Below, piece after piece: positions 1 to 64,000 of a stretch of 64,000 nucleotides of DNA. The stretch's first letter is position 1. Every line of letters begins with the position of its first letter. The position numbers and the translations under genes are program-made. Below the pieces are notes generated by a model. It saw only the letters and a list, made by a program, of their open reading frames with translations. It had not been told where the DNA came from and searched no databases. Source of the stretch: Devosia sp. Root635 (GTDB taxonomy: Bacteria; Pseudomonadota; Alphaproteobacteria; Rhizobiales; Devosiaceae); NCBI RefSeq assembly GCF_001427605.1, contig NZ_LMGZ01000020.1:164519-228518 (forward strand). The letters are read 5' to 3'.

Positions 1-38
1 CGAGCGCTCAGCCATGTTCAACAGGAGGAGACGGAAGC

Positions 39-1439
39 ATGACGTCGAATAAGTTCAATCGTCGTGACGTATTGAGGACCGGTGGGGCCGCCGGCCTGGG
101 CATATGGGCCGCGAGCCATGGTCTGCCGGTGTTCGCCCAGGATGCCGCCCCGGAAATGGACCTGCCCCAGGGCGCCGCCGGCAAGCTGACGGTTATTCAC
201 CGGACCGAATATTTCGAGGCGGCCCAGAACCTGTTCCGCGACACGGTGACGAATTTCGCCAAAGCCAACAATACCGAACTCGACATCTCGACCACCAACC
301 CGGAAGCCTTCGGCGATTTCCTGGGCAAGATGTCTGCCGCGGTCAAGGCCGGCAATCCACCAGACCTCGCCTATACCAGCAACGTTTCGGTGCCGCAGAT
401 GCACCTGCTGGGCCTGCTTGAAGACGTCAATGACGTCGTTGAAGAGGCCATCGGCAAGTATGGCAACGTGATGCGCGGCATCAACGCCGAAAGCATCGGC
501 AAGATCGATGGCCGCTGGATGGCGATCCCCTTTATCGCCAACACCACCGGCACATTCTTCCGTGGCGACAAGCTGGCGGAGAAGGGGATCGATCCGCAAA
601 CCCTGGACACCTGGGAAAAGCGGCGCGAGGCGGCCCTCGCCATCTCCGATCCGGACAACGAATTCTGGGGCTGGGGCGTCACCGTCAACCAATCGGGTGA
701 CGGCTGGGGCATTGCGTCAGGCATTCTGAATGCCTTCGGCGGCCACTTTACCGATGCATCCGGCACCAAGGTCGAGTTCGACTCGCCCGAAACGGTCGCG
801 GCCTTTGAATTCGTTCGCGAAACCTATGACCGGAACGGCAAGTATGCCGCCATGCTGCCGCCGGGTGTTGAAAGCTGGGGCGATACCTCCAACAACGAGG
901 CCTATCTGGCCGGCAATATCGGCTATACGCACAACGCCTTTTCCGTCTATGCCGCGGCCAAGCGTGACAACAACCCTGTCTTTCCGGGCACCGTGCTGTT
1001 GCGCCAGCCGAATGCCAACAATGGCGATAGCCGCGATGGCGGTGCCGTTGGCGGCTGGCTGACGATCTTCAAGGGCGCTCCCAACGCCGAACTGGCCAAG
1101 CAGCTCGCGCTCGACCTGCTCGATCCGGCCAATTTCACCCCGATGTCGGCGGTTGCCGGCGGCCTGTTCATGCCGGCCTACGAGAACCTGTGGACCGACG
1201 AGCTGATCGCGGCCGACCCCAACTACGCAATCATCAAGGATCAGGTCAGCGTTCCCGAACCCTTCATCGGGGCATCCTGGCCTGCTCAACCCGCCGCCCA
1301 GATCGACGCCATCCGCGCCCAGGGCGTGCTGGAACAGTCCATGGGCAATGTGATCGCCGGCCGCATGTCTTCCCAGGAAGCGGTGACCGACGCCCACAAC
1401 AAGATCGTCCAGATCTTCGAGGAAGGCGGCATCCTCTAG
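39..1439 (+). CDS. Sugar-type ABC transporter substrate-binding protein with Tat signal
   Basis: Periplasmic solute receptor (family 1, MalE/UgpB-like) that would hand a sugar or sugar acid to the fused permease encoded next. It has 466 residues, normal for the family. The N-terminus has a twin-arginine motif (NRRDVLR, residues 7-13), a hydrophobic stretch and a likely cleavage site at VFAQDA (31-36), so export by the Tat route is expected. The start is set by AGGAGGAG at 23-30. The gene is followed by a strong hairpin and then the permease, with a GntR regulator and a sugar-acid dehydratase-like gene downstream. The ligand cannot be read from the sequence, but an enolase-superfamily neighbour favours a sugar acid or derived sugar. 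Confidence 0.88.
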   Translation: MTSNKFNRRDVLRTGGAAGLGIWAASHGLPVFAQDAAPEMDLPQGAAGKLTVIHRTEYFEAAQNLFRDTVTNFAKANNTELDISTTNPEAFGDFLGKMSAAVKAGNPPDLAYTSNVSVPQMHLLGLLEDVNDVVEEAIGKYGNVMRGINAESIGKIDGRWMAIPFIANTTGTFFRGDKLAEKGIDPQTLDTWEKRREAALAISDPDNEFWGWGVTVNQSGDGWGIASGILNAFGGHFTDASGTKVEFDSPETVAAFEFVRETYDRNGKYAAMLPPGVESWGDTSNNEAYLAGNIGYTHNAFSVYAAAKRDNNPVFPGTVLLRQPNANNGDSRDGGAVGGWLTIFKGAPNAELAKQLALDLLDPANFTPMSAVAGGLFMPAYENLWTDELIAADPNYAIIKDQVSVPEPFIGASWPAQPAAQIDAIRAQGVLEQSMGNVIAGRMSSQEAVTDAHNKIVQIFEEGGIL

Positions 1440-1451
1440 CCACCACGGGCA

Positions 1452-1484
1452 GCGCGGCGGGGTGGCATCCCCACCCCGTCGCGC
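1452..1484 (+). terminator. Intercistronic hairpin after receptor gene
   Basis: Inverted repeat with 14-bp arms (1452-1465 and 1471-1484, one G-T pair) and a five-base loop, 12 bases after the receptor stop codon and without a T-tract. It lies between receptor and permease, so it is more likely an mRNA stabiliser or partial attenuator that keeps the receptor in excess than a full terminator. Confidence 0.65.
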
Positions 1485-1556
1485 GCCATCGCCGGCCAGC
1501 CGCGGCGCGGCCGGTTTCTCATTTCGACCGGGGTCCGGCCCCGATGGAGAGTTGGC

Positions 1557-3521
1557 ATGGAAGATCGGATGCCCCTGGCATTGGGAACCACACGGGCACG
1601 GCCCGCCACCCGCAAGAAGCTGCTGGAGAACCTTTTCGGACGCGACTGGAAGGTCGGCTATCTGTTTGTGCTGCCCATGGTGCTCGTCATGGCGCTGTTG
1701 ATCTTCTGGCCATTCGTGAGCGCCATTTTCATCAGCACCACCTCGCTCAATTTCCTGACGGGCGAAACCGTCGATGTCGGCTTGCGCAACTATCAACGAC
1801 TCTGGACCAATAGCGACTTCCTGCAATCCATGCAGAATACGATCCAGTTTACCTTTTGGTCGCTGGCGCTGAAATTCGTCATCGGCATGACGGTTGCTCT
1901 CATCCTGAACAGCCGCCTGCCGTTTCGCAGCCTGCTCAGCGGCATCATGCTCCTGCCCTGGATCGTTCCGGAAATTGTCACCGCGCTGGCTTGGAAAAGC
2001 ATTTACGACCCTATGTTTGGTGGCCTCAATCCCATCCTGCAGGGCGTCGGGATCATTGATCGCCCCCTTGGCTGGCTTTCCGACCCGAACATGGCCATGG
2101 GCAGCATCATCTCGGTCAATATCTGGAAGGGCATACCCTTCTATGTGCTGCTCCTGCTGGCCGGGCTCAAAGCCATCGACCGCGAGCAGATCGAGGCCGC
2201 GCAGGTCGATGGCGCCAATGCCATCCAGCGCTTCCGCAACGTCACGCTGCCCGGCCTGCGCTACGTGATCGTGGTTACCCTGCTGCTGTCGTTCATCTCC
2301 ACCTTCAACCAGTTCGGCCTGCCCTTCCTCATGACAGGCGGCGGGCCCAGCGGCGCCACCAAGCTCTATTCCATCCTGGCCTATGAAAAGGCACTCGGTT
2401 CGCTGCAATACGGGCCCGGCATCGCCATCGCCTTCAGTGTGGCCCCCCTCATGGCCGTCCTGATCTGGCTGCTGGCGCGCTTCATGCGCCACGACGATCG
2501 GCGGGACGGCGTCTCCGAGCGTGGTCCTGGACTAGCCGACCGCCTGCTCGCCGGCAGCACCTGGCTGGTGAATAGGGTCATCGACCTGATCTTTCTGCCG
2601 ATCCAGCTGGTCTTCGCCGGAATTGAATGGACGGTGCGCAAGGTTCGCGTCGCCACCGGCCGGTCGGCCCTGCAACCGATCCTGCGGCAATCGGCACGGT
2701 CCAATGCCGGTTCGCTGGCGCGGCTGCTGGTGCTTGTCCCGCTTCTGGCCTTTGTGATCTTTCCCTTCTACTGGATCGTGACGACCTCGTTGAAGACGAC
2801 GTCCCAGATCAGCGAGCGCCGGTCGATCTTCTGGCCGGAACCGGCCACGACCGAACAATATACGTCCCTAGTGCAAGATACGCCGTTCCTGACCTGGCTG
2901 CTGAACTCGGTCTTCGTCGCCGCCCTCAGCACGCTTGTTTCGGTAGCCCTGGCATCGCTGGCGGCCTATGCGCTGTCGCGGCTGCGGTTTCGCGGCGCGT
3001 CGCTGCTGACGACGCTCCTGCTCATCACCTACCTGCTGCCCGGCACGCTGCTGTTCATTCCGCTCTATCAGACGCTGACGGCGATCGGCGTGATCAACTC
3101 CCATACGGCGCTGATCCTGACCTACCCCACATTTCTGTTGCCCTTCGCGACCTGGGTGCTAATGGGTTATTTCAGGTCTATTCCAATCGAACTGGAGGAA
3201 GCGGCGCGTATCGATGGCGCCAGCCGGCTCTATATCTTCTGGCGGATCACGCTGCCACTTGCCGCCCCCGCCATCCTGTCGGTGACCCTCTTTGCCTTTA
3301 CCAATGCCTGGAACGAATTCCTGTTTGCCTTCGTCTTCATCACCAGCGAGTCGCTGCGCACCCTGCCGATCGGGCTGCAATCGCTGGTGGTCGGCGACAT
3401 CCTGCCATGGGGCAAGCTGATGGCGGCATCCCTGCTCACCGCCATTCCGGTGGCCGTCCTCTATGTCTATGCCCAGCGTTTCCTCGCCGAAGGTCTCACC
3501 GTCGGAGCCGTCAAGGGATGA
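1557..3521 (+). CDS. Fused MalF-MalG type ABC sugar permease
   Basis: A single 654-residue membrane protein carrying both permease halves of a carbohydrate importer, which are normally two genes of about 300 and 280 residues. Half one (about 30-310) has its EAA loop at 212-231 (IEAAQVDGA...RNVTLP). Half two (about 385-654) has its EAA loop at 548-567 (EEAARIDGA...WRITLP). Between them is a charged stretch and an extra hydrophobic or amphipathic segment (about 330-365) not expected in either half. Both EAA loops are intact, so two ATPase docking sites are present. No ATP-binding subunit is encoded nearby. The start has GGAG seven bases upstream. The downstream GntR gene overlaps the stop codon (ATGA). 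Confidence 0.88.
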   Translation: MEDRMPLALGTTRARPATRKKLLENLFGRDWKVGYLFVLPMVLVMALLIFWPFVSAIFISTTSLNFLTGETVDVGLRNYQRLWTNSDFLQSMQNTIQFTFWSLALKFVIGMTVALILNSRLPFRSLLSGIMLLPWIVPEIVTALAWKSIYDPMFGGLNPILQGVGIIDRPLGWLSDPNMAMGSIISVNIWKGIPFYVLLLLAGLKAIDREQIEAAQVDGANAIQRFRNVTLPGLRYVIVVTLLLSFISTFNQFGLPFLMTGGGPSGATKLYSILAYEKALGSLQYGPGIAIAFSVAPLMAVLIWLLARFMRHDDRRDGVSERGPGLADRLLAGSTWLVNRVIDLIFLPIQLVFAGIEWTVRKVRVATGRSALQPILRQSARSNAGSLARLLVLVPLLAFVIFPFYWIVTTSLKTTSQISERRSIFWPEPATTEQYTSLVQDTPFLTWLLNSVFVAALSTLVSVALASLAAYALSRLRFRGASLLTTLLLITYLLPGTLLFIPLYQTLTAIGVINSHTALILTYPTFLLPFATWVLMGYFRSIPIELEEAARIDGASRLYIFWRITLPLAAPAILSVTLFAFTNAWNEFLFAFVFITSESLRTLPIGLQSLVVGDILPWGKLMAASLLTAIPVAVLYVYAQRFLAEGLTVGAVKG

Positions 3522-4270
3522 GTGGGTCATCGCGGATCGGGGGGAGTGGCAGCGCGCTGAACGCATCGATCGTGCGCAGCTCCATCCCGTCCGCGGTCGA
3601 TGCCATGGTGCTCAATATCCGAAGGCTCATCTCCGAAGGAAAGCTGGGCGTGGGGGACAGCCTTCCCACCGAACGAGAGCTGTGCGACCGCTTCCAGGCC
3701 AGCCGGAACACCGTGCGCGAAGCCATGCGGATCATGAAGGCCTACGGGATCGTGTCGGTACGCCCCAAGGTCGGCGCCATCATCGTCGATGACCGGATGG
3801 AGCGGGCGCTTGACCTGTTCTCATTCGACACGCTGGATATTTCGCGCCGCACGTTCAACGACATCCAGGGGTTCCGCAAGCTGATCGAGGTTGGCTCGGT
3901 CGACGCCATTTTCGAACAGATGCGGCCCGACGACATCGCCGAGATGCGCGCCATCAATGACCGGTTGCGGGCAGCGGGGTCCATTCCCGAGGCGTCGGAA
4001 GAGGACTTCCGTTTCCACCTCCGGCTTGTTTCCATCCTGGACAACCGCGCCGTCTGCGACGTCTACCGCATCATGAAGCCGGTCATCATTCGCATCATGG
4101 AGCGGGCCAAGCAATTGCGGGACTTTACCGGGGACACCTACGAGCAGCATGCCGCCGTTGTAGATGCCTTGGCCGCCCGTGATCGCATTCGCTACCAATA
4201 CACCCTGCAGTCGCATCTGCATGTCGGCGTCAAAACATTCCAGGACACCGATACGTCCGTTCCGGCCTGA
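3518..4270 (+). CDS. GntR-family (FCD) transcriptional regulator
   Basis: Probable local repressor of the sugar-type importer and the dehydratase gene. The 250-residue protein has an N-terminal winged helix (about 30-90) with the GntR signature (SLPTERELCDRF, then SRNTVREAMRIM) and an FCD-type ligand domain (about 115-235) including the segment EDFRFHLRLVSI. The ATG overlaps the permease stop codon (ATGA), which implies translational coupling. The next gene starts 75 bases downstream in the same direction. FCD regulators usually bind sugar acids, organic acids or acyl-CoA, which fits the neighbours. The region ahead of the operon is outside the window, so the operator cannot be identified. 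Confidence 0.85.
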   Translation: MSGSSRIGGSGSALNASIVRSSIPSAVDAMVLNIRRLISEGKLGVGDSLPTERELCDRFQASRNTVREAMRIMKAYGIVSVRPKVGAIIVDDRMERALDLFSFDTLDISRRTFNDIQGFRKLIEVGSVDAIFEQMRPDDIAEMRAINDRLRAAGSIPEASEEDFRFHLRLVSILDNRAVCDVYRIMKPVIIRIMERAKQLRDFTGDTYEQHAAVVDALAARDRIRYQYTLQSHLHVGVKTFQDTDTSVPA

Positions 4271-4345
4271 ACGCTTCCAACGCTGCCGGTCGCAGCGGTC
4301 CGGCAAAATGCGCCGGACACGGCGCCGATTCCTGAGGGGGACCGA

Positions 4346-5500
4346 TTGAAGATCACATCAGTCAAAACGGCGGCGACGAGCGGCCATTGCATGCATCTGT
4401 GGGTTCGCATCGAAACCGATGCCGGGATTACCGGCCTGGGTGAATGCGTCCATGGGGGCCACCAGGCCATCGCCATCATCCGCGAACTGGCTGACAGGCT
4501 GATCGGCCGCGATCCATTCGCCATCGACGCCATCTTCGAGGAGCTGCGCCGCAGCCTCGTCTTCGAGGGGGGCTTTGCCGGCGCGCTGATCACCGCGCTT
4601 ACGGGGATCGAGATCGCCCTGTGGGACTTGAAGGGCAAGGCGCTGAACGTGCCGATCTACGAACTGCTTGGCGGCAAGTTCCGCGACGAGATACGCGTCT
4701 ATTGCGACTGCGAGGTCTCGCCCGGCATGAATATGGACGAGGTGCAGGCCGAGGTGGACCAGGTGCTGGCGGCGGGGTTCACCGCGCTCAAGGTCGATCT
4801 CGATATTCGCGCCTATGGCCATACCGGCACGGAAACAGGCTGGTATGAAAAGGACCGTTTCAACATGACTCCCAACAAATGGGAGCACGATCGCATGGTG
4901 CAACTGGCCGAAATGGTGGTGAAAGCCGCCGGCAAGGGCGTGGAGGTCGCCTGCGATCTGCATACGCGGCTCGATAAACACAGCGCGATCCGGCTGGCGC
5001 GCGATCTTGAACATCTCCAGCTGATGTGGCTCGAAGAACCGGTTCCGCCCGAGAATATCGACGTCATGGCCGAGATCACGGCCAGCACCTCAACCCCGAT
5101 CTGCGCCGGCGAAAACCTCTACCTGCGCCACGGCTTCCGCAAGCTGCTCGAGCAGCAGGCCGTCGATATCATCATGCCCGATATCCCCAAATGCGGGGGC
5201 CTTTCGGAATGCCGCAAGATCGCCGAGATGGCCGATCTCTATTCAATCCCCTTCGCGCCGCACAATGTCTCCTCCCCCATCGGCACCATGGCATCGGCCC
5301 AGGTCTGCGCCACCGTTCCCAATTTCCTGGTGCTGGAGTTCCACTGGTTCCACCGCGACTACTGGTCGACGATCACCGATGGCGGAGAGATCATCAAGAA
5401 CGGCAAGATCGCCTTGAGCGACCGGCCCGGCATCGGGCTCGAACTCAACGAAGACGTCGCCAGGGCCCACCAATATCCCGGAACCACCTGGTTCGCGTAG
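4346..5500 (+). CDS. Mandelate racemase/muconate lactonizing enzyme family protein (sugar-acid dehydratase-like)
   Basis: Enolase-superfamily enzyme, 384 residues, probably dehydrating a sugar acid carried by the upstream importer. Metal ligands are visible as D204 (ACDLHTR), E230 (WLEEP) and E256 (AGEN). The catalytic dyad D279 (IIMPDIPKCGG) and H306 (APHNVSSP) is that of the mandelate racemase subgroup. At the end of the second barrel strand it has K149-V-D151 instead of the K-x-K of racemases, which favours a dehydratase. Translation starts at a TTG with GAGGGGG just upstream. It converges with the RraA-family gene two bases beyond its stop. The exact substrate is unknown. Confidence 0.85.
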   Translation: MKITSVKTAATSGHCMHLWVRIETDAGITGLGECVHGGHQAIAIIRELADRLIGRDPFAIDAIFEELRRSLVFEGGFAGALITALTGIEIALWDLKGKALNVPIYELLGGKFRDEIRVYCDCEVSPGMNMDEVQAEVDQVLAAGFTALKVDLDIRAYGHTGTETGWYEKDRFNMTPNKWEHDRMVQLAEMVVKAAGKGVEVACDLHTRLDKHSAIRLARDLEHLQLMWLEEPVPPENIDVMAEITASTSTPICAGENLYLRHGFRKLLEQQAVDIIMPDIPKCGGLSECRKIAEMADLYSIPFAPHNVSSPIGTMASAQVCATVPNFLVLEFHWFHRDYWSTITDGGEIIKNGKIALSDRPGIGLELNEDVARAHQYPGTTWFA

Positions 5501-5502
5501 CC

Positions 5503-6249
5503 TCAGCCTTTCGGCACCGGGTTGAGCTTGCGCCAGGCCGCATATTCCTCGTTGGCATCGGGATGCAGCGGGTAGTAGCGCTGCAGCGACTCGCCCTGCA
5601 TCAGCTTCATGCGCGAGAATTCCTCCCATTCGGCATGTTTCTGGCCATCCTGGAGAACGGCCCCAGCCATCGAGACCGGCACCACGACGGCGCCGTCATC
5701 ATCGGCCACGATGATGTCGCCGGGCACCACCGTCACGCCGCCGCAGGCGATCGTCACGTTGACCGCGTTCGGATAGATGTCCGTCTGCACATGGTAGTTA
5801 GGCGACCAACCCTTCAGCCACAGCGCCAGGTCGAGCTTTTCCACATTTGGCCGATCGCGCATCACGCCGTCGATGATGATGCCAGCGCCGCCGCGACCCT
5901 TGAAATAGGTGGACATCATGTCCCCGAATATGCCCGACCGCATGTCGCCGCGCGCATCCACCACGACGACGTCGCCTTCCTGCACATGATAGAGCACATG
6001 ACGGTGCAGCTGGGTCTCGGGGTCGGAATATTCCCCCTCGCTGAACAGGTCGGGCCGCTGCGGCAGGCATTGCAGCGTCAAGGCCGGCCCGCAGATCGCC
6101 TTGCCCTTCGTCTGCGGAAGAATCCCGGTCATGTGAGGATTGCGAAAGCCCATATGGCCGAGCGTACCGGCAATGGTCGCAGCCCCCAGTGTCCGGAGTC
6201 CCTCAATCAGCTCCTTCGGTGGTCGCTTGATATCGGCGCCGATGCGCAT
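5503..6249 (-). CDS. RraA family protein (4-hydroxy-4-methyl-2-oxoglutarate aldolase-like)
   Basis: 248-residue member of the RraA/HMG-aldolase family, which contains divalent-metal pyruvate aldolases or decarboxylases acting on 4-carboxy-2-oxo acids as well as RNase E inhibitors. The hallmark glycine-rich turn followed by DGVMRDRP is present. The length exceeds the roughly 160 residues of true RraA regulators, so an aldolase or lyase role is more likely. The start has GGGAGGAACCG immediately upstream. It lies tail to tail with the enolase-family gene and 231 bp downstream of the MFS gene on the same strand. It could be the last gene of the TRAP/CaiB operon or have its own promoter. Confidence 0.8.
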   Translation of the reverse strand: MRIGADIKRPPKELIEGLRTLGAATIAGTLGHMGFRNPHMTGILPQTKGKAICGPALTLQCLPQRPDLFSEGEYSDPETQLHRHVLYHVQEGDVVVVDARGDMRSGIFGDMMSTYFKGRGGAGIIIDGVMRDRPNVEKLDLALWLKGWSPNYHVQTDIYPNAVNVTIACGGVTVVPGDIIVADDDGAVVVPVSMAGAVLQDGQKHAEWEEFSRMKLMQGESLQRYYPLHPDANEEYAAWRKLNPVPKG

Positions 6250-6480
6250 CGGTTCCTCCCCTAGATTGCTGCCTCACGCGTCGCGCAGCAGCTGCAGTGC
6301 TTTGCCGGCGCGGTCGATGCACCAAATTGCGACCGTTCGAGGGAACGGCGGCGACGTCACGAGCAACTGGGCAACTCGCCAGGCACCGCACTGTAACGAG
6401 AAAGAAGCGCGCAGCAAGGGTTGGCGGAATTGGCGAACAGCCAGCGATACTCGCATCAGTCCGAACACTGCACCCTGCCC

Positions 6481-7683
6481 CTATGCCATCTGCCTGCGGA
6501 GGAGATTGAGCGATGCGCCGCCGAGGAGGAGCAGTAGGCAGAAGCCGACGACGACAGGCACGTATGATCCGGTGAAGTCGTAGACATAGCCAGCGATGAT
6601 GGGCGCGAGCATGGTTCCGGGGACCTGGATCATCATCAGATTGCCCTGAACGGTGGCAAACCCCTGCTGCCCGAACAGTTCGTTGCAGAGGACCAGCACC
6701 AGAACCATGGGGGCGCCGGCAGAGATGCCCAGGGCCGCGATGACGACGAGCATGGTGGCAAAGCCAGGGGCCAGGGCGAAGCTGCCGATGGCCAGGCCCT
6801 CCATGATGAGCAGGGCACCCAGGACAATCGGCAGGTGGGCGGGCTTTGCCTTGTCAGCGACGTAGCCGGCCAATAGCCGTACCGGGACCGACAGGAGGAT
6901 CATGCCGCCAAAGAGCGTACCGGCAAACACCGGATCGACGCCATAGTCCGTCATCAGCGCCACTAGATGCACCGAAAGCCCTGTTGTGACCGAGGCTTGC
7001 GCCATCAGGGCCATGGCAATGATCCAGAATGCGCTTTGCCGCAGAACGGACTGCCGTGGCGGGCTGCCGTCCGGCGTTGCCTGGGGCTTGTCCTGCCCTT
7101 CGATCCCGATCCTGTCGGCGCGAAAGAAGATGTAGGGCGCGGGAATGAGCAGCACCAACACGCCGGCCCAGACCACGCAGGTATATCGCCAGCCGATATA
7201 CTCGACCATGGTCGTGACGATCGGCACGATTAGCGTCGACACAATGGCCGAAATCGAAAAGCGAACGGCCAGGCCCATGCCGCGTTTGCTGCCCATGCTC
7301 GCGACGACCAGCTTGTCGAGCGCCACGGTGAAGCCGGCAGCAATGCCCACCGAAAAGATCAGTGACCAGACCAGGTAGAGCTGGATTTCGTTGCGCACAA
7401 AGGCCAGCGCGAAGAGCCCGAGGGCGGATGTCAGCATGCCGGCTATGACGATGCCACGGGGGCCTTTGGCATCGGCAATCCGGCCGATGGTGGGCGAAGC
7501 GAGACCGGCAACAAGCCGGCCCAGACCGATCGCGATCGAAATGGCGCCACGCCCCGTGTCGAGGTCGAGCGCCAGGGGCTTGAGCAGGGCGGAGACGGCG
7601 AAAGCTGCAAAGCCGTGCCCAAACCCGGTAAGCGCGCCGGTGGTTGAAACCAACCCCCAGCGCGCCTTTGGCCTGTCGGTCAT
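6481..7683 (-). CDS. MFS transporter (oxalate/formate antiporter-like)
   Basis: Twelve-helix secondary carrier of 400 residues with a central cytoplasmic loop around residues 195-215 and the MFS-type segment PTIGRIADAKGPR between helices 2 and 3. It resembles the OFA or monocarboxylate branch of the superfamily, so an organic anion is a reasonable substrate. The ATG at 7683 overlaps the stop codon of the TRAP large subunit (ATGA), so it is translationally coupled to it. A start five codons further upstream is possible but lies inside the preceding gene. A TRAP and an MFS carrier in one operon suggest separate uptake and export steps, or two substrates. Confidence 0.85.
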   Translation of the reverse strand: MTDRPKARWGLVSTTGALTGFGHGFAAFAVSALLKPLALDLDTGRGAISIAIGLGRLVAGLASPTIGRIADAKGPRGIVIAGMLTSALGLFALAFVRNEIQLYLVWSLIFSVGIAAGFTVALDKLVVASMGSKRGMGLAVRFSISAIVSTLIVPIVTTMVEYIGWRYTCVVWAGVLVLLIPAPYIFFRADRIGIEGQDKPQATPDGSPPRQSVLRQSAFWIIAMALMAQASVTTGLSVHLVALMTDYGVDPVFAGTLFGGMILLSVPVRLLAGYVADKAKPAHLPIVLGALLIMEGLAIGSFALAPGFATMLVVIAALGISAGAPMVLVLVLCNELFGQQGFATVQGNLMMIQVPGTMLAPIIAGYVYDFTGSYVPVVVGFCLLLLLGGASLNLLRRQMA

Positions 7684-8975
7684 AGGCTGGGCAACCACAA
7701 TACCAGGATCGGAAAGGCGATCAGCATGGTCACATGGAGAATATCCGCAGCCACAAAGGGCAGGGCGCCCTTGAACATGGTGGTGAGCGGAACGTCCTTG
7801 GCTATGCCCGACAGCACATAGACGTTCATTCCGACGGGCGGCGTCAGCAGCGCAATCTCGGTCATGCGGACCACCAGCACGCCGAACAGGATCGCGTCGA
7901 AGCCAAGCGTGGTGACCAGGGGGAAGAATAGCGGGATGGTCAGCGTCATCATTGCCGACGCATCCAGCACCATGCCGAGGAAGAGATAGACGACGAGGAT
8001 CAACAACAGCACCATCATCGGCGAGAAGCCGCTGTCGGCAACGAAGTTGACGATGTGGAGCGGAATGGTGCTGGCGGTAACAAAGCTGTTGAACACCATG
8101 GCGCCAAACAGGATGCCGAAAATCATGCCGGTGGATTTAAGCGTGGCGTAGATGGCCGTCCTGGAGGCCTCCCAGGACAGACGCCCCCGGATGATGGCTA
8201 TGACCAACGCGCCCGCTGCGCCGATCGCACCAGCCTCGGTGGGGGTGAACCAGCCCAGCAAGATGCCGCCCATGACCAGGGCAAACAGGGCGACCACCTC
8301 GCCGATCTTGGTAAAGCTCTGGAGCTTTTCCTGCAGCGTGTATTTCGGTCCGCGCGGTCCGGCGGTCGGATCGATGCGGCACCATATCGTGATGACGACC
8401 ATGTAGAAGATCGCCAGCAGGGTGCCCGGAATGATACCGGCGGCAAACAGCTTGCCGATCGAGGTTTCAGTCAGGATGCCATAGATGATGAACATGCCAG
8501 AAGGCGGGATCAGCGATCCGATGGTGCCGCCGGCCACGACCGCGCCCGACGCCATGGCCGTGTTGTAATTGTGCTTGCGCATCTCCGGCAGGGCGACGAG
8601 GCCCATGGTGGCCGTGGTTGCCAGGCTCGATGCACTCACCGAAGCAAAGCCCGCCGAAGCGCCGATCGTGGCGATGGCCAGGCCGCCGCGGCGGCGGCCC
8701 AGCCATTTGGCTGCGAAGTCAAAGAGATCTCGTCCGATGCCCGCTGCAAACAGGATGTGCGCCATGAACAGGAAGAGCGGCACCGTACCCATGGCCTGAT
8801 TGGTGGCCATGTGGAAGGTGGTGACGCCGACGCGGACAATGGCCGCGTCGAAGCTGACCAGGAGACTGAAACCGGCAAAGCCGATCAGGCCCATGGCAAA
8901 GCCGATAGGCATGCCGAAGCCGATCAGCGTGAACAGGATTGCCAGGCCTGCAAAACCTATCGAGACCGCGGTCAT
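7680..8975 (-). CDS. dctM: TRAP transporter large permease subunit (DctM-like)
   Basis: 431-residue membrane protein of the DctM family, the sodium-driven translocating subunit of a TRAP importer. Hydrophobic helices run through the whole length. Family features visible include the LIPPSGMFIIYG segment and the LLTPPVGMNVYVL segment near the C-terminus. The start was placed at the ATG at 8975, which overlaps the stop of the small subunit. Further upstream the open frame reads through the small-subunit gene in another frame. It works with the receptor and small permease encoded just upstream. The ligand is probably an organic acid. Confidence 0.92.
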   Translation of the reverse strand: MTAVSIGFAGLAILFTLIGFGMPIGFAMGLIGFAGFSLLVSFDAAIVRVGVTTFHMATNQAMGTVPLFLFMAHILFAAGIGRDLFDFAAKWLGRRRGGLAIATIGASAGFASVSASSLATTATMGLVALPEMRKHNYNTAMASGAVVAGGTIGSLIPPSGMFIIYGILTETSIGKLFAAGIIPGTLLAIFYMVVITIWCRIDPTAGPRGPKYTLQEKLQSFTKIGEVVALFALVMGGILLGWFTPTEAGAIGAAGALVIAIIRGRLSWEASRTAIYATLKSTGMIFGILFGAMVFNSFVTASTIPLHIVNFVADSGFSPMMVLLLILVVYLFLGMVLDASAMMTLTIPLFFPLVTTLGFDAILFGVLVVRMTEIALLTPPVGMNVYVLSGIAKDVPLTTMFKGALPFVAADILHVTMLIAFPILVLWLPSL

Positions 8976-9490
8976 TCTGTGTAATCCGGATGGGCGTGGT
9001 CGTCTTCCGCCGGCATGCCACGCAGGAGCTTGTACCCCTGCCAGACAAGCAGGATGCAGAGCAGCGTCAGGGCTGCAGCCATGCTCCAGCGGAAAGGCGC
9101 GACAGGCACGTTGATGATCGGGGAAAGTTCGTTCTGGGCCCCGCGATGGATGGCTTCGCGGACGGTCGCCCACACCACGGCGACCCAGAACAGCGATCCC
9201 AGGAGCAGCATGGCGCCGTGAATGGCAAGCCGCAGTCGCGTATTCTTGATGCGCTCCACAAAGAGCGTCGCCCGCGTGTGTTCGTTATGCAGGGCGGCAT
9301 AGGCCACCGAAATGCTGACGGCCGGGATGAGCAACAGTTCGGAAATGGAATAGGTGCCCGGAAAGGCGATGTGCATGGCGCGGAACACCACCGTCACCAC
9401 GGTCAGCAGCATGAGGCTGAAAATGGCCAGTACGCCCACGATTCCCACTGCATCACTAATGCGGCGTAAGAAATTGTCGATTGCTTGCAT
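8972..9490 (-). CDS. dctQ: TRAP transporter small permease subunit (DctQ-like)
   Basis: 172-residue protein with four predicted membrane helices, the usual architecture of the DctQ accessory subunit that couples receptor and large permease. The start MQAIDNFLRR follows the intercistronic hairpin after the receptor gene. A longer open frame upstream overlaps that receptor gene and is not real. The stop overlaps the start of the large subunit by four bases. Confidence 0.88.
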   Translation of the reverse strand: MQAIDNFLRRISDAVGIVGVLAIFSLMLLTVVTVVFRAMHIAFPGTYSISELLLIPAVSISVAYAALHNEHTRATLFVERIKNTRLRLAIHGAMLLLGSLFWVAVVWATVREAIHRGAQNELSPIINVPVAPFRWSMAAALTLLCILLVWQGYKLLRGMPAEDDHAHPDYTE

Positions 9491-9507
9491 GGTTTGCCCA
9501 CCATTGA

Positions 9508-9542
9508 GGAGCTGTCGCCGCGCTGGACCTGGCGACAGCTCC
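9508..9542 (-). terminator. Intercistronic hairpin after TRAP receptor gene
   Basis: Perfect 12-bp arms (9508-9519 and 9531-9542) with an 11-base loop between the TRAP receptor gene and the small permease gene, without a T-tract. Probably an mRNA-stabilising or attenuating stem that favours receptor expression. Confidence 0.7.
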
Positions 9543-9557
9543 CGGGATTGCGCGGGG

Positions 9558-10571
9558 TTACTGGGGGAGAGCGGCGCGGATCTTGTCGAGGATCTCGGTC
9601 CCCGGCAAACCAGCGGCGTCGAGCTGGCTGGCCGTTTCGCGCGCTGCCGGCTCAAAGGCGAGGGAATATTCCGCAATCACTTCCGGATCGACGGCGTTGA
9701 AGGTCACGCCCAGGCTTTCGCCGTGCTCGCGGCCCGCCTCTTCGGACTCCTGCGCCAGCTCGTAGGTCCGCTCCGTCAGCCATTCGATGTTGTCGAGGAA
9801 CACCTTCTGGATGTCTTCGGGGAGCGATGACCAGGCATCGGCATTCATGGCCCGCGAGGGATAGGCACCGCGGCTGTGCGGCAGTTCGGAATAGTAGTGG
9901 ATCACTTCGGCGAAGCTCAGCGACTTGAGAGCTTCGTAGGGTGCAATCACGCCATCGAGCACGCCGCGCTGCAGCGATGGATAGGTGTCGGTCATCGGCA
10001 TGGTGACGCCTTCCGCACCGGCGGCAGTCAGCGCGCCGATATAGTCGACGGCTGAACGGATACGCAGACCCGCCAGGTCCGACACCTGCGTAAACGGCTT
10101 TTCACGCAGCATCAGGTGCATGGGCGTACCCACATTGTAGCCGAGCACCTGCGCGCCTTCGAGTTCCTCGGTATATTGAGGATACTCATCCCACAGCGCC
10201 AGATAGACCTTGAGCACGTCGCGTGCATCCTTGTAGCCGTAGAAGAACTGCGGGGTCAGGCGATTGAGGTCGTAGCCGGAGGTGGCATAGATCGGGGCGA
10301 TGTAGGCCATGTCGGCGACGCCGGCGTTCAGCTCGTCAATGCCTTCGCGGCTGTTGATCAAGGAGCCACCCCAGAACGGGGTGATTTCGACACGGCCATC
10401 GGTCTGCTCGTGAACACGGGCGATCCATTCCTCGTCCGCCTTCCCATAGGGATGGGTCGGCGTGTAGGTGGTCGAATATGTCAGGTTGAATTCGGCAGCC
10501 ATGGCTGCCGCAGATGCAAGGCCAAGGCTGGTGGTGGCGATAAGTGCCAATGCCAGAGATTTCAGTTTCAT
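9558..10571 (-). CDS. dctP: TRAP transporter substrate-binding protein (DctP-like)
   Basis: Periplasmic receptor of 337 residues. The N-terminus has a Sec signal peptide (MKLKSLALAL, hydrophobic core, AMA-AEF cleavage region near residues 28-31). The core matches the DctP fold, with the inter-domain segment around LAGLRIRS and the later segment GVLDGVIAPYEALKSL. The start is fixed by a GGAGG sequence six bases upstream of the ATG at 10571. It is only 33 bases after the last CoA-transferase gene, so import is tied to CoA activation of the substrate. A carboxylic acid is the likely ligand. Confidence 0.9.
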   Translation of the reverse strand: MKLKSLALALIATTSLGLASAAAMAAEFNLTYSTTYTPTHPYGKADEEWIARVHEQTDGRVEITPFWGGSLINSREGIDELNAGVADMAYIAPIYATSGYDLNRLTPQFFYGYKDARDVLKVYLALWDEYPQYTEELEGAQVLGYNVGTPMHLMLREKPFTQVSDLAGLRIRSAVDYIGALTAAGAEGVTMPMTDTYPSLQRGVLDGVIAPYEALKSLSFAEVIHYYSELPHSRGAYPSRAMNADAWSSLPEDIQKVFLDNIEWLTERTYELAQESEEAGREHGESLGVTFNAVDPEVIAEYSLAFEPAARETASQLDAAGLPGTEILDKIRAALPQ

Positions 10572-10604
10572 CGTTTCCTCCCTCAAAAACTGGTCGGGCC
10601 GCCT

Positions 10605-11768
10605 TTAGTGGCTTTGGCCCAGAAGTCGTTCTCTCCGCTCCGTCGCGATCCCCAGTTCTGCCAACACCTCCTCCGTGTCGGATCCGGGAAAACGGCCAAG
10701 ATTGCGGATTTCGGTGTTGTCACCGAGCCGAACCGGCTGGCCGATGTGACGGACGTCTCTGGTGCTGGTCCGTGTGTCCAGCACCATGCCCCGCGCGCGG
10801 TTGTGCGGGTCGTCCAATGCCTCGGCGATGTCGAGCACCGGGGCAAATTGCGTTCCCGCCGCGCCCAGAATCTCGAGCCATTCGGCGCGGGTGCGGGCGG
10901 CAAAGATCGCCTCTAGCGCGGCCCGTATTTCCGGCCGGCGCGAGGTGTCGTTCTGGGCCTCGATAAACTCGGGCCGCCCCACGGCGATGCAGAAATCGCG
11001 CCAGTAACGCGGCTCCATATCCGTCGTGCAGATGAAGAGGTCGTCCCTGGTGCGCCACAGCCCGATATCGGCGCGGCGGGTGCCGCGAGCGGGAATTTTC
11101 GATACGTCGGGGTAGCGCGAGAGGACGTTGACGAGCAGGCTCATGGCGCAGTCGGTCATCGCGACATCGACGTGCCGGCCCTGGCCGTTGCGGTTCCGCT
11201 CGTGCAGCGCGGACAGCGTGGCAAAAGCAGCATGGGTGCCGGTCACCACATCGGCGGCGGGAATGCCGGAAAAGCTCGGCTCGTCCGGATTTTCGCCAAT
11301 ACGCGAGAGAACACCCGCGATCGAAAGGGCTATCGGATCGTGACCCGGCTTGTCGCGATAGGGGCCGGTTTGCCCGCAAAGGGTCAGGCTGGTGTAGATC
11401 AGGTCGGGCTTGATTGCCTTCAGCACGGCATAGCCGAGCCCGATCTTGTCCATGACGCCGGGGCGGTAGTCTTCGACAACCACATCCGCCGTGGCGACGA
11501 GCTGCTTGATCGCCTCCAGGGCGTCGGCATCACTCAGGTCGAGCATGACCGAGCGCTTGTTGCGCGCCAGGATGTCGCCTTCGCGCAAACCGGCACGCTC
11601 AGCCTCGGAGAGCTTGTCCCAGCCGAACACCTGGGCCTGCTTGGCGATCTCGCGCGGGTTCTCGACGCGGATGACATCGGCACCCATGTCGGCGAGCAGC
11701 CATGTGCAGTAGGGGCCCGGCAGGAATTTGGAAAAGTCGACGACGCGAATGCCTTCGAGTGCGCTCAT
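10605..11768 (-). CDS. CaiB/BaiF family (class III) CoA-transferase 1
   Basis: 387-residue class III CoA-transferase expected to move CoA between a CoA thioester and a free carboxylate. The N-terminal segment VVDFSKFLPGPYCTWLLADMGADVI is typical. The likely catalytic aspartate is D144 in PGHDPIALSIAG, the position of D169 in formyl-CoA transferase. The ATG overlaps the stop of CoA-transferase 2. As the gene nearest the TRAP receptor it is a good candidate for activating the imported acid. The acceptor and donor are unknown. Confidence 0.9.
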   Translation of the reverse strand: MSALEGIRVVDFSKFLPGPYCTWLLADMGADVIRVENPREIAKQAQVFGWDKLSEAERAGLREGDILARNKRSVMLDLSDADALEAIKQLVATADVVVEDYRPGVMDKIGLGYAVLKAIKPDLIYTSLTLCGQTGPYRDKPGHDPIALSIAGVLSRIGENPDEPSFSGIPAADVVTGTHAAFATLSALHERNRNGQGRHVDVAMTDCAMSLLVNVLSRYPDVSKIPARGTRRADIGLWRTRDDLFICTTDMEPRYWRDFCIAVGRPEFIEAQNDTSRRPEIRAALEAIFAARTRAEWLEILGAAGTQFAPVLDIAEALDDPHNRARGMVLDTRTSTRDVRHIGQPVRLGDNTEIRNLGRFPGSDTEEVLAELGIATERRERLLGQSH

Positions 11769-12856
11769 CGGCCTGCTCCTGCGGCCAGGGTCGAAGCGGG
11801 CACCGGCTTGGCGAGGCTGCGCCTGGGCGCATCCATCGCAGCCGAATGGAACAGGGGGCCGGGCAGGTTCACACTCTCGCCCGTTGCCTCGTCGGTGACG
11901 GGGACAAAAAGCCCGCGCGCGGCCAGATGGTCGCTATCGCGCACATCGTCCGGCGCCATGATCACCGAGAGGCCCCAGCCGCGTTCGAGCGACCATCGCC
12001 CCAACTCGCTGCGGGTATGCGCCGCAAAGAAGGTGCCGAATACCGCCTGCCAGCGCTCGATGGTTTCCTGCGCGGTGTCGGCGACGAGAATGTTGCCCCA
12101 GTCGATTTCGCTGAGTTCGCCCGCGGCGCCCTGTTCGATCATCACGCCGACGACGGCGCGCATCATCGATGGATTGTCGATCATCGACCAGGTGACATAG
12201 CCGTCCTTGCAGGGCCAGATCTGGCGGACGCCCGATTTGCCGCGCACGAGGAGATTGCCCTGACGCCGGCCGATGCGGCCGGTCCATTCATACATTACCG
12301 CTTCCCGGTAATTGGCCAGCGTCGTGCTCTGAAATGCGGACAGGTCCGCGCCCTGGCCCTTCCCGGTTTTCCGGCGCGCATAGAGGGCCATCAATGCAGC
12401 CGTGGCCGCCTGGATGCCGGTGAGGGCATAGGCCTGCTGGCCAGGAAATTTGAGCGGCGTTCCGGTGGGGTCGCCGGTGACATGCATAAGCCCGGAGAGA
12501 GCGAAAAGCGTCAGGTCGGAAGCCGGGCGGCCCGCATAGGGGCCGGTCGGGCTGAAGGGCGTCACTTTGACGTAGATGATGGTCGGATTGACAGTGGTGG
12601 CCAAATTGAAGCGGTCGCCGTTGCGCTGGCCGTCGAGGATGATGTCGACCGATTGCGCCAGCGCCCGGATGGCCTCGGCACTGTCTGCGGTGACCCGAGT
12701 CTTGCCATGGTGCCAGGCGCGTTCGCGGGACTTTTCCTGCGGCGCCTCGGGCAACACGACGGTCACATCGGCGCCGAGCTCGGCCAGCATGCGGCCGCCG
12801 AAATCGGTCAGTCCATCGGCTATTTCGAGAACTTTCAGACCGGCAAGCATGCTCAT
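11765..12856 (-). CDS. CaiB/BaiF family (class III) CoA-transferase 2
   Basis: 363-residue CaiB-family protein, shorter than its neighbours, with a compressed N-terminal region between the first Rossmann element and residue 60. D114 in RPASDLTLFALSG occupies the catalytic position, so activity is plausible. Its start and stop both overlap neighbouring genes by four bases, so three CoA-transferases are made as one translationally coupled set. Three unlike CaiB proteins in a row may form heteromers or serve successive acids. The sequence alone does not decide between these. Confidence 0.86.
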   Translation of the reverse strand: MSMLAGLKVLEIADGLTDFGGRMLAELGADVTVVLPEAPQEKSRERAWHHGKTRVTADSAEAIRALAQSVDIILDGQRNGDRFNLATTVNPTIIYVKVTPFSPTGPYAGRPASDLTLFALSGLMHVTGDPTGTPLKFPGQQAYALTGIQAATAALMALYARRKTGKGQGADLSAFQSTTLANYREAVMYEWTGRIGRRQGNLLVRGKSGVRQIWPCKDGYVTWSMIDNPSMMRAVVGVMIEQGAAGELSEIDWGNILVADTAQETIERWQAVFGTFFAAHTRSELGRWSLERGWGLSVIMAPDDVRDSDHLAARGLFVPVTDEATGESVNLPGPLFHSAAMDAPRRSLAKPVPASTLAAGAGR

Positions 12857-13989
12857 GCGAGACTTCCTTCGCGCATGAGGGTGTCAACCTCTGCGCCATC
12901 GAGCCCGAGCATGTCGACGTAAACGTCCCGATTGTGCTGGCCCAGGAGCGGGGCGGGCCCGATTTTTCCGGGCGTTTCGGAAAACACGTAAGGCGGCGCC
13001 GGCATCGAGGAGAGACCCAGCACCGGGTGCTCGACCTTGGTGTAATGGCCGCTGGCCAGGAGTTCCGGGTTCTCGCTGAGATCCTTGCCATCCAGCACGG
13101 GCCCGGCGGCCACGCCGGCAGCGCTCAATTTGTCGAACAGGGCGAACTTGTCCTGGCCCTGCGTCGCCGCTGCGATCGTCTCCCGGTCGAGGGCGGCGAT
13201 GCCGAGGCTTGTCTTCAGCGCTTCGGCCTGGGCGTTGTTTTCGGCCGTGATGGCGATCCATTGGTCGGTCCCTGCCGTGGGGAAAACGCCGTGAACACGG
13301 CACGACGGATCGTCGTTGCCGGCCTTTTCCGCGCGGTCCTGCGCGTAAAGGTCGGCGATGACGTGAACCATGGGCTCGATCTGGGAGACGTCGAGATGCT
13401 GCCCCTCGCCGGTTCTGGACCGATGTTCGAGCGCGGCGAGGATGGCCACCGTGAGGAACATCGGGGCGACTACATCGCCATAGGCCAGTGGCGGCATATG
13501 GGGCGGGTTGTTTGCTTCGCCGGTCAGCCAGGCATGGCCCGAATGCGCCGCGGCCGAGTTTCCATAGCCGCGGAACCCAGCCATGGGTCCGGTTTTGCCG
13601 GCCACCGAAACGCTGGCGAGGATGATATCGGGCTTTATCTTTTTCAGCACAGCATAGCCGAGGCCGATGCGGTCCATGAAGCCGGGGCCGAAATTCTCGA
13701 CCACCACATCGGCCCAGGCGACCAGCTTCCTCGCAATTTCGATGCCCTTCGGGTCGGAGAGGTTGATCGTCACGCTTTTCTTGGACGTGTTGGTCTGCGC
13801 GAAGAAGGCGGAGCCGTCGAAATCCTTGGGGTCACCGGCGAATGGGGGCGACATGCGGCCCAAATCCAGCCGCTTGCGCGACTCGATCTTGATCACCGTC
13901 GCGCCATTGTCCGCGAGATCCTTGGTGGCGCGGGGGCCTGCCCCTACCCAAGAAAAATCGGCGATCCTCAAATCGGCCAATGCGCTCAC
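12853..13989 (-). CDS. CaiB/BaiF family protein 3, catalytic Asp position changed
   Basis: 378-residue CaiB-family protein and first gene of the long minus-strand operon. The start is a GTG at 13989 preceded by GAGGGAGGA. A more upstream ATG lies in the operator region and has no ribosome binding site. In the segment GFRGYGNSAAAHSGHAWLTG the position of the catalytic aspartate appears to be G143, while the downstream SG(H/L)..LTG context is kept. Some CaiB relatives naturally share this YG-type motif and may use another residue or be non-catalytic partners. The promoter just upstream carries both a MarR1-type and a GntR-type operator. Confidence 0.83.
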   Translation of the reverse strand: MSALADLRIADFSWVGAGPRATKDLADNGATVIKIESRKRLDLGRMSPPFAGDPKDFDGSAFFAQTNTSKKSVTINLSDPKGIEIARKLVAWADVVVENFGPGFMDRIGLGYAVLKKIKPDIILASVSVAGKTGPMAGFRGYGNSAAAHSGHAWLTGEANNPPHMPPLAYGDVVAPMFLTVAILAALEHRSRTGEGQHLDVSQIEPMVHVIADLYAQDRAEKAGNDDPSCRVHGVFPTAGTDQWIAITAENNAQAEALKTSLGIAALDRETIAAATQGQDKFALFDKLSAAGVAAGPVLDGKDLSENPELLASGHYTKVEHPVLGLSSMPAPPYVFSETPGKIGPAPLLGQHNRDVYVDMLGLDGAEVDTLMREGSLA

Positions 13990-14028
13990 AGCGCGTCCTC
14001 CCTCACAGTCAGCTTCAAGTGCCGATCT

Positions 14029-14042
14029 TATTGTCGACAATA
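14029..14042. promoter_or_regulatory. TTGTCGACAA-type operator upstream of CaiB 3
   Basis: Perfect 14-bp palindrome TATTGTCGACAATA overlapping the -10 element of the CaiB 3 promoter. The core TTGTCGACAA recurs upstream of the P450 gene and, as TCGTCGACAA, upstream of the GntR regulator gene. It fits the T-N-GT...AC-N-A pattern of FCD-type GntR operators. Confidence 0.7.
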
Positions 14043-14068
14043 TTGGTTCAGTCAGTGAACTGTGTCAA
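14040..14068 (-). promoter_or_regulatory. Promoter of the CaiB/TRAP/MFS operon
   Basis: On the minus strand TTGACA (14063-14068), a 17-base spacer and CAATAT (14040-14045). The -35 box overlaps the last codons of the upstream dehydratase-like gene. The spacer is filled by the MarR1-type palindrome, and the -10 box overlaps the TTGTCGACAA palindrome. Confidence 0.65.
14046..14060. promoter_or_regulatory. MarR1-type operator (GTTCA-N5-TGAAC)
   Basis: Inverted repeat GTTCA-gtcag-TGAAC inside the spacer of the CaiB 3 promoter. It matches the two other AGTTCA-N5-TGAACT sites flanking the marR gene at 16591. Confidence 0.72.
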
Positions 14069-15339
14069 ATTCTTTCCGCGAGTATCGCGTCCAATACGGG
14101 AACAATCCGCGCCGTGATTTCGTCCCGGTTCCACTGGCGCTGGTCGACCATGTCGGACCATACCTCGATCACCCGCACGCCGGCTGCCTCAAGGGCCTCC
14201 TTGGCAAAGAGCGATCCATGTCCGGAGAACCGGTCATGCTCGGGAATAAGCATCAGCGCGACGTCGATGCGGAAGCGCTTTGCCTGTTCGACCATCCAGC
14301 TGTTGATCCAGGGTGGCTGGTGCAATTGCTCGTTCATGGCGGAGACGCGCGCCGCCAGGGCCCGCAACGGATCGCCTTTGCTCTCGCGGATATAGCCATC
14401 CGCCGCAAAGGGCAGGTACATCGACCAGGCAAAGACAGCGCCGTGGCTTGCTTCGAAGGCCGCGTAAAAGCTGGTGTCGAACCACAGGCCGGCGCCGATC
14501 CACATCATCCGGATGCGCTCGTTCTCGACGACGCTTGTGCCGGCATCCACACGGGCCGCGACCTCGTCGCGGAACCGCTGCGCATGCTCGATGGCCCAGT
14601 CCGATCCGCGATGCCATTGCGGGATCATCACATTGGGGATCTGTTCGGAAATCCGAATGGGGCATTGCGGGGCTGCGGCGATCAGCGCCGTCGCTTCCTC
14701 GTAAATGCGCTCCTGCTCATTGATCCTGTCCATATAGAGCGCAAAGCCATCGTGATCGAAGCTCTTGCCGGTCAGTGCTTCCAGTTGCTCGATCAGCGCC
14801 TTGAACTCGGCGACCATCAGGTCCAGCCGATCGGTATGATAGAGCTCTTCCCAATCCTGGCGGGCCAGACGCCACCAGTCCGCCTGGGGATCGGGCACCG
14901 CCGGGGAGGAAATAAGGGCGAGTGGCGCCCCGGTTTTCTCGGACCACAGCGAGAAGATCTTCTGATGATCGTCCGCGCTTTGCCGCGCGCACAGGATGGA
15001 AGGGGTCGGCAGTCCGCCCCATGGCTGGCGACCGGTATCGCCTTCCAGCTCGGCAATCAGCGGCAAGCTCGAATAGCGGGCCAGCCGGCCATGAAAGCCT
15101 GCTGCCTCCATATAGTCGAAATAGAATTCGGACAGCTGCTTGGCCGCGATAATGGCCGACCACCATTGGTTGGTGACGATCGGCACGCCGATATGGTGGA
15201 ACAGCTCGTGCGGCGTATCCGCATTCACGAATGCGTATTTCTCGCCCGAGGTGATCTGCGCCCGCAGACCCTTGGCCCATTCGCGCTGGTAATCGGCAGC
15301 GATCCTGGTGGATTCGAGTTGGGTATAGTCCTTGCTCAT
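14065..15339 (-). CDS. 2-hydroxyacyl-CoA dehydratase family protein (HgdB/BcrB-like), large subunit
   Basis: 424-residue protein of the family holding 2-hydroxyglutaryl-CoA and phenyllactyl-CoA dehydratase subunits and benzoyl-CoA reductase subunits. The family-like core runs from HELFHHIGVPIVTNQWWSAIIAAKQ (about 44-68) onward, with a long C-terminal Rossmann-like half. Only two cysteines exist in the whole protein (C117 in SILCARQ, C226 in PQCPIR), whereas active members use three to ligate a [4Fe-4S] cluster. It overlaps its partner by four bases. The next operon promoter lies in its last codons. Family membership is solid from motifs, but chemistry is uncertain. Confidence 0.78.
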   Translation of the reverse strand: MSKDYTQLESTRIAADYQREWAKGLRAQITSGEKYAFVNADTPHELFHHIGVPIVTNQWWSAIIAAKQLSEFYFDYMEAAGFHGRLARYSSLPLIAELEGDTGRQPWGGLPTPSILCARQSADDHQKIFSLWSEKTGAPLALISSPAVPDPQADWWRLARQDWEELYHTDRLDLMVAEFKALIEQLEALTGKSFDHDGFALYMDRINEQERIYEEATALIAAAPQCPIRISEQIPNVMIPQWHRGSDWAIEHAQRFRDEVAARVDAGTSVVENERIRMMWIGAGLWFDTSFYAAFEASHGAVFAWSMYLPFAADGYIRESKGDPLRALAARVSAMNEQLHQPPWINSWMVEQAKRFRIDVALMLIPEHDRFSGHGSLFAKEALEAAGVRVIEVWSDMVDQRQWNRDEITARIVPVLDAILAERI

Positions 15340-16460
15340 TTCCGCGCCTCCAGTGCCTGCTCGATCAATCGAGAAGCGCGCTCAAGCCAGCCTGTATCGG
15401 GATTGGAATCGCGAAATCCGAGATTGACGCAGGCCACTCCGTGGGAGCCCAATTCGGCAAACAGCGCCGGGATTTCCCAGCCGAAAGTGTCGTCGGTCTG
15501 CGCCAGTTGGCAGAGCACCACTGCGCATTTTGCGTCGACGAGATTTCTGACCAGCGCAGCGCGATATACACTGGCCGGCGTGATGCGGAAGCACGATGGA
15601 TCGGCGGCCGTCGCGCTCAGGATGCCATCGAGGTCCGCTTCGGCATTGCCGGGGCCCGGCCATGTCTGACCAAAGGTCTGTTGGTCACAAACCACGGTGC
15701 CAAATTGCTCAATCATCCTGTAGGTGCGTGGGCAGGTCAGCGGCGACCCCACAATGCCGATCCGGGTACTCACCAGCGTTTCAGCCGGCGAACCGAGCGC
15801 ATCGGTGACGAGCCCGGCATGCTCGGCGGCGCTCATGAAGCGGCCGGCATTGCGCCATGTCGCAGCAGTGCTTCCGCTCAGCGTTACGCCCACGGCCTGC
15901 CGAAGCTGCATCAGTGCCTCGGCGCGGCTGGCTTCGGCAGCTGCCGCGTCCGCCACCGCACTGTCGGAGGGATATGCGAGACCGACATTTTCCAGGAAAG
16001 CAAAGAGCTTTTCGGCCTGGATGTGGTTGAAGTCCTGCACCGGCTTTGTGTCGGTATGCACGAGATTCCAGAGAAACAGCGGGGGCGTAGGCTCGCGCTC
16101 GCGGTCCTGACGGATCCACTCATTGGCATACTGATAGGCGATCATGGCCGGGGCGTCGTCGCGGGCAAAAACGATCCCGGCAAGCCCGGCGAAATCGCCC
16201 TTCATCAGCCTGACGAGGAAATGGCGGACCTCATCATCGACAAAGGGTTCGATGACCGCCTCTATGGGATGCCTGGCGGTTGTCGTGCCCAACGAGACAT
16301 GGACCGGCAGGCCGCCTGCGGCTGCGATCAGCGTCTCGGGCATGCCATTCCCGAAGATGCCGACACGCCCTAGGCTGGTCGCCTTCGACCAATCTTCTCT
16401 CTGCTGACTGGCGCGTTCGAGCGCTGCCGCGGCGGACACCGCGGCCTCAGGACTCGTCAT
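15336..16460 (-). CDS. 2-hydroxyacyl-CoA dehydratase family protein (HgdB/BcrC-like), small subunit
   Basis: 374-residue partner of the protein encoded after it. The family pattern is visible as GNGMPETLIAAAGGLPVHV (38-55) in the first half and GIVGSPLTCPRTYRMIEQFG then VLCQLAQTDD...PALFAELGSHGVACVNL in the second. Cysteines C243, C258, C290, C312, C317 and C344 are all in the second half. Where active homologues have the first cluster cysteines, this protein reads FVDDEVRHF and FARDDAPAM. The ATG at 16460 has GGAAGGG upstream and is preferred to a GTG at 16493, which lies inside the operator. No HgdC-type activator ATPase is encoded in the window. Confidence 0.77.
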   Translation of the reverse strand: MTSPEAAVSAAAALERASQQREDWSKATSLGRVGIFGNGMPETLIAAAGGLPVHVSLGTTTARHPIEAVIEPFVDDEVRHFLVRLMKGDFAGLAGIVFARDDAPAMIAYQYANEWIRQDREREPTPPLFLWNLVHTDTKPVQDFNHIQAEKLFAFLENVGLAYPSDSAVADAAAAEASRAEALMQLRQAVGVTLSGSTAATWRNAGRFMSAAEHAGLVTDALGSPAETLVSTRIGIVGSPLTCPRTYRMIEQFGTVVCDQQTFGQTWPGPGNAEADLDGILSATAADPSCFRITPASVYRAALVRNLVDAKCAVVLCQLAQTDDTFGWEIPALFAELGSHGVACVNLGFRDSNPDTGWLERASRLIEQALEARK

Positions 16461-16486
16461 CGTCGGAACACCCTTCCAGGTAATGT

Positions 16487-16503
16487 AGTTCACTTTATGA
16501 ACT
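16487..16503. promoter_or_regulatory. MarR1-type operator (AGTTCA-N5-TGAACT)
   Basis: Perfect inverted repeat AGTTCA-cttta-TGAACT covering the -10 box of the dehydratase-like operon promoter in the divergent region with marR1. Confidence 0.78.
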
Positions 16504-16520
16504 GATTTTCAGGGCGTCAA
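16492..16520 (-). promoter_or_regulatory. Promoter of the dehydratase-like operon
   Basis: Minus-strand TTGACG (16515-16520), a 17-base spacer and TAAAGT (16492-16497). The -10 box is wholly inside the AGTTCA-N5-TGAACT palindrome, so repressor binding would block RNA polymerase. Confidence 0.68.
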
Positions 16521-16530
16521 GTGGCCTCGT

Positions 16531-16572
16531 TTGACACCGCCCATCCCCCCGCGTTAGTCACCTGACGTCAGG
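16531..16572 (+). promoter_or_regulatory. Promoter of marR1 with 12-bp palindrome at the start site
   Basis: TTGACA (16531-16536), a 17-base spacer and TTAGTC (16554-16559). The perfect palindrome CCTGACGTCAGG (16561-16572) falls where transcription should begin. Its binding factor is unknown. Confidence 0.5.
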
Positions 16573-16590
16573 GCGTGAGGAATTCTGCGA

Positions 16591-17112
16591 GTGGCTGAAG
16601 ACGTTCAAAACTCCGCCCTTCCGGGAGTCGAGCTCGGGCCCTTGCGCGAAAACCTGCCGTTCCTGACGCGCGCTCTGCGTGCTTACATCCGGGCGGAAAA
16701 TGCCGCATTTTATGCTGCCCTCGATGCCGAGCAGGGCGAGATCGTCGTCCTCAGCGTCATCGGCCTCAACCCCGGCATGTCGCAGAATGACCTGGCGGCA
16801 ACGCTGGTGTTCAAGAAATCGGCCATTACCAAGCTGGTGAAAGATCTCGAAGCGCGGGGCTATCTGGAGCGTGCCAAGTCCGCCACCGACAGACGCTTCA
16901 ACGCGCTGCGCCTCACGGCGGCCGGACAGGAGCGCTACGCCAGGATCAGCGATCTCATCGCCCAGCAAAACGCCGCTTTTCTCGAACCGTTTTCCGAGCC
17001 TGAGCGCGTCGAACTCTTCGACTATCTCAATCGTCTCTACCGGCATCTCGGTCAGCGTCAGTTGCAGCGCACGGGCAATTCCAGCGTCATCGCCGAGGCC
17101 GGAGACGACTGA
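16591..17112 (+). CDS. MarR-family transcriptional regulator (MarR1)
   Basis: 173-residue winged-helix regulator. The recognition region is NPGMSQNDLAATLVFKKSAITKLVKDLEARGYL (about 60-92), followed by the wing segment with the conserved DRRFNALRLTAAG. The start is a GTG with GTGAGG about ten bases upstream. Palindromes of one sequence family (AGTTCA-N5-TGAACT) lie on both sides of this gene and in front of the CaiB/TRAP operon, so it is the best candidate to bind them and repress the CoA-transferases, the dehydratase-like pair and probably itself. MarR proteins in such clusters commonly respond to an aromatic acid or its CoA ester. The ligand here is unknown. Confidence 0.9.
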   Translation: MAEDVQNSALPGVELGPLRENLPFLTRALRAYIRAENAAFYAALDAEQGEIVVLSVIGLNPGMSQNDLAATLVFKKSAITKLVKDLEARGYLERAKSATDRRFNALRLTAAGQERYARISDLIAQQNAAFLEPFSEPERVELFDYLNRLYRHLGQRQLQRTGNSSVIAEAGDD

Positions 17113-17117
17113 CGCGC

Positions 17118-17155
17118 TTGACACTTCTTCGTTTGGTAGTTCATTTACTGAACTA
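17118..17155 (+). promoter_or_regulatory. Promoter and MarR1-type operator upstream of CaiB 4
   Basis: TTGACA at 17118-17123 is followed by the palindrome TAGTTCA-tttac-TGAACTA (17137-17155), which covers the expected -10 position. It is the third AGTTCA-N5-TGAACT site of the cluster. Confidence 0.75.
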
Positions 17156-17172
17156 TTGTGGAGGAGTTCAAG

Positions 17173-18336
17173 GTGGCCAAACCGCTTGCCGGCGTGCGCA
17201 TCGCCGATTTCAGTCATGTCATTGCCGGGCCGCTGGCGACGCATTTCCTGTGCCTTCTGGGCGCTGAAGTCATCAAGGTCGAACCGCCCACCGGGGACGT
17301 GCTGCGGAACTATACGCAGCGCAAGGAACTGCGGGGCATGGCAGAGGCGTTCATTGGAGCCAATGCCGGTAAAAAATCCATCGTGCTCGATCTCAAGAGC
17401 GCCGAGGGTCAGGAGGCTGCTCGCCGCCTGATCGCTACATCGGACATCATGGTCGAGAATTTTCGACCCGGTGTCATCGACAGGCTGGGCCTGAGCTACG
17501 AGAGCGTCAAGCAGGACAATCCCGGGCTCATCTATTGTTCCATCTCCGGCTATGGTCAATCGGGCCCCATGCGCGATTATCCGGCCATCGACCAGATCAT
17601 CCAGAGCGTTTCCGGGCTGATGGGGCTCTCGGGGGAGCCTGACGCCGGCCCCATGCGGGTTGGCTTTCCCATTGTGGATACCTACAGCGCGCTCCTGGCC
17701 GCCTTCGCCATGCAGTCTGCCTATATCCAGAAGCTGCGCGATCCCGAGGGCCGGGGGCAGTTTATCGACATGTCCATGCTCGACGCCTCCCTGGTAATGA
17801 TGGCGTCCGTCATCAACCCGCTGCTGATTTCCGGCATCGAGCCGCGACGCACCGGCAATCGCGGCTTCTCACTCGCGCCAACGGCCGACACTTTCCCCAC
17901 CGGGGAAAATGCCATCACCATCGGCGCAGTGCAGCAGAACCAGTATGAACGTCTTTGCGCCGCGCTCGAACGTCCCGACCTCCTGGACGATCCGCGCTTT
18001 GCCGATCCGGACAGCCGCATGGCCAATGAGGCGGCGCTGCAGGCTGAGCTCACAAACAGTTTTGCTGCCCGCACGGCGGCCGAATGGGAAGTGATCCTGG
18101 CTCAAGCCGGTGTTCCCGCCGGCGCCGTCCGCCCGGTGCGCGATGTGCTTGCTCTGCCCCAGCTTGAAGGCCGCAATCTCACCGTTGAGGTCGACGTACC
18201 GAGCCATGCAGTGCCGCGGACAACGATTCTCAATGCGGGCTTTCTCTTCGAGCGCGACGGTCCTGAAGTGGCCGGGCCGCCGCCGCGTCTGGGTGAGCAT
18301 ACCGAGGCCGTTCTCCGCGAGCTTGGCCTTGCATAA
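17173..18336 (+). CDS. CaiB/BaiF family (class III) CoA-transferase 4
   Basis: 387-residue class III CoA-transferase with the usual N-terminal segment RIADFSHVIAGPLATHFLCL and catalytic D140 in YPAIDQIIQSVSGLMGLSG. The GTG at 17173 is chosen because GGAGGAG ends eight bases before it. A GTG five codons earlier is possible but overlaps that ribosome binding site. It is co-oriented with marR1 and separated from it by an operator, so it is a direct MarR1 target. It is followed by a T-tailed terminator. Together with the dehydratase-like pair it recalls the FldA plus FldBC arrangement of anaerobes (inference). Confidence 0.9.
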   Translation: MAKPLAGVRIADFSHVIAGPLATHFLCLLGAEVIKVEPPTGDVLRNYTQRKELRGMAEAFIGANAGKKSIVLDLKSAEGQEAARRLIATSDIMVENFRPGVIDRLGLSYESVKQDNPGLIYCSISGYGQSGPMRDYPAIDQIIQSVSGLMGLSGEPDAGPMRVGFPIVDTYSALLAAFAMQSAYIQKLRDPEGRGQFIDMSMLDASLVMMASVINPLLISGIEPRRTGNRGFSLAPTADTFPTGENAITIGAVQQNQYERLCAALERPDLLDDPRFADPDSRMANEAALQAELTNSFAARTAAEWEVILAQAGVPAGAVRPVRDVLALPQLEGRNLTVEVDVPSHAVPRTTILNAGFLFERDGPEVAGPPPRLGEHTEAVLRELGLA

Positions 18337-18358
18337 TCAATGACTTGGTGAAGTTTTA

Positions 18359-18390
18359 GCGCAACGGAACAAGGCTTCCGGCGCGTTTTT
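18359..18390 (+). terminator. Rho-independent terminator after CaiB 4
   Basis: Stem GCGC-(aa)-CGGAA paired with TTCCG-GCGC (18359-18384) followed by GTTTTT (18385-18390), 22 bases after the CoA-transferase stop codon. Confidence 0.7.
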
Positions 18391-18417
18391 CTCATGCACA
18401 TCCCGCCCTTTGCGGAC

Positions 18418-18465
18418 TTGCAATCGCGTTCGCTCCGTCATAATTGTCGACAAAATTATAGACAA
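18418..18465 (+). promoter_or_regulatory. P450 promoter with two TTGTCGACAA-type sites
   Basis: TTGCAA (18418-18423) with TAATTG or ATAATT 16-17 bases on. TTGTCGACAA (18444-18453) overlaps the -10 region, and a degenerate copy TTATAGACAA begins exactly 12 bases later (18456-18465). Confidence 0.6.
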
Positions 18466-18512
18466 CCGGCGCACGCCTGGCGGCGAAGCGCTGGTTCTGG
18501 AGGAGAGCCGCC

Positions 18513-19736
18513 TTGACCGATACGATGCAGCCTGCGCCCAAAACCTTCGTGCCCCCGAAGAACGATCTGCACGAATTCGATGCCGATGTGGTGGAGGGTT
18601 TTGACGATGTCCATGCGGTGTTCAAGGAATTGCGCGGTCGTTGCCCCGTCGCTCACACATCCGATTTCGAGGGCTTCTGGCTGCTTACCAAATATGACGA
18701 CGTGATCCGGGCGCTGGCGGACTATGAAAATTTTTCCACCGCCTACCAGAACGTGGTGCCGCGGGTAGCCACGTCCGGCCGCCGCCCGCCGCTTCACCTC
18801 GACCCACCCGATCACACGCCCTATCGCCGCGCCATCAGCCCGCTGTTCCACCCCGATCGCATGGCGTTCTGGGAGCCGGTGGTACGAGCCATCGTATCCC
18901 GCCTCCTCGCGCCGCTTGTCGAGCGGGGCAACTGCGATATTTGCGTCGATTTCTCTTATCGGCTGCCGATCTTTGTGCTGGCGGAGTTCTTCCATATCCC
19001 CGCCGAGCAGGCCGAGAAAATTCGCGACATCGGTGCCGATTTCAACCGGGCGCTGCAGGTGCGCGACAATGCCATGCTCGAGAAAACCAGCCTGTTTCTC
19101 TATGACGTGGCGCGCGACATCATCGCCCTGCGCAAGGAACAGCCGCTCGATCCGGGCGTCGATCCGACCAGCGCCATGCTCGCGGCTCGTGACGACGATG
19201 GCAATCCGCTTCCCGAGCCGATGATCCTGGGCACGATCCGTCAATTGCTGGTCGTGGGCATTATCGCACCCACCACCTTCACCGGCTCGATGGTTGTGCA
19301 TCTGGCGCGCCATCCTGAGCATTTCGCCATGCTCAAGGCCGATCCTGCGCTGATCCCGGATGCGTTGGAGGAATTGCTGCGCCTTTACACGCCCTATCGC
19401 GGCTTTGCGCGCACTGCCAAGCAGGACATTGAAATCGGTGGTCGGCTGATCAGGAAGGACGAGCCGATCGCCATGGCCTTTACCTCGGCCAACCGCGATG
19501 CCGACGCCTTTGAAGACCCCGATACCTTCCGCCTGGATCGGTCCGGCGACAGGAAGCACATGGCTTTCGGGCGTGGCCCGCACCAATGCGCCGGCGCTCC
19601 GCTGGCGCGTCTCATGCTGCGCATCACGCTGGAGGAGCTGATTTCCCGCACCAATGGCTGGGAAATGACGGGGCCGACGCCGATGACTACCTGGCCCGAA
19701 TATGGACCGCTGAGCGTTCCGGTGACGTTTCTTTGA
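18513..19736 (+). CDS. Cytochrome P450
   Basis: 407-residue soluble bacterial P450, probably a class I monooxygenase for a small organic or aromatic acid. The heme-binding loop is FGRGPHQCAGAPLA with C359 as thiolate ligand. The K-helix E287-x-x-R290 lies in EELLRLYTPY. In the I-helix the segment LLVVGIIAPTTFTGS places A252-P253 where P450cam has D251-T252, so the acid-alcohol pair used for oxygen activation is absent. Translation starts at a TTG eight bases after GGAGGAGAG. No ferredoxin or ferredoxin reductase gene is adjacent. TTGTCGACAA sites upstream suggest control by the GntR protein encoded downstream. Confidence 0.92.
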   Translation: MTDTMQPAPKTFVPPKNDLHEFDADVVEGFDDVHAVFKELRGRCPVAHTSDFEGFWLLTKYDDVIRALADYENFSTAYQNVVPRVATSGRRPPLHLDPPDHTPYRRAISPLFHPDRMAFWEPVVRAIVSRLLAPLVERGNCDICVDFSYRLPIFVLAEFFHIPAEQAEKIRDIGADFNRALQVRDNAMLEKTSLFLYDVARDIIALRKEQPLDPGVDPTSAMLAARDDDGNPLPEPMILGTIRQLLVVGIIAPTTFTGSMVVHLARHPEHFAMLKADPALIPDALEELLRLYTPYRGFARTAKQDIEIGGRLIRKDEPIAMAFTSANRDADAFEDPDTFRLDRSGDRKHMAFGRGPHQCAGAPLARLMLRITLEELISRTNGWEMTGPTPMTTWPEYGPLSVPVTFL

Positions 19737-19743
19737 GGTTGGC

Positions 19744-20409
19744 CTAGCGGAAATGTTCCTCGGCCAGCCGGGCAACGTGCTGGTTGCCGGCATGGACATG
19801 CGCCCGCATGGCGGCTTCGGCTGCGTCCGGCTTGCCGGCCAGGATGGAACTGGTGATCACCTGGTGGTCGCGGTTTGAGCTTGCCATGGAATCGCTGGAA
19901 AAGCTCCGCGGGAGCTGCAGGCGATAGAGGGGAAGCCTGACGCGCGCCAGCGACTGCTCGACATGGCGGTTGTTGGCAATGGCGCAGATGGCGGCGTGGT
20001 ATTGAAAGTTCTCGCTATTGTAGCGGTCGACATCGTTGCTCGCTTCGGCTTCGTCCATGCGGTTCTGCAATGCGCGAAGCAGGGCGCGTTGCTCGACCGT
20101 CAATTCCGTCTCGGCAGCCAGCCGCGCAGCCAGACCTTCCAGCACTTCGCGGACGCGCCCCATTTCCAGAATCTCGGCGCGCGTGAAGCGCCGGACGTAT
20201 ACGCCCCGGTTCTTGATGAATTCGAGATAGCCTTCGCCCACCAGCGTCTTGAATATCTCGCGGATGCGGCCCCGGCCGACGGAGAACTCTTCGGCCAGGT
20301 CGACTTCGATCAATCGCTGCCCTGGCGCATAGCCGCCACGATGTATGCGCGTTTTGATGCCATCACAAATCGCGCTGTCAGAAATCCGGGCGGCCGGTTT
20401 TGTGTCCAT
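19744..20409 (-). CDS. GntR-family (FCD) transcriptional regulator
   Basis: 221-residue regulator with an N-terminal winged helix (about 10-75, RLIEVDLAEEFSVGRGRIREIFKTL) and an all-helical FCD ligand domain (about 85-210) including NSENFQYHAAI. The ATG at 20409 follows GAAGGA by seven bases. A longer frame upstream has no such signal. It is divergent from the ABC receptor gene at 20574, and TTGTCGACAA-type sequences stand between them, upstream of the P450 and in front of the CaiB operon, which makes it the likely binder of that motif. FCD proteins usually sense carboxylic acids. Confidence 0.87.
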   Translation of the reverse strand: MDTKPAARISDSAICDGIKTRIHRGGYAPGQRLIEVDLAEEFSVGRGRIREIFKTLVGEGYLEFIKNRGVYVRRFTRAEILEMGRVREVLEGLAARLAAETELTVEQRALLRALQNRMDEAEASNDVDRYNSENFQYHAAICAIANNRHVEQSLARVRLPLYRLQLPRSFSSDSMASSNRDHQVITSSILAGKPDAAEAAMRAHVHAGNQHVARLAEEHFR

Positions 20410-20497
20410 GAGAAGGTCCTTCGGGGCGATCCCGTTTCGCCGCCTGTCGCGGCATTCATATGTAGGGGCGATGCGAGAAGTCAAACTCTGGACCAGA

Positions 20498-20519
20498 TCG
20501 TCGACAATTTTGTTGACTG
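20498..20519. promoter_or_regulatory. Paired GntR-type sites in the divergent promoter region
   Basis: TCGTCGACAA (20498-20507) and TTGTTGACTG (20510-20519), two copies related to TTGTCGACAA and again spaced 12 bases start to start, as upstream of the P450. They lie between the GntR gene and the ABC receptor gene and could serve autoregulation and control of the importer. Confidence 0.6.
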
Positions 20520-20538
20520 TCTAGTTATGTCATATAAC
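20510..20538 (+). promoter_or_regulatory. Promoter of the dipeptide-type ABC operon with MarR2 operator
   Basis: TTGTTG (20510-20515), a 17-base spacer and TATAAC (20533-20538). The -10 box forms the right arm of GTTAT-gtcat-ATAAC (20524-20538), a palindrome also found at the fcs promoter and between marR2 and the second TRAP operon. Confidence 0.68.
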
Positions 20539-20573
20539 AATTTGGGACGAGTGCTGTCGAAAGGGAGGAACCT

Positions 20574-22154
20574 ATGACAAAGCTTATGAACCGCCATGTG
20601 CATCGCACCGCGGTAAGCTTGCTGGCTGGTGTTGCGTTGACACTGTCCCCGATTATGCCTGCGTGGGCCCAGGCTGATGACCTGATTATCGCGCTGTCCA
20701 CCTTCTCGGAAGAAACCATGACCCCCTGGAGCGGGTCGGGTCAGCGTAAAACCTATCTCGATGTCGTCTACGAATATCTCACCTATGCCGAACCTGGCAC
20801 GCTCAAGACCATTCCAGGCCTGGCGGAAAGCTGGGAGATGAGCCCTGATGGCAAGGCGTGGACCTTCCACCTGCGCCATGGCGTCCAATTCTCCGGCGGC
20901 TATGGCGAAATGACGTCGGCCGACGTGGCTTATTCCATCGAGCGCCTCATTCGCGATGACTCGAGGGCCGGTCCATCCTCGCCCATGCGTCGTCTCATCG
21001 CTTCGGTCGAAACCCCGGACGACTACACCGTCGTCGTCAAGCTTCACTTCCCAGACTTCGAACTGGCGCAGGGCTATTTCGGTGCGGCGCAGCAGCTGGG
21101 CATCGTTTCCAAAGCGTATTTCGACGCGCTCGGTGAAACCGACGCGGAGGCGAAGCCCATTGGCACCGGCGCCTATGAACTTGCCTCGATCAACCCCGGC
21201 TCGGAGATCGTCATGACCTTGCGGGATGACGTAGCCGACCACTGGCGCGTCCATCCTGAATTCGAGAATATCGTCTTCAAGGTCGTGCCCGAGGAGTCGA
21301 CCCGCGTTGCCATGCTGCGCACCGGCGAAGCGGATATAGCGCCTATCGGCTTTGACTCCATTCCCACAGTGAAGGAAGCGGGTCTGACGGTCGTTTCGGC
21401 CGAGGCCACCTGGTCGCCAGTGGTCCGCTTCGGCGGCCTGGTTGAAACGTCCGACAATCGCTACAACGCGGACAATCCGTGGGCCAAGCGCGAAGTGCGC
21501 CAGGCCCTGAACTATGCCGTCGACAAGCAGCTCATCATCGATGAACTGTTCCACGGCGAAGCCACCGTCGCCTCGAGCGACACCCCGGTTCCCGCCTGGT
21601 CTGATGTCGAGCCCTATCCCTATGATCCGGACAAGGCCCGCGAGCTGCTCAAGGAAGCGGGCTATGAAAACGGCTTTGACATCACCATCAAGACCTTCAC
21701 CACGGCTCCGGGTGCCGAGCTGCCGCTGATGGCTGAAGCCGTCGCTCTGTTCTGGCAGGATATTGGCGTCAATGCCACGATCGAGCCGGTGGACTGGCCT
21801 TCGCTGCGCTCCGATTGGACCGAAGGCCGCGCCAACGACTACGTCTGGACCCACAGGGGCTTCCCCTTCTCCAGCGCCGCCAACGGGCTGGAAGCGGGCT
21901 TCATGGCGGCCAGCGTCTTTGCCGCCTATTCGACACCTGAGCTTGAAACCATGATCAACGACTTCTCCAACGAGCAGGATTTGGTCGAGCGGGAAGCCAA
22001 GTTCACGGCCATTGGCCAGTATCTGCGTGACGAGGCTGCGGCAGTGTTCATCGCTCTCGCCAATGAGCCCTACGGCATCTCCGACAAGGTCGGAGAATGG
22101 AAGATTACCACGGCCTATATGTGGAATTTCGACCAGGTTACGCGCGCCAAATAA
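20574..22154 (+). CDS. ABC transporter substrate-binding protein, family 5 (dipeptide/oligopeptide type)
   Basis: 526-residue periplasmic receptor of the DppA/OppA family. The N-terminus has a basic region, a hydrophobic core (residues about 14-28) and a signal peptidase site near AWAQADD (about 30-36). The family pattern GLAESWEMSPDGKAWTFHLR is present around residues 80-100. The start is set by GGGAGGA ahead of the ATG. It is the first gene of a six-gene coupled operon and is followed by a strong hairpin. Its operator is shared with the feruloyl-CoA synthetase operon, so the ligand may be an aromatic conjugate rather than a peptide (inference). Confidence 0.92.
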   Translation: MTKLMNRHVHRTAVSLLAGVALTLSPIMPAWAQADDLIIALSTFSEETMTPWSGSGQRKTYLDVVYEYLTYAEPGTLKTIPGLAESWEMSPDGKAWTFHLRHGVQFSGGYGEMTSADVAYSIERLIRDDSRAGPSSPMRRLIASVETPDDYTVVVKLHFPDFELAQGYFGAAQQLGIVSKAYFDALGETDAEAKPIGTGAYELASINPGSEIVMTLRDDVADHWRVHPEFENIVFKVVPEESTRVAMLRTGEADIAPIGFDSIPTVKEAGLTVVSAEATWSPVVRFGGLVETSDNRYNADNPWAKREVRQALNYAVDKQLIIDELFHGEATVASSDTPVPAWSDVEPYPYDPDKARELLKEAGYENGFDITIKTFTTAPGAELPLMAEAVALFWQDIGVNATIEPVDWPSLRSDWTEGRANDYVWTHRGFPFSSAANGLEAGFMAASVFAAYSTPELETMINDFSNEQDLVEREAKFTAIGQYLRDEAAAVFIALANEPYGISDKVGEWKITTAYMWNFDQVTRAK

Positions 22155-22162
22155 GGCCTATT

Positions 22163-22189
22163 CTGACGGCGCCGTCCTGCGCGGCGCCG
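22163..22189 (+). terminator. Intercistronic hairpin after ABC receptor gene
   Basis: Perfect 9-bp arms GACGGCGCC/GGCGCCGTC (22163-22171 and 22181-22189) with a 9-base loop, nine bases after the receptor stop codon. No T-tract follows, so partial attenuation or mRNA protection is more likely than termination. Confidence 0.68.
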
Positions 22190-22222
22190 TCTTCCACCGA
22201 CTGCAATGACTATTGGGACGCA

Positions 22223-23146
22223 ATGTTCAAGATCGTCGCCGCCCGGACTGTAGAGGCGCTCATCGCATTGCTCCTGATGAGCATTGTGATCTTCTTTCTG
22301 AGCCGGCTCACCGGCGACCCCGTTGCCCTGCTGCTCGGAGACGGGGCCACAGAGGCCGACAAGATAAAGCTCACACGGGACCTTGGTCTCGATCAGCCGA
22401 TTGTCATTCAATACCTGACATTCCTGGGCAAGGCGCTGACCGGTGATTTCGGCCGCTCCGTCGCGGCCGGCAATCAGCCTGCGTTGCAACTCATCATGGC
22501 GCGGCTGCCTGCCTCGTTGAGCCTTGCAGGCGTCGCGCTCGCCTTCACCATGGTCGTCGGCATTCTCTTCGGCGTGATGGCGGCGGTAAGGCACAACTCC
22601 GCCGTGGACATAGCAGCGCGCCTTATCGCCCTGGTTGGCCAGTCGGTGCCGAGTTTCTGGCTCGGCATTGTGCTCATGTATGTGTTTGCGGTGCAGCTTG
22701 GCTGGCTTCCCACCTCCGGCTACGGCCGATGGGAGCATTATGTCCTCCCCGCCGCAACGCTGGGGCTATTCACGCTGGCCGCCATCACCCGCCTCGTGCG
22801 CTCGTCCATGCTCGAAGCTCTGGGCAGCGAATATATCAAGCTCGCACGCGTCAAGGGCCTCTCCGAAAGCGTGGTGATCTGGAAACATGCTCTCGCCAAC
22901 AGCCTCATTCCGGTCGTCACCTTCATGGGCACATTCTTTGCCGTGATGATTACGGGCGCGGTGATCGTCGAGACCGTGTTTTCCTGGCCCGGCATCGGGC
23001 GCCTGGCCTATGAATCCATACTGGCCCGTGACTTTCCCGTCGTTCAGGCCGTGGTGCTGGTCATCACGTCGCTGTTCATCATCGCCAATCTTCTGGTCGA
23101 CATACTCTACGTTGTGATCGACCCGCGCATGCGGAGTCGTGGCTGA
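22223..23146 (+). CDS. ABC transporter permease, DppB type
   Basis: 307-residue inner-membrane subunit of a dipeptide-type importer with six predicted helices. The N-terminal segment IFFLSRLTGDPVALLLGD and the EAA-type loop around YIKLARVKGLSESVVIWKHAL (about 212-232) are typical of DppB. The start was placed at MFKIV because the open frame further upstream overlaps the receptor gene. Only a weak GGGA sequence precedes it. It pairs with the DppC-type subunit that overlaps its stop codon. Confidence 0.92.
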   Translation: MFKIVAARTVEALIALLLMSIVIFFLSRLTGDPVALLLGDGATEADKIKLTRDLGLDQPIVIQYLTFLGKALTGDFGRSVAAGNQPALQLIMARLPASLSLAGVALAFTMVVGILFGVMAAVRHNSAVDIAARLIALVGQSVPSFWLGIVLMYVFAVQLGWLPTSGYGRWEHYVLPAATLGLFTLAAITRLVRSSMLEALGSEYIKLARVKGLSESVVIWKHALANSLIPVVTFMGTFFAVMITGAVIVETVFSWPGIGRLAYESILARDFPVVQAVVLVITSLFIIANLLVDILYVVIDPRMRSRG

Positions 23147-24051
23147 TGGCTGATGCAACGTCCGGCGCCAACCCGCCAAATGCCGTTCTCGCCGCGATAT
23201 CGCGTTTCTGGACCTCGCTCGACTGGCCGCTGCGTATCGCGCTTGCCCTGCTCGTCGTGTTCGTCTTCGTGGCGGTGTTCGGGCCGTGGATATCGCCCCA
23301 CGATCCGCTGAAAGGGTCATTGCGCGCGCGCCTCGCGCCGCCAGTCTGGCAGGACGGTGGCTCCTGGAGCCATATCTTCGGCACCGACCGTCTGGGTCGC
23401 GATATTCTTTCGCGCATCATTGCCGGTGCCCGTATCTCGCTGACCGTCTGCGTCCTGGTCATCGCCATCGCGGGCGTTTTGGGCACGGCAATTGGCACCG
23501 CTGCCGGCTATTTTGGCGGCTGGTGCGACCGCGTGCTGATGCGTCTCGTCGATCTGGCACTGTCTTTCCCCGTCATCCTGCTCGCCCTGCTTCTGGGCGC
23601 GATTTCGGGCCCGAGCTTCACCAACATCATCGTCGTCATTTCGCTTACCCTGTGGAGCCAATATGCCCGTATGGCCCGGGGCGAGACGCTGAAGATCCGC
23701 AACGAGGACTATGTCGATCTGGCGCGCACCTCGGGGCTTTCCGATCGTGTCATCATCTGGCGTCACATCCTGCCCAATATCGCGCCTGCGCTGATTGTCG
23801 TTGCCACGCTCCAGGTTGGCATCGTCGTCGTGCTGGAGGCATCGCTGAGCTTCCTCGGTGTCGGCGTGCCGCCACCGGCGCCATCCTGGGGCTCGATGGT
23901 GGCAGACGGCCGCTCCTACATCGCTTCCGCCTGGTGGCTCTGCATGGTGCCGGGCTCGGCAATCCTGATCACTGTGATGGCCGTCAATCTCCTGGGTGAC
24001 GCCCTGGCCGACCGTATCAATCCGGCGCTCAGGGGGCGCAACATCCAGTGA
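23146..24051 (+). CDS. ABC transporter permease, DppC type
   Basis: 301-residue second membrane subunit. It has the usual DppC features: a cytoplasmic N-terminus, then FGTDRLGRDILSRIIAGARISL after helix 1, and an EAA loop in DYVDLARTSGLSDRVIIWRHILPN. The ATG shares a base with the stop codon of the preceding gene (TGATG), indicating coupled translation. The last part has the GVPPPAPSWGSMVADGR loop seen in this family. Confidence 0.92.
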   Translation: MADATSGANPPNAVLAAISRFWTSLDWPLRIALALLVVFVFVAVFGPWISPHDPLKGSLRARLAPPVWQDGGSWSHIFGTDRLGRDILSRIIAGARISLTVCVLVIAIAGVLGTAIGTAAGYFGGWCDRVLMRLVDLALSFPVILLALLLGAISGPSFTNIIVVISLTLWSQYARMARGETLKIRNEDYVDLARTSGLSDRVIIWRHILPNIAPALIVVATLQVGIVVVLEASLSFLGVGVPPPAPSWGSMVADGRSYIASAWWLCMVPGSAILITVMAVNLLGDALADRINPALRGRNIQ

Positions 24052-25043
24052 CCACTCCTACCGATCCCCCTCTGCTCGATATCCGCAATCTCTCGGTCCG
24101 GCTTGGTGAGGGTGCCGCGAGCCCGGCCTTGATAGAGAATATCAATCTTCGGATACGGGCTGGCGAAACCGTCGGCCTTGTGGGGGAAAGCGGCTCAGGC
24201 AAGACCACTTTGGGCATGTCGCTCATGCGCTTGCTGCCCCCGCTGCTCGACCGGGGCCTGTCCGGCCAGATCCACTATGATGGCGACGATATCGTCCAGA
24301 TGGACAGGGCTGAGCTAACGCGCCTTCGCGGTGGCGAAATCTCCATGATCCTTCAGGATCCCATGGCTTCGCTCAATCCGATCTTCACCATCGGCAACCA
24401 GCTCAAGGAGGGTTTGCGCCTGCATGCGACGGCAAGCGGCTCGCTGGAGGATCGCGCTATCGCGGCCCTCGAAAGCGTACGCATTCCCTCGCCCGAGGCG
24501 CGCCTTCAAAATCATCCCCACCAGATGAGCGGTGGCATGCGCCAACGGGTCGTCGGCGCCATTTCGCTGACCCGCGCGCCGCGCCTGCTTGTCGCCGACG
24601 AGCCGACGACCTCGCTCGATGTCACCATCCAGTACCAGTTCCTCGAACTGCTCAAGGACCTGCAAAAGCGCGCCGGCATGGCCATGCTTTTCATCACGCA
24701 CGATTTCGGCGTCGTTGCCAAGATGTGTGACCGCGTCGCCGTCATGTATGCCGGCCAGATCGTTGAAGAAGGCCCCGTGCGCGAGATATTCAGGCGCCCC
24801 AGGCATTGGTACACCCGCGCCCTGCTGGATAGCGTCCCGACGCTCGATCAGGCGCTCGATCGCCTGCCCACCATTCCGGGCTCTCCGCCCAGCGTCGCCA
24901 ACCGCCCGCAAGGCTGCCGCTTCCACCCGCGCTGCGCCAATGCGCAAGCCAAGTGCATGCAGATGCCGCCCATGGCCGAACTGGCGCCGGCGCATGATGT
25001 GCGGTGCTGGTTCCCCCTCCAAGAGCAACGAGGCGCAGCATGA
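24048..25043 (+). CDS. ABC transporter ATP-binding protein, DppD type
   Basis: 331-residue ATPase of the importer. Walker A GESGSGKT (about 47-54), Q-loop ILQDPMASLNP, signature MSGGMRQR and Walker B LLVADEPT followed by TSLDV are all intact. The C-terminal oligopeptide-transporter extension has the cysteine-rich QGCRFHPRCANAQAKC, which in related proteins holds an iron-sulfur cluster. Translation begins at a GTG overlapping the previous stop (GTGA). Confidence 0.93.
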   Translation: MTTPTDPPLLDIRNLSVRLGEGAASPALIENINLRIRAGETVGLVGESGSGKTTLGMSLMRLLPPLLDRGLSGQIHYDGDDIVQMDRAELTRLRGGEISMILQDPMASLNPIFTIGNQLKEGLRLHATASGSLEDRAIAALESVRIPSPEARLQNHPHQMSGGMRQRVVGAISLTRAPRLLVADEPTTSLDVTIQYQFLELLKDLQKRAGMAMLFITHDFGVVAKMCDRVAVMYAGQIVEEGPVREIFRRPRHWYTRALLDSVPTLDQALDRLPTIPGSPPSVANRPQGCRFHPRCANAQAKCMQMPPMAELAPAHDVRCWFPLQEQRGAA

Positions 25044-26014
25044 GCGGCGCAATTATTTCCGCCCGCAGGTTGGGGCGCGTCTTCAAGGTCACCAACGGTG
25101 GCAAAAAGCAGGATCTGCACGCCGTCAGCGCGCTCGACATCGACCTGATGCCAGGCAAGATACTCGGCGTCGTTGGAGAATCGGGCTGTGGCAAGACCAC
25201 GCTCAACCGCATGCTGCTGCTGCTCGATACGCCGACCGAGGGAGAGGTGCTGTTCAAGGGCCAGGATTGTTCGACCCTCGCTGCGGAGGCCAGGCGCGAA
25301 TTCCGCCGTGCCGTGCAGCCGGTGTTCCAGAACCCCTTCTCCTCGCTCGATCCGCGCATGCGTGTCGGGCAGATCATCGCCGAACCGCTGGCGACCATTG
25401 CGGGCATGAGCAAGCAGGACATTCAGAATCGTGTCGGCGAGGTGTTGGTGGCGGTTGGCCTGCGCGCCGAGGATGCGAGGCGCTTTCCCAACGAGTTTTC
25501 GGGCGGTCAGCGCCAGCGTATTGCCATTGCGCGCGCCATCGCCTCCAAGCCTGAAGTCCTGATGCTCGATGAGCCGGTATCCTCCCAGGACATCTCCATC
25601 CGCGCGCAGATTCTCAACATCCTCAAGGACCTGCAGGCCGACTATGGGCTGAGCTGCGTGTTCATCTCGCACGATCTCGCCACCGTGCGCTTCATGGCTG
25701 ACGATGTAATCGTTATGTATCTCGGCCGTGTCATCGAGCGGGGTACGGCCAGGGCCATCTGCACCACCCCAGCCCACCCCTATACCAAGGCCCTGCTGGC
25801 GGCGAACCTGCCGCCTGATCCGGACGCCCCGCGGCCCGAGCTGCCACCGCAGGGGGAAATCCCCAGCCCGCTCAACCCCCCGTCGGGCTGCGCATATCAC
25901 ACCCGCTGCCCGCTTCGTTTCGAGCGCTGCGACCGCGAGCGGCCGAACAATTATCCCACCCCGCATGGTGGCACGGCCGCGTGCCATCTTCTTGATCCGA
26001 ACCTGACCAGATGA
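25040..26014 (+). CDS. ABC transporter ATP-binding protein, DppF type
   Basis: 324-residue second ATPase. Walker A GESGCGKT, Q-loop VFQNPFSSLDPR, signature FSGGQRQR and Walker B VLMLDEPVSSQDIS are present, as is the C-terminal cysteine motif in GCAYHTRCPLRFERC. The ATG at 25040 overlaps the previous stop; an upstream in-frame ATG is inside the preceding gene. The stop overlaps the CapA-like gene, so importer and enzymes are one translational unit. Confidence 0.93.
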   Translation: MSGAIISARRLGRVFKVTNGGKKQDLHAVSALDIDLMPGKILGVVGESGCGKTTLNRMLLLLDTPTEGEVLFKGQDCSTLAAEARREFRRAVQPVFQNPFSSLDPRMRVGQIIAEPLATIAGMSKQDIQNRVGEVLVAVGLRAEDARRFPNEFSGGQRQRIAIARAIASKPEVLMLDEPVSSQDISIRAQILNILKDLQADYGLSCVFISHDLATVRFMADDVIVMYLGRVIERGTARAICTTPAHPYTKALLAANLPPDPDAPRPELPPQGEIPSPLNPPSGCAYHTRCPLRFERCDRERPNNYPTPHGGTAACHLLDPNLTR

Positions 26015-27129
26015 CCATCAACTTCATTGCCGTCGGTGACGTCGCGCAGGATCGCGAAGACCCCGCGACCAGCTTTGACCACGTGCGGGACCGCATCGGA
26101 CAGGCCGATCTGGGCTTCTGCCAGCTCGAGGTGAACCTCACCACCCGCGGCACCCGCCTGCCACAGGCCCGCCACACCATGCGCGGCGATCCTCGCATCG
26201 CCGATGCCCTGGTCGAGGCAGGTCTTGAAGTTGTCTCCTTTGCGGGCAACCATTGCATGGACTGGGGCCCCGATGGGTTGTTCGACACCATAGGCCACCT
26301 CGACCGGGCAGGGGCCCGGCAGGTGGGCACCGGCAAGACCATCGATGAAGCCCGCAAGCCGGTTTACGTCACGCGCAACGATGTGACCGTGGGCTTTATC
26401 TCGGTCAATTCCATTCTCCCGATGAACTATTGGGCCGAAGAAAACCGGCCCGGTTGTGCGCCGTTGCGGGCGCATACGATTTACGAGCAGATCGAGCATG
26501 ACCAGCCCGGCACTCCGGCGCGCGTCCACACCTATAGCTTTCGGGACGATCTCGAGGCGCTGCTCGCGACTATTCGCGAGGTGCGCGGCAAAGCCGATAT
26601 TGTCGTGCTCTCCCATCACGCCGGCATTCACTTCGTCCCGGCCGTAATCCCGGACTATCAGCGCGAAGTGGCCCATGCAGCGATCGATGCCGGTGCCGAT
26701 CTGGTCCTGGGCAGCCATGCGCATATCCTCAAGGGTATCGAGGTCTACAAAGGCAAGACCATTGCCTACAGCATGGCCAATTTCGCCATCGACCTGCGCA
26801 TGGACGAGGCTCATGCCAAGTCCAAGGGCTTCCGGGAAATCCAGAAGCTCAACCCCGATTGGGTGCCCGATTTCGGCAGCCGCTACAACTTCCCGCCCGG
26901 CTCGGAAATGAGCATGATGCTGGAGGCGCGGTTCTCGAAAGACGGCGTCAGCGATGTGCGCCTGGTGCCCATCATGATCGGCCGTGACGCCGACCCGAAG
27001 ATCGTGCCGTCCGATCATCCGGATTTCGAGCGCATCCGCCTTTACCTCCAGTCCATCTCGGACAGGGCCGAACTCGGAAGTACCATTTCGGCAGATGGCG
27101 ACGTCTACCGCGTGTCGCTCAGCCAATGA
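26011..27129 (+). CDS. CapA family protein (metallophosphoesterase-like fold)
   Basis: 372-residue protein of the PGA_cap family, which includes poly-gamma-glutamate CapA and many uncharacterised calcineurin-like enzymes. The expected metal-site motifs are seen: VGDVAQDRE at the N-terminus, FAGNHCMDWG (about 76-85), VLSHHAG (about 197-203) and GSHAHILKG (about 232-240). There is no signal peptide, so it acts in the cytosol, unlike capsule-linked CapA. It overlaps both neighbours by four bases, which places it in the importer operon and suggests hydrolysis of an imported conjugate. The substrate is unknown. Confidence 0.83.
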   Translation: MTINFIAVGDVAQDREDPATSFDHVRDRIGQADLGFCQLEVNLTTRGTRLPQARHTMRGDPRIADALVEAGLEVVSFAGNHCMDWGPDGLFDTIGHLDRAGARQVGTGKTIDEARKPVYVTRNDVTVGFISVNSILPMNYWAEENRPGCAPLRAHTIYEQIEHDQPGTPARVHTYSFRDDLEALLATIREVRGKADIVVLSHHAGIHFVPAVIPDYQREVAHAAIDAGADLVLGSHAHILKGIEVYKGKTIAYSMANFAIDLRMDEAHAKSKGFREIQKLNPDWVPDFGSRYNFPPGSEMSMMLEARFSKDGVSDVRLVPIMIGRDADPKIVPSDHPDFERIRLYLQSISDRAELGSTISADGDVYRVSLSQ

Positions 27130-28469
27130 GCCTGACACTCACAATAGCCGAGCGCTATCTGGACCTTGCCGGGCGCGGCGTCGGTCGGCCCGCGCTGGAT
27201 GCAGCGCGCATCGCCCTGGCCGATGCCCTGGCCGTCATGGTCGCCGCGACCGGGCTGGAGCCCGCAGCCGGCCCGTTCATGGCCTATGCCAGAGCGTCGG
27301 GTTCCGGCTCATCGACGCTCATCGGCCAGGGCGCCAAGACATCCCCGGTATTTGCGGCGCTGGCCAATGGCGCCCTGGCTCATGCCATCGACTTTGAAGA
27401 CACGTTTGAAGAGGGCATGGTTCATCCCAATGCCTCGCTTGTTCCCGCCGTGCTCGCTTTGGCGGAAAGCGAACAGTCGAATGGCGCCGACGTGCTCGCA
27501 GCCCTCGCCATGGGGTGCGATTTCTCTTGCCGTGCTTCCCTTGCGCTTGACGGCGATCCCGCCAGGCGCGGCTGGTATCATCCGCCGGTGCTGGCGGGGC
27601 TTGGCGCTACGCTCGGCGCCGCACTTCTGCTCAAGCTCGATGCCGGCGGCATTCGAAACGCGCTCGGGCTCTTCATTCCGCAGTTCATGCTTGGCGATGA
27701 ATTGAAGCGCAGTCCCAGGTCTGATCTTCGTGCCGTAAGAGAAGGCTTTGCTGCCCGCGCCGCCGTGGAAGCGGCGCTGCTCGCCCGTGCCGGTGTCGAG
27801 GCGGTCGAAGCGCCATTGGAGGGCTCGTCCGGACTCTTCGCCATGCTCACCGGAAACGGGCCAAAGATCGAGCCCTTTGCCACGATCGGCATGCCATTGC
27901 TTGGCCCCGAGGTCGGGGTGAAACGCTGGCCCGCCTGCCGGGGCACCCATAGCGCGGTGGTGGCGGCCCTGGCCTTCCGCGCCAAGGGCGTCATGGGCAC
28001 CGATATCGCCGCGGTCACGGTCCAGGTCGGCCCGCCCAACGACATGTTGTTCGTGCCGCGTCCGCAGCGCATCGCACCGCAGACGGCCATCGACGGCAAG
28101 TTCTCCATACCCTTCGTATTCGCCTCGGCTATGGAAACCGGCGGCCTCACGCTAGCCAGCTTCGTCCCCGGACGACTGAGCGCCCCCGAAACCCTGGCGC
28201 TCGCCGCGCGCGTAGACATCGAGCCGGAGCTGGTCGCCGTTGGTGCGGAGGCGGTCTACACGGTCAGCACGCATGCAGGGGCAATCCTAAGGGAAACCAT
28301 CCTCGCGGTACCTGTCTGGCGCACCAAGGATATCGGTATTCCGGATCTTGTCCCAAAAGTTGAGGCTTGCTTCGAGTATGGAACGCAGCCGTTTGATGCA
28401 CCCGCTTTCCTCGCCGCCATTGCGGATATCGACGTCCAAGGCATCACGCCGCTCATGAGGCTGGTTTGA
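27126..28469 (+). CDS. MmgE/PrpD family protein
   Basis: 447-residue member of the 2-methylcitrate dehydratase / cis-aconitate decarboxylase fold. The N-terminal all-alpha lid domain (about 1-265) contains the conserved ALANGALAHAIDFEDTFEEGMVHPNASLVPA stretch (from about 78). The C-terminal domain starts near VGVKRWPACRGTHSA. It is the last gene of the dipeptide-type ABC operon, coupled by ATGA. A true methylcitrate dehydratase would sit in a prp operon, which this is not, so a hydratase, dehydratase or decarboxylase on the imported compound is more likely. The specificity is unknown. Confidence 0.87.
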   Translation: MSLTLTIAERYLDLAGRGVGRPALDAARIALADALAVMVAATGLEPAAGPFMAYARASGSGSSTLIGQGAKTSPVFAALANGALAHAIDFEDTFEEGMVHPNASLVPAVLALAESEQSNGADVLAALAMGCDFSCRASLALDGDPARRGWYHPPVLAGLGATLGAALLLKLDAGGIRNALGLFIPQFMLGDELKRSPRSDLRAVREGFAARAAVEAALLARAGVEAVEAPLEGSSGLFAMLTGNGPKIEPFATIGMPLLGPEVGVKRWPACRGTHSAVVAALAFRAKGVMGTDIAAVTVQVGPPNDMLFVPRPQRIAPQTAIDGKFSIPFVFASAMETGGLTLASFVPGRLSAPETLALAARVDIEPELVAVGAEAVYTVSTHAGAILRETILAVPVWRTKDIGIPDLVPKVEACFEYGTQPFDAPAFLAAIADIDVQGITPLMRLV

Positions 28470-28545
28470 ACTTTGGTCGTCAGTTGCCCCGTGTACCCAA
28501 CGGGAGGGGCGGGGCCCGCAAGAGGAATACTGCCATGTTCACCTC

Positions 28546-28575
28546 TTGCACTGATTTTGTTATGACATATAACAA
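28546..28575 (+). promoter_or_regulatory. fcs promoter with MarR2 operator
   Basis: TTGCAC (28546-28551), a 16-base spacer and TATAAC (28568-28573). The -10 box is the right arm of the 19-bp palindrome TTGTTATGACATATAACAA (28557-28575), the most symmetrical copy of the GTTAT-N5-ATAAC motif. Confidence 0.75.
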
Positions 28576-28595
28576 TCTGGATGCGGGAGGATCAC

Positions 28596-30452
28596 ATGAA
28601 TTTTGACGTTCCCTTGCGACCGGTGCGGCTGGGCAGGATGACTGCCGTTTGCGAAACACGCGCCGACGGCAGCATGGTCATTGGCTCTACCGAGGCGCTG
28701 GAGCCGTACCCACGATCCATCGTGGACGCACTGGCTGCCTGGGCCGAAAAAACGCCCGACGCTGTGCTGATCGCGGATCGGGAGGAAAGCGGATGGCGTT
28801 CGCTGAGCTATGCTGAGGTCATTGAACGCATTCACCCCATCGCGCAGGCGCTGCTTGACGCCGGTCTGGGGCCGGAGCGTCCCCTGATTATCCTCTCCGG
28901 CAATGAAATCGAGCACTTCCTGCTCGGCATGGCGGCGATCTGGGTCGGGGTCCCCTATGCGCCGATTTCACCGGCCTATTCGCTGGTATCGGCTGATTTC
29001 GGCAAGCTGCGCCACATTGCCGGCCTGCTCACCCCCGGCATGATCTATGCCAGCGACGGCGTCCAGTTTGCGCCCGCCGTCGACGCGGTCTTCGCGCACG
29101 ACCTGCCGCTGGTCGTCCGCACCAACCCGATTCCATCACGTCCCGGCATGATTTTCGACGACCTGCTCGAGACCAAAGTCACAGCGGCGGTTGCACAGGC
29201 CCATGGTGCAATAACCGGCGACACGATTGCCAAGGTGCTTTTCACCTCCGGTTCGACCGGCCTGCCCAAGGGCGTCATTACCACCAATACCATGATGGCC
29301 TGCAACCAGCAGATGATCCGCCAGGCCCTGGCCTTCCTGGCGGACGAGCCTCCAGTGCTGCTCGACTGGATGCCCTGGAACCATGTCGCCGGTGGCAGCC
29401 ACAATGTGGGCATCGCCATCTACAACGGGGGTAGCTTCTATATCGACGACGGCCAGCCCACCCCGGCGCGATTTGGGCGAACGCTCGAGAATCTGGGCAT
29501 GGTCCAGCCTACTCTGTTCATGAATGTGCCCAAGGCCTACGAATTCCTGGTCTCCGCTTTTCCGGAGAACCCGGTCGCACGCCGGAATCTCTTCGCCCGG
29601 CTCAAGCTGCTCCAATATGCCGGCGCGGGCCTGGCGCAGCACGTCTTCGACGGGCTCGCCGAAGCGGCCCGCGCCGAAACGGGCGAGCGCATCCTGATTA
29701 TTACGGGCTATGGGTCCACCGAGACTGCGCCCTTTGCCTTCACCACCACCTGGGCCGTCGAAGAAGCGGGCCATATCGGCCTTCCTGCCGCGGGCATGAG
29801 CGTCAAGCTCGTCCGCAACGAAGAGAAGCACGAACTGCGCCTCAAGGGTCCCAATGTGACGCCCGGATATTGGCGTGACGCGGCAAAGACCGCTGAGGCC
29901 TTCGACGACGAGGGCTACTATTGCATCGGCGACGCCGTGCGGTTTGTCGATCCGCAGCGGCTCGACAGCGGTCTCATCTTCGACGGACGGGTGACCGAGG
30001 ACTTCAAGCTCTCGACCGGCACCTGGGTCAATTTTGCCGCGATCCGCAGCAGCGTGATCGCCGCCTGCGCGCCGCTGATCCGTGATGTGGTCGTGACCGG
30101 TCACGATCTCAATTTTGTCGGCGCCATGATTTTTCCCGATCTGCAAGCATGCCGCCGGGAGGCCGGCCTGCCAGAAGGAACCGCAGCCGCCGACGTGGTC
30201 GCCCATCCCAAGGTCAGGGCCCGGTTTGAAACGGCATTCGCAAATCTCGCGGCCCGAGCAACGGGCAGTTCAAACCACGTGGCGCGAGCGCTGCTGCTGG
30301 CTGACTTGCCCGATATCGACAAGGGCGAGGTGACCGACAAGGGGTCGATCAACCAGCGCGCCGTTTGCACGCACAGGGCCCATCTTGTCGCCCAGCTCCA
30401 CGCCAAGGCGCCCAATACCGACGTGATGATATTTCAGCGGAAAGGAGCCTGA
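28596..30452 (+). CDS. fcs: Feruloyl-CoA synthetase (hydroxycinnamate-CoA ligase)
   Basis: 618-residue acyl-adenylate-forming ligase. It has the AMP-binding loop LFTSGSTGLPKG (215-226), YGSTETAPFAF and a C-terminal DGRVTEDFKLSTGTWVN region. The pattern PYAPISPAYSLVS.DFGKLRHI (about 120-141) and the long N-terminus beginning RPVRLG are those of bacterial feruloyl-CoA synthetases rather than fatty acyl ligases. The ATG at 28596 follows GGGAGG by five bases. Activated ferulate, p-coumarate or caffeate is the expected product. The following genes can carry out each remaining step of side-chain beta-oxidation. Confidence 0.85.
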   Translation: MNFDVPLRPVRLGRMTAVCETRADGSMVIGSTEALEPYPRSIVDALAAWAEKTPDAVLIADREESGWRSLSYAEVIERIHPIAQALLDAGLGPERPLIILSGNEIEHFLLGMAAIWVGVPYAPISPAYSLVSADFGKLRHIAGLLTPGMIYASDGVQFAPAVDAVFAHDLPLVVRTNPIPSRPGMIFDDLLETKVTAAVAQAHGAITGDTIAKVLFTSGSTGLPKGVITTNTMMACNQQMIRQALAFLADEPPVLLDWMPWNHVAGGSHNVGIAIYNGGSFYIDDGQPTPARFGRTLENLGMVQPTLFMNVPKAYEFLVSAFPENPVARRNLFARLKLLQYAGAGLAQHVFDGLAEAARAETGERILIITGYGSTETAPFAFTTTWAVEEAGHIGLPAAGMSVKLVRNEEKHELRLKGPNVTPGYWRDAAKTAEAFDDEGYYCIGDAVRFVDPQRLDSGLIFDGRVTEDFKLSTGTWVNFAAIRSSVIAACAPLIRDVVVTGHDLNFVGAMIFPDLQACRREAGLPEGTAAADVVAHPKVRARFETAFANLAARATGSSNHVARALLLADLPDIDKGEVTDKGSINQRAVCTHRAHLVAQLHAKAPNTDVMIFQRKGA

Positions 30453-30453
30453 C

Positions 30454-31695
30454 TTGGTCAAGCCACTCGCAATTGCCTTTGATGACGCCTGGCTGCTTGG
30501 CGGCGCCCGCACGCCTTTCATCGACTATCGCGGCGCCTTTGCCGAAATCTCGCCGATCGATCTGGGCATCAAGGCAGCACGGGCGGCGATCGAACGGGTC
30601 GGCGCGCGGGCCGAGGATATCGGCCACACCATCGTAGGCTCCATGGCACAGGCCTCGTTCGATGCCTATGTCACGCCGCGCCATATCGGACTTTATGCCG
30701 GTGCCACCACCGAGGCGCCGGCTCATCTGGTGCAGCGAATTTGCGGTACGGGCCTCGAAGTGATCGCCCAGGCGGCGGATTCGGTTGCTCTGGGCCGCGT
30801 TGATCTGGCACTGGCGGCCGGCTGCGAGTCGATGAGCCGCAACCCGATCTCGGCCTATACCCACCGCAACGGCTTTGCCCTCGGCAATGTCGAATTCAAG
30901 GACTTTCTGTTCGAGGCTCTCTATGATCCGGCCGGTTGCGTCAGCATGGGCGACACTGCCGAAAACCTTGCCAGACAGTACGGCATCTCCCGCGAGAGCG
31001 TCGACCGCTACGCCGAACGCAGCTTCGAGCGCGCCGTGGCGGCCAAGGCTGCCGGAATTTTTGCCGAGGAAATCGTGGCGGTCGAAACTGAGACCTTCGC
31101 CATCGATGGCCTGGCGGACCGCGCCATCAGGCTGCCGCGTGGCGTCACGTCCGTAACGGAGGACAGCCATATTCGTCCGTCGCCCTATGAGGTTCTGGCC
31201 AGGCTCCGTCCCGCCTTTGGCGGCGTGCAGACGGGCGGCAACTCCTCGGCCATCGTCGATGGAGGCGCGGCTGTGCTGGTGGCTTCGGCCGACTATGCCC
31301 AGGCCAAGGGCCACGCGCCCCTGGCGCGGATTGTGGCCAGTGCTGCCGTGGGGGTGCCACCCAAAATCATGGGCATTGGTCCGGCACCGGCCATTCGCGC
31401 CGTGCTCGACAAGGCGGGTCTGACGCTCGGCCAGATCGACCGTATCGAGATCAACGAGGCCTTTGGCGCGCAGGTGCTGGCCTGCGCCGCCGAACTGGGC
31501 ATCGACGAAAGCAAGCTCAACGTCAATGGCGGCGCCATTGCTATCGGCCACCCGCTCGGGGTTACCGGCATTCGCCTGGCACTGACCCTGGCACTTGAAC
31601 TGAAACGCTCCGGCGGCCGCTATGGCATTGCGTCTGCCTGTATCGGTGGCGGCCAGGGCATTGCGCTTCTGATCGAAAACACGGAGGCCAGGTGA
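30454..31695 (+). CDS. Thiolase family protein (beta-ketothiolase)
   Basis: 413-residue thiolase with the three catalytic positions intact: C97 (RICGTG), H366 (GHPLG) and C396 (ACIGGGQG). In this operon it would cleave the aryl-beta-ketopropionyl-CoA to acetyl-CoA and the aromatic acyl-CoA. The start is a TTG placed six bases after AAAGGAG, directly behind the ligase stop codon. The stop overlaps the dehydrogenase gene. A plain acetoacetyl-CoA thiolase role is possible, but a separate thiolase of that type is encoded at 54278. Confidence 0.9.
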   Translation: MVKPLAIAFDDAWLLGGARTPFIDYRGAFAEISPIDLGIKAARAAIERVGARAEDIGHTIVGSMAQASFDAYVTPRHIGLYAGATTEAPAHLVQRICGTGLEVIAQAADSVALGRVDLALAAGCESMSRNPISAYTHRNGFALGNVEFKDFLFEALYDPAGCVSMGDTAENLARQYGISRESVDRYAERSFERAVAAKAAGIFAEEIVAVETETFAIDGLADRAIRLPRGVTSVTEDSHIRPSPYEVLARLRPAFGGVQTGGNSSAIVDGGAAVLVASADYAQAKGHAPLARIVASAAVGVPPKIMGIGPAPAIRAVLDKAGLTLGQIDRIEINEAFGAQVLACAAELGIDESKLNVNGGAIAIGHPLGVTGIRLALTLALELKRSGGRYGIASACIGGGQGIALLIENTEAR

Positions 31696-32456
31696 TGCTT
31701 ATTGCGGGCAAAACGGCCTTCGTCACCGGCGCGGCCTCGGGACTGGGTGCCGAAACCGCCCGGCTGCTCGCCGCGGCAGGTGCTCGCGTTGCCGTTCTCG
31801 ACCGCGACGCGGTCAAGGGACAGGCCATCGCCCAGGAGCTGGGCGGGCAATACGTCTCGGTCGATGTGTCCGATGCCACCAGTGCCGAAGCTGCAGTCAG
31901 CGCTGCCCTGGCGGCCTTCGGCGCGCCTGCAGTGCTGGTCAATTGCGCTGGCATCGGGACCGCAGGGCGGATTGTTGGGCGGGAAGGACCCATGGAACTG
32001 ACGGCCTTTCAAAAGGTCATCAACGTCAATCTCGTCGGCACCTTCAACATGCTGCGCCTATGCGCCCACGCCATGTCGACCGCCGAGCCAGATGCCAATG
32101 GCCAGCGTGGCGTCATCATTTCCACCGCCTCGGTCGCCGCGTATGAAGGGCAGGTGGGGCAAGCCGCCTATGCTGCCTCCAAAGGTGGCATCGTCGCCCT
32201 GACCCTGCCGGCGGCGCGCGAACTGGCCCGCTTCGGCATCCGGGTGCTGGCAATTGCGCCCGGCCTGTTCCTGACGCCGCTCCTGGCCGAGCTGCCACCG
32301 GAGGTGCAGGACGGCCTGGCCAGCACCATTCCCAATCCGCCACGCCTTGGTCAGCCGGTAGAATTTGCCCAGTTGGTCAAAGCAATGATCGAGAACGACT
32401 ATCTCAATGGCGAAGTGATCCGTCTCGATGGCGCGCTGCGCATGCAGGCGAAATAG
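31695..32456 (+). CDS. SDR family 3-hydroxyacyl-CoA dehydrogenase (HSD10-like)
   Basis: 253-residue short-chain dehydrogenase. It has the cofactor motif TGAASGLG (11-18), NCAG (83-86) and the catalytic S143 or S146, Y159 and K163 (YAASK). An aspartate-type acidic end of beta-2 (VLDRD) indicates NAD. The segment GQVGQAAYAASKGGIV.LTLP with C-terminal LNGEVIRLDGALRM is that of the HSD17B10 group, which oxidises 3-hydroxyacyl-CoA. It would oxidise the hydrated cinnamoyl-CoA to the beta-keto ester. The ATG shares its first base with the thiolase stop (TGATG); GGAGG stands seven bases upstream. Confidence 0.85.
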   Translation: MLIAGKTAFVTGAASGLGAETARLLAAAGARVAVLDRDAVKGQAIAQELGGQYVSVDVSDATSAEAAVSAALAAFGAPAVLVNCAGIGTAGRIVGREGPMELTAFQKVINVNLVGTFNMLRLCAHAMSTAEPDANGQRGVIISTASVAAYEGQVGQAAYAASKGGIVALTLPAARELARFGIRVLAIAPGLFLTPLLAELPPEVQDGLASTIPNPPRLGQPVEFAQLVKAMIENDYLNGEVIRLDGALRMQAK

Positions 32457-32459
32457 GCA

Positions 32460-32897
32460 ATGGCCATGTTCAGCAATTCCACTTCCGTCGCCATCCAGTT
32501 CGGGGACTGCGACCCGGCCGGTATCGTCTACTATCCCAACTATTTCCGCATGTTCGACAATGCCACTGTCGCCCTGTTTTCCGCCGCCCTCGGCATGAAC
32601 AAGCGCCTCTGGCTCGAGCACTACCAGATAGCCGGCATCCCGATGGTGGATACGGGGGCGAAGTTCTTCATCCCCTCCTGCTTCGGCGATGTGATCGATA
32701 TCCGCAGCGACATAGTCGAGCTTGGCAGATCCAGCTTTTCTGTCCGCCACCAGGTCCTGCGCGGGCCAGATCTCGCTATTGAAGCCCATGAGAAGCGCGT
32801 CTGGGTCAGGCGCGATCCCGGCGGCGCGATCCGCTCTGCCCCACTTCCCGATGACGTGCGGTCCCGCCTTCAGTCCCCGCTTCGCCCCGTTGTGTGA
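32460..32897 (+). CDS. 4-hydroxybenzoyl-CoA thioesterase family protein
   Basis: 145-residue hotdog-fold thioesterase. The motif FGDCDPAGIVYYPNY (14-28) is nearly identical to that of the Pseudomonas 4-hydroxybenzoyl-CoA thioesterase, with D18 at the position of its catalytic D17. This is the AR-type subgroup rather than the Arthrobacter type. In this operon it would release vanillate or 4-hydroxybenzoate from the thiolase product. It begins three bases after the dehydrogenase stop and ends 11 bases before the hydratase start, so it is an integral part of the operon. Confidence 0.87.
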   Translation: MAMFSNSTSVAIQFGDCDPAGIVYYPNYFRMFDNATVALFSAALGMNKRLWLEHYQIAGIPMVDTGAKFFIPSCFGDVIDIRSDIVELGRSSFSVRHQVLRGPDLAIEAHEKRVWVRRDPGGAIRSAPLPDDVRSRLQSPLRPVV

Positions 32898-32908
32898 AAG
32901 GACCAAAT

Positions 32909-33679
32909 ATGACGCATACCGATGTTGTGAGGATCACCCGCCGGGATGGCATCGCGCACCTCACGCTCAACCGCCCGGACAAGCGCAATGCCCTCAACGA
33001 TGACCTCATTGCCACGCTTGATGCCTTCTTCAGCGCAGTCGACGATTCCATTCGGGCCATCATCATCTCCGGCGCCGGCGGGCATTTTTCATCGGGGCTC
33101 GATCTGTCCCAGCATGTCGCCCGCGAGCCGCTCCAGGTCATGGCCCATTCGCGCAACTGGCATCGCGTCATGGCGCTCCTGGCCCAGTCGCCGCGTCCCG
33201 TCATAGCGGCCATGACGGGCGCCGTCATGGGCGGTGGACTGGAACTCGCGGCCACCTGCCATGTCCGCGTTGCCGAGGAAACCGTGCGCTTCCAGATGCC
33301 TGAGGGCATGCGCGGCATTTTCGTCGGCGGTGGAGGTTCCGTGCGCATTTCCCGCCTCATAGGGGCCGACCGCATGACGGAGATGATGCTGACGGGCCGC
33401 AGCTATTCGGGCGCGGAAGGGGAGCGTCTGGGCCTGGCCCATCATTGCGTGTCGGAGGGCCATGCGCTCGCGAAAGCCTTCGAGCTTGCCGAAAATATCG
33501 TGCGCAATTCTCCCACCATCAACGCCTTCATCATCCAGGCGCTCGCACAGATAGCCACCATGCCTCCGGAGGCGGGGCTCTATGCGGAGAGCCTGACGGC
33601 GGCCCTCAGCCAGTCGGGGCCGGATGCTGAAGAGGGCCTGCGGGCCTTCCTGGAAAAGCGGGCTCCGGTCTTCCGCTAG
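32909..33679 (+). CDS. Enoyl-CoA hydratase/isomerase family protein
   Basis: 256-residue crotonase-fold enzyme. The oxyanion-hole segments GGHFSSGLDL (57-66) and GAVMGGGLELA (104-114) are present. Both glutamates used for hydration (E112 and E132, in GGGLELA and MPEGMRG) are kept, so a real hydratase is plausible. It would add water to hydroxycinnamoyl-CoA. A retro-aldol hydratase-lyase is the alternative, but the presence of a dehydrogenase, thiolase and thioesterase argues for beta-oxidation. The ATG has AAAGGA upstream. It converges on marR2 with a four-base overlap. Confidence 0.85.
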   Translation: MTHTDVVRITRRDGIAHLTLNRPDKRNALNDDLIATLDAFFSAVDDSIRAIIISGAGGHFSSGLDLSQHVAREPLQVMAHSRNWHRVMALLAQSPRPVIAAMTGAVMGGGLELAATCHVRVAEETVRFQMPEGMRGIFVGGGGSVRISRLIGADRMTEMMLTGRSYSGAEGERLGLAHHCVSEGHALAKAFELAENIVRNSPTINAFIIQALAQIATMPPEAGLYAESLTAALSQSGPDAEEGLRAFLEKRAPVFR

Positions 33680-34143
33680 GTCAGCCGTTCGAGCAGCGCC
33701 AGCAATTGTTCGCGTTGGGATTCGCCACCCAGCCGCTCGACGAAGTCGCTCTCGAGCTGGTCGTGCAGGTCGCGCGCCTCGGCCAGAAAAATGCGTCCGG
33801 AAGCGGTCAAATGCAGCGCATTGGCGCGGCGGTCGCTTTCAACGCTGAGCCGCTCCAACAAGCCGCGGGCTTCCAGTCCCTGTGCCAGGGCAACAAAATT
33901 GGCTCGTTTGATCCCCAGGGCAGCGGCGATCTCGCTCTGCTTGCGGCCCGGATTTTCATCGACCAGCACCAGAACCGAATACTCGGCCGGGCGAAGTGCC
34001 AGGCTTTCGAAGACGGTCAGAAAACGCTGAAAGACGCTGAGCTGCGCGCGCCGGAGCCGGTAGCCGATGAGACCCAGCGCTGCCTGGGAATTCAGGCCCC
34101 CCTCAGCGTCGTCCTGTTCCACCAAGGCATTATCCGTCGACAT
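33676..34143 (-). CDS. MarR-family transcriptional regulator (MarR2)
   Basis: 155-residue winged-helix repressor. The recognition segment is NPGRKQSEIAAALGIKRANFVALAQGLEARGLL and the wing has SDRRANALHLTASG. It resembles the MarR proteins that guard ferulate and coumarate operons and respond to hydroxycinnamoyl-CoA (family knowledge). It is divergent from a TRAP operon, with the palindrome GTTAT-acgtg-ATAAC in between. The same palindrome sits on the fcs promoter and on the ABC operon promoter, so one repressor probably controls uptake and degradation together. Confidence 0.9.
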   Translation of the reverse strand: MSTDNALVEQDDAEGGLNSQAALGLIGYRLRRAQLSVFQRFLTVFESLALRPAEYSVLVLVDENPGRKQSEIAAALGIKRANFVALAQGLEARGLLERLSVESDRRANALHLTASGRIFLAEARDLHDQLESDFVERLGGESQREQLLALLERLT

Positions 34144-34170
34144 TGTCTACTCCGCCAGTCTTGAGACTGC

Positions 34171-34206
34171 TTGCACGAGCCACGCAGTTTGTTATACGTG
34201 ATAACA
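34171..34206 (+). promoter_or_regulatory. Promoter and MarR2 operator of the second TRAP operon
   Basis: TTGCAC (34171-34176) and TATACG or TTATAC 15-16 bases on, overlapped by the palindrome TGTTAT-acgtg-ATAACA (34190-34206). It lies 48 bases from the marR2 start codon, so autoregulation is likely. Confidence 0.68.
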
Positions 34207-34299
34207 TTCGATGACTCCAGCGCCGTCATGCAGTTGGGAGGCTGCCTGGGACGCCGGGAGGTCGCGTGGAGCGCCCGATGGGTGACGGGAGGGGGATCC

Positions 34300-34842
34300 G
34301 TGTTCCAAGATAGTTCCTTTGTGGGGCGAATAGTCGTCGGCATTGCCCGGTGGATGGCCATTGCAGGCGGTCTCGCGCTGGTGGGGATGATCGCCATCGT
34401 CATTGTCAGCGTGGTGGGCCGGGCCTTCATATGGGCCGGACTGAAACCAATCCTGGGCGATTATGAGCTCATCTCGATCGGCATGGGCTTTGCCATATTC
34501 GCCTTTCTGCCTTGGGCGCACATTACCCGCGGCCACGCACTGGTGTCACTGCTGACGGACACGTTCCCCCCGGCCGTGAACGCCTGGATACTGGTCGTCA
34601 CCGACTTGCTGATGCTGATCATTTCCGTCTTCATTGCCTGGCGCCTCTGGCTGGGGATGCTCGACAAATTCAGCTATCGCGAAACGACGATCCTGCTGGG
34701 GCTATCCATGGGCTGGGCTTTTGCGGCCGCTGTCGTGGGCGCCATCGCGATGGTCCTGGTGGCCATTTACGTGCTCGGCCGCTCCATCAGCGATGCCCTT
34801 GCCGGGCGCGCCGGACCAAAGCATGTCGGGAGCGACCATTGA
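34300..34842 (+). CDS. dctQ: TRAP transporter small permease subunit (DctQ-like)
   Basis: 180-residue membrane protein with four predicted helices, accessory subunit of a TRAP importer. The GTG at 34300 is chosen because GGAGG lies seven bases upstream and the protein then starts VFQDSSFVGRIVVGIARWM, normal for DctQ. A TTG-initiated frame from 34171 would begin inside the promoter. The stop overlaps the start of the large subunit. Its operator suggests import of the aromatic acid handled by the fcs operon or the downstream monooxygenase. Confidence 0.85.
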   Translation: MFQDSSFVGRIVVGIARWMAIAGGLALVGMIAIVIVSVVGRAFIWAGLKPILGDYELISIGMGFAIFAFLPWAHITRGHALVSLLTDTFPPAVNAWILVVTDLLMLIISVFIAWRLWLGMLDKFSYRETTILLGLSMGWAFAAAVVGAIAMVLVAIYVLGRSISDALAGRAGPKHVGSDH

Positions 34843-36164
34843 CCACCAACATCATTCTAGGGCTGCTCGGCATTCCCGTCGTCCTCGTTCTGGTTTTCCT
34901 GCGCGTGCCAATCGGTCTTGCCATGGCGGTGGTGGGCGTGGTGGGCACCTGGCTCGTCACCAAGAACTTCAACCCGGTGATGTCGCAGTTCAAGACGCTG
35001 ACCTATAGCACCTTCGCGTCTCACAGCCTGTCCGTGGTGCCGCTGTTCCTGCTCATGGGGCAGTTTGCGACGCTCAGTGGGTTGTCGACCAAGATATTCA
35101 GGGCGGCAACCGCCTGGCTCGGTCACCGCAAGGGCGGTGTGGCAATGGCTGCCATCGGCGCCAGCGCCAGCTTCGGCTCCATCGTCGGCTCGTCGCTGGC
35201 CACCGCGGCGACCATGGGCCGGGTCGCATTGCCCGAGCTGAAGAAATACGGCTATTCCGATGCGCTCTCCACCGGCGCCGTTGCCGCCGGTGGCACATTG
35301 GGCATTCTCATTCCGCCATCGATCATTCTCGTCATCTTTGCCGTCCTGACCGAGCAGAACATCGCCAAGTTGTTCATGGGCGCCTTTATCCCGGGCCTCC
35401 TCGCGGCCATCGGCTACATCATCGTCATTGCCGTCTATGTGCGGGTTCGCCCCGGTGCCGGCGCGACGCTGGAGCGCATGCCCTATGTCGAGCGCTTCAA
35501 GGCCCTCTTTGAAATCTGGCCGGTTCTTGCTGTTTTCGTCGCGGTGATCGGAGGGATTTATACCGGTGTCTTCACGCCCACCGAAGCGGCTGCGATAGGT
35601 GCCGCGGGTACCGCGCTGATCGCCCTGGCCAACAAGAGCCTGACCCTGGCCAACGTGCGCGACGCCCTGCTGTCGACGGCCGCCTCGACCGCCATGATCT
35701 TCCTGATCGTCTTCGGTGCGGCTGTGCTCAACAGCTTCCTCGCTTTGTCACAATTGCCGCAGGCATCGGCGAACTGGATCGGCGAACAGGGGTTTAATCC
35801 CTGGGTCGTGCTGGCCATCGTGCTGGCATTCTACCTGCTATTGGGCTGCGTCATGGATTCGCTTTCCATGATCCTGCTGACCATTCCGATTCTCTATCCG
35901 ATGATGATGGTGCTCGATTTCGGTCTCGCGCCCGACGAATTCGGCATCTGGTTCGGCATCATCGTGCTTATCGCCGTCGAGGTAGGGCTGATTACCCCGC
36001 CGGTGGGTATGAACCTGTTCATCATCAATTCGATGTCCCCCGAAACCAGACTCTCGGACACCTATCGCGGCGTGTTGCCCTTCGTGATCAGCGACGTCGT
36101 CCGCACCATCATTCTCGTCGCCTTCCCATCAATCACGCTCTGCCTGGTTTGGTGGCTCTATTAG
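34839..36164 (+). CDS. dctM: TRAP transporter large permease subunit (DctM-like)
   Basis: 441-residue DctM-type permease. Typical stretches include FLRVPIGLAMAVVGVVG near the N-terminus, GTLGILIPPSIILVIFAVLTE mid-protein, and EVGLITPPVGMNLFIINSMSP near the C-terminus. The start is a TTG whose last two bases belong to the small-subunit stop codon (TTGA), giving a four-base overlap and a normal DctM N-terminus. Confidence 0.92.
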   Translation: MTTNIILGLLGIPVVLVLVFLRVPIGLAMAVVGVVGTWLVTKNFNPVMSQFKTLTYSTFASHSLSVVPLFLLMGQFATLSGLSTKIFRAATAWLGHRKGGVAMAAIGASASFGSIVGSSLATAATMGRVALPELKKYGYSDALSTGAVAAGGTLGILIPPSIILVIFAVLTEQNIAKLFMGAFIPGLLAAIGYIIVIAVYVRVRPGAGATLERMPYVERFKALFEIWPVLAVFVAVIGGIYTGVFTPTEAAAIGAAGTALIALANKSLTLANVRDALLSTAASTAMIFLIVFGAAVLNSFLALSQLPQASANWIGEQGFNPWVVLAIVLAFYLLLGCVMDSLSMILLTIPILYPMMMVLDFGLAPDEFGIWFGIIVLIAVEVGLITPPVGMNLFIINSMSPETRLSDTYRGVLPFVISDVVRTIILVAFPSITLCLVWWLY

Positions 36165-36169
36165 CAGAT

Positions 36170-36220
36170 GTCCTGCACGCCCCGGTGTGCAGGACCAACA
36201 GACCGGACAGCCGTCCGGTC
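36170..36220 (+). terminator. Tandem hairpins ahead of TRAP receptor gene
   Basis: Two stems in the 74-base gap: 9-bp arms GTCCTGCAC/GTGCAGGAC (36170-36178, 36187-36195) and 8-bp arms GACCGGAC/GTCCGGTC with a four-base loop (36201-36208, 36213-36220). Neither has a T-tract. They could define the 5' end of a processed, stable receptor mRNA. Confidence 0.6.
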
Positions 36221-36238
36221 ATCTACAGGGAGGAAGAA

Positions 36239-37261
36239 ATGAAGAAGACCAGCCTGATCCTTGGAGCAATTGCCGCTCTGGCGCTGTCCACCACCAGCTT
36301 TGCCCAGGAAGTCACCCTGCGCATCCACCAGATGCTGCCGCCCCAGGCAACCATTCCGGCACAGGCCATCGGTCCCTGGGCCGACATGATCACCGAAGCA
36401 TCGGGTGGCCGCATTGCCTTTGAACACTATCCCTCGATGCAACTGGGCGGGGTCCCTGCCGATCTTTACGACCAGGCCAAGGATGGCGTGGTGGACATCG
36501 TCTGGACCATTCTGGGCTATACGCCCGGCCGCTTTCCCAAGTCGGAGGCGTTTGAACTGCCCTTCATGCTGACGACCGGGGAAGCCTCGTCCGCTGCCTT
36601 CTACAACTATGTGATGGCAAACGCCGCCGACGAATTCGCCGGCACCAAGGTCCTGGCGCTCCACACCCACGGTCCGGGTCTCTTCCACTCGCAGGACCCC
36701 ATCAATTCGCTCGAAGACCTGCAGGGCATGAAGGTTCGCGGCGGCTCGCGCATCATCTCCAACATGCTGCGCTTGCTGGGTGCCGAGCCTGTGGGCATGC
36801 CAGTCACGCAGACGCCCGAGGCCTTGTCCAAGGGCGTTATCGACGCCACGACCGTTCCCTGGGAAGTCACCCCGTCGTTGCGGATCGCTGAACTGGTCAA
36901 GAACCACACTGGCTTTACCAGCGAGCACGGGCTCTACAGCCAGACCTTCGGCATGTTCATGAACCTGGACAGCTACAACAACCTGCCCGATGACCTGAAG
37001 GCAATCATCGACGAGCATTCCGGTTTGGAACTGTCCCGCCAGTTCGGTCGGGTGATGGACAGCGGCGATGCCACCGGCCTTGCCCTCGCAGTCAAGGCCG
37101 GCAACAACATCGTGCAACTCGACGCCGAGGAAACCGCCCGTTGGATCGCCGCCGCCGAACCCACCTACGACGAGTGGTACAAGGAAATGGAAGCCCTTAG
37201 CATCGATGGTCCTGCCCTCGTTGAAGCCGCCCGCGCCGCCATCGCGGCCGAGTCGAACTAA
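36239..37261 (+). CDS. dctP: TRAP transporter substrate-binding protein (DctP-like)
   Basis: 340-residue periplasmic receptor with a classical Sec signal peptide (MKKTSLILGA, core, cleavage near SFAQEV at 19-24). The DctP pattern LEDLQGMKVRGGSRIISNMLRLLGAEPVG is seen in the middle, including the arginine that binds the ligand carboxylate in characterised members. The ATG has GGGAGGA upstream. The gene comes last in the Q-M-P order, opposite to the first TRAP system in the window, and is bracketed by hairpins. The ligand is probably an aromatic or other carboxylate under MarR2 control. Confidence 0.9.
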   Translation: MKKTSLILGAIAALALSTTSFAQEVTLRIHQMLPPQATIPAQAIGPWADMITEASGGRIAFEHYPSMQLGGVPADLYDQAKDGVVDIVWTILGYTPGRFPKSEAFELPFMLTTGEASSAAFYNYVMANAADEFAGTKVLALHTHGPGLFHSQDPINSLEDLQGMKVRGGSRIISNMLRLLGAEPVGMPVTQTPEALSKGVIDATTVPWEVTPSLRIAELVKNHTGFTSEHGLYSQTFGMFMNLDSYNNLPDDLKAIIDEHSGLELSRQFGRVMDSGDATGLALAVKAGNNIVQLDAEETARWIAAAEPTYDEWYKEMEALSIDGPALVEAARAAIAAESN

Positions 37262-37274
37262 GGCGTATGCGACT

Positions 37275-37298
37275 GGCCCCGCCTATTGAGGTGGGGCC
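37275..37298 (+). terminator. Hairpin after TRAP receptor gene
   Basis: 9-bp stem GGCCCCGCC/GGTGGGGCC with one G-T pair (37275-37283, 37290-37298) and a six-base loop, 14 bases after the receptor stop. A short T-rich stretch (37301-37303, 37309-37312) follows, so partial termination before the DUF3237 gene is possible. Confidence 0.6.
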
Positions 37299-37347
37299 GG
37301 TTTCGCGGTTTTCATCACGCCAGCGGGAACCAACCACGGATAGCACC

Positions 37348-37815
37348 ATGCTCGATCTGAAGACCCCGGAGTTGCGCCCATTCTGCACGCTGGAGGTCGA
37401 AGCCGGGCCCGCGCGCAGTCTCGGCACGGGACGGCTGGGACAGCGGCGCATCATCCCCATCGTCGGCGGACGCGTCACCGGACCCTGCCTCAACGGCAGG
37501 ATTCTGCCGGGCGGTGCCGACTGGCTGACGGTCAACCACGATGGCGTGTCGCTCATGGATGCCCGCTACGTCCTTGAGGCTGATGACGGCGCTATCATCG
37601 AGATCGTTGATCAGGGCTTTCGCCACGGTCCGGAGGCAGTGATCAAGAGCCTTCTTGCCGGCGCAGACGTGCCGTCGGAATCCTATTACATGCGCTCGTC
37701 GATCCGGCTCGAAAGCGGAGCGCCGGCCTACGCCCATATCAACCGAATGGTCTTTGTCGGCACCGGGGCCAAGACCCCATCGGGCGTACAGATCGACATC
37801 TATTCGGTCGAATAG
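37348..37815 (+). CDS. DUF3237 family protein
   Basis: 155-residue protein of the DUF3237 family, a beta-barrel-like domain of unknown biochemistry often found beside aromatic-degradation genes. The family pattern GGRVTGPCLNGRILPGGADWL (about 40-60) and ARYVLEADDGAIIEIVDQG are clear. The start MLDLKTPELRPF is chosen by homology of the N-terminus; no strong ribosome binding site is visible. It lies between the TRAP receptor and a flavin monooxygenase and may act on the monooxygenase product (inference). Confidence 0.82.
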   Translation: MLDLKTPELRPFCTLEVEAGPARSLGTGRLGQRRIIPIVGGRVTGPCLNGRILPGGADWLTVNHDGVSLMDARYVLEADDGAIIEIVDQGFRHGPEAVIKSLLAGADVPSESYYMRSSIRLESGAPAYAHINRMVFVGTGAKTPSGVQIDIYSVE

Positions 37816-37857
37816 GGCCGGCCACGGCCTCCGGTCGAGAATATTATCAAGTCAAGA

Positions 37858-39180
37858 ATGAAGCGGGGGAATGTGTCGGAACCACATGTCATCATAGCCG
37901 GCGGCGGCATCGGGGGCCTTGCGACAGCGCTGACACTGCAGCAGATCGGTGTGAAGTTCACGGTGTTCGAAGCTGTGCGCGAACTTGCGCCGCTGGGGGT
38001 GGGTATCAACATCCAGCCCAACGCGGTGCGCGAACTTGGCGACCTGGGCATTGGCCCCGAGGCGCTCGACACAGTTGGCCTTCCGGCCAGGGAATGGGCG
38101 CTGGTCGGCTTGAACGGCAATGACGTCTATTCCGAGCCGCGCGGGCTGCAGGCCGGCTACAGGTGGCCGCAATATGCCGTCCATCGCGGGCGTTTCCACA
38201 TGCTGCTTCATCGCATCCTGATGGAGCGCGCCGGCGCCGGCGTCATCCGGCTCGGGCACAAGGTGACCGGTTACGAGCACAATGGCGATGGCACGGTCAC
38301 CGCGCTGATCCAACGCGCCGACGGCACGCTGCTGCGCGAAACGGGCACGCTGCTCATCGCCGCCGACGGTATCCATTCGGCCGTCCGCGCCACGATGCAT
38401 CCCGGCCAGCCCCCGATCCACTGGGGCGGCGCCATCATGTGGCGGGGCACGACACTGGGCAAGCCGATCCGTTCCGGCGCCTCATTCGTCGGATTGGGCA
38501 CGCACAGGCAACGCGTCGTATTCTACCCGATCTCCCACCCCGACCCGCAGACGGGCCTCGCCACGATCAACTGGATCGCCGAGGTCACTGTCGACAAGGA
38601 TGAGGGACGCTATGGCAATGGCTGGTTCCGACCGGTCAAGGTCGAGGATTTCGCGCATCACTTCGCCGACTGGACCTATGACTGGCTTGACGTACCCGAC
38701 CTGCTGCGTCGATCCGACGTGGCCTATGAAAATCCCATGATCGACCGTGACCCGATACCGACCTGGCAGGACGGCCCGGTCGCGCTCATGGGCGACGCGG
38801 CGCATGCCATGTATCCCACCGGTTCCAACGGCGCCAGCCAGGCCATCATGGATGCAAGGCAACTGGGCGCGGCGATGCTGGAGCACGGTGTGACCCAGGC
38901 AGCGCTACGAGCCTATGACCAGAAGTTCTGCGGACCGATCTCCGAACTCGTGTTGCGCAACCGTGGCGCTGGCCCGTTTGGCCTGCTCAATATCGTCGAT
39001 GAACGTTGCGGCGGGGAATTCGACAATATCGATGATGTGGTGCCACCCGAGGAGCGCAACGCGTTCGTGGCAGGATACAAGTCGGCCGCCGGGTTTGCCG
39101 TTGAACAGTTGAACAACGCCCCGCCCACCATTGTCCCGCATGCCCGCCTGCGCCGGATTGTCGAGCCTGATTTAATATGA
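37858..39180 (+). CDS. FAD-dependent monooxygenase (PhzS-like flavoprotein hydroxylase)
   Basis: 440-residue class A flavoprotein monooxygenase. The FAD-binding GGGIGG (15-20), the DG motif IAADGIHSAVR and the GD motif LMGDAAHAMYPTGSNGASQAI are intact. Close features such as LGVGINIQPNAV, the SEPRG...YPQY/HRG-type stretch (here EPRGLQAGYRWPQYAVHRG) and WRGTTLG resemble 5-methylphenazine-1-carboxylate 1-monooxygenase (PhzS) more than salicylate hydroxylase. It probably performs NAD(P)H-dependent hydroxylation of an aromatic acid imported by the adjacent TRAP system. The substrate is not assigned. Confidence 0.87.
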   Translation: MKRGNVSEPHVIIAGGGIGGLATALTLQQIGVKFTVFEAVRELAPLGVGINIQPNAVRELGDLGIGPEALDTVGLPAREWALVGLNGNDVYSEPRGLQAGYRWPQYAVHRGRFHMLLHRILMERAGAGVIRLGHKVTGYEHNGDGTVTALIQRADGTLLRETGTLLIAADGIHSAVRATMHPGQPPIHWGGAIMWRGTTLGKPIRSGASFVGLGTHRQRVVFYPISHPDPQTGLATINWIAEVTVDKDEGRYGNGWFRPVKVEDFAHHFADWTYDWLDVPDLLRRSDVAYENPMIDRDPIPTWQDGPVALMGDAAHAMYPTGSNGASQAIMDARQLGAAMLEHGVTQAALRAYDQKFCGPISELVLRNRGAGPFGLLNIVDERCGGEFDNIDDVVPPEERNAFVAGYKSAAGFAVEQLNNAPPTIVPHARLRRIVEPDLI

Positions 39181-39319
39181 TCGTAACAGTCATATATGTT
39201 GCCTTCCTGCAACGTGGGATGGGAAAGCGACTCAAAGATGATAAATAGACTCCACTTTATGGCCTGACTGGATCAAGGCTCCGCTCCGTCAACTCTTCTG
39301 ACGTTTTGGGGCAATGATA

Positions 39320-40579
39320 ATGAGATTTTCGATCATCCTACTGGCATCCGCCGCATTGGCGCTTCCGGCTTCGGCCGCCGATCTTGGGGTGCTGACCGCG
39401 CTCGATGTCTGCGACGAACTGGGCCTGACCGGCCTGACGGTCTCGTCGGACAGCAACTGCCTGCAGGTCTCGGCCGAGCTCTACTACGAATTCCACTGGG
39501 GCGACTATAAGGGCGCCCTGCCAGTGCTGGCATCGGGCTATAGCGGCACCATCGACTGGACCGATAGCGACGGCGCGGCGACCGACTGGGATAGCTGGGT
39601 CGATGCCTATCTCAAGGTGGTGGGCACGGCGCCGACCGATGTCGGCCCGGCCAGGGCGGTCATCGAGATTTACCAGTATGACTACGCCGAGGCCCAGAAC
39701 GGGGTCGGGGTGCCCGATGCGGCCATCGCGCTGGACCAGGCCTATATCGCCATCGGCGATACCACGGTGCTGACCGCGGGCCTGGTCGAGAGCTCGATCT
39801 TCAACGAGGATGACGACGATGCCTTCGGCTGGCTGCCCAGCTTCATTTCCGACGAGACCGATGGCGTGGCCTGGGATGGCGGCACCGGCACCTATGGCTA
39901 TGAGGGCCATGCGATCCAGTTGACCGGCCAGCTCGGCAACGGCCTCAGCGCCGGCGTGGCGCTGGAGGACCTCGACGGCGACGGTTCGCTGATCGGGGTG
40001 GTGAACTATGCCGGCGACACCCTTACGGCCCATATTTCGGTACTGGCCGGGCAGGTGCTCGACGGCACCTTCAACGACCTGGCGCTGCATAGCGGCGTTA
40101 CCGCGACCTTCGACGCCGTCAAGCTGCGGGCCGCCCTGGCGGCCAATAACAGCGGCTGGTGGAATGCCCTGGCCAGTGCCGAGGCGCGTTTCGACATGTT
40201 CACCCTGGCCGCCACGGTGGACGCGACCTCGGCGCGCGAACTGGGCCTAGTGGGCTCGGCCGAGGCCAGGCTCAACGACCAGTTTACCGTCAAGTTGGCC
40301 GCCCGCTATCTCGATGCCGATACCGCGCTGGCCGACGACCAGGGCGCCGAGTTGCGCGGGCGCATCGAATATGCGGTGGCCGAATCGCTGACCCTGGCGG
40401 CCGAGGCCGGGCATTTGTGGACCGGCGCTGCCGCTCCCAGCGGCATCCAGGGCATCACCGATGGCCTGCTCGAACTGACCTGGACGCCGGGCGGCGACTT
40501 CGAGGCGTCGACGGCCATCGCCGCCAATTCGCTGGGCGCCTACAAGGCCAGCTTCACCGCGTCCAAGAGCTACCAATAG
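39320..40579 (+). CDS. Alphaproteobacterial porin (Porin_2 family)
   Basis: Outer-membrane diffusion channel of 419 residues with a signal peptide (MRFSIILLASAALALPASA-AD). The N-terminal LTVSSDSNCLQVSAELYYEF matches the start of rhizobial and Brucella Omp2-type porins, where a Cys-containing strand opens the barrel. The rest is acidic, repetitive and rich in alternating hydrophobic residues, as expected for beta strands, with several DDDD and DG turns as loops. It ends in TASKSYQ rather than a terminal Phe. The ATG at 39320 sits eight bases after GGGG; an ATG two codons earlier is also possible. Confidence 0.85.
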   Translation: MRFSIILLASAALALPASAADLGVLTALDVCDELGLTGLTVSSDSNCLQVSAELYYEFHWGDYKGALPVLASGYSGTIDWTDSDGAATDWDSWVDAYLKVVGTAPTDVGPARAVIEIYQYDYAEAQNGVGVPDAAIALDQAYIAIGDTTVLTAGLVESSIFNEDDDDAFGWLPSFISDETDGVAWDGGTGTYGYEGHAIQLTGQLGNGLSAGVALEDLDGDGSLIGVVNYAGDTLTAHISVLAGQVLDGTFNDLALHSGVTATFDAVKLRAALAANNSGWWNALASAEARFDMFTLAATVDATSARELGLVGSAEARLNDQFTVKLAARYLDADTALADDQGAELRGRIEYAVAESLTLAAEAGHLWTGAAAPSGIQGITDGLLELTWTPGGDFEASTAIAANSLGAYKASFTASKSYQ

Positions 40580-40587
40580 ACCGCCTG

Positions 40588-40610
40588 GGGGAGGCGCGCT
40601 GCGCCTTCCC
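40588..40610 (+). terminator. Hairpin after porin gene
   Basis: 10-bp stem GGGGAGGCGC/GCGCCTTCCC with one G-T pair and a three-base loop, eight bases after the porin stop. A clear T-tract is lacking (TCTGGCGTTT follows). Confidence 0.6.
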
Positions 40611-40644
40611 TCTGGCGTTTCGTCATCAACAAGCAGGGTTTGCC

Positions 40645-41568
40645 ATGACCGACCGGTTCAATCGTCGCCACATGCTGCTCGGAGGCCTGGCCATGGGGGC
40701 CGGGCTGGCGGCGCTGCCCGCCCACGGCCAGAGCGCCGTCCGCAGCATTACCACCTCGCTCGGCACCTATGACATTCCGGCCGATCCGCAGCGTGTCGTG
40801 GTCATCGATACGCGGCTCGACCTGGAGCCGGCGGTGGCGCTGGACCTGCCCATAGTCGGCTACAGTTACTTCCAGCAGATCGAGCCCTGGGTGCCCTATG
40901 CCGGCGCCCAGACCTTTATCGGCACACCGCCGTCGCGCGAGGCCGTACTGGCGCTCAATCCGGACCTTATCGTCTGCACCGATATTCCCGGCAGCGACAT
41001 GTGGCCGATCGACAAGCTGGCCGATGTGGCGCCGGTGCTGCCGGTCGATTTCAACCTGCACTGGCGCGACAATCTCGCCCGTATGGGCGACTGGCTGGGC
41101 CGCCGCGACATTGCCGACGCCTTTATCGCCCAATACCAGACCGAGATCGATGCGCTCAAGGCCAGGCACGCCGCGGTGCTGGGCCGCAAGGTGGCGGCCG
41201 TCTGGTCGAGCCCGGAATCGGCCGAGATCAACCTGCTGCTGGGCACCAACTCGCCGCAGGTCACCGCCATCGGGCAGGTGCTCGACGACCTCGGCGGGAT
41301 CACCGTTTCGGCCGAGGGGCTCGGGGAATACGGCAATATCAGCTACGAGCGCATGGGCGAGGTGCTGGGCGACGTCGAGGTCATCGTCGTCGACCATTTC
41401 GACCAGAGCGAACTCGACGTGCTTTTTGCCTCGCCGGTGTGGCAGCGGCTGCCGGCCGTGGTGGCCGGGCGCGTGCTGCCCACCAGCGGCGCCTATTACG
41501 GCGGCGGCTATACCGCCCGCCACCTTATCGGCGAATGGGACAAGGCCTATTCCCTGCTCGGCGTCTGA
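40645..41568 (+). CDS. Siderophore-type ABC substrate-binding protein (FecB/FhuD-like)
   Basis: 307-residue metal-chelate receptor of the class III (TroA-like helical backbone) fold. The N-terminus has a twin-arginine motif (NRRHMLLGG, residues 6-14), a hydrophobic core and AHGQSA cleavage region, so Tat export is expected. The pattern PQRVVVIDTRLDLEPAVALDLPIVGY and ALNPDLIVC are typical of iron(III)-siderophore receptors. No FecCD-type permease or ATPase is encoded beside it, so it is an orphan receptor that must share a transporter encoded elsewhere. It follows the porin gene by 65 bases. Confidence 0.87.
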   Translation: MTDRFNRRHMLLGGLAMGAGLAALPAHGQSAVRSITTSLGTYDIPADPQRVVVIDTRLDLEPAVALDLPIVGYSYFQQIEPWVPYAGAQTFIGTPPSREAVLALNPDLIVCTDIPGSDMWPIDKLADVAPVLPVDFNLHWRDNLARMGDWLGRRDIADAFIAQYQTEIDALKARHAAVLGRKVAAVWSSPESAEINLLLGTNSPQVTAIGQVLDDLGGITVSAEGLGEYGNISYERMGEVLGDVEVIVVDHFDQSELDVLFASPVWQRLPAVVAGRVLPTSGAYYGGGYTARHLIGEWDKAYSLLGV

Positions 41569-41574
41569 TCGCGC

Positions 41575-41595
41575 ATCGTCCGACCGAAGGACGAT
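41575..41595 (+). terminator. Terminator-like hairpin after siderophore receptor
   Basis: Perfect 7-bp arms ATCGTCC/GGACGAT (41575-41581, 41589-41595) with a seven-base loop, followed by TTCGG, six bases after the stop codon. Confidence 0.55.
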
Positions 41596-41613
41596 TTCGG
41601 TGTCCGCGCACGT

Positions 41614-41628
41614 TTTCGCGTGTTGAAA
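41614..41628. promoter_or_regulatory. IclR-type operator upstream of HpaI-like aldolase
   Basis: TTTCG-cgtgt-TGAAA, a member of the TTTC(A/G)-N5-(T/C)GAAA family. With flanks it reads GTTTTC-N6-TGAAACA, identical in its fixed bases to the site upstream of the tctC gene. Confidence 0.62.
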
Positions 41629-41700
41629 CAGGCCGGCTTCGGCAGCCCTGGGGTCGGCGTGCCTGCTATCGAGAGGCGGAAATGAAGGGGCCAATCCGCC

Positions 41701-42480
41701 ATGGCAGCACACGCCTATCGCAGCTTTGCGCCGCGCCTCCGCGCCGGCTCGCGCCTGGTCGGCTCGTTCGTCAAGACGCCGACCAGCCACGCCACTGAAA
41801 TCTTCGGCCTGCTCGGCTTCGACTTCGTCGTTTTCGACATGGAGCATTCGGCTATCGAGATCGGCGCACTGGATCACCTGATCCTGGCGGCGCGCGCCGC
41901 CGGCCTGGCCGGTATTGTCCGCGTGGCCGAAGCAACACCGGCGTCCATCCTCTCGGCGCTCGACATCGGCGCCGCCGGCATTCTGGTGCCCCATGTGCTT
42001 TCGGCGGAACGCGCCCGCGCCATGGTCGAGGCGGCGCGCTATGCGGGCGGCAAGCGCGGCTTCGCCAATACGACCCGCGCCGGCGACTACGGCATGGTGG
42101 GCTATGGCGCGCACAAGGTGGCGCAGGATCGCGAGACGGCCTGTATCGCCATGATCGAGGATATCGAGGCGCTGGACGTGCTGGACGACATCCTTTCCGT
42201 GCCGGGTCTCGATGCGATTTTCATCGGCCGGGGCGATATCACAGCGGCCTTGGGCGGCGAGGCGATCGGCGATCCCCGCACCACCGAAGTCGTCGGCCGC
42301 ATCGCCGCCGCCGCGACCCGCCACGGCGTGCCGGCAATGACGATCTGCGCCGATGGCGACGATGCAGGGGTCATGGCCGGTATGGGCATCAATGCTTTCA
42401 TGATCGGTTCCGATCAGGGCTTCATGGCCAAGTCGGCAAAGGCCGCCCTGGCGTCTCTATCCGCACTACAGGAGAAATAA
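41701..42480 (+). CDS. HpcH/HpaI aldolase family protein
   Basis: 259-residue class II pyruvate-type aldolase of the HpaI group, which splits 4-hydroxy-2-oxo acids to pyruvate and an aldehyde with a divalent metal. The family core is seen as LLGFDFVVFDMEHSAIE (about 38-54), GILVPHVLSAERA (about 93-105), MIEDIEALDVLDDILSVPGLDAIFIGRGD (metal-binding Glu and Asp, about 151-179). The start has GAAGGGG about eight bases upstream. It is co-transcribed with the SnoaL-like gene and carries an IclR-type operator. The substrate is unknown. Confidence 0.85.
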   Translation: MAAHAYRSFAPRLRAGSRLVGSFVKTPTSHATEIFGLLGFDFVVFDMEHSAIEIGALDHLILAARAAGLAGIVRVAEATPASILSALDIGAAGILVPHVLSAERARAMVEAARYAGGKRGFANTTRAGDYGMVGYGAHKVAQDRETACIAMIEDIEALDVLDDILSVPGLDAIFIGRGDITAALGGEAIGDPRTTEVVGRIAAAATRHGVPAMTICADGDDAGVMAGMGINAFMIGSDQGFMAKSAKAALASLSALQEK

Positions 42481-42482
42481 CC

Positions 42483-42944
42483 ATGCGTATCGACGAAGCT
42501 CGCCTCGCCTTGACGCAGGAGCTGCATGCCCTGCTGGTCGATTACTGGCACGATGTCGACGCCAATTGGGGCCGTGGCGCGCCGGACTACTATACGCCGG
42601 ATGGCTCGTTTGTCGGCCCCGCCGCCTCCTATGAGGGGCGCGAGAAGATCAGGGCCTTCTACAAGTGGCGCGAGGATCGCGGCGCCCGCACCGTGGTCCA
42701 CTCGGTGCAGAACTTCCAGGCCAAGTTCGACGGCGGCCCCGACAAGGCGGTGTGCCACTGGTTCATGATGCTCTATGCCGCCGACGGCAAGCCGGTGCTG
42801 CCGACCCATCCGCCCATCCAGATCGCCTATATGACCGACCGCCTGGTCAAGACGGCCGAGGGCTGGAAGGTCACCTACCGCAAATTCGATATCTGGTTCG
42901 AGGGCGGCACGCCGGCGACCAATCCGACGCTGGACGACGATTGA
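42483..42944 (+). CDS. SnoaL-like (NTF2-fold) protein
   Basis: 153-residue protein of the SnoaL/NTF2 superfamily, small cone-shaped barrels used as isomerases, dehydratases or cyclases. The family pattern is seen in YTPDGSFVGPAASYEGREKIRAFYKWRE and the C-terminal TDRLVKTAEGWKVTYRKFDIWFEG. It starts two bases after the aldolase stop with AGGAG in the overlap, so both act together. A terminator hairpin follows. The precise reaction cannot be deduced. Confidence 0.8.
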   Translation: MRIDEARLALTQELHALLVDYWHDVDANWGRGAPDYYTPDGSFVGPAASYEGREKIRAFYKWREDRGARTVVHSVQNFQAKFDGGPDKAVCHWFMMLYAADGKPVLPTHPPIQIAYMTDRLVKTAEGWKVTYRKFDIWFEGGTPATNPTLDDD

Positions 42945-42973
42945 GCCGTCCGGCTCCGGTCCTTGCAATGCCA

Positions 42974-43009
42974 AAACGGCCATCCTCACGAAAGCGGGGA
43001 TGGCCGTTT
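42974..43009. terminator. Bidirectional terminator between SnoaL-like gene and iclR
   Basis: Perfect 12-bp arms AAACGGCCATCC/GGATGGCCGTTT with a 12-base loop between two convergent genes. The A-rich 5' flank and T-rich 3' end allow use from both strands. Confidence 0.78.
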
Positions 43010-43032
43010 GGTCAGGAACAGGGCGAAACGAC

Positions 43033-43971
43033 TTAGAGGTTGACGGCGTATTCGCGCTGCAGGCTGGTATCCAGATGCGGTCGCGTGCTGATGAAGGCCA
43101 AAGCGTGCTCGATATTGAGGCGCGTCTCGATCAGCGGGTCGAGCACTGTTTCGCGGACGGCATTGAGCGGCACTGACGAGGTAAAAAAGCTCACCGACAT
43201 GACCGCCGCGACACTGTCTCCATCCAGGATCGGCACGCCGAACGTGGTCATGCGGGTGGGCTCGGTCTTGGGGTCGCGCGTGGCAAAGCCCGAGCGCCTG
43301 ATACGGTCCAGCATGTGGCGGAATTCGGATTCGGCAGCCTGGTCGAACTCGGCGCCGAGGCGCTTGCGCAATACGCGAATCTGGCGTTCGCGCTCCGGCT
43401 CCGAACAGAAGGACATATAGACCCGCCCCATCGCCGATTTCAGCAGGTCGGGACGCTTGCCCAATACGGTATTGGTATGGACGACCGGGCTGATCGTTCC
43501 GGTCCAGTAGCGGATTTCAATTTCGTCGCCATCGATCTCGCCCAGCCCGATCGGCCACTTGATCTGCCGCGTCAGGCCGATCGCCAGGGGCCTGGCCACT
43601 TCGATTACCCGCGAGATGCCGCTATAGCCGGCCGACAATTCGGCCACTTTGCCAGTGACTCGGTAGCCGCCGCACATGTTGTCGCGCACGATATAACCTT
43701 CGTGCATCAGGGTTTCGAGCATGCGCACGATAGTCGGACGCGGGATGGCGGTCTCGGCATGGATCGAATTGACGGTGGCGATCGCCTTGGTGTTGACGAC
43801 CTTGAGCACATGCAGCGCCCGCAGCACCGAATTGACCGGCGGATAGGAGCGGTCGAGCGGATTGGTATGCCCCCGCCGCGAATTGGTGCGGATATGCACC
43901 GAACTCTGGCCGGCGTCGCCCACCGGTTCACTGAGGGCGCCATCGTCCCAATCGTCCATATCGCGTTCCAT
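43033..43971 (-). CDS. IclR-family transcriptional regulator
   Basis: 312-residue regulator with a winged helix at about 45-105 (SVLRALHVLKVVN, then IPRPTIVRMLETLMHEGYI) and an IclR effector domain (about 125-300) with KSAMGRVYMSF and the C-terminal VAAVMSVSF. The acidic N-terminal tail of about 40 residues is longer than usual. The ATG has GGAG five bases upstream. It is divergent from the cupin gene. Six TTTC(A/G)-N5-(T/C)GAAA palindromes in the promoter regions of this gene, the aldolase, the cupin, BKACE, SDR and tctC genes make it the likely controller of the island. The effector is unknown. Confidence 0.88.
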   Translation of the reverse strand: MERDMDDWDDGALSEPVGDAGQSSVHIRTNSRRGHTNPLDRSYPPVNSVLRALHVLKVVNTKAIATVNSIHAETAIPRPTIVRMLETLMHEGYIVRDNMCGGYRVTGKVAELSAGYSGISRVIEVARPLAIGLTRQIKWPIGLGEIDGDEIEIRYWTGTISPVVHTNTVLGKRPDLLKSAMGRVYMSFCSEPERERQIRVLRKRLGAEFDQAAESEFRHMLDRIRRSGFATRDPKTEPTRMTTFGVPILDGDSVAAVMSVSFFTSSVPLNAVRETVLDPLIETRLNIEHALAFISTRPHLDTSLQREYAVNL

Positions 43972-44038
43972 GACGTCTCCAGACTATCCGGTCCGATCTT
44001 ACCCACGACCGGCGCCGCACCAAACCATATGAGAGCAA

Positions 44039-44053
44039 TTTCATCCAGTGAAA
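44039..44053. promoter_or_regulatory. IclR-type operator 1 between iclR and the cupin gene
   Basis: Perfect palindrome TTTCA-tccag-TGAAA, 68 bases upstream of the iclR start. It is the A/T variant of the six-site family. Confidence 0.65.
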
Positions 44054-44073
44054 CGCGGTCGGTCCGTCAGCCA

Positions 44074-44090
44074 ATTTCGTCTCCCGAAAT
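44074..44090. promoter_or_regulatory. IclR-type operator 2 between iclR and the cupin gene
   Basis: Perfect palindrome ATTTCG-tctcc-CGAAAT, centre 36 bases from the first site. It is the G/C variant, paired with the A/T variant as in the BKACE/SDR region. Confidence 0.65.
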
Positions 44091-44170
44091 CGGGTGCCGC
44101 CGCCAATGCGGGGCAGGGCGCTTACCGGCTAGGGACAAGGACCGACTTGGCGCGACACGGAGTAGAGGCC

Positions 44171-45100
44171 ATGAGCGATCTCGCATGCCGGCTGGCATCC
44201 CGATCCATTTTTTCTGAACAGGAGCCACAGGCCAGGGGCGAGGACGGCCTGTCACGGACCTGGATCACGCGGGGCGGCAATTTCGCCGTCTGTGTCTCGG
44301 AGGTGCAGCCCGGCGCCGTGCTGGCGCGGCAGGACAATCCCGAGGAGCATATGCTCATTACCCCGCCGCACGGGGCGATCCTGACGGTCGAAGCCGGTGG
44401 GCAGGTGGTTGAGGCGCAGCCGGATTCGCTGACGATCGTCCCGCCCGGCCCAAGCCGGATCACCGCGCGCTCCGCTGGCCGGCTGGTCCGGATATTTTCC
44501 AAGGCCGCCGGCGACGTCGTCGCGTTAGCTGTCAATGGCGCGGCCTATGCGGACGGGGCGCCCGAATTGGCCCCAGTCGATCTCTGGCCGGAGCCCAATG
44601 GCGGCTTCAGGCTGCGCCATTATCCGCTGGCGCAGTACTTCGATCCGCAGGGCGAGCGCATCCAGCCGCGCTGCTTCCGGTCGACCAACATGATGGTCAA
44701 CCTGTTCGGCCATTTCCACACCCGCCGTGATACACAGTCGCTGAGCCCGCACTGGCATGACGATTTCGAGCAGGCTTCGCTCTGCCTCGCCGGCACCTGG
44801 ATCCACCACCTGCGCTACAATTGGGGCGCCGATCTCGCCAGCTGGGTGCCCGATGACCACACCGCATTGCCGACGCCGTCGGTGATCGTCATCCCGGCCA
44901 GGGTCATCCATACCAGCCGCGATGTCGGCCCGGACGGGCCGGAAAGCTCGCTCTACGATATTTTCTGCCCGCCACGCATGGATTTTGCGGCAAAGCCAGG
45001 CTTCGTGCTCAACGAGGACGACTATCCGCTACCGACGGATCGCGGCGAACAGCAGGCCAAGACCGGCGGAACCCTGCTCAATTGGCAGAAGCCGGGCTGA
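44171..45100 (+). CDS. Cupin-fold protein, two-domain, function unknown
   Basis: 309-residue protein with two cupin-like halves. The first (about 20-140) has PEEHMLITPPHGAILTVEAGG but no clear metal histidines. The second (about 160-280) has the metal-type pattern LSPHWHDDFEQASLCLAGTWIHHLRYNWG and IPARVIHTSRDVG, giving His-x-His, Glu and a later His. A dioxygenase, isomerase or lyase role on an organic acid is possible. I do not recognise a named family. The ATG follows GGAGTAGAGGCC. It is divergent from iclR, with two operators between, so it belongs to that regulon. Confidence 0.7.
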   Translation: MSDLACRLASRSIFSEQEPQARGEDGLSRTWITRGGNFAVCVSEVQPGAVLARQDNPEEHMLITPPHGAILTVEAGGQVVEAQPDSLTIVPPGPSRITARSAGRLVRIFSKAAGDVVALAVNGAAYADGAPELAPVDLWPEPNGGFRLRHYPLAQYFDPQGERIQPRCFRSTNMMVNLFGHFHTRRDTQSLSPHWHDDFEQASLCLAGTWIHHLRYNWGADLASWVPDDHTALPTPSVIVIPARVIHTSRDVGPDGPESSLYDIFCPPRMDFAAKPGFVLNEDDYPLPTDRGEQQAKTGGTLLNWQKPG

Positions 45101-45140
45101 GCCCGGCTTTCCACTCCTGACCGTGGGGGACCGGGTTGGC

Positions 45141-46073
45141 TCAGAAGCCGACCCGGTCCCTTCCCTTGAGGTCCAGTATTTCGCGGGCGTCGTCGGGGGT
45201 GGCGATTTCGAAGCCCAGGGATTCGACGATCTGGCGGGCCAGCCGCACCTGTTCGGCATTCGACGCGGCCAGTCTGCCGGGCCCGGACCACAGGGAGTCT
45301 TCGAGGCCTACGCGCAGGTTGCCGCCCAGCAGCACCGACTGGGTGGCGATGCTCATCTGGTGCCGCCCGGCGCCGAGCACCGACCAGCGGTAGTTGTCGC
45401 CGAACAGCCGGTCGGCCGTGCGCTTCATATGCATTACATCTTCGGGATGGGCGCCGATGCCGCCCAGAATGCCGAAGACGCACTGGATGAACACCGGCGG
45501 CTTCAGCAGATGGCGTTCGAAAAAGTGGGCGCAGGTATAGAGGTGCCCGACATCGTAGCATTCGACCTCGAATCTGGTGCCGTTTTCGGCGCAGCGCCGC
45601 AGGATGGTCTCGATATCGCCGAAGGTGTTGCGGAACACCCGGTCGCGCGAGCCCTCGAGATAGGGCCGCTCCCATTCATGCGCGAAGCTGTCGAACCGCG
45701 ACAGCATCGGGTAGAGGCCGAAATTCATCGATCCCATGTTGAGCGAGGCCACTTCCGGCTTGAAGGTGGCGACCGGCAGCAGCCGCTCCTCGACCGACAT
45801 GGTCGCCGCGCCGCCGGTGGTGATGTTCACCACGCAATCGGAGCGCTGCTTGATGACCGGCAGCATGCTGGCGAAGTGCTCGGTGGACTGGTCGGGTTCC
45901 CCGGTCTGTGGATTGCGCGCATGCAGATGGATGATTGCGGCGCCGGCCTCGGCGGCATCGATGGCCGCCTCGGTGATTTCCTCGGGCGTTACCGGCAGAT
46001 GCGGCGACATCGACGGGGTATGGATGGAGCCGGTAACGGCGCAGGTGATGATGATCTTTCGCTTGGTTGCCAT
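45141..46073 (-). CDS. Beta-keto acid cleavage enzyme (BKACE, DUF849 family)
   Basis: 310-residue zinc enzyme that condenses a beta-keto acid with acetyl-CoA to give acetoacetate and a new CoA ester. Zinc ligands are H49 and H51 (IIHLHARNP) and probably E258 (VGLEDS), as in the 3-keto-5-aminohexanoate cleavage enzyme Kce. ITTGGAATMSVEERL and GLYPMLSRFD are family features. The start MATKRKIIITCA is chosen over a long upstream extension and has AGGA nearby. It is divergent from an SDR that could make its keto acid, and acetoacetate-processing genes lie at 54278-56819. The side-chain specificity is unknown. Confidence 0.88.
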   Translation of the reverse strand: MATKRKIIITCAVTGSIHTPSMSPHLPVTPEEITEAAIDAAEAGAAIIHLHARNPQTGEPDQSTEHFASMLPVIKQRSDCVVNITTGGAATMSVEERLLPVATFKPEVASLNMGSMNFGLYPMLSRFDSFAHEWERPYLEGSRDRVFRNTFGDIETILRRCAENGTRFEVECYDVGHLYTCAHFFERHLLKPPVFIQCVFGILGGIGAHPEDVMHMKRTADRLFGDNYRWSVLGAGRHQMSIATQSVLLGGNLRVGLEDSLWSGPGRLAASNAEQVRLARQIVESLGFEIATPDDAREILDLKGRDRVGF

Positions 46074-46153
46074 TGTCCTGTTCCGTCCCGGCAAATGCTG
46101 ATGCCGGATCAGTAGCGGAGGCCGGTGGGCGGGCCGGGGCGATTCGTGGCGGA

Positions 46154-46168
46154 TTTCGGGGGCCGAAA
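46154..46168. promoter_or_regulatory. IclR-type operator 1 between BKACE and SDR genes
   Basis: Perfect palindrome TTTCG-ggggc-CGAAA, 81 bases upstream of the BKACE start codon. Confidence 0.6.
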
Positions 46169-46214
46169 GAGCCATAGATAGCGCCGATGGCCCCGCCGCC
46201 GGTAAGATGGTCGC

Positions 46215-46229
46215 TTTCAGCAAATGAAA
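46215..46229. promoter_or_regulatory. IclR-type operator 2 between BKACE and SDR genes
   Basis: Perfect palindrome TTTCA-gcaaa-TGAAA, 108 bases upstream of the SDR start codon and 61 bases centre to centre from the first site. Confidence 0.62.
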
Positions 46230-46336
46230 TCGGGGCAGAAACACATTCATCGCGTGGCGCTGCACGCCTAGTGTCTGATCCGAACGAGCGGTCGTCCCCG
46301 AGGCGGCGAGCTCATGTCTCTATTCAAGGAGGTCCC

Positions 46337-47089
46337 ATGCAGGACGTTGTCATAGTAACCGGCGCGAGCAGTGGCATAGGCGCGGCCACGGCGCGCCTGT
46401 TGGGGGCCGCCGGCGCCCATGTGGTCGTCAACTACAAGAGTTCGCGGAGCCTGGCCGAAGGCGTGGTCGCCGAGGTCGAGGCGGCCGGCGGCAAGGCCAT
46501 CACCATCGCCGCCGATATGGGCGTCGAAGCCGACATCCTTCGCATGTTCGAGGAGACGGACAAGGCCTTCGGACCGCTGACCGGCCTCGTCAACAATGCC
46601 GGCATCAACGGGCCGGTCCATCGCTCGGCCGACAATTACGACTTCGACGAGGCGATGAATATCTTTGCGGTCAATACGGTGGGCGTGCTCATTGCCTGTC
46701 GCGAGGCCATCAAGCGCATGTCTACCAAGCATGGCGGCAAGGGCGGCAGCATCGTCAATATTTCCTCGATCGGCGCGCTGACCGGCTCGCCGGGCCGCTT
46801 CATTCACTATGCCGGCTCCAAGGCCGCGGTCGATACGATCAGCAAGGGCCTGGCCGTCGAAGTGGCGCGGGACGGCGTGCGGGTGAATTCGATCCGGCCG
46901 GGCATGGTCGATACGCCCATTCACGCCAAATCGGGGCAGGCGGACCGGGTCAGGGAATTCGCCGCCAAGAACCCGCTCGGCCGCGCCGGCCAACCCGAGG
47001 AAGTGGCGGAAGCCATCGCGTGGCTACTGTCCGACAAGGCCTCGCTGGTCACCGGCGCGGTGCTCGACGTGATGGGCGCCCAGCGCTAG
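46337..47089 (+). CDS. SDR family oxidoreductase
   Basis: 250-residue classical short-chain dehydrogenase. TGASSGIG (8-15), NNAG (86-89), S143/S144, Y158 and K162 are present. Residues VNYKSSRS after beta-2 lack the acidic residue typical of NAD enzymes, so NADP is more likely. It has an excellent ribosome binding site (AAGGAGGT). It could oxidise a 3-hydroxy acid to the keto acid used by the BKACE, encoded divergently, or reduce a ketone. The TTT receptor gene follows 145 bases later with its own operator. Confidence 0.87.
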   Translation: MQDVVIVTGASSGIGAATARLLGAAGAHVVVNYKSSRSLAEGVVAEVEAAGGKAITIAADMGVEADILRMFEETDKAFGPLTGLVNNAGINGPVHRSADNYDFDEAMNIFAVNTVGVLIACREAIKRMSTKHGGKGGSIVNISSIGALTGSPGRFIHYAGSKAAVDTISKGLAVEVARDGVRVNSIRPGMVDTPIHAKSGQADRVREFAAKNPLGRAGQPEEVAEAIAWLLSDKASLVTGAVLDVMGAQR

Positions 47090-47106
47090 CTCGGGAGGGC
47101 GACCGT

Positions 47107-47121
47107 TTTCATTGCTTGAAA
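47107..47121. promoter_or_regulatory. IclR-type operator upstream of tctC
   Basis: Perfect palindrome TTTCA-ttgct-TGAAA, 114 bases upstream of the tctC start codon. The flanked form GTTTTC-N6-TGAAACA is shared with the site at 41612-41630. Confidence 0.65.
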
Positions 47122-47234
47122 CAAGGTGGGCACGCGGTGGGCCATGTCAGGTTTCTCCGCTAGCAATTCGCCACTAGCTTGGTGGCACAAGCATGCAAGC
47201 ACGCCGCGGGGCTACTCCAAGGGAGGATGAAATC

Positions 47235-48215
47235 ATGAATAGGACTGGATCACTTCGGCGCCTCGGCGCGGTCGCCATCATTACCGTCGCACTGGGGCTG
47301 GGCATGGGCAGCGCCCTCGCGCAGGATTACCCCGACAGGCCCATCACGGCGATCGTGCCGTTCGGGGCCGGTGGGGGCGCCGATACGCAGACCCGTATCT
47401 GGGGTGAGGCCATGGCCGGGCTGACCGGCCAACGCATCGTCGTTGAAAACGTCGCCGGCACGGCTGGCGTGGCCGGCACCAAGCAGGGGATCAACGCCGA
47501 ACCGGACGGCTATACGGTAGTGATGGGCGCGGCATCCACCATCGCCATCAACCCCGTCAGCAACCCGGCGGCCGATTATTATCCGCCCCGCGACCTGCGG
47601 CCCGTCGCCGTTATCGGTTATACGCCCTATGTCATGGTCGTGGCCAACAATCTGGGCGTGAAGACGCTGCCAGACCTCATCGAATACGGCAAGGCCAACG
47701 AGGGCACGCTGACCTATGCCGGCTGGACGGCTGTCGGCGAATTCGCCCGGCGCGGCCTCGAGCTGCGCACCGGCCTGACCATGACGCCGGTGCCCTATCA
47801 GGGCGCGACGGAGGCCATGACCGACGTCATTGCCGGCCGCGCATCGGCCGCCATTCTCGATATTTCCAGCGCGCTGCCATTCATCAGGTCGGGCAGCGTC
47901 ACACCCATCGTGATGACCGGCCCGGACAAGTCCCCGGCGCTGCCGGATGTCGGGACCGTGGTCGAGGCGGGCGTCGAGAACTACGTCATCGACTCCTGGA
48001 TCGCGCTCTTCGTGCCGCGGGATACGCCCGACGAGATTGTCGAATATCTCAACGCCAAGACGCGCGAGGCGCTGAAGTCGCAGCCGGTCATGGATCGCTA
48101 TGCCGAACTCGAGATCGAGGTGCGCGACTATGACGTGGAAGAAACCGGGGCTTTCATGGCGCGCCAGATCGATGCCTGGGCGGGGCTGATCAAGGAGGCC
48201 GGCCCGACACAATAA
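47235..48215 (+). CDS. tctC: Tripartite tricarboxylate transporter substrate-binding protein (TctC/Bug)
   Basis: 326-residue periplasmic receptor of the Bug family. Signal peptide with core GAVAIITVALGLGMGS and cleavage near ALAQDY. The diagnostic ITAIVPFGAGGGADTQTRI and VVENVAGTAGVAGT stretches form the carboxylate-binding P-loop region. The ATG has GGGAGGATGAAATC upstream. It is the first gene of a tctCBA operon that continues into three dehydrogenase genes, so the ligand is probably a hydroxy- or dicarboxylic acid. A strong hairpin follows. Confidence 0.92.
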   Translation: MNRTGSLRRLGAVAIITVALGLGMGSALAQDYPDRPITAIVPFGAGGGADTQTRIWGEAMAGLTGQRIVVENVAGTAGVAGTKQGINAEPDGYTVVMGAASTIAINPVSNPAADYYPPRDLRPVAVIGYTPYVMVVANNLGVKTLPDLIEYGKANEGTLTYAGWTAVGEFARRGLELRTGLTMTPVPYQGATEAMTDVIAGRASAAILDISSALPFIRSGSVTPIVMTGPDKSPALPDVGTVVEAGVENYVIDSWIALFVPRDTPDEIVEYLNAKTREALKSQPVMDRYAELEIEVRDYDVEETGAFMARQIDAWAGLIKEAGPTQ

Positions 48216-48233
48216 GGGCTGCGACAACAATAT

Positions 48234-48268
48234 TGCGGCCGGGCATGCCCCATGGGCGCCCGGCCGCA
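48234..48268 (+). terminator. Intercistronic hairpin after tctC
   Basis: Perfect 11-bp arms TGCGGCCGGGC/GCCCGGCCGCA (48234-48244, 48258-48268) with a 13-base loop in the tctC-tctB gap. No T-tract, so differential expression within the operon is more likely than termination. Confidence 0.7.
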
Positions 48269-48322
48269 CAGTGTCGAGCCATCGCCGTTGCGGCGACGGC
48301 CGGAAGCGCGGAGGGAATTTGC

Positions 48323-48967
48323 ATGACACACGAGGTGGCTGAGCAGCCGGGGCGCGAGCCCGTTCCGCCCTATGCGCGGCTGGAGGTGATCGGGGGCACG
48401 ACGATCATCGGCATCGCGGCCCTCGTCTGGTTCGGTGCGATCAACCTGGCCGTCGGCACCTTGCCCAATTTCGGGCCGGGCGCCTTGCCCAGGGTGCTGG
48501 CAATCCTGCTGGCGCTGGCTGGCGCCGGGGTTTTCATCCAGGGTCTGGTGCGACGGGAGGCCGCCTTCGAGCGCTTCGAATTCGCCCTGCGCCCGACGCT
48601 GGTGATCATGCTGGCAGTGGTGCTGTTCGGCCTCTTCATCCGGGGCGGCGATTTCGGCCTGCTGTCCACACCGCAACTGGGTCTCTGCGTCGTCGGCCCG
48701 CTCACCGTGTTCATCGCCGGCTGCGCCGCGCCGCAGGTCAACCTCAAGGAATTGCTGGTGCTGGCCTTCGGGCTGACCGCCTTGATGCTGGTGGTGTTTC
48801 CCGATCTTCTCCGGCTCGGCATTCCGCCGTTTCCGGCAATTCTGCAAAACGCCATTCCGCCCGCGCTGGGCCGGGAGACGGCCCTGAGGATCGCCTATGC
48901 GGGCTACGGCGCCATTGCGCTGGTGCTCTATCTCGTCTTCGTCCGTCCGGACCGGAGGGCGGCATGA
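48323..48967 (+). CDS. tctB: Tripartite tricarboxylate transporter small permease (TctB)
   Basis: 214-residue membrane protein with about four to five helices, the poorly conserved small subunit of TTT carriers. The segment FGPGALPRVLAILLALAGAGVFIQGL (about 50-75) is characteristic. The ATG has GGAGGGA upstream. The stop overlaps the tctA start (ATGA). Confidence 0.87.
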   Translation: MTHEVAEQPGREPVPPYARLEVIGGTTIIGIAALVWFGAINLAVGTLPNFGPGALPRVLAILLALAGAGVFIQGLVRREAAFERFEFALRPTLVIMLAVVLFGLFIRGGDFGLLSTPQLGLCVVGPLTVFIAGCAAPQVNLKELLVLAFGLTALMLVVFPDLLRLGIPPFPAILQNAIPPALGRETALRIAYAGYGAIALVLYLVFVRPDRRAA

Positions 48968-50469
48968 CCGACCTGCTTCAACATCTGCAACTCGGCTTTT
49001 CGGTCGTTTTCTCGTTCCAGAATCTCTTTCTCTGCCTGGTCGGCTGCCTTGTCGGCACACTGATCGGCGTGCTGCCGGGCATCGGCCCGCTGGCCACCAT
49101 CGCCATCCTGATGCCGTTGACCTACAACGCCGATCCCGCCGGGGCGATCATCATGCTGGCCGGCATCTATTACGGCGCCCAATATGGCGGCTCCACCACC
49201 GCGATCCTGGTGAACATGCCGGGCGAGTCATCCTCGGTGGTGACGGCGCTCGATGGTCACGCCATGGCCCGGCAGGGGCGCGCCGGCAAGGCGCTCGGCA
49301 TCGCCGCGATCGGCTCGTTCATCGCGGGGAGCTTTGCGACCCTGGTCGTGGCCGCGGTCGCCATCCCCCTGTCCCGCCTGGCGCTCGGCCTGACCGCCGG
49401 CAATTACTTCTCGCTGATGCTGCTGGGGCTGACCCTTGCCATCGTGCTGGGCAGCGGCTCGCTGCTCAAGGCCTTCTGCATGCTGCTTATCGGCGTGATC
49501 ATGGCCCTGGTTGGCGCCGACCAGATCACCGGCGAAGCCCGGCTCACCTTCGGCAGCCAAGTGCTCTATGACGGCTTCGACATGGCCGTGGTCGCCATGG
49601 GCCTGTTCGGCATTGCCGAAATCCTGCGCAACCTTGAGGCACCGGAGCGCCGGCCCTTCGTCGACGACGTGGTGGGCGGCCTGCTGCCCAACCGGCAGGA
49701 CATGAAGGACTCGGCAGGCGCCATAACGCGCGGCTCGCTGCTCGGCGCCATTATCGGCATCATTCCCGGCAATGGCGCGACGCTCTCGTCCTTTGCCTCC
49801 TATGTGCTGGAAAAGAAGGTTTCCAAGCACCCCGAAACCTTCGGCAAGGGGGCTATACAGGGCGTGGCCGGACCCGAATCCGCCAATAACGCGGCGGCGC
49901 AGACCACGTTTGTCCCGCTGCTGACGCTGGGCCTGCCATCGACGGCGACCATGGCCCTGGTGGGCGGGGCGATGACGCTGCATGGCGTGGTGCCCGGCCC
50001 GCAGGTGATCGACATGCATCCTGAGCTGTTCTGGGGCGTGGTCACCTCGATGTGGCTCGGCAACCTGATGCTGGTCATCATCAACCTGCCGCTCATCGGC
50101 ATCTGGGTGAAGTTCCTCAAGGTGCCCTATCACCTGCTGTTCCCGACCATCATCCTGCTGTGCTGCGTCGGCATCTATTCGGTCAATTCCCGGCCGACCG
50201 ACGTGCTGATGGTCGCAGCCTTCGGGGTCATAGGCTACCTGTTCTACCGGCTGAAATTCGATCCGACGCCCTTGCTGCTCGGCCTGGTGCTCGGCGGCAT
50301 GCTGGAGGATTCGCTGCGTCGGGGGCTGATCCTGAGCCGCGGCAGCTTCTGGACTTTCCTCAGCGATCCGCTGACACTGGTGTTGCTCGGGCTTTCCGCA
50401 GTCATCGTCATTTCGGCGCTGTCGCCCTCGATCAGCCGCGGCCGCCAGGTGCTTGCCGAAGATGAATAG
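48964..50469 (+). CDS. tctA: Tripartite tricarboxylate transporter large permease (TctA)
   Basis: 501-residue permease with about ten to twelve helices. Family signatures include GTLIGVLPGIGPLATIAILMP (about 31-51), YYGAQYGGSTTAILVNMPGE (about 69-88) and GAIIGIIPGNGATLSSFASY in the second repeat, the two inverted-repeat glycine-rich loops. It imports a carboxylate with the TctC receptor and ion gradient. It is followed after 26 bases by the Ldh2-type dehydrogenase, which may oxidise the imported acid. Confidence 0.93.
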   Translation: MTDLLQHLQLGFSVVFSFQNLFLCLVGCLVGTLIGVLPGIGPLATIAILMPLTYNADPAGAIIMLAGIYYGAQYGGSTTAILVNMPGESSSVVTALDGHAMARQGRAGKALGIAAIGSFIAGSFATLVVAAVAIPLSRLALGLTAGNYFSLMLLGLTLAIVLGSGSLLKAFCMLLIGVIMALVGADQITGEARLTFGSQVLYDGFDMAVVAMGLFGIAEILRNLEAPERRPFVDDVVGGLLPNRQDMKDSAGAITRGSLLGAIIGIIPGNGATLSSFASYVLEKKVSKHPETFGKGAIQGVAGPESANNAAAQTTFVPLLTLGLPSTATMALVGGAMTLHGVVPGPQVIDMHPELFWGVVTSMWLGNLMLVIINLPLIGIWVKFLKVPYHLLFPTIILLCCVGIYSVNSRPTDVLMVAAFGVIGYLFYRLKFDPTPLLLGLVLGGMLEDSLRRGLILSRGSFWTFLSDPLTLVLLGLSAVIVISALSPSISRGRQVLAEDE

Positions 50470-50495
50470 ACCCGCTTTTGCCCCGGACCGTACTC

Positions 50496-51500
50496 ATGGC
50501 TCTCGTTGAATTCGGCGCCCTGGAGCGCCTGGCGCTGGGCGCATTGCGCCTGGCAGGCGTGCCCGAGGCGCAGGCGCGGATGCAAGCCGACGTGCTGCTC
50601 GATGCCGAACTGCGCGGCGTATCCTCCCATGGCCTGTTGCGACTCGAACGCATCATCCGGCGGATCGCCAATGGCGTGATCGACCCGCATGCGACAGGCA
50701 CCCATCACTGGCGCAGCGCGGCCTTCCTGACGGTGGATGGCAGGCGCGGCCTTGGGCCGGTCGTGGCCAGCACGGCGCTCGAAGCGCTCAAGGCGCGGGT
50801 GGAAGAAACCGGCATCGCCATCGCCGCGATCAGCAATTCCAACCATATCGGTATGCTCGGCTGGTATGCCGAACGGCTCGCCACAGAGGGCTATACGATC
50901 ATCGGGCTGACCACGAGCGAGGCGCTGGTGCACCCCTGGGGAGCCCAGCGCGCCATGATCGGCACCAATCCCATCACCATCGGCATTCCGACCGGCTCGG
51001 GACCGTTCCTGATGGATACGGCAACCAGCATTGCGTCGATGGGGGATATTCACGACCACGCTCATCGCAAGGCGCCGCTGCCCCCCGGCTGGGCACTCGA
51101 TGCCAATGGGGAACCAACCACCGATCCCGAGGCGGCCAAGAGCGGCGCGCTGGCGCCTTTCGGGCAGGCCAAGGGCTATGCGCTTGGCCTGGCACTCGAA
51201 TTGCTTGTCGGCAGCCTGACCGGGGCAGCGCTGGGGCGCGATGTGCAGGGCACGCTCGACGATACGGCGATCTGCAATAAGGGCGACGTCTTCATCGTTA
51301 TCAAGGGCGTGGAGCGCAATCTCGAAGCCTATCTGGCATCCATCCGCGCCATGGAACCGGCGCCGGGCTTCGACCAGGTTCTGATCCCGGGCGAGCGCGG
51401 CCGAGCCTGCCGCGAACTGCGCCTGCGCGACGGCGTGCCGATTGCAACCGCCGTATGGCAGACGCTGCAGCAGCTCGCGGGCGCTACCAGCGCGACCTAG
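50496..51500 (+). CDS. Ldh2/malate dehydrogenase family oxidoreductase
   Basis: 334-residue NAD(P)-dependent 2-hydroxyacid dehydrogenase of the LDH2/MDH2 fold, distinct from classical lactate dehydrogenases. Catalytic H45 lies in ELRGVSSHGLLRL. The cofactor-side NSNHIGMLGWYAE and the conserved HPWGAQRAMIGTNPI are present, as is PPGWALDANGEPTTDP. The ATG at 50496 is preferred to a TTG six codons earlier. The ribosome binding site is weak in both cases. It probably oxidises a 2-hydroxy acid brought in by the TTT system. Confidence 0.86.
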   Translation: MALVEFGALERLALGALRLAGVPEAQARMQADVLLDAELRGVSSHGLLRLERIIRRIANGVIDPHATGTHHWRSAAFLTVDGRRGLGPVVASTALEALKARVEETGIAIAAISNSNHIGMLGWYAERLATEGYTIIGLTTSEALVHPWGAQRAMIGTNPITIGIPTGSGPFLMDTATSIASMGDIHDHAHRKAPLPPGWALDANGEPTTDPEAAKSGALAPFGQAKGYALGLALELLVGSLTGAALGRDVQGTLDDTAICNKGDVFIVIKGVERNLEAYLASIRAMEPAPGFDQVLIPGERGRACRELRLRDGVPIATAVWQTLQQLAGATSAT

Positions 51501-51526
51501 ACTTTCGCCGACCAAGAGGAATTTCC

Positions 51527-52771
51527 GTGTCACTATTTGGAACATTGCGCATGCCGCGCAATCTTGTTTTCGGGGCCGGCCAGCGGCATGCGCTGCCCCC
51601 TTTCGCCGCTTCACTGGGACAGCGGGCGCTGGTGGTAACCGATGAACGGCTGGCGGCCGACCCGATATTCGCCGCGCTGCTGGATGGGCTGGCCAGGGCC
51701 GGGCTGCAGGTGCGGGTGTTTGACGGGGTGATTGCCGAGCTGCCGGTCGCCTGCATCGCAGCGGCGGTGGAGGCGGGCCGCGTGCATGGCGCCGACCTGG
51801 TGATAGGCATCGGCGGCGGTTCCTGCCTCGACGCGGCCAAGGTCGCGGCGCTGCTGCTGAGCCATGGCGGCACGGCTTCCGACTATTACGGCGAATTCCG
51901 GGTGCCCGGCCCGGTCCTGCCGCTGATCTGCATCCCCACCACGGCGGGGACGGGTTCGGAGGTAACCCCGGTCGCCGTGGTGACCGATCCCGACAAAGCC
52001 CTCAAGGTCGGCATTGCCAGCCCGCACCTGATCAGCCACACGGCGATCTGCGACCCGGAGCTGACCTATTCGTGTCCACCGGGCCTGACGGCGGTTTCGG
52101 GCGCCGATGCGCTGACCCATGCCATCGAAGCCTATACCACGAAGCGGCGTCAGCCCGGTCCGGAGCTGGTGCACGAACATGTGTTCCTGGGCAAGAATGC
52201 GCTGAGCGACCACTATGCGTTGCTGGCGATCTCTCATATTTCGGCCGGGCTCAAGCGCGCCTATGACGACGGTTCGGACAGCGAGGCGCGCGGTCGGCTG
52301 ATGCTGGGGGCGACGGCAGCAGGCCTGGCCTTCGGTACCGCCGGCACCGCGGCCGCCCATGCGGTGCAATATCCGGTCGGCGCCATGACCCATACGCCGC
52401 ACGGCGCCGGGGTTGCCACGCTCATGCCCTATGTGATGACATTCAACAGCGGCTGGTGCGCGCCCGAACTCGCCGAGATCGGCCGGGCCATGGGGCTTGT
52501 GGGCCGCGGTACGACGGAGGAGCAGGCCGCTGCGACCGTTGACGCCGTTGCAGCGCTGTTTGCCGCCATCGGCATCCCCAGGACGCTGGCGGGGCTAGGT
52601 GTGGAGGAAGCGCAATTGCCCCAGATCGCCGAGCAATCCATGGGGATCACGCGGCTGATCAAGAACAATCCGCGCCCCATTGACGACGCATCCATGATGG
52701 ACCTGGTGCGAGCCGCTTTTACCGGCGACCGCATGCGGCTCCGCTCCACAGACAAGGCTGACCGACCATGA
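51527..52771 (+). CDS. Iron-containing alcohol dehydrogenase
   Basis: 414-residue group III metal-dependent alcohol dehydrogenase. The NAD-binding GGGS (96-99) and the metal ligands D194, H198, H279 and H293 (DALTHAIEAY, AHAVQYP and THTPHGAG) are intact. The GTG at 51527 follows GAGG by eight bases. It is coupled to a succinate-semialdehyde-type dehydrogenase, and such pairs commonly oxidise 4-hydroxybutyrate or a related omega-hydroxy acid through the semialdehyde. A maleylacetate reductase role is less likely given the partner. Confidence 0.88.
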   Translation: MSLFGTLRMPRNLVFGAGQRHALPPFAASLGQRALVVTDERLAADPIFAALLDGLARAGLQVRVFDGVIAELPVACIAAAVEAGRVHGADLVIGIGGGSCLDAAKVAALLLSHGGTASDYYGEFRVPGPVLPLICIPTTAGTGSEVTPVAVVTDPDKALKVGIASPHLISHTAICDPELTYSCPPGLTAVSGADALTHAIEAYTTKRRQPGPELVHEHVFLGKNALSDHYALLAISHISAGLKRAYDDGSDSEARGRLMLGATAAGLAFGTAGTAAAHAVQYPVGAMTHTPHGAGVATLMPYVMTFNSGWCAPELAEIGRAMGLVGRGTTEEQAAATVDAVAALFAAIGIPRTLAGLGVEEAQLPQIAEQSMGITRLIKNNPRPIDDASMMDLVRAAFTGDRMRLRSTDKADRP

Positions 52772-54240
52772 CGCTTTCCCCAGACATCGCCTCGCAACTG
52801 GACCTCGTTGCCCTGCCCACCGATCTCTATATCGGCGGCAAATGGATGCCGGGCGCGGCCGGGCAGCGCATCGACGTGTTCGATCCCTCGACCGGCACGG
52901 CCATTGCCGCAGTGGCCGATGCCAGCATCGAGGATGCCATGGCGGCGGTGGCGGCTGCGCATGCCGCCGGTCCCGGCTGGGCGGCGACGGCGCCGCGGCA
53001 GCGCTCGGAAATCCTGCGCCGCTGCTTCGAGTTGATGATCGAGAACAAGGACATGCTGGCGCGGCTCATCAGCCTGGAGAATGGCAAGTCGCTCACCGAC
53101 GCGCAGGGCGAGGTGACCTATGCCGCCGAGTTCTTCCGCTGGTTCGCCGAGGAAGCCGTGCGGCTCAATGGCGATCTCTCCACCGCGCCATCCGGCGCAA
53201 ACCGAATCCTGGTGCAGCACCAGCCCATCGGTGTTGCCGTTCTGGTGACGCCGTGGAATTTCCCGGCCGCCATGGCGACCCGCAAGATCGCCCCGGCGCT
53301 GGCGGCGGGCTGTACCGTGGTGCTGAAGCCGGCGACCGAGACGCCGCTGACCGCCTATGCGCTGGCCGCGCTCTATGCCGAGGCCGGTGTGCCCGACGGG
53401 GTGGTCAATGTGCTGACCACGCGAAAGTCGGGCCCCGTCGTCAGCGCCATGCTGCACGATCCCCGCATACGCAAGCTCTCGTTCACGGGCTCGACCGAAG
53501 TGGGCCGCCGGCTGCTGCATGAAGCGGCCGACACCGTCATTTCCTGCTCGATGGAGCTGGGCGGCAATGCGCCCTTCATCGTCTTCGACGATGCCGATCT
53601 GGACGCCGCGATCGACGGGGCGATGATCGCCAAGATGCGCAACGGCGGCGAAGCCTGTACGGCGGCCAATCGCTTCCTGGTACAGAGCGGCATCGCCCCC
53701 GAATTTTCGCGGCGGCTGGCCGAACGCATGGGCGCCCTCAAGGTCGGCCCCGGCTATGAGGCGTCGACGCAATGCGGGCCACTGATCAACCAGGATGCGG
53801 TGGAACGGATCGAAGGGCTGGTGAGCGAGGCGACGCAGCGCGGCGCCACGGTGCTGACCGGCGGCAAGCGGCTAGAGCGCGATGGGTTCTATTTTCCGCC
53901 GACCGTCCTGTCGGGCGTCCCGACCGACGCGGCGATGTCGCGCGAGGAAATCTTCGGGCCGGTCGCCGCCATTACCACATTCGAAACCGAGCAGGAGGCC
54001 ATCGCGGCTGCCAACGACACCGAATACGGGCTGATATCCTATGTCTATACCAGCGACCTGGGGCGCGGCCTGCGGGTTTCCGAAAAGGTCGATAGCGGTA
54101 TGGTGGGGCTCAATCGCGGGGTCGTGTCGGACCCGGCCGCCCCGTTCGGCGGCACCAAGCAGAGCGGTCTCGGACGCGAAGGCGCCCATCACGGCATCCT
54201 GGAATTCTGCGAGACCAAGTATATCGCCGTTTCGTGGTAG
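52768..54240 (+). CDS. NAD(P)-dependent aldehyde dehydrogenase (succinate-semialdehyde dehydrogenase-like)
   Basis: 490-residue aldehyde dehydrogenase. Catalytic C297 (NGGEACTAANR) and E263 (MELGGNAPFI) are intact; TPWNFPAAMATRKIAPALAAG and PFGGTKQSGLGREG are typical of the GabD branch. The ATG overlaps the alcohol dehydrogenase stop, so product aldehyde is probably passed directly between them. It ends the IclR-linked island and is followed by a long palindromic terminator. Glutarate-semialdehyde or a related substrate cannot be excluded. Confidence 0.9.
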   Translation: MTLSPDIASQLDLVALPTDLYIGGKWMPGAAGQRIDVFDPSTGTAIAAVADASIEDAMAAVAAAHAAGPGWAATAPRQRSEILRRCFELMIENKDMLARLISLENGKSLTDAQGEVTYAAEFFRWFAEEAVRLNGDLSTAPSGANRILVQHQPIGVAVLVTPWNFPAAMATRKIAPALAAGCTVVLKPATETPLTAYALAALYAEAGVPDGVVNVLTTRKSGPVVSAMLHDPRIRKLSFTGSTEVGRRLLHEAADTVISCSMELGGNAPFIVFDDADLDAAIDGAMIAKMRNGGEACTAANRFLVQSGIAPEFSRRLAERMGALKVGPGYEASTQCGPLINQDAVERIEGLVSEATQRGATVLTGGKRLERDGFYFPPTVLSGVPTDAAMSREEIFGPVAAITTFETEQEAIAAANDTEYGLISYVYTSDLGRGLRVSEKVDSGMVGLNRGVVSDPAAPFGGTKQSGLGREGAHHGILEFCETKYIAVSW

Positions 54241-54244
54241 GACG

Positions 54245-54276
54245 GCGACCTCCCCGCCGCGCGGCGGGGAGGTCGC
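54245..54276. terminator. 32-bp perfect palindrome between convergent operons
   Basis: Arms of 16 bases each without loop (54245-54260, 54261-54276) in the 37-base gap between the aldehyde dehydrogenase and thiolase stop codons. It probably works as a bidirectional, T-poor terminator. In RNA it would close with a small loop at GCCGC-GCGGC. Confidence 0.75.
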
Positions 54277-54277
54277 G

Positions 54278-55453
54278 TCAGGTGCGCTCGACGCACATGG
54301 CGACGCCCATGCCGCCGCCGATGCAGAGGGTGGCCAGGCCCTTGTTCAGGTCGGAGCGCTTGAGTTCGTGCAGCAGGGTCACGAGGATTCGGGCGCCGGA
54401 AGCGCCGATCGGGTGGCCGAGGGCAATGGCGCCGCCATGGACGTTGACGCTGTCGGGGTTCCAGCCCATGCCTGCATTGACCGCGCAGGCCTGCGCTGCG
54501 AAAGCCTCATTGGCCTCGATGCGGTCGAGATCCGCGATGGTCCAGCCGGCCCTTTCGAGGGCTTTTTTTGACGCCGGAATCGGGCCGGTACCCATGATCG
54601 ACGGATCGACGCCGGCCGTAGCCCAGCCGGCGATGCGGGCGAGCGGGGTGAGGCCGCGCCGGGCAGCGTCATCTTCGGCCATCAGCACCAGGGCCGCGGC
54701 GCCATCGTTGAGGCCGGAGGCATTGCCGGCGGTGACCGAACCGTCCTTGTCGAAGGCGGGCCGCAGTCGGGCCAGGGCCTCGGCACTGGTCTGGGGACGC
54801 AGGTGGTCGTCGGCATCGACGGTCACCGTGCCCTTGCGGGTCTCGACGTTGACCGGGGTGATTTCGGCACGGAAATGTCCTGCCGCCTGCGCCGCAGCCG
54901 CTTTGTGCTGGCTGGCCAGGGCAAAGGCGTCCTGCTGCTCGCGGGTGATGCCGAACTGCCGGGCGACGTTTTCGGCGGTGATGCCCATATGGTAGGCGCC
55001 GAAGGCGTCGGTCAGCCCATCCACGACCATGGTATCGACCAGGCTCACCGGGCCCATTTTCGTGCCGCCGCGTAGGTTCTGGCAATGGGGCGACAGGGAC
55101 ATCGATTCCTGGCCGCCGGCGACGATAATGTTCGCGTCGCCCGAGGCAATCTGCTGCAGGCCCAGGGCGACGGCGCGTAGGCCCGAGCCGCAGACCTGGT
55201 TGACGCCGAAGGCGGTGGCCGATTTGGCAATGCCCGCTTTGATCGCCGCTTGCCGCGCCGGATTCTGTCCGGCGCCGGCGGTCAGCACCTGGCCGAGGAT
55301 GACTTCGTCGACACTATCGGGGGCAATGCCGGCACGCTCCAGCGCTGCGGCGATGGCGATGGCACCCAGTTCGTGGGCGGGCACGGTGCCCAGCGGCCCG
55401 AGGAAGCTGCCGACCGGGGTGCGGGCGGCGCCGACGATGACGATATTGCTCAT
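54278..55453 (-). CDS. Acetyl-CoA acetyltransferase (acetoacetyl-CoA thiolase)
   Basis: 391-residue thiolase with C88 ([18 protein letters not shown]), H347 (GHPIG) and C377 (LCIGGGMG), the biosynthetic/degradative PhaA/AtoB type. The length and the CGSGLRAVA context fit acetoacetyl-CoA better than beta-ketoadipyl-CoA. The ATG overlaps the stop codon of scoB. A much longer upstream frame overlaps that gene and is not used. It would split acetoacetyl-CoA made by the CoA-transferase into two acetyl-CoA. Confidence 0.9.
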
Positions 55454-56106
55454 GCAGCCTTGTCCCCCAGCGCAACGGTGAAGCGGGCCTGGGTCTTGGC
55501 GGTGATCTCGGCCATCGTGACCCCGTCGGCCAGCTCGATCAGGCGCATGTCGGTATCGCCGCGCCGGGCCACCGAGAAGACGCCGAGATCGGTGATGACG
55601 AGATCGGCGACGCGCTGGCCGGTCAGGGGAAGACTGCATTGTGTCAACAATTTGGGCTGGCCCTTGGCCTCGTGCTCCATCACCACCACGACGCGCTTGA
55701 CCCCGGCCACCAGGTCCATGGCGCCGCCCATGCCCTTGACCATCTTGCCGGGGATCATCCAGTTGGCCAGGTCGCCATTCTCGGCCACCTGCATGGCGCC
55801 CAGGATCGACAGGTCGATATGGCCGCCCCGGATCATGGCGAAACTGTCGGCGCTGGAAAAGAAACTGGTTTCGGGCAGGGCGGTGATGGTCTGCTTGCCA
55901 GCATTGATGAGGTCGGCATCTTCCGCGCCGGCATAGGGGAAGGGTCCCATGCCCAGCATGCCGTTTTCGCTCTGCAGGCACACATCCATGCCCGCCGGGA
56001 TGAAATTGGCCACCAGCGTCGGAATGCCGATGCCGAGATTGACGTAGAAACCGTCCTTGAGTTCACGGGCGGCACGTGCCGCCATCTGCTCGCGGGTCCA
56101 GGCCAT
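55450..56106 (-). CDS. scoB: 3-oxoacid CoA-transferase subunit B
   Basis: 218-residue beta subunit of a class I CoA-transferase. The catalytic glutamate E47 lies in [10 protein letters not shown], and [14 protein letters not shown] is the usual N-terminal loop. It pairs with the alpha subunit whose stop codon it overlaps. Succinyl-CoA:acetoacetate transferase is favoured over the beta-ketoadipate enzyme because the linked thiolase is of the acetoacetyl-CoA type and no pca genes are nearby. Confidence 0.88.
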
Positions 56107-56819
56107 CAGGCTACCTCCTCGCTGGGCTGGCGCAGGGTGCGCTGCTCGATGTGCTTGACCGGCATGGCCACATGCACAAGACGGTCGACGAAAATGCCGG
56201 GCGTGTGGATCTGGTCCGGGTCGAGGCTGCCGGTCTCGACCAACTCTTCCACCTCGGCAATCGTGACCTTGCCGGCCGTGGCCATCATCGGGTTGAAGTT
56301 CCGCGCCGTCATCCGGTAGACAAGATTGCCGGCGTGGTCGCCCTTCCAGGCATGGACGATGGCGACATCGGCAACGAGGCCGGTTTCCATGACGAAATCG
56401 TCGTCGCCGAAGCGGCGAATTTCCTTGCCCTCGGCGATCAGGGTGCCGACGCCCGTGCGGGTGAAGAAAGCCGGAATGCCGGCCCCGCCGGCGCGGATGC
56501 GCTCGGCCAAGGTGCCCTGCGGGTTGAATTCGAGTTCGAGTTCACCCGACAGATACTGCTCGGCAAACAGCTTGTTCTCGCCGACATAGGACGAGATCAT
56601 CTTCCTGATCTGGCGCGTGGCCAGCAGCCGCCCCAGGCCTATGCCGTCGACGCCGGCATTGTTGGAAATGACGGTGAGGTTGGTGGCGCCGGAGCGCTCG
56701 ACACCCTCGATCAGCGCCTCGGGAATGCCGCAAAGGCCGAAGCCTCCCGACATGATGGTCATGCCATCTGCCAATACGCCGGCCAGCGCGTCGGCTACGC
56801 TTGAATGGACCTTGCGCAT
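56106..56819 (-). CDS. scoA: 3-oxoacid CoA-transferase subunit A
   Basis: 237-residue alpha subunit with the CoA-binding glycine loop GGFGLCGIP (25-33) and the conserved [13 protein letters not shown]. It is the first gene of a three-gene operon that converts acetoacetate to acetyl-CoA. It is divergent from a PAS-LuxR regulator 80 bases away. The nearby BKACE at 45141 produces acetoacetate, so this operon may complete that pathway. Confidence 0.88.
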
Positions 56820-56899
56820 GCGGGTTTCTCCTCCCCTCGTGGTCGTTGGGCAAACGCTAGGTCTTGCCGGGGCTGGGGCGTTAGTCGTATTTCTACGGC

Positions 56900-57454
56900 A
56901 TGACGACAGAGCTGCATTTCGCCCTCGCCGATATTCCGGTGCCCATGGTCCACGCCACCCATCGCATTATCCGCGACTGCAACGAGGAGTTCGCATCGCT
57001 CTTCGGTTATCGCCGCGAGGAAGTGGTGGATACCAGCTTTTCCCGGCTCTATCCGGCCATTGCCGATTTCGTGCGCACCGGCGAGATGTGGCGGCACCAC
57101 CTGCCGGGGGGCGCGGTCTATTACGACGAGCGCATCATGGCCGGGGCAGGGGGCAAGCGCTTCTGGTGCCGGGTGAACGGGCGCTCGCGCGATGCCGGCG
57201 ACCCGTTTGCGGCGGCGCTCTACTGCTTCGAGCCAATGAGCCGCAAGGTCAGCGAAACCACGCTCAAGCTGACCGGCAGGCAGCGGCAAATCCTGACTTT
57301 GGTGGCGCAGGGCAAGACCAATGCCGCCATTGCCGAGGAGGTGGGCCTATCGCGCCGCACCGTGGAGGCCCATCGCCTGCGGCTGGCGCGCTCGGTGGGC
57401 GTGGCCAATTCGGCCGAGTTGGTGGCGTGGTTCCTGAGCCAGCCTGCGGGTTAA
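56900..57454 (+). CDS. PAS-LuxR transcriptional regulator
   Basis: 184-residue protein with an N-terminal PAS domain (about 5-110, NEEFASLFGYRREEVVDTSFSRLYP) and a C-terminal LuxR-type helix-turn-helix (about 120-180, LTGRQRQILTLVAQGKTNAAIAEEVGLSRRTVEAHRLRL). It is divergent from scoA, so it probably controls acetoacetate use, perhaps by binding a small metabolite in the PAS pocket. There is no kinase partner and no receiver domain, so it is a one-component regulator. It overlaps the convergent GntR gene by four bases. Confidence 0.83.
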   Translation: MTTELHFALADIPVPMVHATHRIIRDCNEEFASLFGYRREEVVDTSFSRLYPAIADFVRTGEMWRHHLPGGAVYYDERIMAGAGGKRFWCRVNGRSRDAGDPFAAALYCFEPMSRKVSETTLKLTGRQRQILTLVAQGKTNAAIAEEVGLSRRTVEAHRLRLARSVGVANSAELVAWFLSQPAG

Positions 57455-58125
57455 AGCGCGCCCTGGATATAGGTCGCCTTTAGGTAGAAATCCTTCGGCC
57501 CCTGGATATGCGTCCTGATGATGCTGGCCAGTTCATCCCCCGCACCGCGCGAAATGGCCTCGATCATGGCGAAATGCTCGCCGATGGCGATTTCGCGCAA
57601 TTCCTCGCTGGGGAAGGCGCGGGTGCGGATCGGGTGGGTGGCGAAGGTGTAGTGCAGGATGGCGTCGGCCAGTTGCTGGTTGCCGGCCGCCCGATACAGC
57701 ACTTCGTGGAACACGTTGTTGAGCGAGAACACCTCGGCATAGCGCTGCTCGCGCGACGCTTCACGATGGCGCGTGGCGATGTCGGTGAGCTGCGCCACCA
57801 GCTCGGGACTGGCGGCTCGGTCGAAATGCGTCGCGGCCCGCATTTCGAGGCATTCGCGGATTTCGTAGAGTTCCTCGACCTCGGTGATGGAGTAGTCGCG
57901 CACCTGCACGCCCCTGTTGGGCTGGCGCAGCACCAGCCCCACGCGCTCCAGCTCGTCGAAGGCGCGACGCACGGCATGGCGCGTCGCCCCGGTGCGCTCG
58001 ATGATCTCATCCTCCACCAGCCGCTCGCGCGGGCGAAGCTGGCCGGCGATGATCTGGCGCTGCAATTCGCGGTAAACCGCATCCCAGCTTTTCGTCTGTT
58101 CCGACAATGGCTTGGCGACCCGCAT
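57451..58125 (-). CDS. GntR-family (FCD) transcriptional regulator
   Basis: 224-residue regulator. The winged helix (about 15-85) includes PRERLVEDEIIERTGATRHAVRRAFDELERVGLV, and the FCD domain (about 95-215) has the segment EVFSLNNVFHEVLYRAAGN. The start at 58125 has GAGGGG just upstream. A start at 58212 would lie in the palindrome between this gene and atuA and is rejected. It probably represses the divergent AtuA/ABC operon through the ATTATCGATAAT element. Confidence 0.87.
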   Translation of the reverse strand: MRVAKPLSEQTKSWDAVYRELQRQIIAGQLRPRERLVEDEIIERTGATRHAVRRAFDELERVGLVLRQPNRGVQVRDYSITEVEELYEIRECLEMRAATHFDRAASPELVAQLTDIATRHREASREQRYAEVFSLNNVFHEVLYRAAGNQQLADAILHYTFATHPIRTRAFPSEELREIAIGEHFAMIEAISRGAGDELASIIRTHIQGPKDFYLKATYIQGAL

Positions 58126-58192
58126 ACGCCCCTCGAATCCATGCTTCAACGGCAGCGAGCCTAGCCAAGTTTCCCCAGCCAGACAATCATCG

Positions 58193-58225
58193 TTGACATT
58201 ATCGATAATCATACCGATGATAATG
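58193..58225. promoter_or_regulatory. Operator/promoter of the AtuA operon
   Basis: TTGACA (58193-58198) is followed by the perfect palindrome ATTATCGATAAT (58198-58209). A wider inverted repeat CATTATC-N15-GATAATG spans 58197-58225. This A/T-rich island stands between gntR and atuA and is the likely repressor site. Confidence 0.65.
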
Positions 58226-58243
58226 GCGATCAGGGAGGTCTAC

Positions 58244-59608
58244 GTGTATCGCATTGGCAGTGGCGCTGGTTTTTCGGGCGACCGCATCGACGCCCCGCAA
58301 TCGGTGGTGGCGGCAATTGCCGCTGCCGGCGAAGGCGGGACCGTGATCTTCGAGACGCTGGGCGAGCGCACCCTGGCGCTGGGGCAGATCGCCAAGCGGC
58401 AGGACGCGGCGCGCGGCTACGAACCGCTGCTGGAAGATATGCTCGAACCGATCCTGGCCCGCTGCGTATCGGCGGGCATCGTCATCGTCGGCAATTTCGG
58501 TCAGGCCAATCCACCAGCCGCCGCCGCCGCCATCCAGGCGCTGGCGATACGGCTCGGTCTGGGCGGACTGCGCATCGCCGTGGTTTCGGGCGACGACCTC
58601 GTGGGCAGGATCGACCTGTCGCAGACCGAGCGCTGGGATGGCGACGGCAGGCTGCCCGGCATCGATGGCGATGTCATCGCCATCAACGCCTATCTCGGCG
58701 CGGGCGCCATTGCCGACGCCATACGGGCCGGCGCACAGGTGGTGGTGACGGGCCGCGTGGCCGATCCGGCGCTGGCTTTGGGGCCGCTGGTGGCGCATTT
58801 CAACTGGGCCTGGGACGATCTCGACCGGATCGCGGCGGGGACGCTGGTGGGGCATCTGCTGGAATGCGGCGCGCAGGTTTCGGGCGGCTTTTTCGCCGAT
58901 CCGGGCTTCAAGGATGTGCCGGGCACCGCCAATATCGGCTTTCCCATTGCCGAGGTCGAAGCCGATGGCAGCTTCGTCATCACCAAGGCGGCGGGCACCG
59001 GCGGGCTGGTCGACCTGCGCACGGTCAAGGAGCAGTTGCTCTACGAAATCCACGACCCGGCGGCCTATCTCACGCCCGATGTTACGCTCGATATTACCGA
59101 CGTAGATCTCGAAGAGATCGGGCCCGATCGGGTGCGGGTGTCCGGCGCGCGCGGCCATGCGGCGCCAGCGCGACTCAAGGCCACGGTCAGCTTCTACGGC
59201 GACTGGCTGGGCGAGGCCGAGATTTCCTATGCCGGTCCCAATGCGCTGGCACGGGCCCGGCTGGCCATCACCACCATCAACGAGCGGGTGCGGATGCGCG
59301 ACATTCCGGTGCGGCACCGCGCCGACATCATCGGCACGGTCAGCGCCTTCGATTCCGATGACGGCGATTTCCTGGCCGATTTCGATGACACGCCAGACGG
59401 CGACTATCGCGTGCGCTTCGCCTTTGGCGGGGGGTCGCAGCGCGAGGTCGAGCGGGCCGTGCAGGAGGTCAACGCGCTCTATTGCTGCGGCCCGGCCGGC
59501 GGCGGCGGCGTGCGCCACAGCGTGCGTCCGCGGGTGCGGACGCTGTCGCATATGGTGCCGCGCGCGCTCGTGGAAACCGGTTTCCATTTTGCCGGAGAGC
59601 CGTCGTGA
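58244..59608 (+). CDS. AtuA-type acyclic terpene utilization family protein (DUF1446), main domain
   Basis: 454-residue protein of the DUF1446/AtuA family. In Pseudomonas AtuA belongs to the citronellol/geraniol pathway, but its chemistry is not settled. Family stretches include YRIGSGAGFSGDRID at the N-terminus, VTGRVADPALALGPLVAHF (about 167-185) and the C-terminal CCGPAGGGGVRHSVRPRV. The GTG at 58244 is chosen because AGGGAGG precedes it by six bases. The small C-terminal partner is a separate gene overlapping by four bases. The context of a dipeptide-type ABC importer and no terpene genes suggests another substrate. Confidence 0.83.
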   Translation: MYRIGSGAGFSGDRIDAPQSVVAAIAAAGEGGTVIFETLGERTLALGQIAKRQDAARGYEPLLEDMLEPILARCVSAGIVIVGNFGQANPPAAAAAIQALAIRLGLGGLRIAVVSGDDLVGRIDLSQTERWDGDGRLPGIDGDVIAINAYLGAGAIADAIRAGAQVVVTGRVADPALALGPLVAHFNWAWDDLDRIAAGTLVGHLLECGAQVSGGFFADPGFKDVPGTANIGFPIAEVEADGSFVITKAAGTGGLVDLRTVKEQLLYEIHDPAAYLTPDVTLDITDVDLEEIGPDRVRVSGARGHAAPARLKATVSFYGDWLGEAEISYAGPNALARARLAITTINERVRMRDIPVRHRADIIGTVSAFDSDDGDFLADFDDTPDGDYRVRFAFGGGSQREVERAVQEVNALYCCGPAGGGGVRHSVRPRVRTLSHMVPRALVETGFHFAGEPS

Positions 59609-59985
59609 CGGCCCTCATGCAGACCGTCAGCCTGCACCGGATCGCCCATGGCCGTTCGGGCGACAAGGGTAACCGGCTCAACGTCAACATCATCGCCTAT
59701 GAGCCGCGACACTGGCCGGTGCTCGAGGCCGAAGTCACCGCCGAGCGGGTGGCGGCCCTGTTCGCCTATCGTGGCGTCATCCAGGTCACGCGCTATGCAC
59801 TGCCACGCCTGGGCGCGCTCAATTTCGTCATCGAAGACGCGCTGGAAGGCGGCGTCAATTCGAGCCTGGGGCTCGATACCCACGGCAAGTGTCTGAGCTA
59901 TCTCGTACTCGGAATGGACGTCCGGGTGCCCGTTGAACCCGGTGATGGCCACGAGGCCGAACCGGTGCTGCAAACCGCCCGCTAG
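59605..59985 (+). CDS. AtuA C-terminal-like small protein
   Basis: 126-residue protein matching the C-terminal ferredoxin-like domain that follows DUF1446 in fused AtuA proteins. The motif HGRSGDKGNRLNVNIIAY (14-31) is the typical RSGDKG-N signature, and the end has LGLDTHGKCLSYLVLGMDV. Translation starts at a GTG overlapping the main-domain stop codon (GTGA), so the two halves are made together and surely form one complex. Confidence 0.82.
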   Translation: MTALMQTVSLHRIAHGRSGDKGNRLNVNIIAYEPRHWPVLEAEVTAERVAALFAYRGVIQVTRYALPRLGALNFVIEDALEGGVNSSLGLDTHGKCLSYLVLGMDVRVPVEPGDGHEAEPVLQTAR

Positions 59986-60005
59986 GGGCAACAAGGGAGG
60001 AATAA

Positions 60006-61577
60006 ATGAAGCTCGATTCAGTCATGCGACGGGCCTTGCTGGCCGGGGCGTCGTTCGCCGTCGTGGCGGCGCAGCCGGTGTTGGCCCAGGATTTTCCGCA
60101 GGGCGGCACCCTGCGCATCGCCATCTCGCAGATGGCGCCGTCTCCCGATCCGGTGGTCACCACCTTCGGCGTGAACTGGGCCACCGCCGGCGTGGTCTGC
60201 GAGGGTCTCTTCGCGCTCGACGAAAGCTGGACGCCGCAGCCCATGCTGGCCGACAGCTTTGCCTATAGCGAGGACGGCAAGACGCTGACCGTCACCCTGC
60301 GCGACGGGCTCAAGTTCCATTCCGGGGCGCCGCTCACCTCGACCGACGTGGTGGCTTCGCTGGAGCGCTTCCGTGAATCGGCCGGCATCGGCGCCGCCTT
60401 CAAGGGCGCGGTTTCGGCCATTGCGGCGCCCGACGCCAAGACAGTGGTGTTCGAACTGCCGGCGCCGTCGCCGATTATTCCGGGCCTGCTGGCCGGGTCG
60501 CAGGCGGTGATCATGTCGACGGCCTCGCTCGAAGGCGCTTCGCCCACAGAGGCGACGCGCGGCCTCGACTGCACCGGCCCCTATACGCTGACCGAATACC
60601 AGCCCGACCAGGGCGTTACCATGACCCGCTGGGACGACTATGCCAGCCGCAGCGAGCCCAGTTCCAGCGCCTCGGGCATGAAGCATGCCTATGCCGACCA
60701 GATCGTGTTCCGCCTGATGCCGGAAGCCTCGGTGCGCCGCGACTCGCTGATAACAGGCGAGATCGACATTGCCGGCGAACTGCCCAGCGATTTCTACGAT
60801 GCGCTGCAGAACGACCCCAATACCGAAGCGGTGGTGGTGCCCAACAACCAGTCGTTGACCGTGGTGTTCAACACCAAGGAAGGCGTGGCCGCCGACGTCA
60901 ACCTGCGCCGGGCCATGTATTACGCGCTGGAGATGGAGCCGATCATGCTCGCCTCGGTGGGCAATCCGGAATTCTACAGCCTCGATCCGAGCTGGATCCC
61001 CGACCCGAATTCGTTCTGGTACACCACGGCGGGCGTCCCCGAGGGCTTCGGTACGCCCAACCCGGACAAGGTCAAGGAATACCTGGCGGCCTCGAACTAC
61101 AATGGCGAGCCGATCCGCTGGCTGGTGGCCTCCGAGCAGTACCAGAAGCATTTCCTGACCGCGATCACCGCCTCCCAGCAGCTCGAGGAATACGGGATCA
61201 ACGTCGAAATCGTGGAATCGCCGATGGCCAACTATATCCAGGCCCGCGCCGACGCCACGGCCATGGACGCCTTTTCGAGCTTCCTGCCGACCTATGTCGA
61301 TCCGACCTCGATCGCCTATTTCAACGCCAGCTATCCCGGCTTCTGGGAAGACCCGGACAAGATGGAGCTGATGCAGCAGATCGCCACCACCATCGATCCC
61401 GATGCGCGCAAGGCGATCTTCGAGAAGCTGCATGCCCTGGCTTATGACCAGTTCCCGTTCATCAAGTTCGGCACCGAGGCGAACATGTATGGCATCCGCA
61501 AGGGTGTGGGGAATCCGGCCCGCATTCCCTCGCGCGCCGGCGACTACTACAATGTCGCCCCGCCCCCGCAGAGCTGA
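60006..61577 (+). CDS. ABC transporter substrate-binding protein, family 5 (dipeptide/oligopeptide type)
   Basis: 523-residue periplasmic receptor. Signal region MKLDSVMRRALLAGASFAVV with cleavage near VLAQDF; GGTLRIAISQMAPSPDP and SEDGKTLTVTLRDGLKFHSGAPLTSTDVV are typical of family 5. The ATG has GGGAGGA upstream. It follows the AtuA pair by 20 bases, so import and the AtuA step are linked. Unlike six other receptor genes in the window, no hairpin separates it from the permease. Confidence 0.92.
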   Translation: MKLDSVMRRALLAGASFAVVAAQPVLAQDFPQGGTLRIAISQMAPSPDPVVTTFGVNWATAGVVCEGLFALDESWTPQPMLADSFAYSEDGKTLTVTLRDGLKFHSGAPLTSTDVVASLERFRESAGIGAAFKGAVSAIAAPDAKTVVFELPAPSPIIPGLLAGSQAVIMSTASLEGASPTEATRGLDCTGPYTLTEYQPDQGVTMTRWDDYASRSEPSSSASGMKHAYADQIVFRLMPEASVRRDSLITGEIDIAGELPSDFYDALQNDPNTEAVVVPNNQSLTVVFNTKEGVAADVNLRRAMYYALEMEPIMLASVGNPEFYSLDPSWIPDPNSFWYTTAGVPEGFGTPNPDKVKEYLAASNYNGEPIRWLVASEQYQKHFLTAITASQQLEEYGINVEIVESPMANYIQARADATAMDAFSSFLPTYVDPTSIAYFNASYPGFWEDPDKMELMQQIATTIDPDARKAIFEKLHALAYDQFPFIKFGTEANMYGIRKGVGNPARIPSRAGDYYNVAPPPQS

Positions 61578-61580
61578 GCG

Positions 61581-62483
61581 ATGACCTTTACCCAGGCGAC
61601 ATCTCCCGACCGCCTGCCCGGTGGTGACGAAGAGGCCTTCGTCACCACCAACAAGACGGTCTGGCAGCGGCTGCTGGCCAATCCGACGGCCATGGCGTCC
61701 ATCGTCATGCTGGCGGTCCTGACCCTGAGTGCGGTGCTTGCGCCGCTCCTGGCGCCGGGCAACCCGCTGCGCGTCAGCCCTGCCGACCGTTTCATACCCC
61801 CCGGCGCCGAGCATTTCTTCGGCACCGACAATCTGGGGCGCGACATGTTCAAGATGGTGCTGCATGGCGGCCGCACCTCGCTTTTCGTGGGGCTGGTGGT
61901 CACCGCCATCTCCATGTCCATCGCTGTGGTGCTGGGCGCGATTTCCGGCTTCTATCGCCAGGTCGACGTGGTGCTGATGCGGCTGGTCGATGGGCTGATG
62001 GCCTTTCCCGGCATCGTGCTGGCCACCGCCGCCGCCGGCATCATGGGGCCGTCGATGACCACGGTCATCACTTCGCTCTCCATCGTGCTGATCGCCCCCA
62101 GCCTGCGCGTGGTGCGCGGGCAGGTGCTGGTGGTGCGTGAATTGCAGATGATCGAGGCCGCCCGTTCGGTGGGCGTGCCGACGCTGCGCCTGTTTACGCG
62201 CTACATCCTGCCGGCCGTCAGCTCGCCAATTCTGGTGCAGGCATCGTTCATCTTCTCGGCTGCCGTGCTGGGCGAGGCGGGCCTGAGCTTTATCGGCGTG
62301 GGTATCGGACCCAAGGAACTGAGCTGGGGCAATGCCTTGACCGAGGCGCGTAACTACATCGCCCAGGCGCCGTGGATCGTGCTGTTTCCCGGCCTGGCAC
62401 TGATGCTCACCATTCTGGCCCTCAACCTGCTGGGCGACAGCCTGCGCGATATTCTCGATCCGCGCCTGGCACGGAGGCGCTGA
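61581..62483 (+). CDS. ABC transporter permease, DppC type
   Basis: 300-residue membrane subunit. It has the DppC features FFGTDNLGRDMFKMVLHGGRTSL after helix 1 and an EAA loop in MIEAARSVGVPTLRLFTRYILPAV, with GIGPKELSWGNALTEARNYI near the end. It starts three bases after the receptor stop. The gene order C then B is the reverse of the other dipeptide-type operon in this window. Confidence 0.92.
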   Translation: MTFTQATSPDRLPGGDEEAFVTTNKTVWQRLLANPTAMASIVMLAVLTLSAVLAPLLAPGNPLRVSPADRFIPPGAEHFFGTDNLGRDMFKMVLHGGRTSLFVGLVVTAISMSIAVVLGAISGFYRQVDVVLMRLVDGLMAFPGIVLATAAAGIMGPSMTTVITSLSIVLIAPSLRVVRGQVLVVRELQMIEAARSVGVPTLRLFTRYILPAVSSPILVQASFIFSAAVLGEAGLSFIGVGIGPKELSWGNALTEARNYIAQAPWIVLFPGLALMLTILALNLLGDSLRDILDPRLARRR

Positions 62484-62484
62484 C

Positions 62485-63429
62485 ATGCTGCCCTATCTCG
62501 GAAAACGGTTCCTGCTGATCCTGCCCACGATCTTCGTGCCGCTGATCCTGGTCTTTCTGCTGCTGCGCCTCTCTCCCGGCGATCCGGCCGGCATGATGCT
62601 GGGCGACCAGGCCACGGCCGAGCAGATCGCCGCCTTGCGGACCCAGCTCGGGCTCGACCAGCCGATCTGGGTGCAGTTCCTGCTCTGGCTCAAGGGCATC
62701 GTCACGCTCGACCTGGGCAATTCGATCTTCTTCCGCGAGCCTGTCATGCAGATCATTCCGCGCTATGCCGGGGTGACCATCTTGCTGACGCTGGTGGCGC
62801 TGACGCTGGCCGTGCTCATCGGCGTCTCCATGGGCCTGGTCTCGGCGATGAACCGCAACAAGCCGATCGACCGGGGCGTGGTGACGACCGCCGTTCTGGG
62901 CATTTCGCTGCCCGAATTCTGGTTCGCGCTGCTGCTGATCTTCCTTTTCGCGGTGACCCTGCGCTGGTTCCCGGTGGCCGGCTACAACCCGCCTTCGGCC
63001 GGGATCGTCGCCTTCGCCGCGACCATCTTCATGCCGGCATTGGCTTTGGGCGTGCGGCAGTCGGCGCTGATGACGCGCATGATGCGCTCCTCCATGCTCG
63101 ACGTGCTCAACGAGCCCTATATCACCACCGCGCGGGCCCAGGGCCTGCCCGAAAGCACCGTCATCGGCCGCTATGCCATGCGCACCGCCGCCATGCCGGT
63201 GATAACAGTGGCGGGCCTGTCCGCCGGCTACATGCTGGGCGGCGCCGTGACCATCGAGATTATCTTTGCGCTGCCGGGCCTTGGCCGCATGCTGGTCGAG
63301 GCCGTGGGCCGGCGCGACTATCCGCTGGTCGAGGGTGGCGTGCTGACCATTTCGCTGGTGCTGGCGGTGCTCAATCTCGCCATCGACCTCGTCTATGCCA
63401 TTCTTGACCCCCGGATCCGCTATCAATGA
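62485..63429 (+). CDS. ABC transporter permease, DppB type
   Basis: 314-residue membrane subunit with LLRLSPGDPAGMMLGDQATAEQIAALRTQLGLDQP in the first periplasmic part and an EAA loop in YITTARAQGLPESTVIGRYAMRTA. It begins one base after the DppC-type gene and its stop codon overlaps the ATPase start (ATGA). Confidence 0.92.
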   Translation: MLPYLGKRFLLILPTIFVPLILVFLLLRLSPGDPAGMMLGDQATAEQIAALRTQLGLDQPIWVQFLLWLKGIVTLDLGNSIFFREPVMQIIPRYAGVTILLTLVALTLAVLIGVSMGLVSAMNRNKPIDRGVVTTAVLGISLPEFWFALLLIFLFAVTLRWFPVAGYNPPSAGIVAFAATIFMPALALGVRQSALMTRMMRSSMLDVLNEPYITTARAQGLPESTVIGRYAMRTAAMPVITVAGLSAGYMLGGAVTIEIIFALPGLGRMLVEAVGRRDYPLVEGGVLTISLVLAVLNLAIDLVYAILDPRIRYQ

Positions 63430-64000
63430 CCGCGCATATCGCTCCACTGGCGGCCGATCCTGTGTCGCCCAATATCGAACGCCGCACCGTGCTTGCCGTG
63501 GAAAATCTTGGACTTTCCCTGCGCAATGCCGACGGCTTGCTTCCTATTGTCACCGACGTCTCCTTCTCCATTCGTGAGGGTGAGGCGGTGGCCCTGGTGG
63601 GCGAAAGCGGCTGCGGCAAGTCGATCACCGCGTCGGCCATCATGGGTATCGCGCCGGACAATTCGGTCATAACAGGCACCATCACGCTCAACGGCAAGGT
63701 GATCTCCGGCCTGTCGCCGAAAGACCGGCGCAAGCTGTGCGGCCGGCATATGGGTTTCATCTTCCAGGAGCCGATGACGGCGCTCCACCCCACGCTCAGC
63801 ATCGGCCGGCAGATGACCGATACGCTGAGGCACAATCTGGGGCTGGGCCAGGCCGAGGCTACCAATCGCGCCGCCGAGCTGCTGGATCGGGTCGGCATCC
63901 CGCGCGCCCGCGACATCCTCAAGGGCTATGTGCATGAACTGTCGGGCGGCATGCGGCAGCGCGTGATGATCGCGCTTGCCATCTCCTGCGGCCCTTCGTT
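63426..64000 (+). CDS. ABC transporter ATP-binding protein, DppD type (partial, cut by window end)
   Basis: The first 191 complete codons of an ATPase, starting MTAHIAPLAADP at an ATG that overlaps the permease stop codon. Walker A GESGCGKS (about 59-66), Q-loop IFQEPMTALHPTLS and the signature LSGGMRQRV are visible, and the frame is open to the last base. Walker B and the oligopeptide C-terminal extension lie beyond the window. A second ATPase gene may follow. Confidence 0.9.
   Translation, partial: MTAHIAPLAADPVSPNIERRTVLAVENLGLSLRNADGLLPIVTDVSFSIREGEAVALVGESGCGKSITASAIMGIAPDNSVITGTITLNGKVISGLSPKDRRKLCGRHMGFIFQEPMTALHPTLSIGRQMTDTLRHNLGLGQAEATNRAAELLDRVGIPRARDILKGYVHELSGGMRQRVMIALAISCGPS

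Follow-up and report, generated by a model that had tools for sequence, protein, structure and literature searches.

A conserved pair of 2-hydroxyacyl-CoA dehydratase-like subunits without cluster cysteines in Devosia sp. Root635 and its possible role in aerobic organic-acid catabolism

Two adjacent genes of Devosia sp. Root635, located in the 64,000-nucleotide stretch of DNA analyzed here (referred to as the window), encode relatives of the radical 2-hydroxyacyl-CoA dehydratases and benzoyl-CoA reductases that have lost the cluster ligands of both subunits and the active-site Glu, with no match to the ATP-dependent activator in the genome. The pair retains the predicted fold of the family, evolves under purifying selection as judged by dN/dS, and sits in a conserved operon. 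From these comparisons we favor, with moderate confidence, the reading that it is a cluster-free, non-radical CoA-ester enzyme of aerobic organic-acid catabolism, arranged like FldABC.

Fold, ligand positions and active site of the two subunits

We refer to the two proteins as LARGE (positions 14,065 to 15,339, minus strand; 424 amino acids), a subunit of the HadB/BzdO (alpha) type, and SMALL (15,336 to 16,460, minus strand; 374 amino acids from the ATG), a subunit of the HadC/BzdN (beta) type. With 121.7 bits for LARGE and 43.3 bits for SMALL, both exceed the PF06050 cut-off (28.4 bits). The pair shows a trait of 2-hydroxyacyl-CoA dehydratases, namely, two homologous PF06050 subunits in adjacent genes; it falls short of the NCBIfam bzdO equivalog (30 bits versus a cut-off of 448.6) and of the double-cubane NCBIfam model NF040772 (23.8 bits versus 350). 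The genes overlap as ATGA, and in one genome they are fused into a single ORF of 788 amino acids. AlphaFold models of LARGE (pLDDT 91.0) and SMALL (pLDDT 94.4) match 3o3m_A (VIA Z 39.6, rmsd 2.5 over 392 residues) and 3o3m_D (VIA Z 37.0, rmsd 2.6 over 357 residues), respectively, with the first match outside the fold family at Z 7.0 for LARGE and 9.1 for SMALL; as modeled, both subunits share the three-domain HadB/HadC fold. Against the nearest relative, L014, dN/dS is ∼0.07 for LARGE and ∼0.19 for SMALL, low values that argue for maintained genes under purifying selection. Identity to L015 puts LARGE near the top of the operon in conservation (81%, next to 80% for CaiB4, 78% for DctP, 73% for CaiB1 and 50% for SMALL).

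Alignment with classical proteins places the cluster-cysteine positions of LARGE at A87, A122 and D369, and the same sites fall opposite the HadB cysteines. All three positions are Cys in the five aligned classical proteins, the second Cys of SmacB lying one column off, and none of the three alpha-subunit [4Fe-4S] cysteine ligands is present in LARGE in this alignment. An earlier sequence-only reading of this DNA had listed C117 and C226 as the only cysteines of LARGE, with which the sequence agrees; C117 falls outside the ligand positions in the alignment to HadB. Its statement that homologues carry two ligands needs correction, as the aligned classical proteins have at least three per subunit, exemplified by Cys95, Cys128 and Cys380 of BzdO (PMC11971306).

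The active site has changed as well. Q58 of LARGE occupies the position of the active-site Glu of HadB and MbdO; in HadB, Glu55 and Ser37 have catalytic roles. Across 46 LARGE sequences chosen for spread (alignment A3, from which L051 was left out), Q58 and A40 are invariant (46 of 46 rows), and so are Y89 and Y308, the equivalents of Tyr97 and Tyr298 of BzdO (Y308 by alignment, Y89 by its place two residues after ligand 1). In BzdO, these two tyrosines bind the thioester oxygen and Glu65 has a catalytic role (PMC11971306). Altogether, 59 of the 424 positions are invariant in A3, and these are enriched in the CoA-binding elements, whose boundaries were carried over from BzdO by alignment offsets. 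The first test, made without helix I, gave 14 invariant positions out of 36 versus 45 out of 388 elsewhere (P = 8e-5); with helix I included the enrichment is weaker (16/54 versus 43/370; Fisher P = 0.001), the P value rising to 0.001 or 0.002. The kept thioester tyrosines and, more weakly, the CoA-binding elements favor an enzymatic role for LARGE.

In SMALL, all three beta-subunit cluster-cysteine positions are taken by Asp (D75, D102 and D323), and no cluster cysteine is found at the aligned positions, site 2 having been placed by MAFFT alone. The sequence-only reading had noted the lack of cysteines in residues 1 to 242 and quoted two motifs in their place; indeed, the first Cys is residue 243, and the motifs FVDDEVRHF and FARDDAPAM start at residues 73 and 98. 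A complete ligand set, which that reading had named as evidence against itself, was not found in the window pair by alignment. D323, the third site, lies outside the stretch that it had quoted. Asp can serve as an iron or iron-sulfur ligand, a point that speaks against a cluster-free pair. Among 37 SMALL sequences chosen for spread (alignment A4, from which the window-type L027, L032, L038, L039 and L048 are absent), the three ligand columns are all Asp or Glu in 24 rows, including the 24 nearest the window's type, and the triad is incomplete in the remaining 13, including all nine of the L037/L040-L047 group. Asp occupies the ligand 2 column in no more than 25 of these 37 rows. In the 23 sphingomonad-type rows, neither Asp nor Glu occurs at site 1. 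Just 13 of 341 columns are at least 65% Asp/Glu, a threshold chosen after the ligand columns had been inspected, and all three ligand columns are among them. With other thresholds, all three fall among 13 (60 to 67%) or 20 (50%) of the 341 columns, and at 70% or above two of three are kept and ligand 2 is lost (P from 0.003 to 0.0005). Arg100, near D102 in sequence, is invariant (37/37 rows).

Relatives, operon and host genomes

A scan yielded 294 related stretches, of which we kept 80, all proteobacterial. Their LARGE proteins fall into three groups, with three ligands, two or none. The losses of cluster ligands and activator that had been proposed for the window pair extend, together with the loss of the active-site Glu, to its relatives of the same group. 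Sphingomonad-type LARGE proteins retain two ligand cysteines, and the same 45 of 84 LARGE rows that have these also have Cys at the equivalents of S90 and D124 of the window protein; given the two ligands kept and the other cysteines gained at the same place, a metal or cluster may persist in this branch. The sphingomonad-type SMALL is missed by Pfam and mostly by BLAST with the window SMALL, and it is recovered by profile comparison (Prob 99.9, E 7.9e-37). In the tree of these proteins, SmacB (with its second ligand Cys one column off) was labeled CCC and L097 "none" by hand, L010 and L013 were excluded as duplicates of L050 and L020, and the rooting is unsure, given the saturation of the outgroup branches and the length of L012 and L097; L048 was excluded from both the tree and the ligand alignment.

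A class III CoA-transferase and a TRAP transporter accompany the pair almost constantly. CaiB4 (17,158 to 18,336, plus strand; PF02515, 389.9 bits), which has the catalytic-type Asp, is present in 63 of the 64 loci of the two main groups with full flanks (32/33 and 31/31), bearing out the suggestion of the sequence-only reading that the CoA-transferase partnership was kept. Downstream of LARGE on the minus strand lie further members of the transferase family, of which CaiB1 (12,853 to 14,040) and CaiB3 (10,605 to 11,768) keep the catalytic-type Asp in the alignment column, and CaiB2 (11,765 to 12,856) has Gln in that column, as do all 26 of 26 rows, and is probably a non-catalytic partner. Of the 33 window-group loci with full flanks, 10 lack CaiB1 to CaiB3, and all of these keep LARGE, SMALL and CaiB4. 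The transporter genes follow on the same strand: the solute-binding protein DctP (9,558 to 10,586; 76 PDB sequences at E ≤1e-5, most of the 60 listed being named TRAP or solute-binding), the small permease DctQ (8,972 to 9,496), assigned by position, conserved order in related loci and annotated relatives, and the large permease DctM (7,680 to 8,984), assigned by conserved order and annotated relatives. A MarR-type regulator (16,591 to 17,112, plus strand; PF12802, 52.3 bits) is divergent from the operon, and a MarR-type match recurs in 31 of the 33 window-group loci that have full flanks. Beyond CaiB4 lies a cytochrome P450 (18,513 to 19,736, plus strand; PF00067, 84 bits), and 16 of 84 loci have a P450 of the same type (45 to 63% identical) close to LARGE.

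The activator model TIGR00241 gives no match anywhere in the genome of the strain (99.94% complete), none in the five genomes of a smaller set that includes it, and no match over the cut-off in 38 other carrier genomes searched; the same search recovers the activases on both of the plasmids carrying a classical pair. Its only trace in a carrier, G510, is a 23.2-bit match in a 544-amino-acid frame, against a cut-off of 125.4. The absence of an HgdC-like ATPase that had been reported for the window extends, as judged by this model, to the entire genome and, over the cut-off, to the 38 carriers; an activator elsewhere, which the sequence-only reading had also named as evidence against itself, was not found in these searches. 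Two PF01869 matches above the cut-off in the genome were considered as activators and rejected, as they resemble sugar kinases and have no TIGR00241 match; one lies in a sugar-transport setting and the other beside a cobU-like gene (named by eye). Two COX1 matches in the genome are consistent with an aerobe and, with the P450, agree with the earlier impression of an aerobic host.

Hints as to the substrate come from the neighborhood. The best PDB matches of DctP include 4n6d, 4nap, 4pgn, 4p56 and 5im2, some of which presumably have aromatic or aryl ligands (D-Trp, indole pyruvate, mandelate, benzoate), a lead for which a literature search yielded no confirmation; the P450 matches are unspecific as to substrate type. 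Among 87 loci searched (query loci included), an aldehyde dehydrogenase of one type (at least 71% identical), labeled "vanillin-type" here, occurs in 8 distinct loci, a 4-hydroxybenzoate hydroxylase near 3 and a hydroxycinnamoyl-CoA lyase near 2. The lyase and the hydroxylase score above curated cut-offs, and the aldehyde dehydrogenases above none among the matches listed. None of the window-type loci among the 87 searched has a match of at least 70% identity to any of these three nearby, making the aromatic link weak, and the gene context thus points only faintly to aryl acids as the substrate.

Proposed role and competing explanations

In the scheme that we prefer, the pair descends from the radical 2-hydroxyacyl-CoA dehydratase/benzoyl-CoA reductase family and has lost its clusters. 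LARGE would still bind acyl-CoA in the old active-site channel and would work without an iron-sulfur cluster, an ATP-driven activator or a ketyl radical. SMALL would have given up its electron relay, with the cluster cavity turned into a three-carboxylate site, and would serve as a structural or regulatory partner, possibly with a divalent metal. An organic acid imported by the TRAP transporter would receive CoA from CaiB4, putatively in complex with the pair, as the substrate of FldBC does from FldA; LARGE and SMALL would then perform a non-redox step on the CoA ester, i.e., an acid-base addition, elimination or isomerization, with CaiB1 to CaiB3 as accessory transferases in most but not all versions. 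A bolder form of this scheme, which we offer as speculation with long odds, is that, in an aerobic lineage, an acyl-CoA lyase or dehydratase that tolerates oxygen arose from a radical enzyme with two clusters, whereby the beta site became Asp3 (for a metal or as an acid), the alpha cluster was dismantled stepwise and the CoA-transferase partnership was kept.

Alternatively, LARGE and SMALL could be a non-catalytic CoA-ester scaffold or specificity subunit, leaving all chemistry to the CaiB transferases. Such a role would suit the loss of every cluster ligand and of the active-site Glu, as well as the compact arrangement beside several transferase genes, one of whose products likewise lacks the catalytic-type Asp. 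We consider it unlikely, though not far-fetched, because LARGE is highly conserved (81% in L015, with 59 of 424 positions invariant in 46 rows), its CoA-binding elements hold a moderate excess of invariant positions, and the pair and CaiB4 remain in the 10 of 33 window-group loci that lost CaiB1 to CaiB3. Somewhat less probable still is another metal cofactor, whereby the Asp triad of SMALL, and CxxC plus CxC in sphingomonad-type LARGE, would bind a mononuclear or non-cubane metal, either catalytic or a Lewis acid. The clustering of the three ligand columns among the 13 acidic ones and the co-occurrence of the S90- and D124-equivalent cysteines with the two retained ligands are in keeping with this idea, but 13 of the 37 A4 rows lack the full triad, site 1 is never acidic in the 23 sphingomonad-type rows, and Arg100, close to D102 in sequence, could simply neutralize the charge.

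In its PF06050 membership, its fold and its linked class III CoA-transferase the pair is classical, as expected if it were a functioning oxygen-sensitive radical dehydratase with non-cysteine cluster ligands and either an unrecognized activator or an unrelated electron donor. This is very improbable in view of the missing cysteine ligands, the change of the active-site Glu to Gln, the lack of an activator over the cut-off in all 38 carriers, and a host with a P450 and COX1. Hardly credible is a decaying remnant without function: the distribution is patchy (4 of 385 genomes of the class and 2 of 61 relatives, the strain's own genome being in both counts) and the LARGE of L048 is split over two ORFs, yet dN/dS is low, a single LARGE ORF of at least 380 amino acids is found in 79 of the 80 fetched loci, and the operon is conserved.

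Comparison with known systems

FldABC is a complex of a CoA-transferase with a two-subunit dehydratase, and HadA is the class III CoA-transferase partner of the (R)-2-hydroxyisocaproyl-CoA dehydratase HadBC. In gene content, the window locus resembles the phenyllactyl-CoA dehydratase FldABC in combining a CoA-transferase with a two-subunit pair but differs in that it has no cluster ligands, no activator was found, and it is tied to a TRAP transporter. With HadBC (3O3M), the pair shares the fold of both subunits, the paired genes and a class III CoA-transferase partner, whereas it has no cluster cysteines in either subunit, Gln in place of Glu, no activator found and an aerobic host. The class I benzoyl-CoA reductases BzdNO and MbdON (8S02, 9G87) share the fold and, in LARGE, the two tyrosines of the thioester oxygen; on the other hand, the equivalents of Cys95/128/380 and of the active-site Glu of BzdO are absent from LARGE, Gln274 corresponds to Ala283, the double-cubane ligands Cys73 and Cys327 of BzdN (those mapped) face D75 and D323 of SMALL, and the ATP-activating module has no counterpart in the window pair. 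DCCP (6ENO) belongs to the same fold superfamily (Z 29.1 for LARGE and 32.7 for SMALL) but is one protein, in contrast to the two different subunits here, which have no cysteines at the ligand sites.

Among the open-licence PMC papers listed as matches, we recognized no description of the operon or of cluster-free members from title or start of abstract. In aerobic Alphaproteobacteria of this lineage, genes that carry the annotation "2-hydroxyacyl-CoA dehydratase family" are unlikely to encode radical dehydratases, and the annotation can therefore mislead pathway reconstruction. If active, the pair would represent a CoA-ester enzyme that is stable in oxygen, built on a scaffold for which ATP-driven electron injection was thought necessary; if its reaction still takes a hydroxyl group (alpha or beta) off aryl-hydroxyacyl-CoA esters, it would amount to a radical-free equivalent of FldABC. 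The family offers a way to test how a radical enzyme sensitive to oxygen can be remodeled for life in air. A progression toward simpler clusters, running from double-cubane proteins via BzdNO to HAD, is discussed in evolutionary terms in PMC11971306; the family of LARGE and SMALL appears to carry it on to no cluster at all in the window pair, and its intermediates are still extant.

Genes, fold and distribution of the pair

The two PF06050 proteins under study, the HadB/BzdO-type LARGE (14065-15339, minus strand, 424 aa) and the HadC/BzdN-type SMALL (15336-16460, minus strand, 374 aa counted from the ATG, with an in-frame GTG at 16493), both score over the Pfam cut-off, and their genes overlap with a stop and start that share ATGA. 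AlphaFold models built from alignments have high confidence (mean pLDDT, 91.0 for LARGE and 94.4 for SMALL) and match HadB for LARGE (3o3m_A; Z 39.6, rmsd 2.5, 392 residues) and HadC for SMALL (3o3m_D; Z 37.0, rmsd 2.6, 357 residues), with top matches beyond the same fold family at Z 7.0 and 9.1, respectively. Profile searches agree with these structure matches (LARGE with MbdO, BzdO, and HadB; SMALL with BzdN, HadC, and DCCP), so LARGE is the subunit of alpha type, which takes the substrate, and SMALL that of beta type. LARGE widely missed the NCBIfam equivalog cut-offs (HadB, 34.4 bits; BzdO, 30 bits; DCCP, 23.8 bits), and a search with SMALL gave no NCBIfam hit with an E-value of 0.001 or below.

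With an E-value limit of 1e-3, a tblastn scan of a collection said to hold one genome per species (84,980 species) yielded 294 related stretches. The 80 that were kept are proteobacterial by title, from alpha- and gammaproteobacteria wherever the class is told or implied. Occurrence is patchy, at 4 of 385 genomes of the class and 2 of 61 near relatives, the host being counted in both. Among the 65 loci with full flanks (33 window-group, 31 sphingomonad-type, and L050), the class III CoA-transferase-type protein CaiB4 is found in 32/33 window-group and 31/31 sphingomonad-type loci, which bears out the sequence-only reading that the CoA-transferase partnership has been kept. The corresponding counts are 31/33 and 31/31 for the TRAP permease DctM, 23/33 and 31/31 for the solute-binding DctP, and 23/33 and 30/31 for CaiB1. 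SMALL is present at all 33 window-group loci and at 39 of the 42 loci L052-L093; at the other three (L059, L067, and L085) the contig is short or LARGE lies close to its end. The minimal module consists of CaiB4, SMALL, and LARGE, with a TRAP transporter nearly always alongside. In one genome (L012:9257-11623), SMALL and LARGE form a single 788-aa ORF.

Class III CoA-transferases carry a catalytic-type Asp, which is kept in CaiB1 (68/68), CaiB3 (27/27), and CaiB4 (78/79, with one gap). CaiB2 (11765-12856) and its relatives have Gln instead (26/26, a count that leaves aside the sphingomonad proteins of 695 aa in which CaiB2-like and CaiB1-like halves are joined), suggesting that CaiB2 is a candidate noncatalytic transferase subunit, in an arrangement that we take to resemble BbsEF-type pairs. 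Two further proteins, one of CapA/PGA_cap type and one a hydrolase of CocE type, come with most sphingomonad-type versions (L094:8132-9235, L094:3609-5357, and related loci); genes resembling CapA at 31-35% identity lie close to L019, L029, L036, and L039 as well. In the window, a peptide-type ABC transporter operon, identified by eye (binding protein and two permeases, 20574-24051), follows the P450 and GntR genes.

Cluster ligands and the activator

The cysteine counts given by the sequence-only reading for both proteins were correct. To place the ligand columns of LARGE, we aligned 84 family rows, made up of the window and 83 relatives (two duplicates included), to a set of five classical proteins (the Sphingopyxis macrogoltabida pair, the Rhizobium leguminosarum pair, and E. 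coli YjiM), which have Cys in all three columns, save one SmacB cysteine shifted by one column. The window has A87, A122, and D369 in these columns, and HMMER alignments to HadB set its cysteines against the same residues. Cys occupies columns 1 and 2 in 45/84 rows each and column 3 in only 2/84, both copies of one TMPK1 sequence, the remainder being chiefly Asp (38) or Asn (38). On a tree of 88 rows (83 family and 5 outgroup), the states of three, two, and no ligands require two changes in total: one branch (support 95) sets apart the 39 rows without ligands, another (support 99) the 43 rows with two, and Rhodospirillales TMPK1 is the only family row with three. The tree probably gives the direction of change but falls short of proof, because the outgroup branches are saturated. 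Sphingomonad-type LARGE proteins (L052-L093; e.g., L076:10001-11230) keep two ligand cysteines and have extra ones, so that CxxC and CxC motifs occupy the former cluster site (window-equivalent columns 87, 90, 122, and 124), possibly a new metal site. In Oceanicola sp. S124 (L048:3394-4787), LARGE is divided between two ORFs, so that this copy is either broken or wrongly sequenced.

The three cysteine positions of SMALL hold D75, D102, and D323. Sites 1 and 3 are backed by HMMER alignments to HadC and BzdN, although the site 1 stretches are weak (i-Evalues of 0.0024 and 0.14), and site 3 also by DCCP; site 2 was placed by MAFFT only. Among 37 aligned SMALL rows, Asp or Glu occupies the sites in 35, 25, and 37 rows, and the full triad is found in 24, that is, in every sampled window-type row outside a nine-row group (L037 and L040-L047) with Asp at sites 1 and 3 and Ser or Gly at site 2. 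The triad is incomplete in the remaining four (L050, L054, L056, and L092). All three ligand columns are among the 13 of 341 columns with at least 65% Asp/Glu (hypergeometric p 4e-5), a threshold chosen after the ligand columns were known; raising it to 70% or more keeps only two of them (p 0.003 to 0.0005). In sphingomonad-type SMALL (23 rows), site 2 is Asp in 21 and site 3 Asp/Glu in all, with chiefly Ala/Pro at site 1. This protein (L094:10991-11869 and equivalents; ~292 aa) is annotated as hypothetical and has no Pfam match, but profile comparison ties it to the window SMALL. Taken together, the alignments indicate that the canonical cysteine ligands have almost certainly been lost from the window pair.

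The absence of an activator, noted earlier for the window, extends to the whole host genome (3.82 Mb, 99.94% complete, with two COX1 matches), where the activator model TIGR00241 found nothing. It had no match in five genomes, including the host, none over the cut-off in 38 genomes reached via LARGE-bearing loci (39 of 80 loci, L045 left out), and none in a sample of 59 genomes from the family of G325, not every one a known carrier. One genome (G510) gave a subthreshold match (23.2 bits against a cut-off of 125.4). A Novosphingobium ES2-1 plasmid, a single record rather than a whole genome, had no match. As a control, the model matched 6 of 14 named genomes, five over the cut-off, and the search that covered the 38 genomes recovered one and two activases on two plasmids bearing classical pairs. 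Such PF06050 pairs with activases lie on plasmids of S. macrogoltabida (L095:6114-10849) and R. leguminosarum (L096:9809-15237; two activases), both taken to be aerobes.

Substrate site and likely chemistry

According to PMC11971306, the cluster of BzdO is bound by Cys95/128/380, Glu65 and His131 act in acid/base roles, and the thioester oxygen is contacted by Tyr97, Tyr298, and Gln274. By the printed alignments, LARGE Y308 and A283 correspond to Tyr298 and Gln274, and Y89, two after ligand 1, to Tyr97. Both tyrosines are invariant among 46 LARGE rows chosen for spread, and position 283 is Ala in 45. Q58, also invariant (46/46), faces Glu of HadB and MbdO and, going by its helix, probably BzdO Glu65; H125, three after ligand 2, takes the place of His131 and is His in 21/46 rows. 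Where LARGE aligns with the CoA-binding elements described in that paper, 16/54 positions are invariant, against 43/370 elsewhere (Fisher p 0.001, helix I included), or 14/36 against 45/388 without helix I (p 8e-5). LARGE has shed the redox machinery and seems to have kept the substrate-binding frame.

Because the ligands, the active-site Glu, and the activator are all missing, the window pair is very unlikely to perform radical dehydration or a Birch-type reduction. The main rival is that LARGE and SMALL serve as a scaffold; low dN/dS against L014 (0.07 for LARGE, 0.19 for SMALL) and the conserved thioester site argue instead for a working nonredox CoA-ester enzyme. Of the earlier proposal that radical chemistry was lost or changed, the ligand loss stands on the alignments, and we lean only modestly toward a CoA-ester enzyme without radical chemistry. 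The two statistics that a recount softened (Asp/Glu columns and CoA elements) leave this judgment unchanged, since neither carries the main argument.

Aromatic-catabolism genes lie near at most 8/87 loci per gene type, a P450 of one type lies near 16/84, and some of the nearest solved DctP relatives presumably bind aryl compounds; neighbor genes and DctP relatives thus hint thinly at an aryl-type substrate. On a Croceicoccus marinus plasmid (L104:16483-21495), the operon adjoins genes for a p-hydroxycinnamoyl-CoA hydratase/lyase, an aldehyde dehydrogenase, and an acetate--CoA ligase family protein.

In FldABC, a CoA-transferase feeds a two-subunit CoA-ester enzyme. By analogy, CaiB4 would supply a CoA ester on which LARGE and SMALL may act by a nonredox mechanism. 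The pair departs from the dehydratase family in its defining cofactor and activator but shares the scaffold and the kind of partner, and what it has in common with FldABC is the gene-level architecture of a CoA-transferase with a two-subunit pair.
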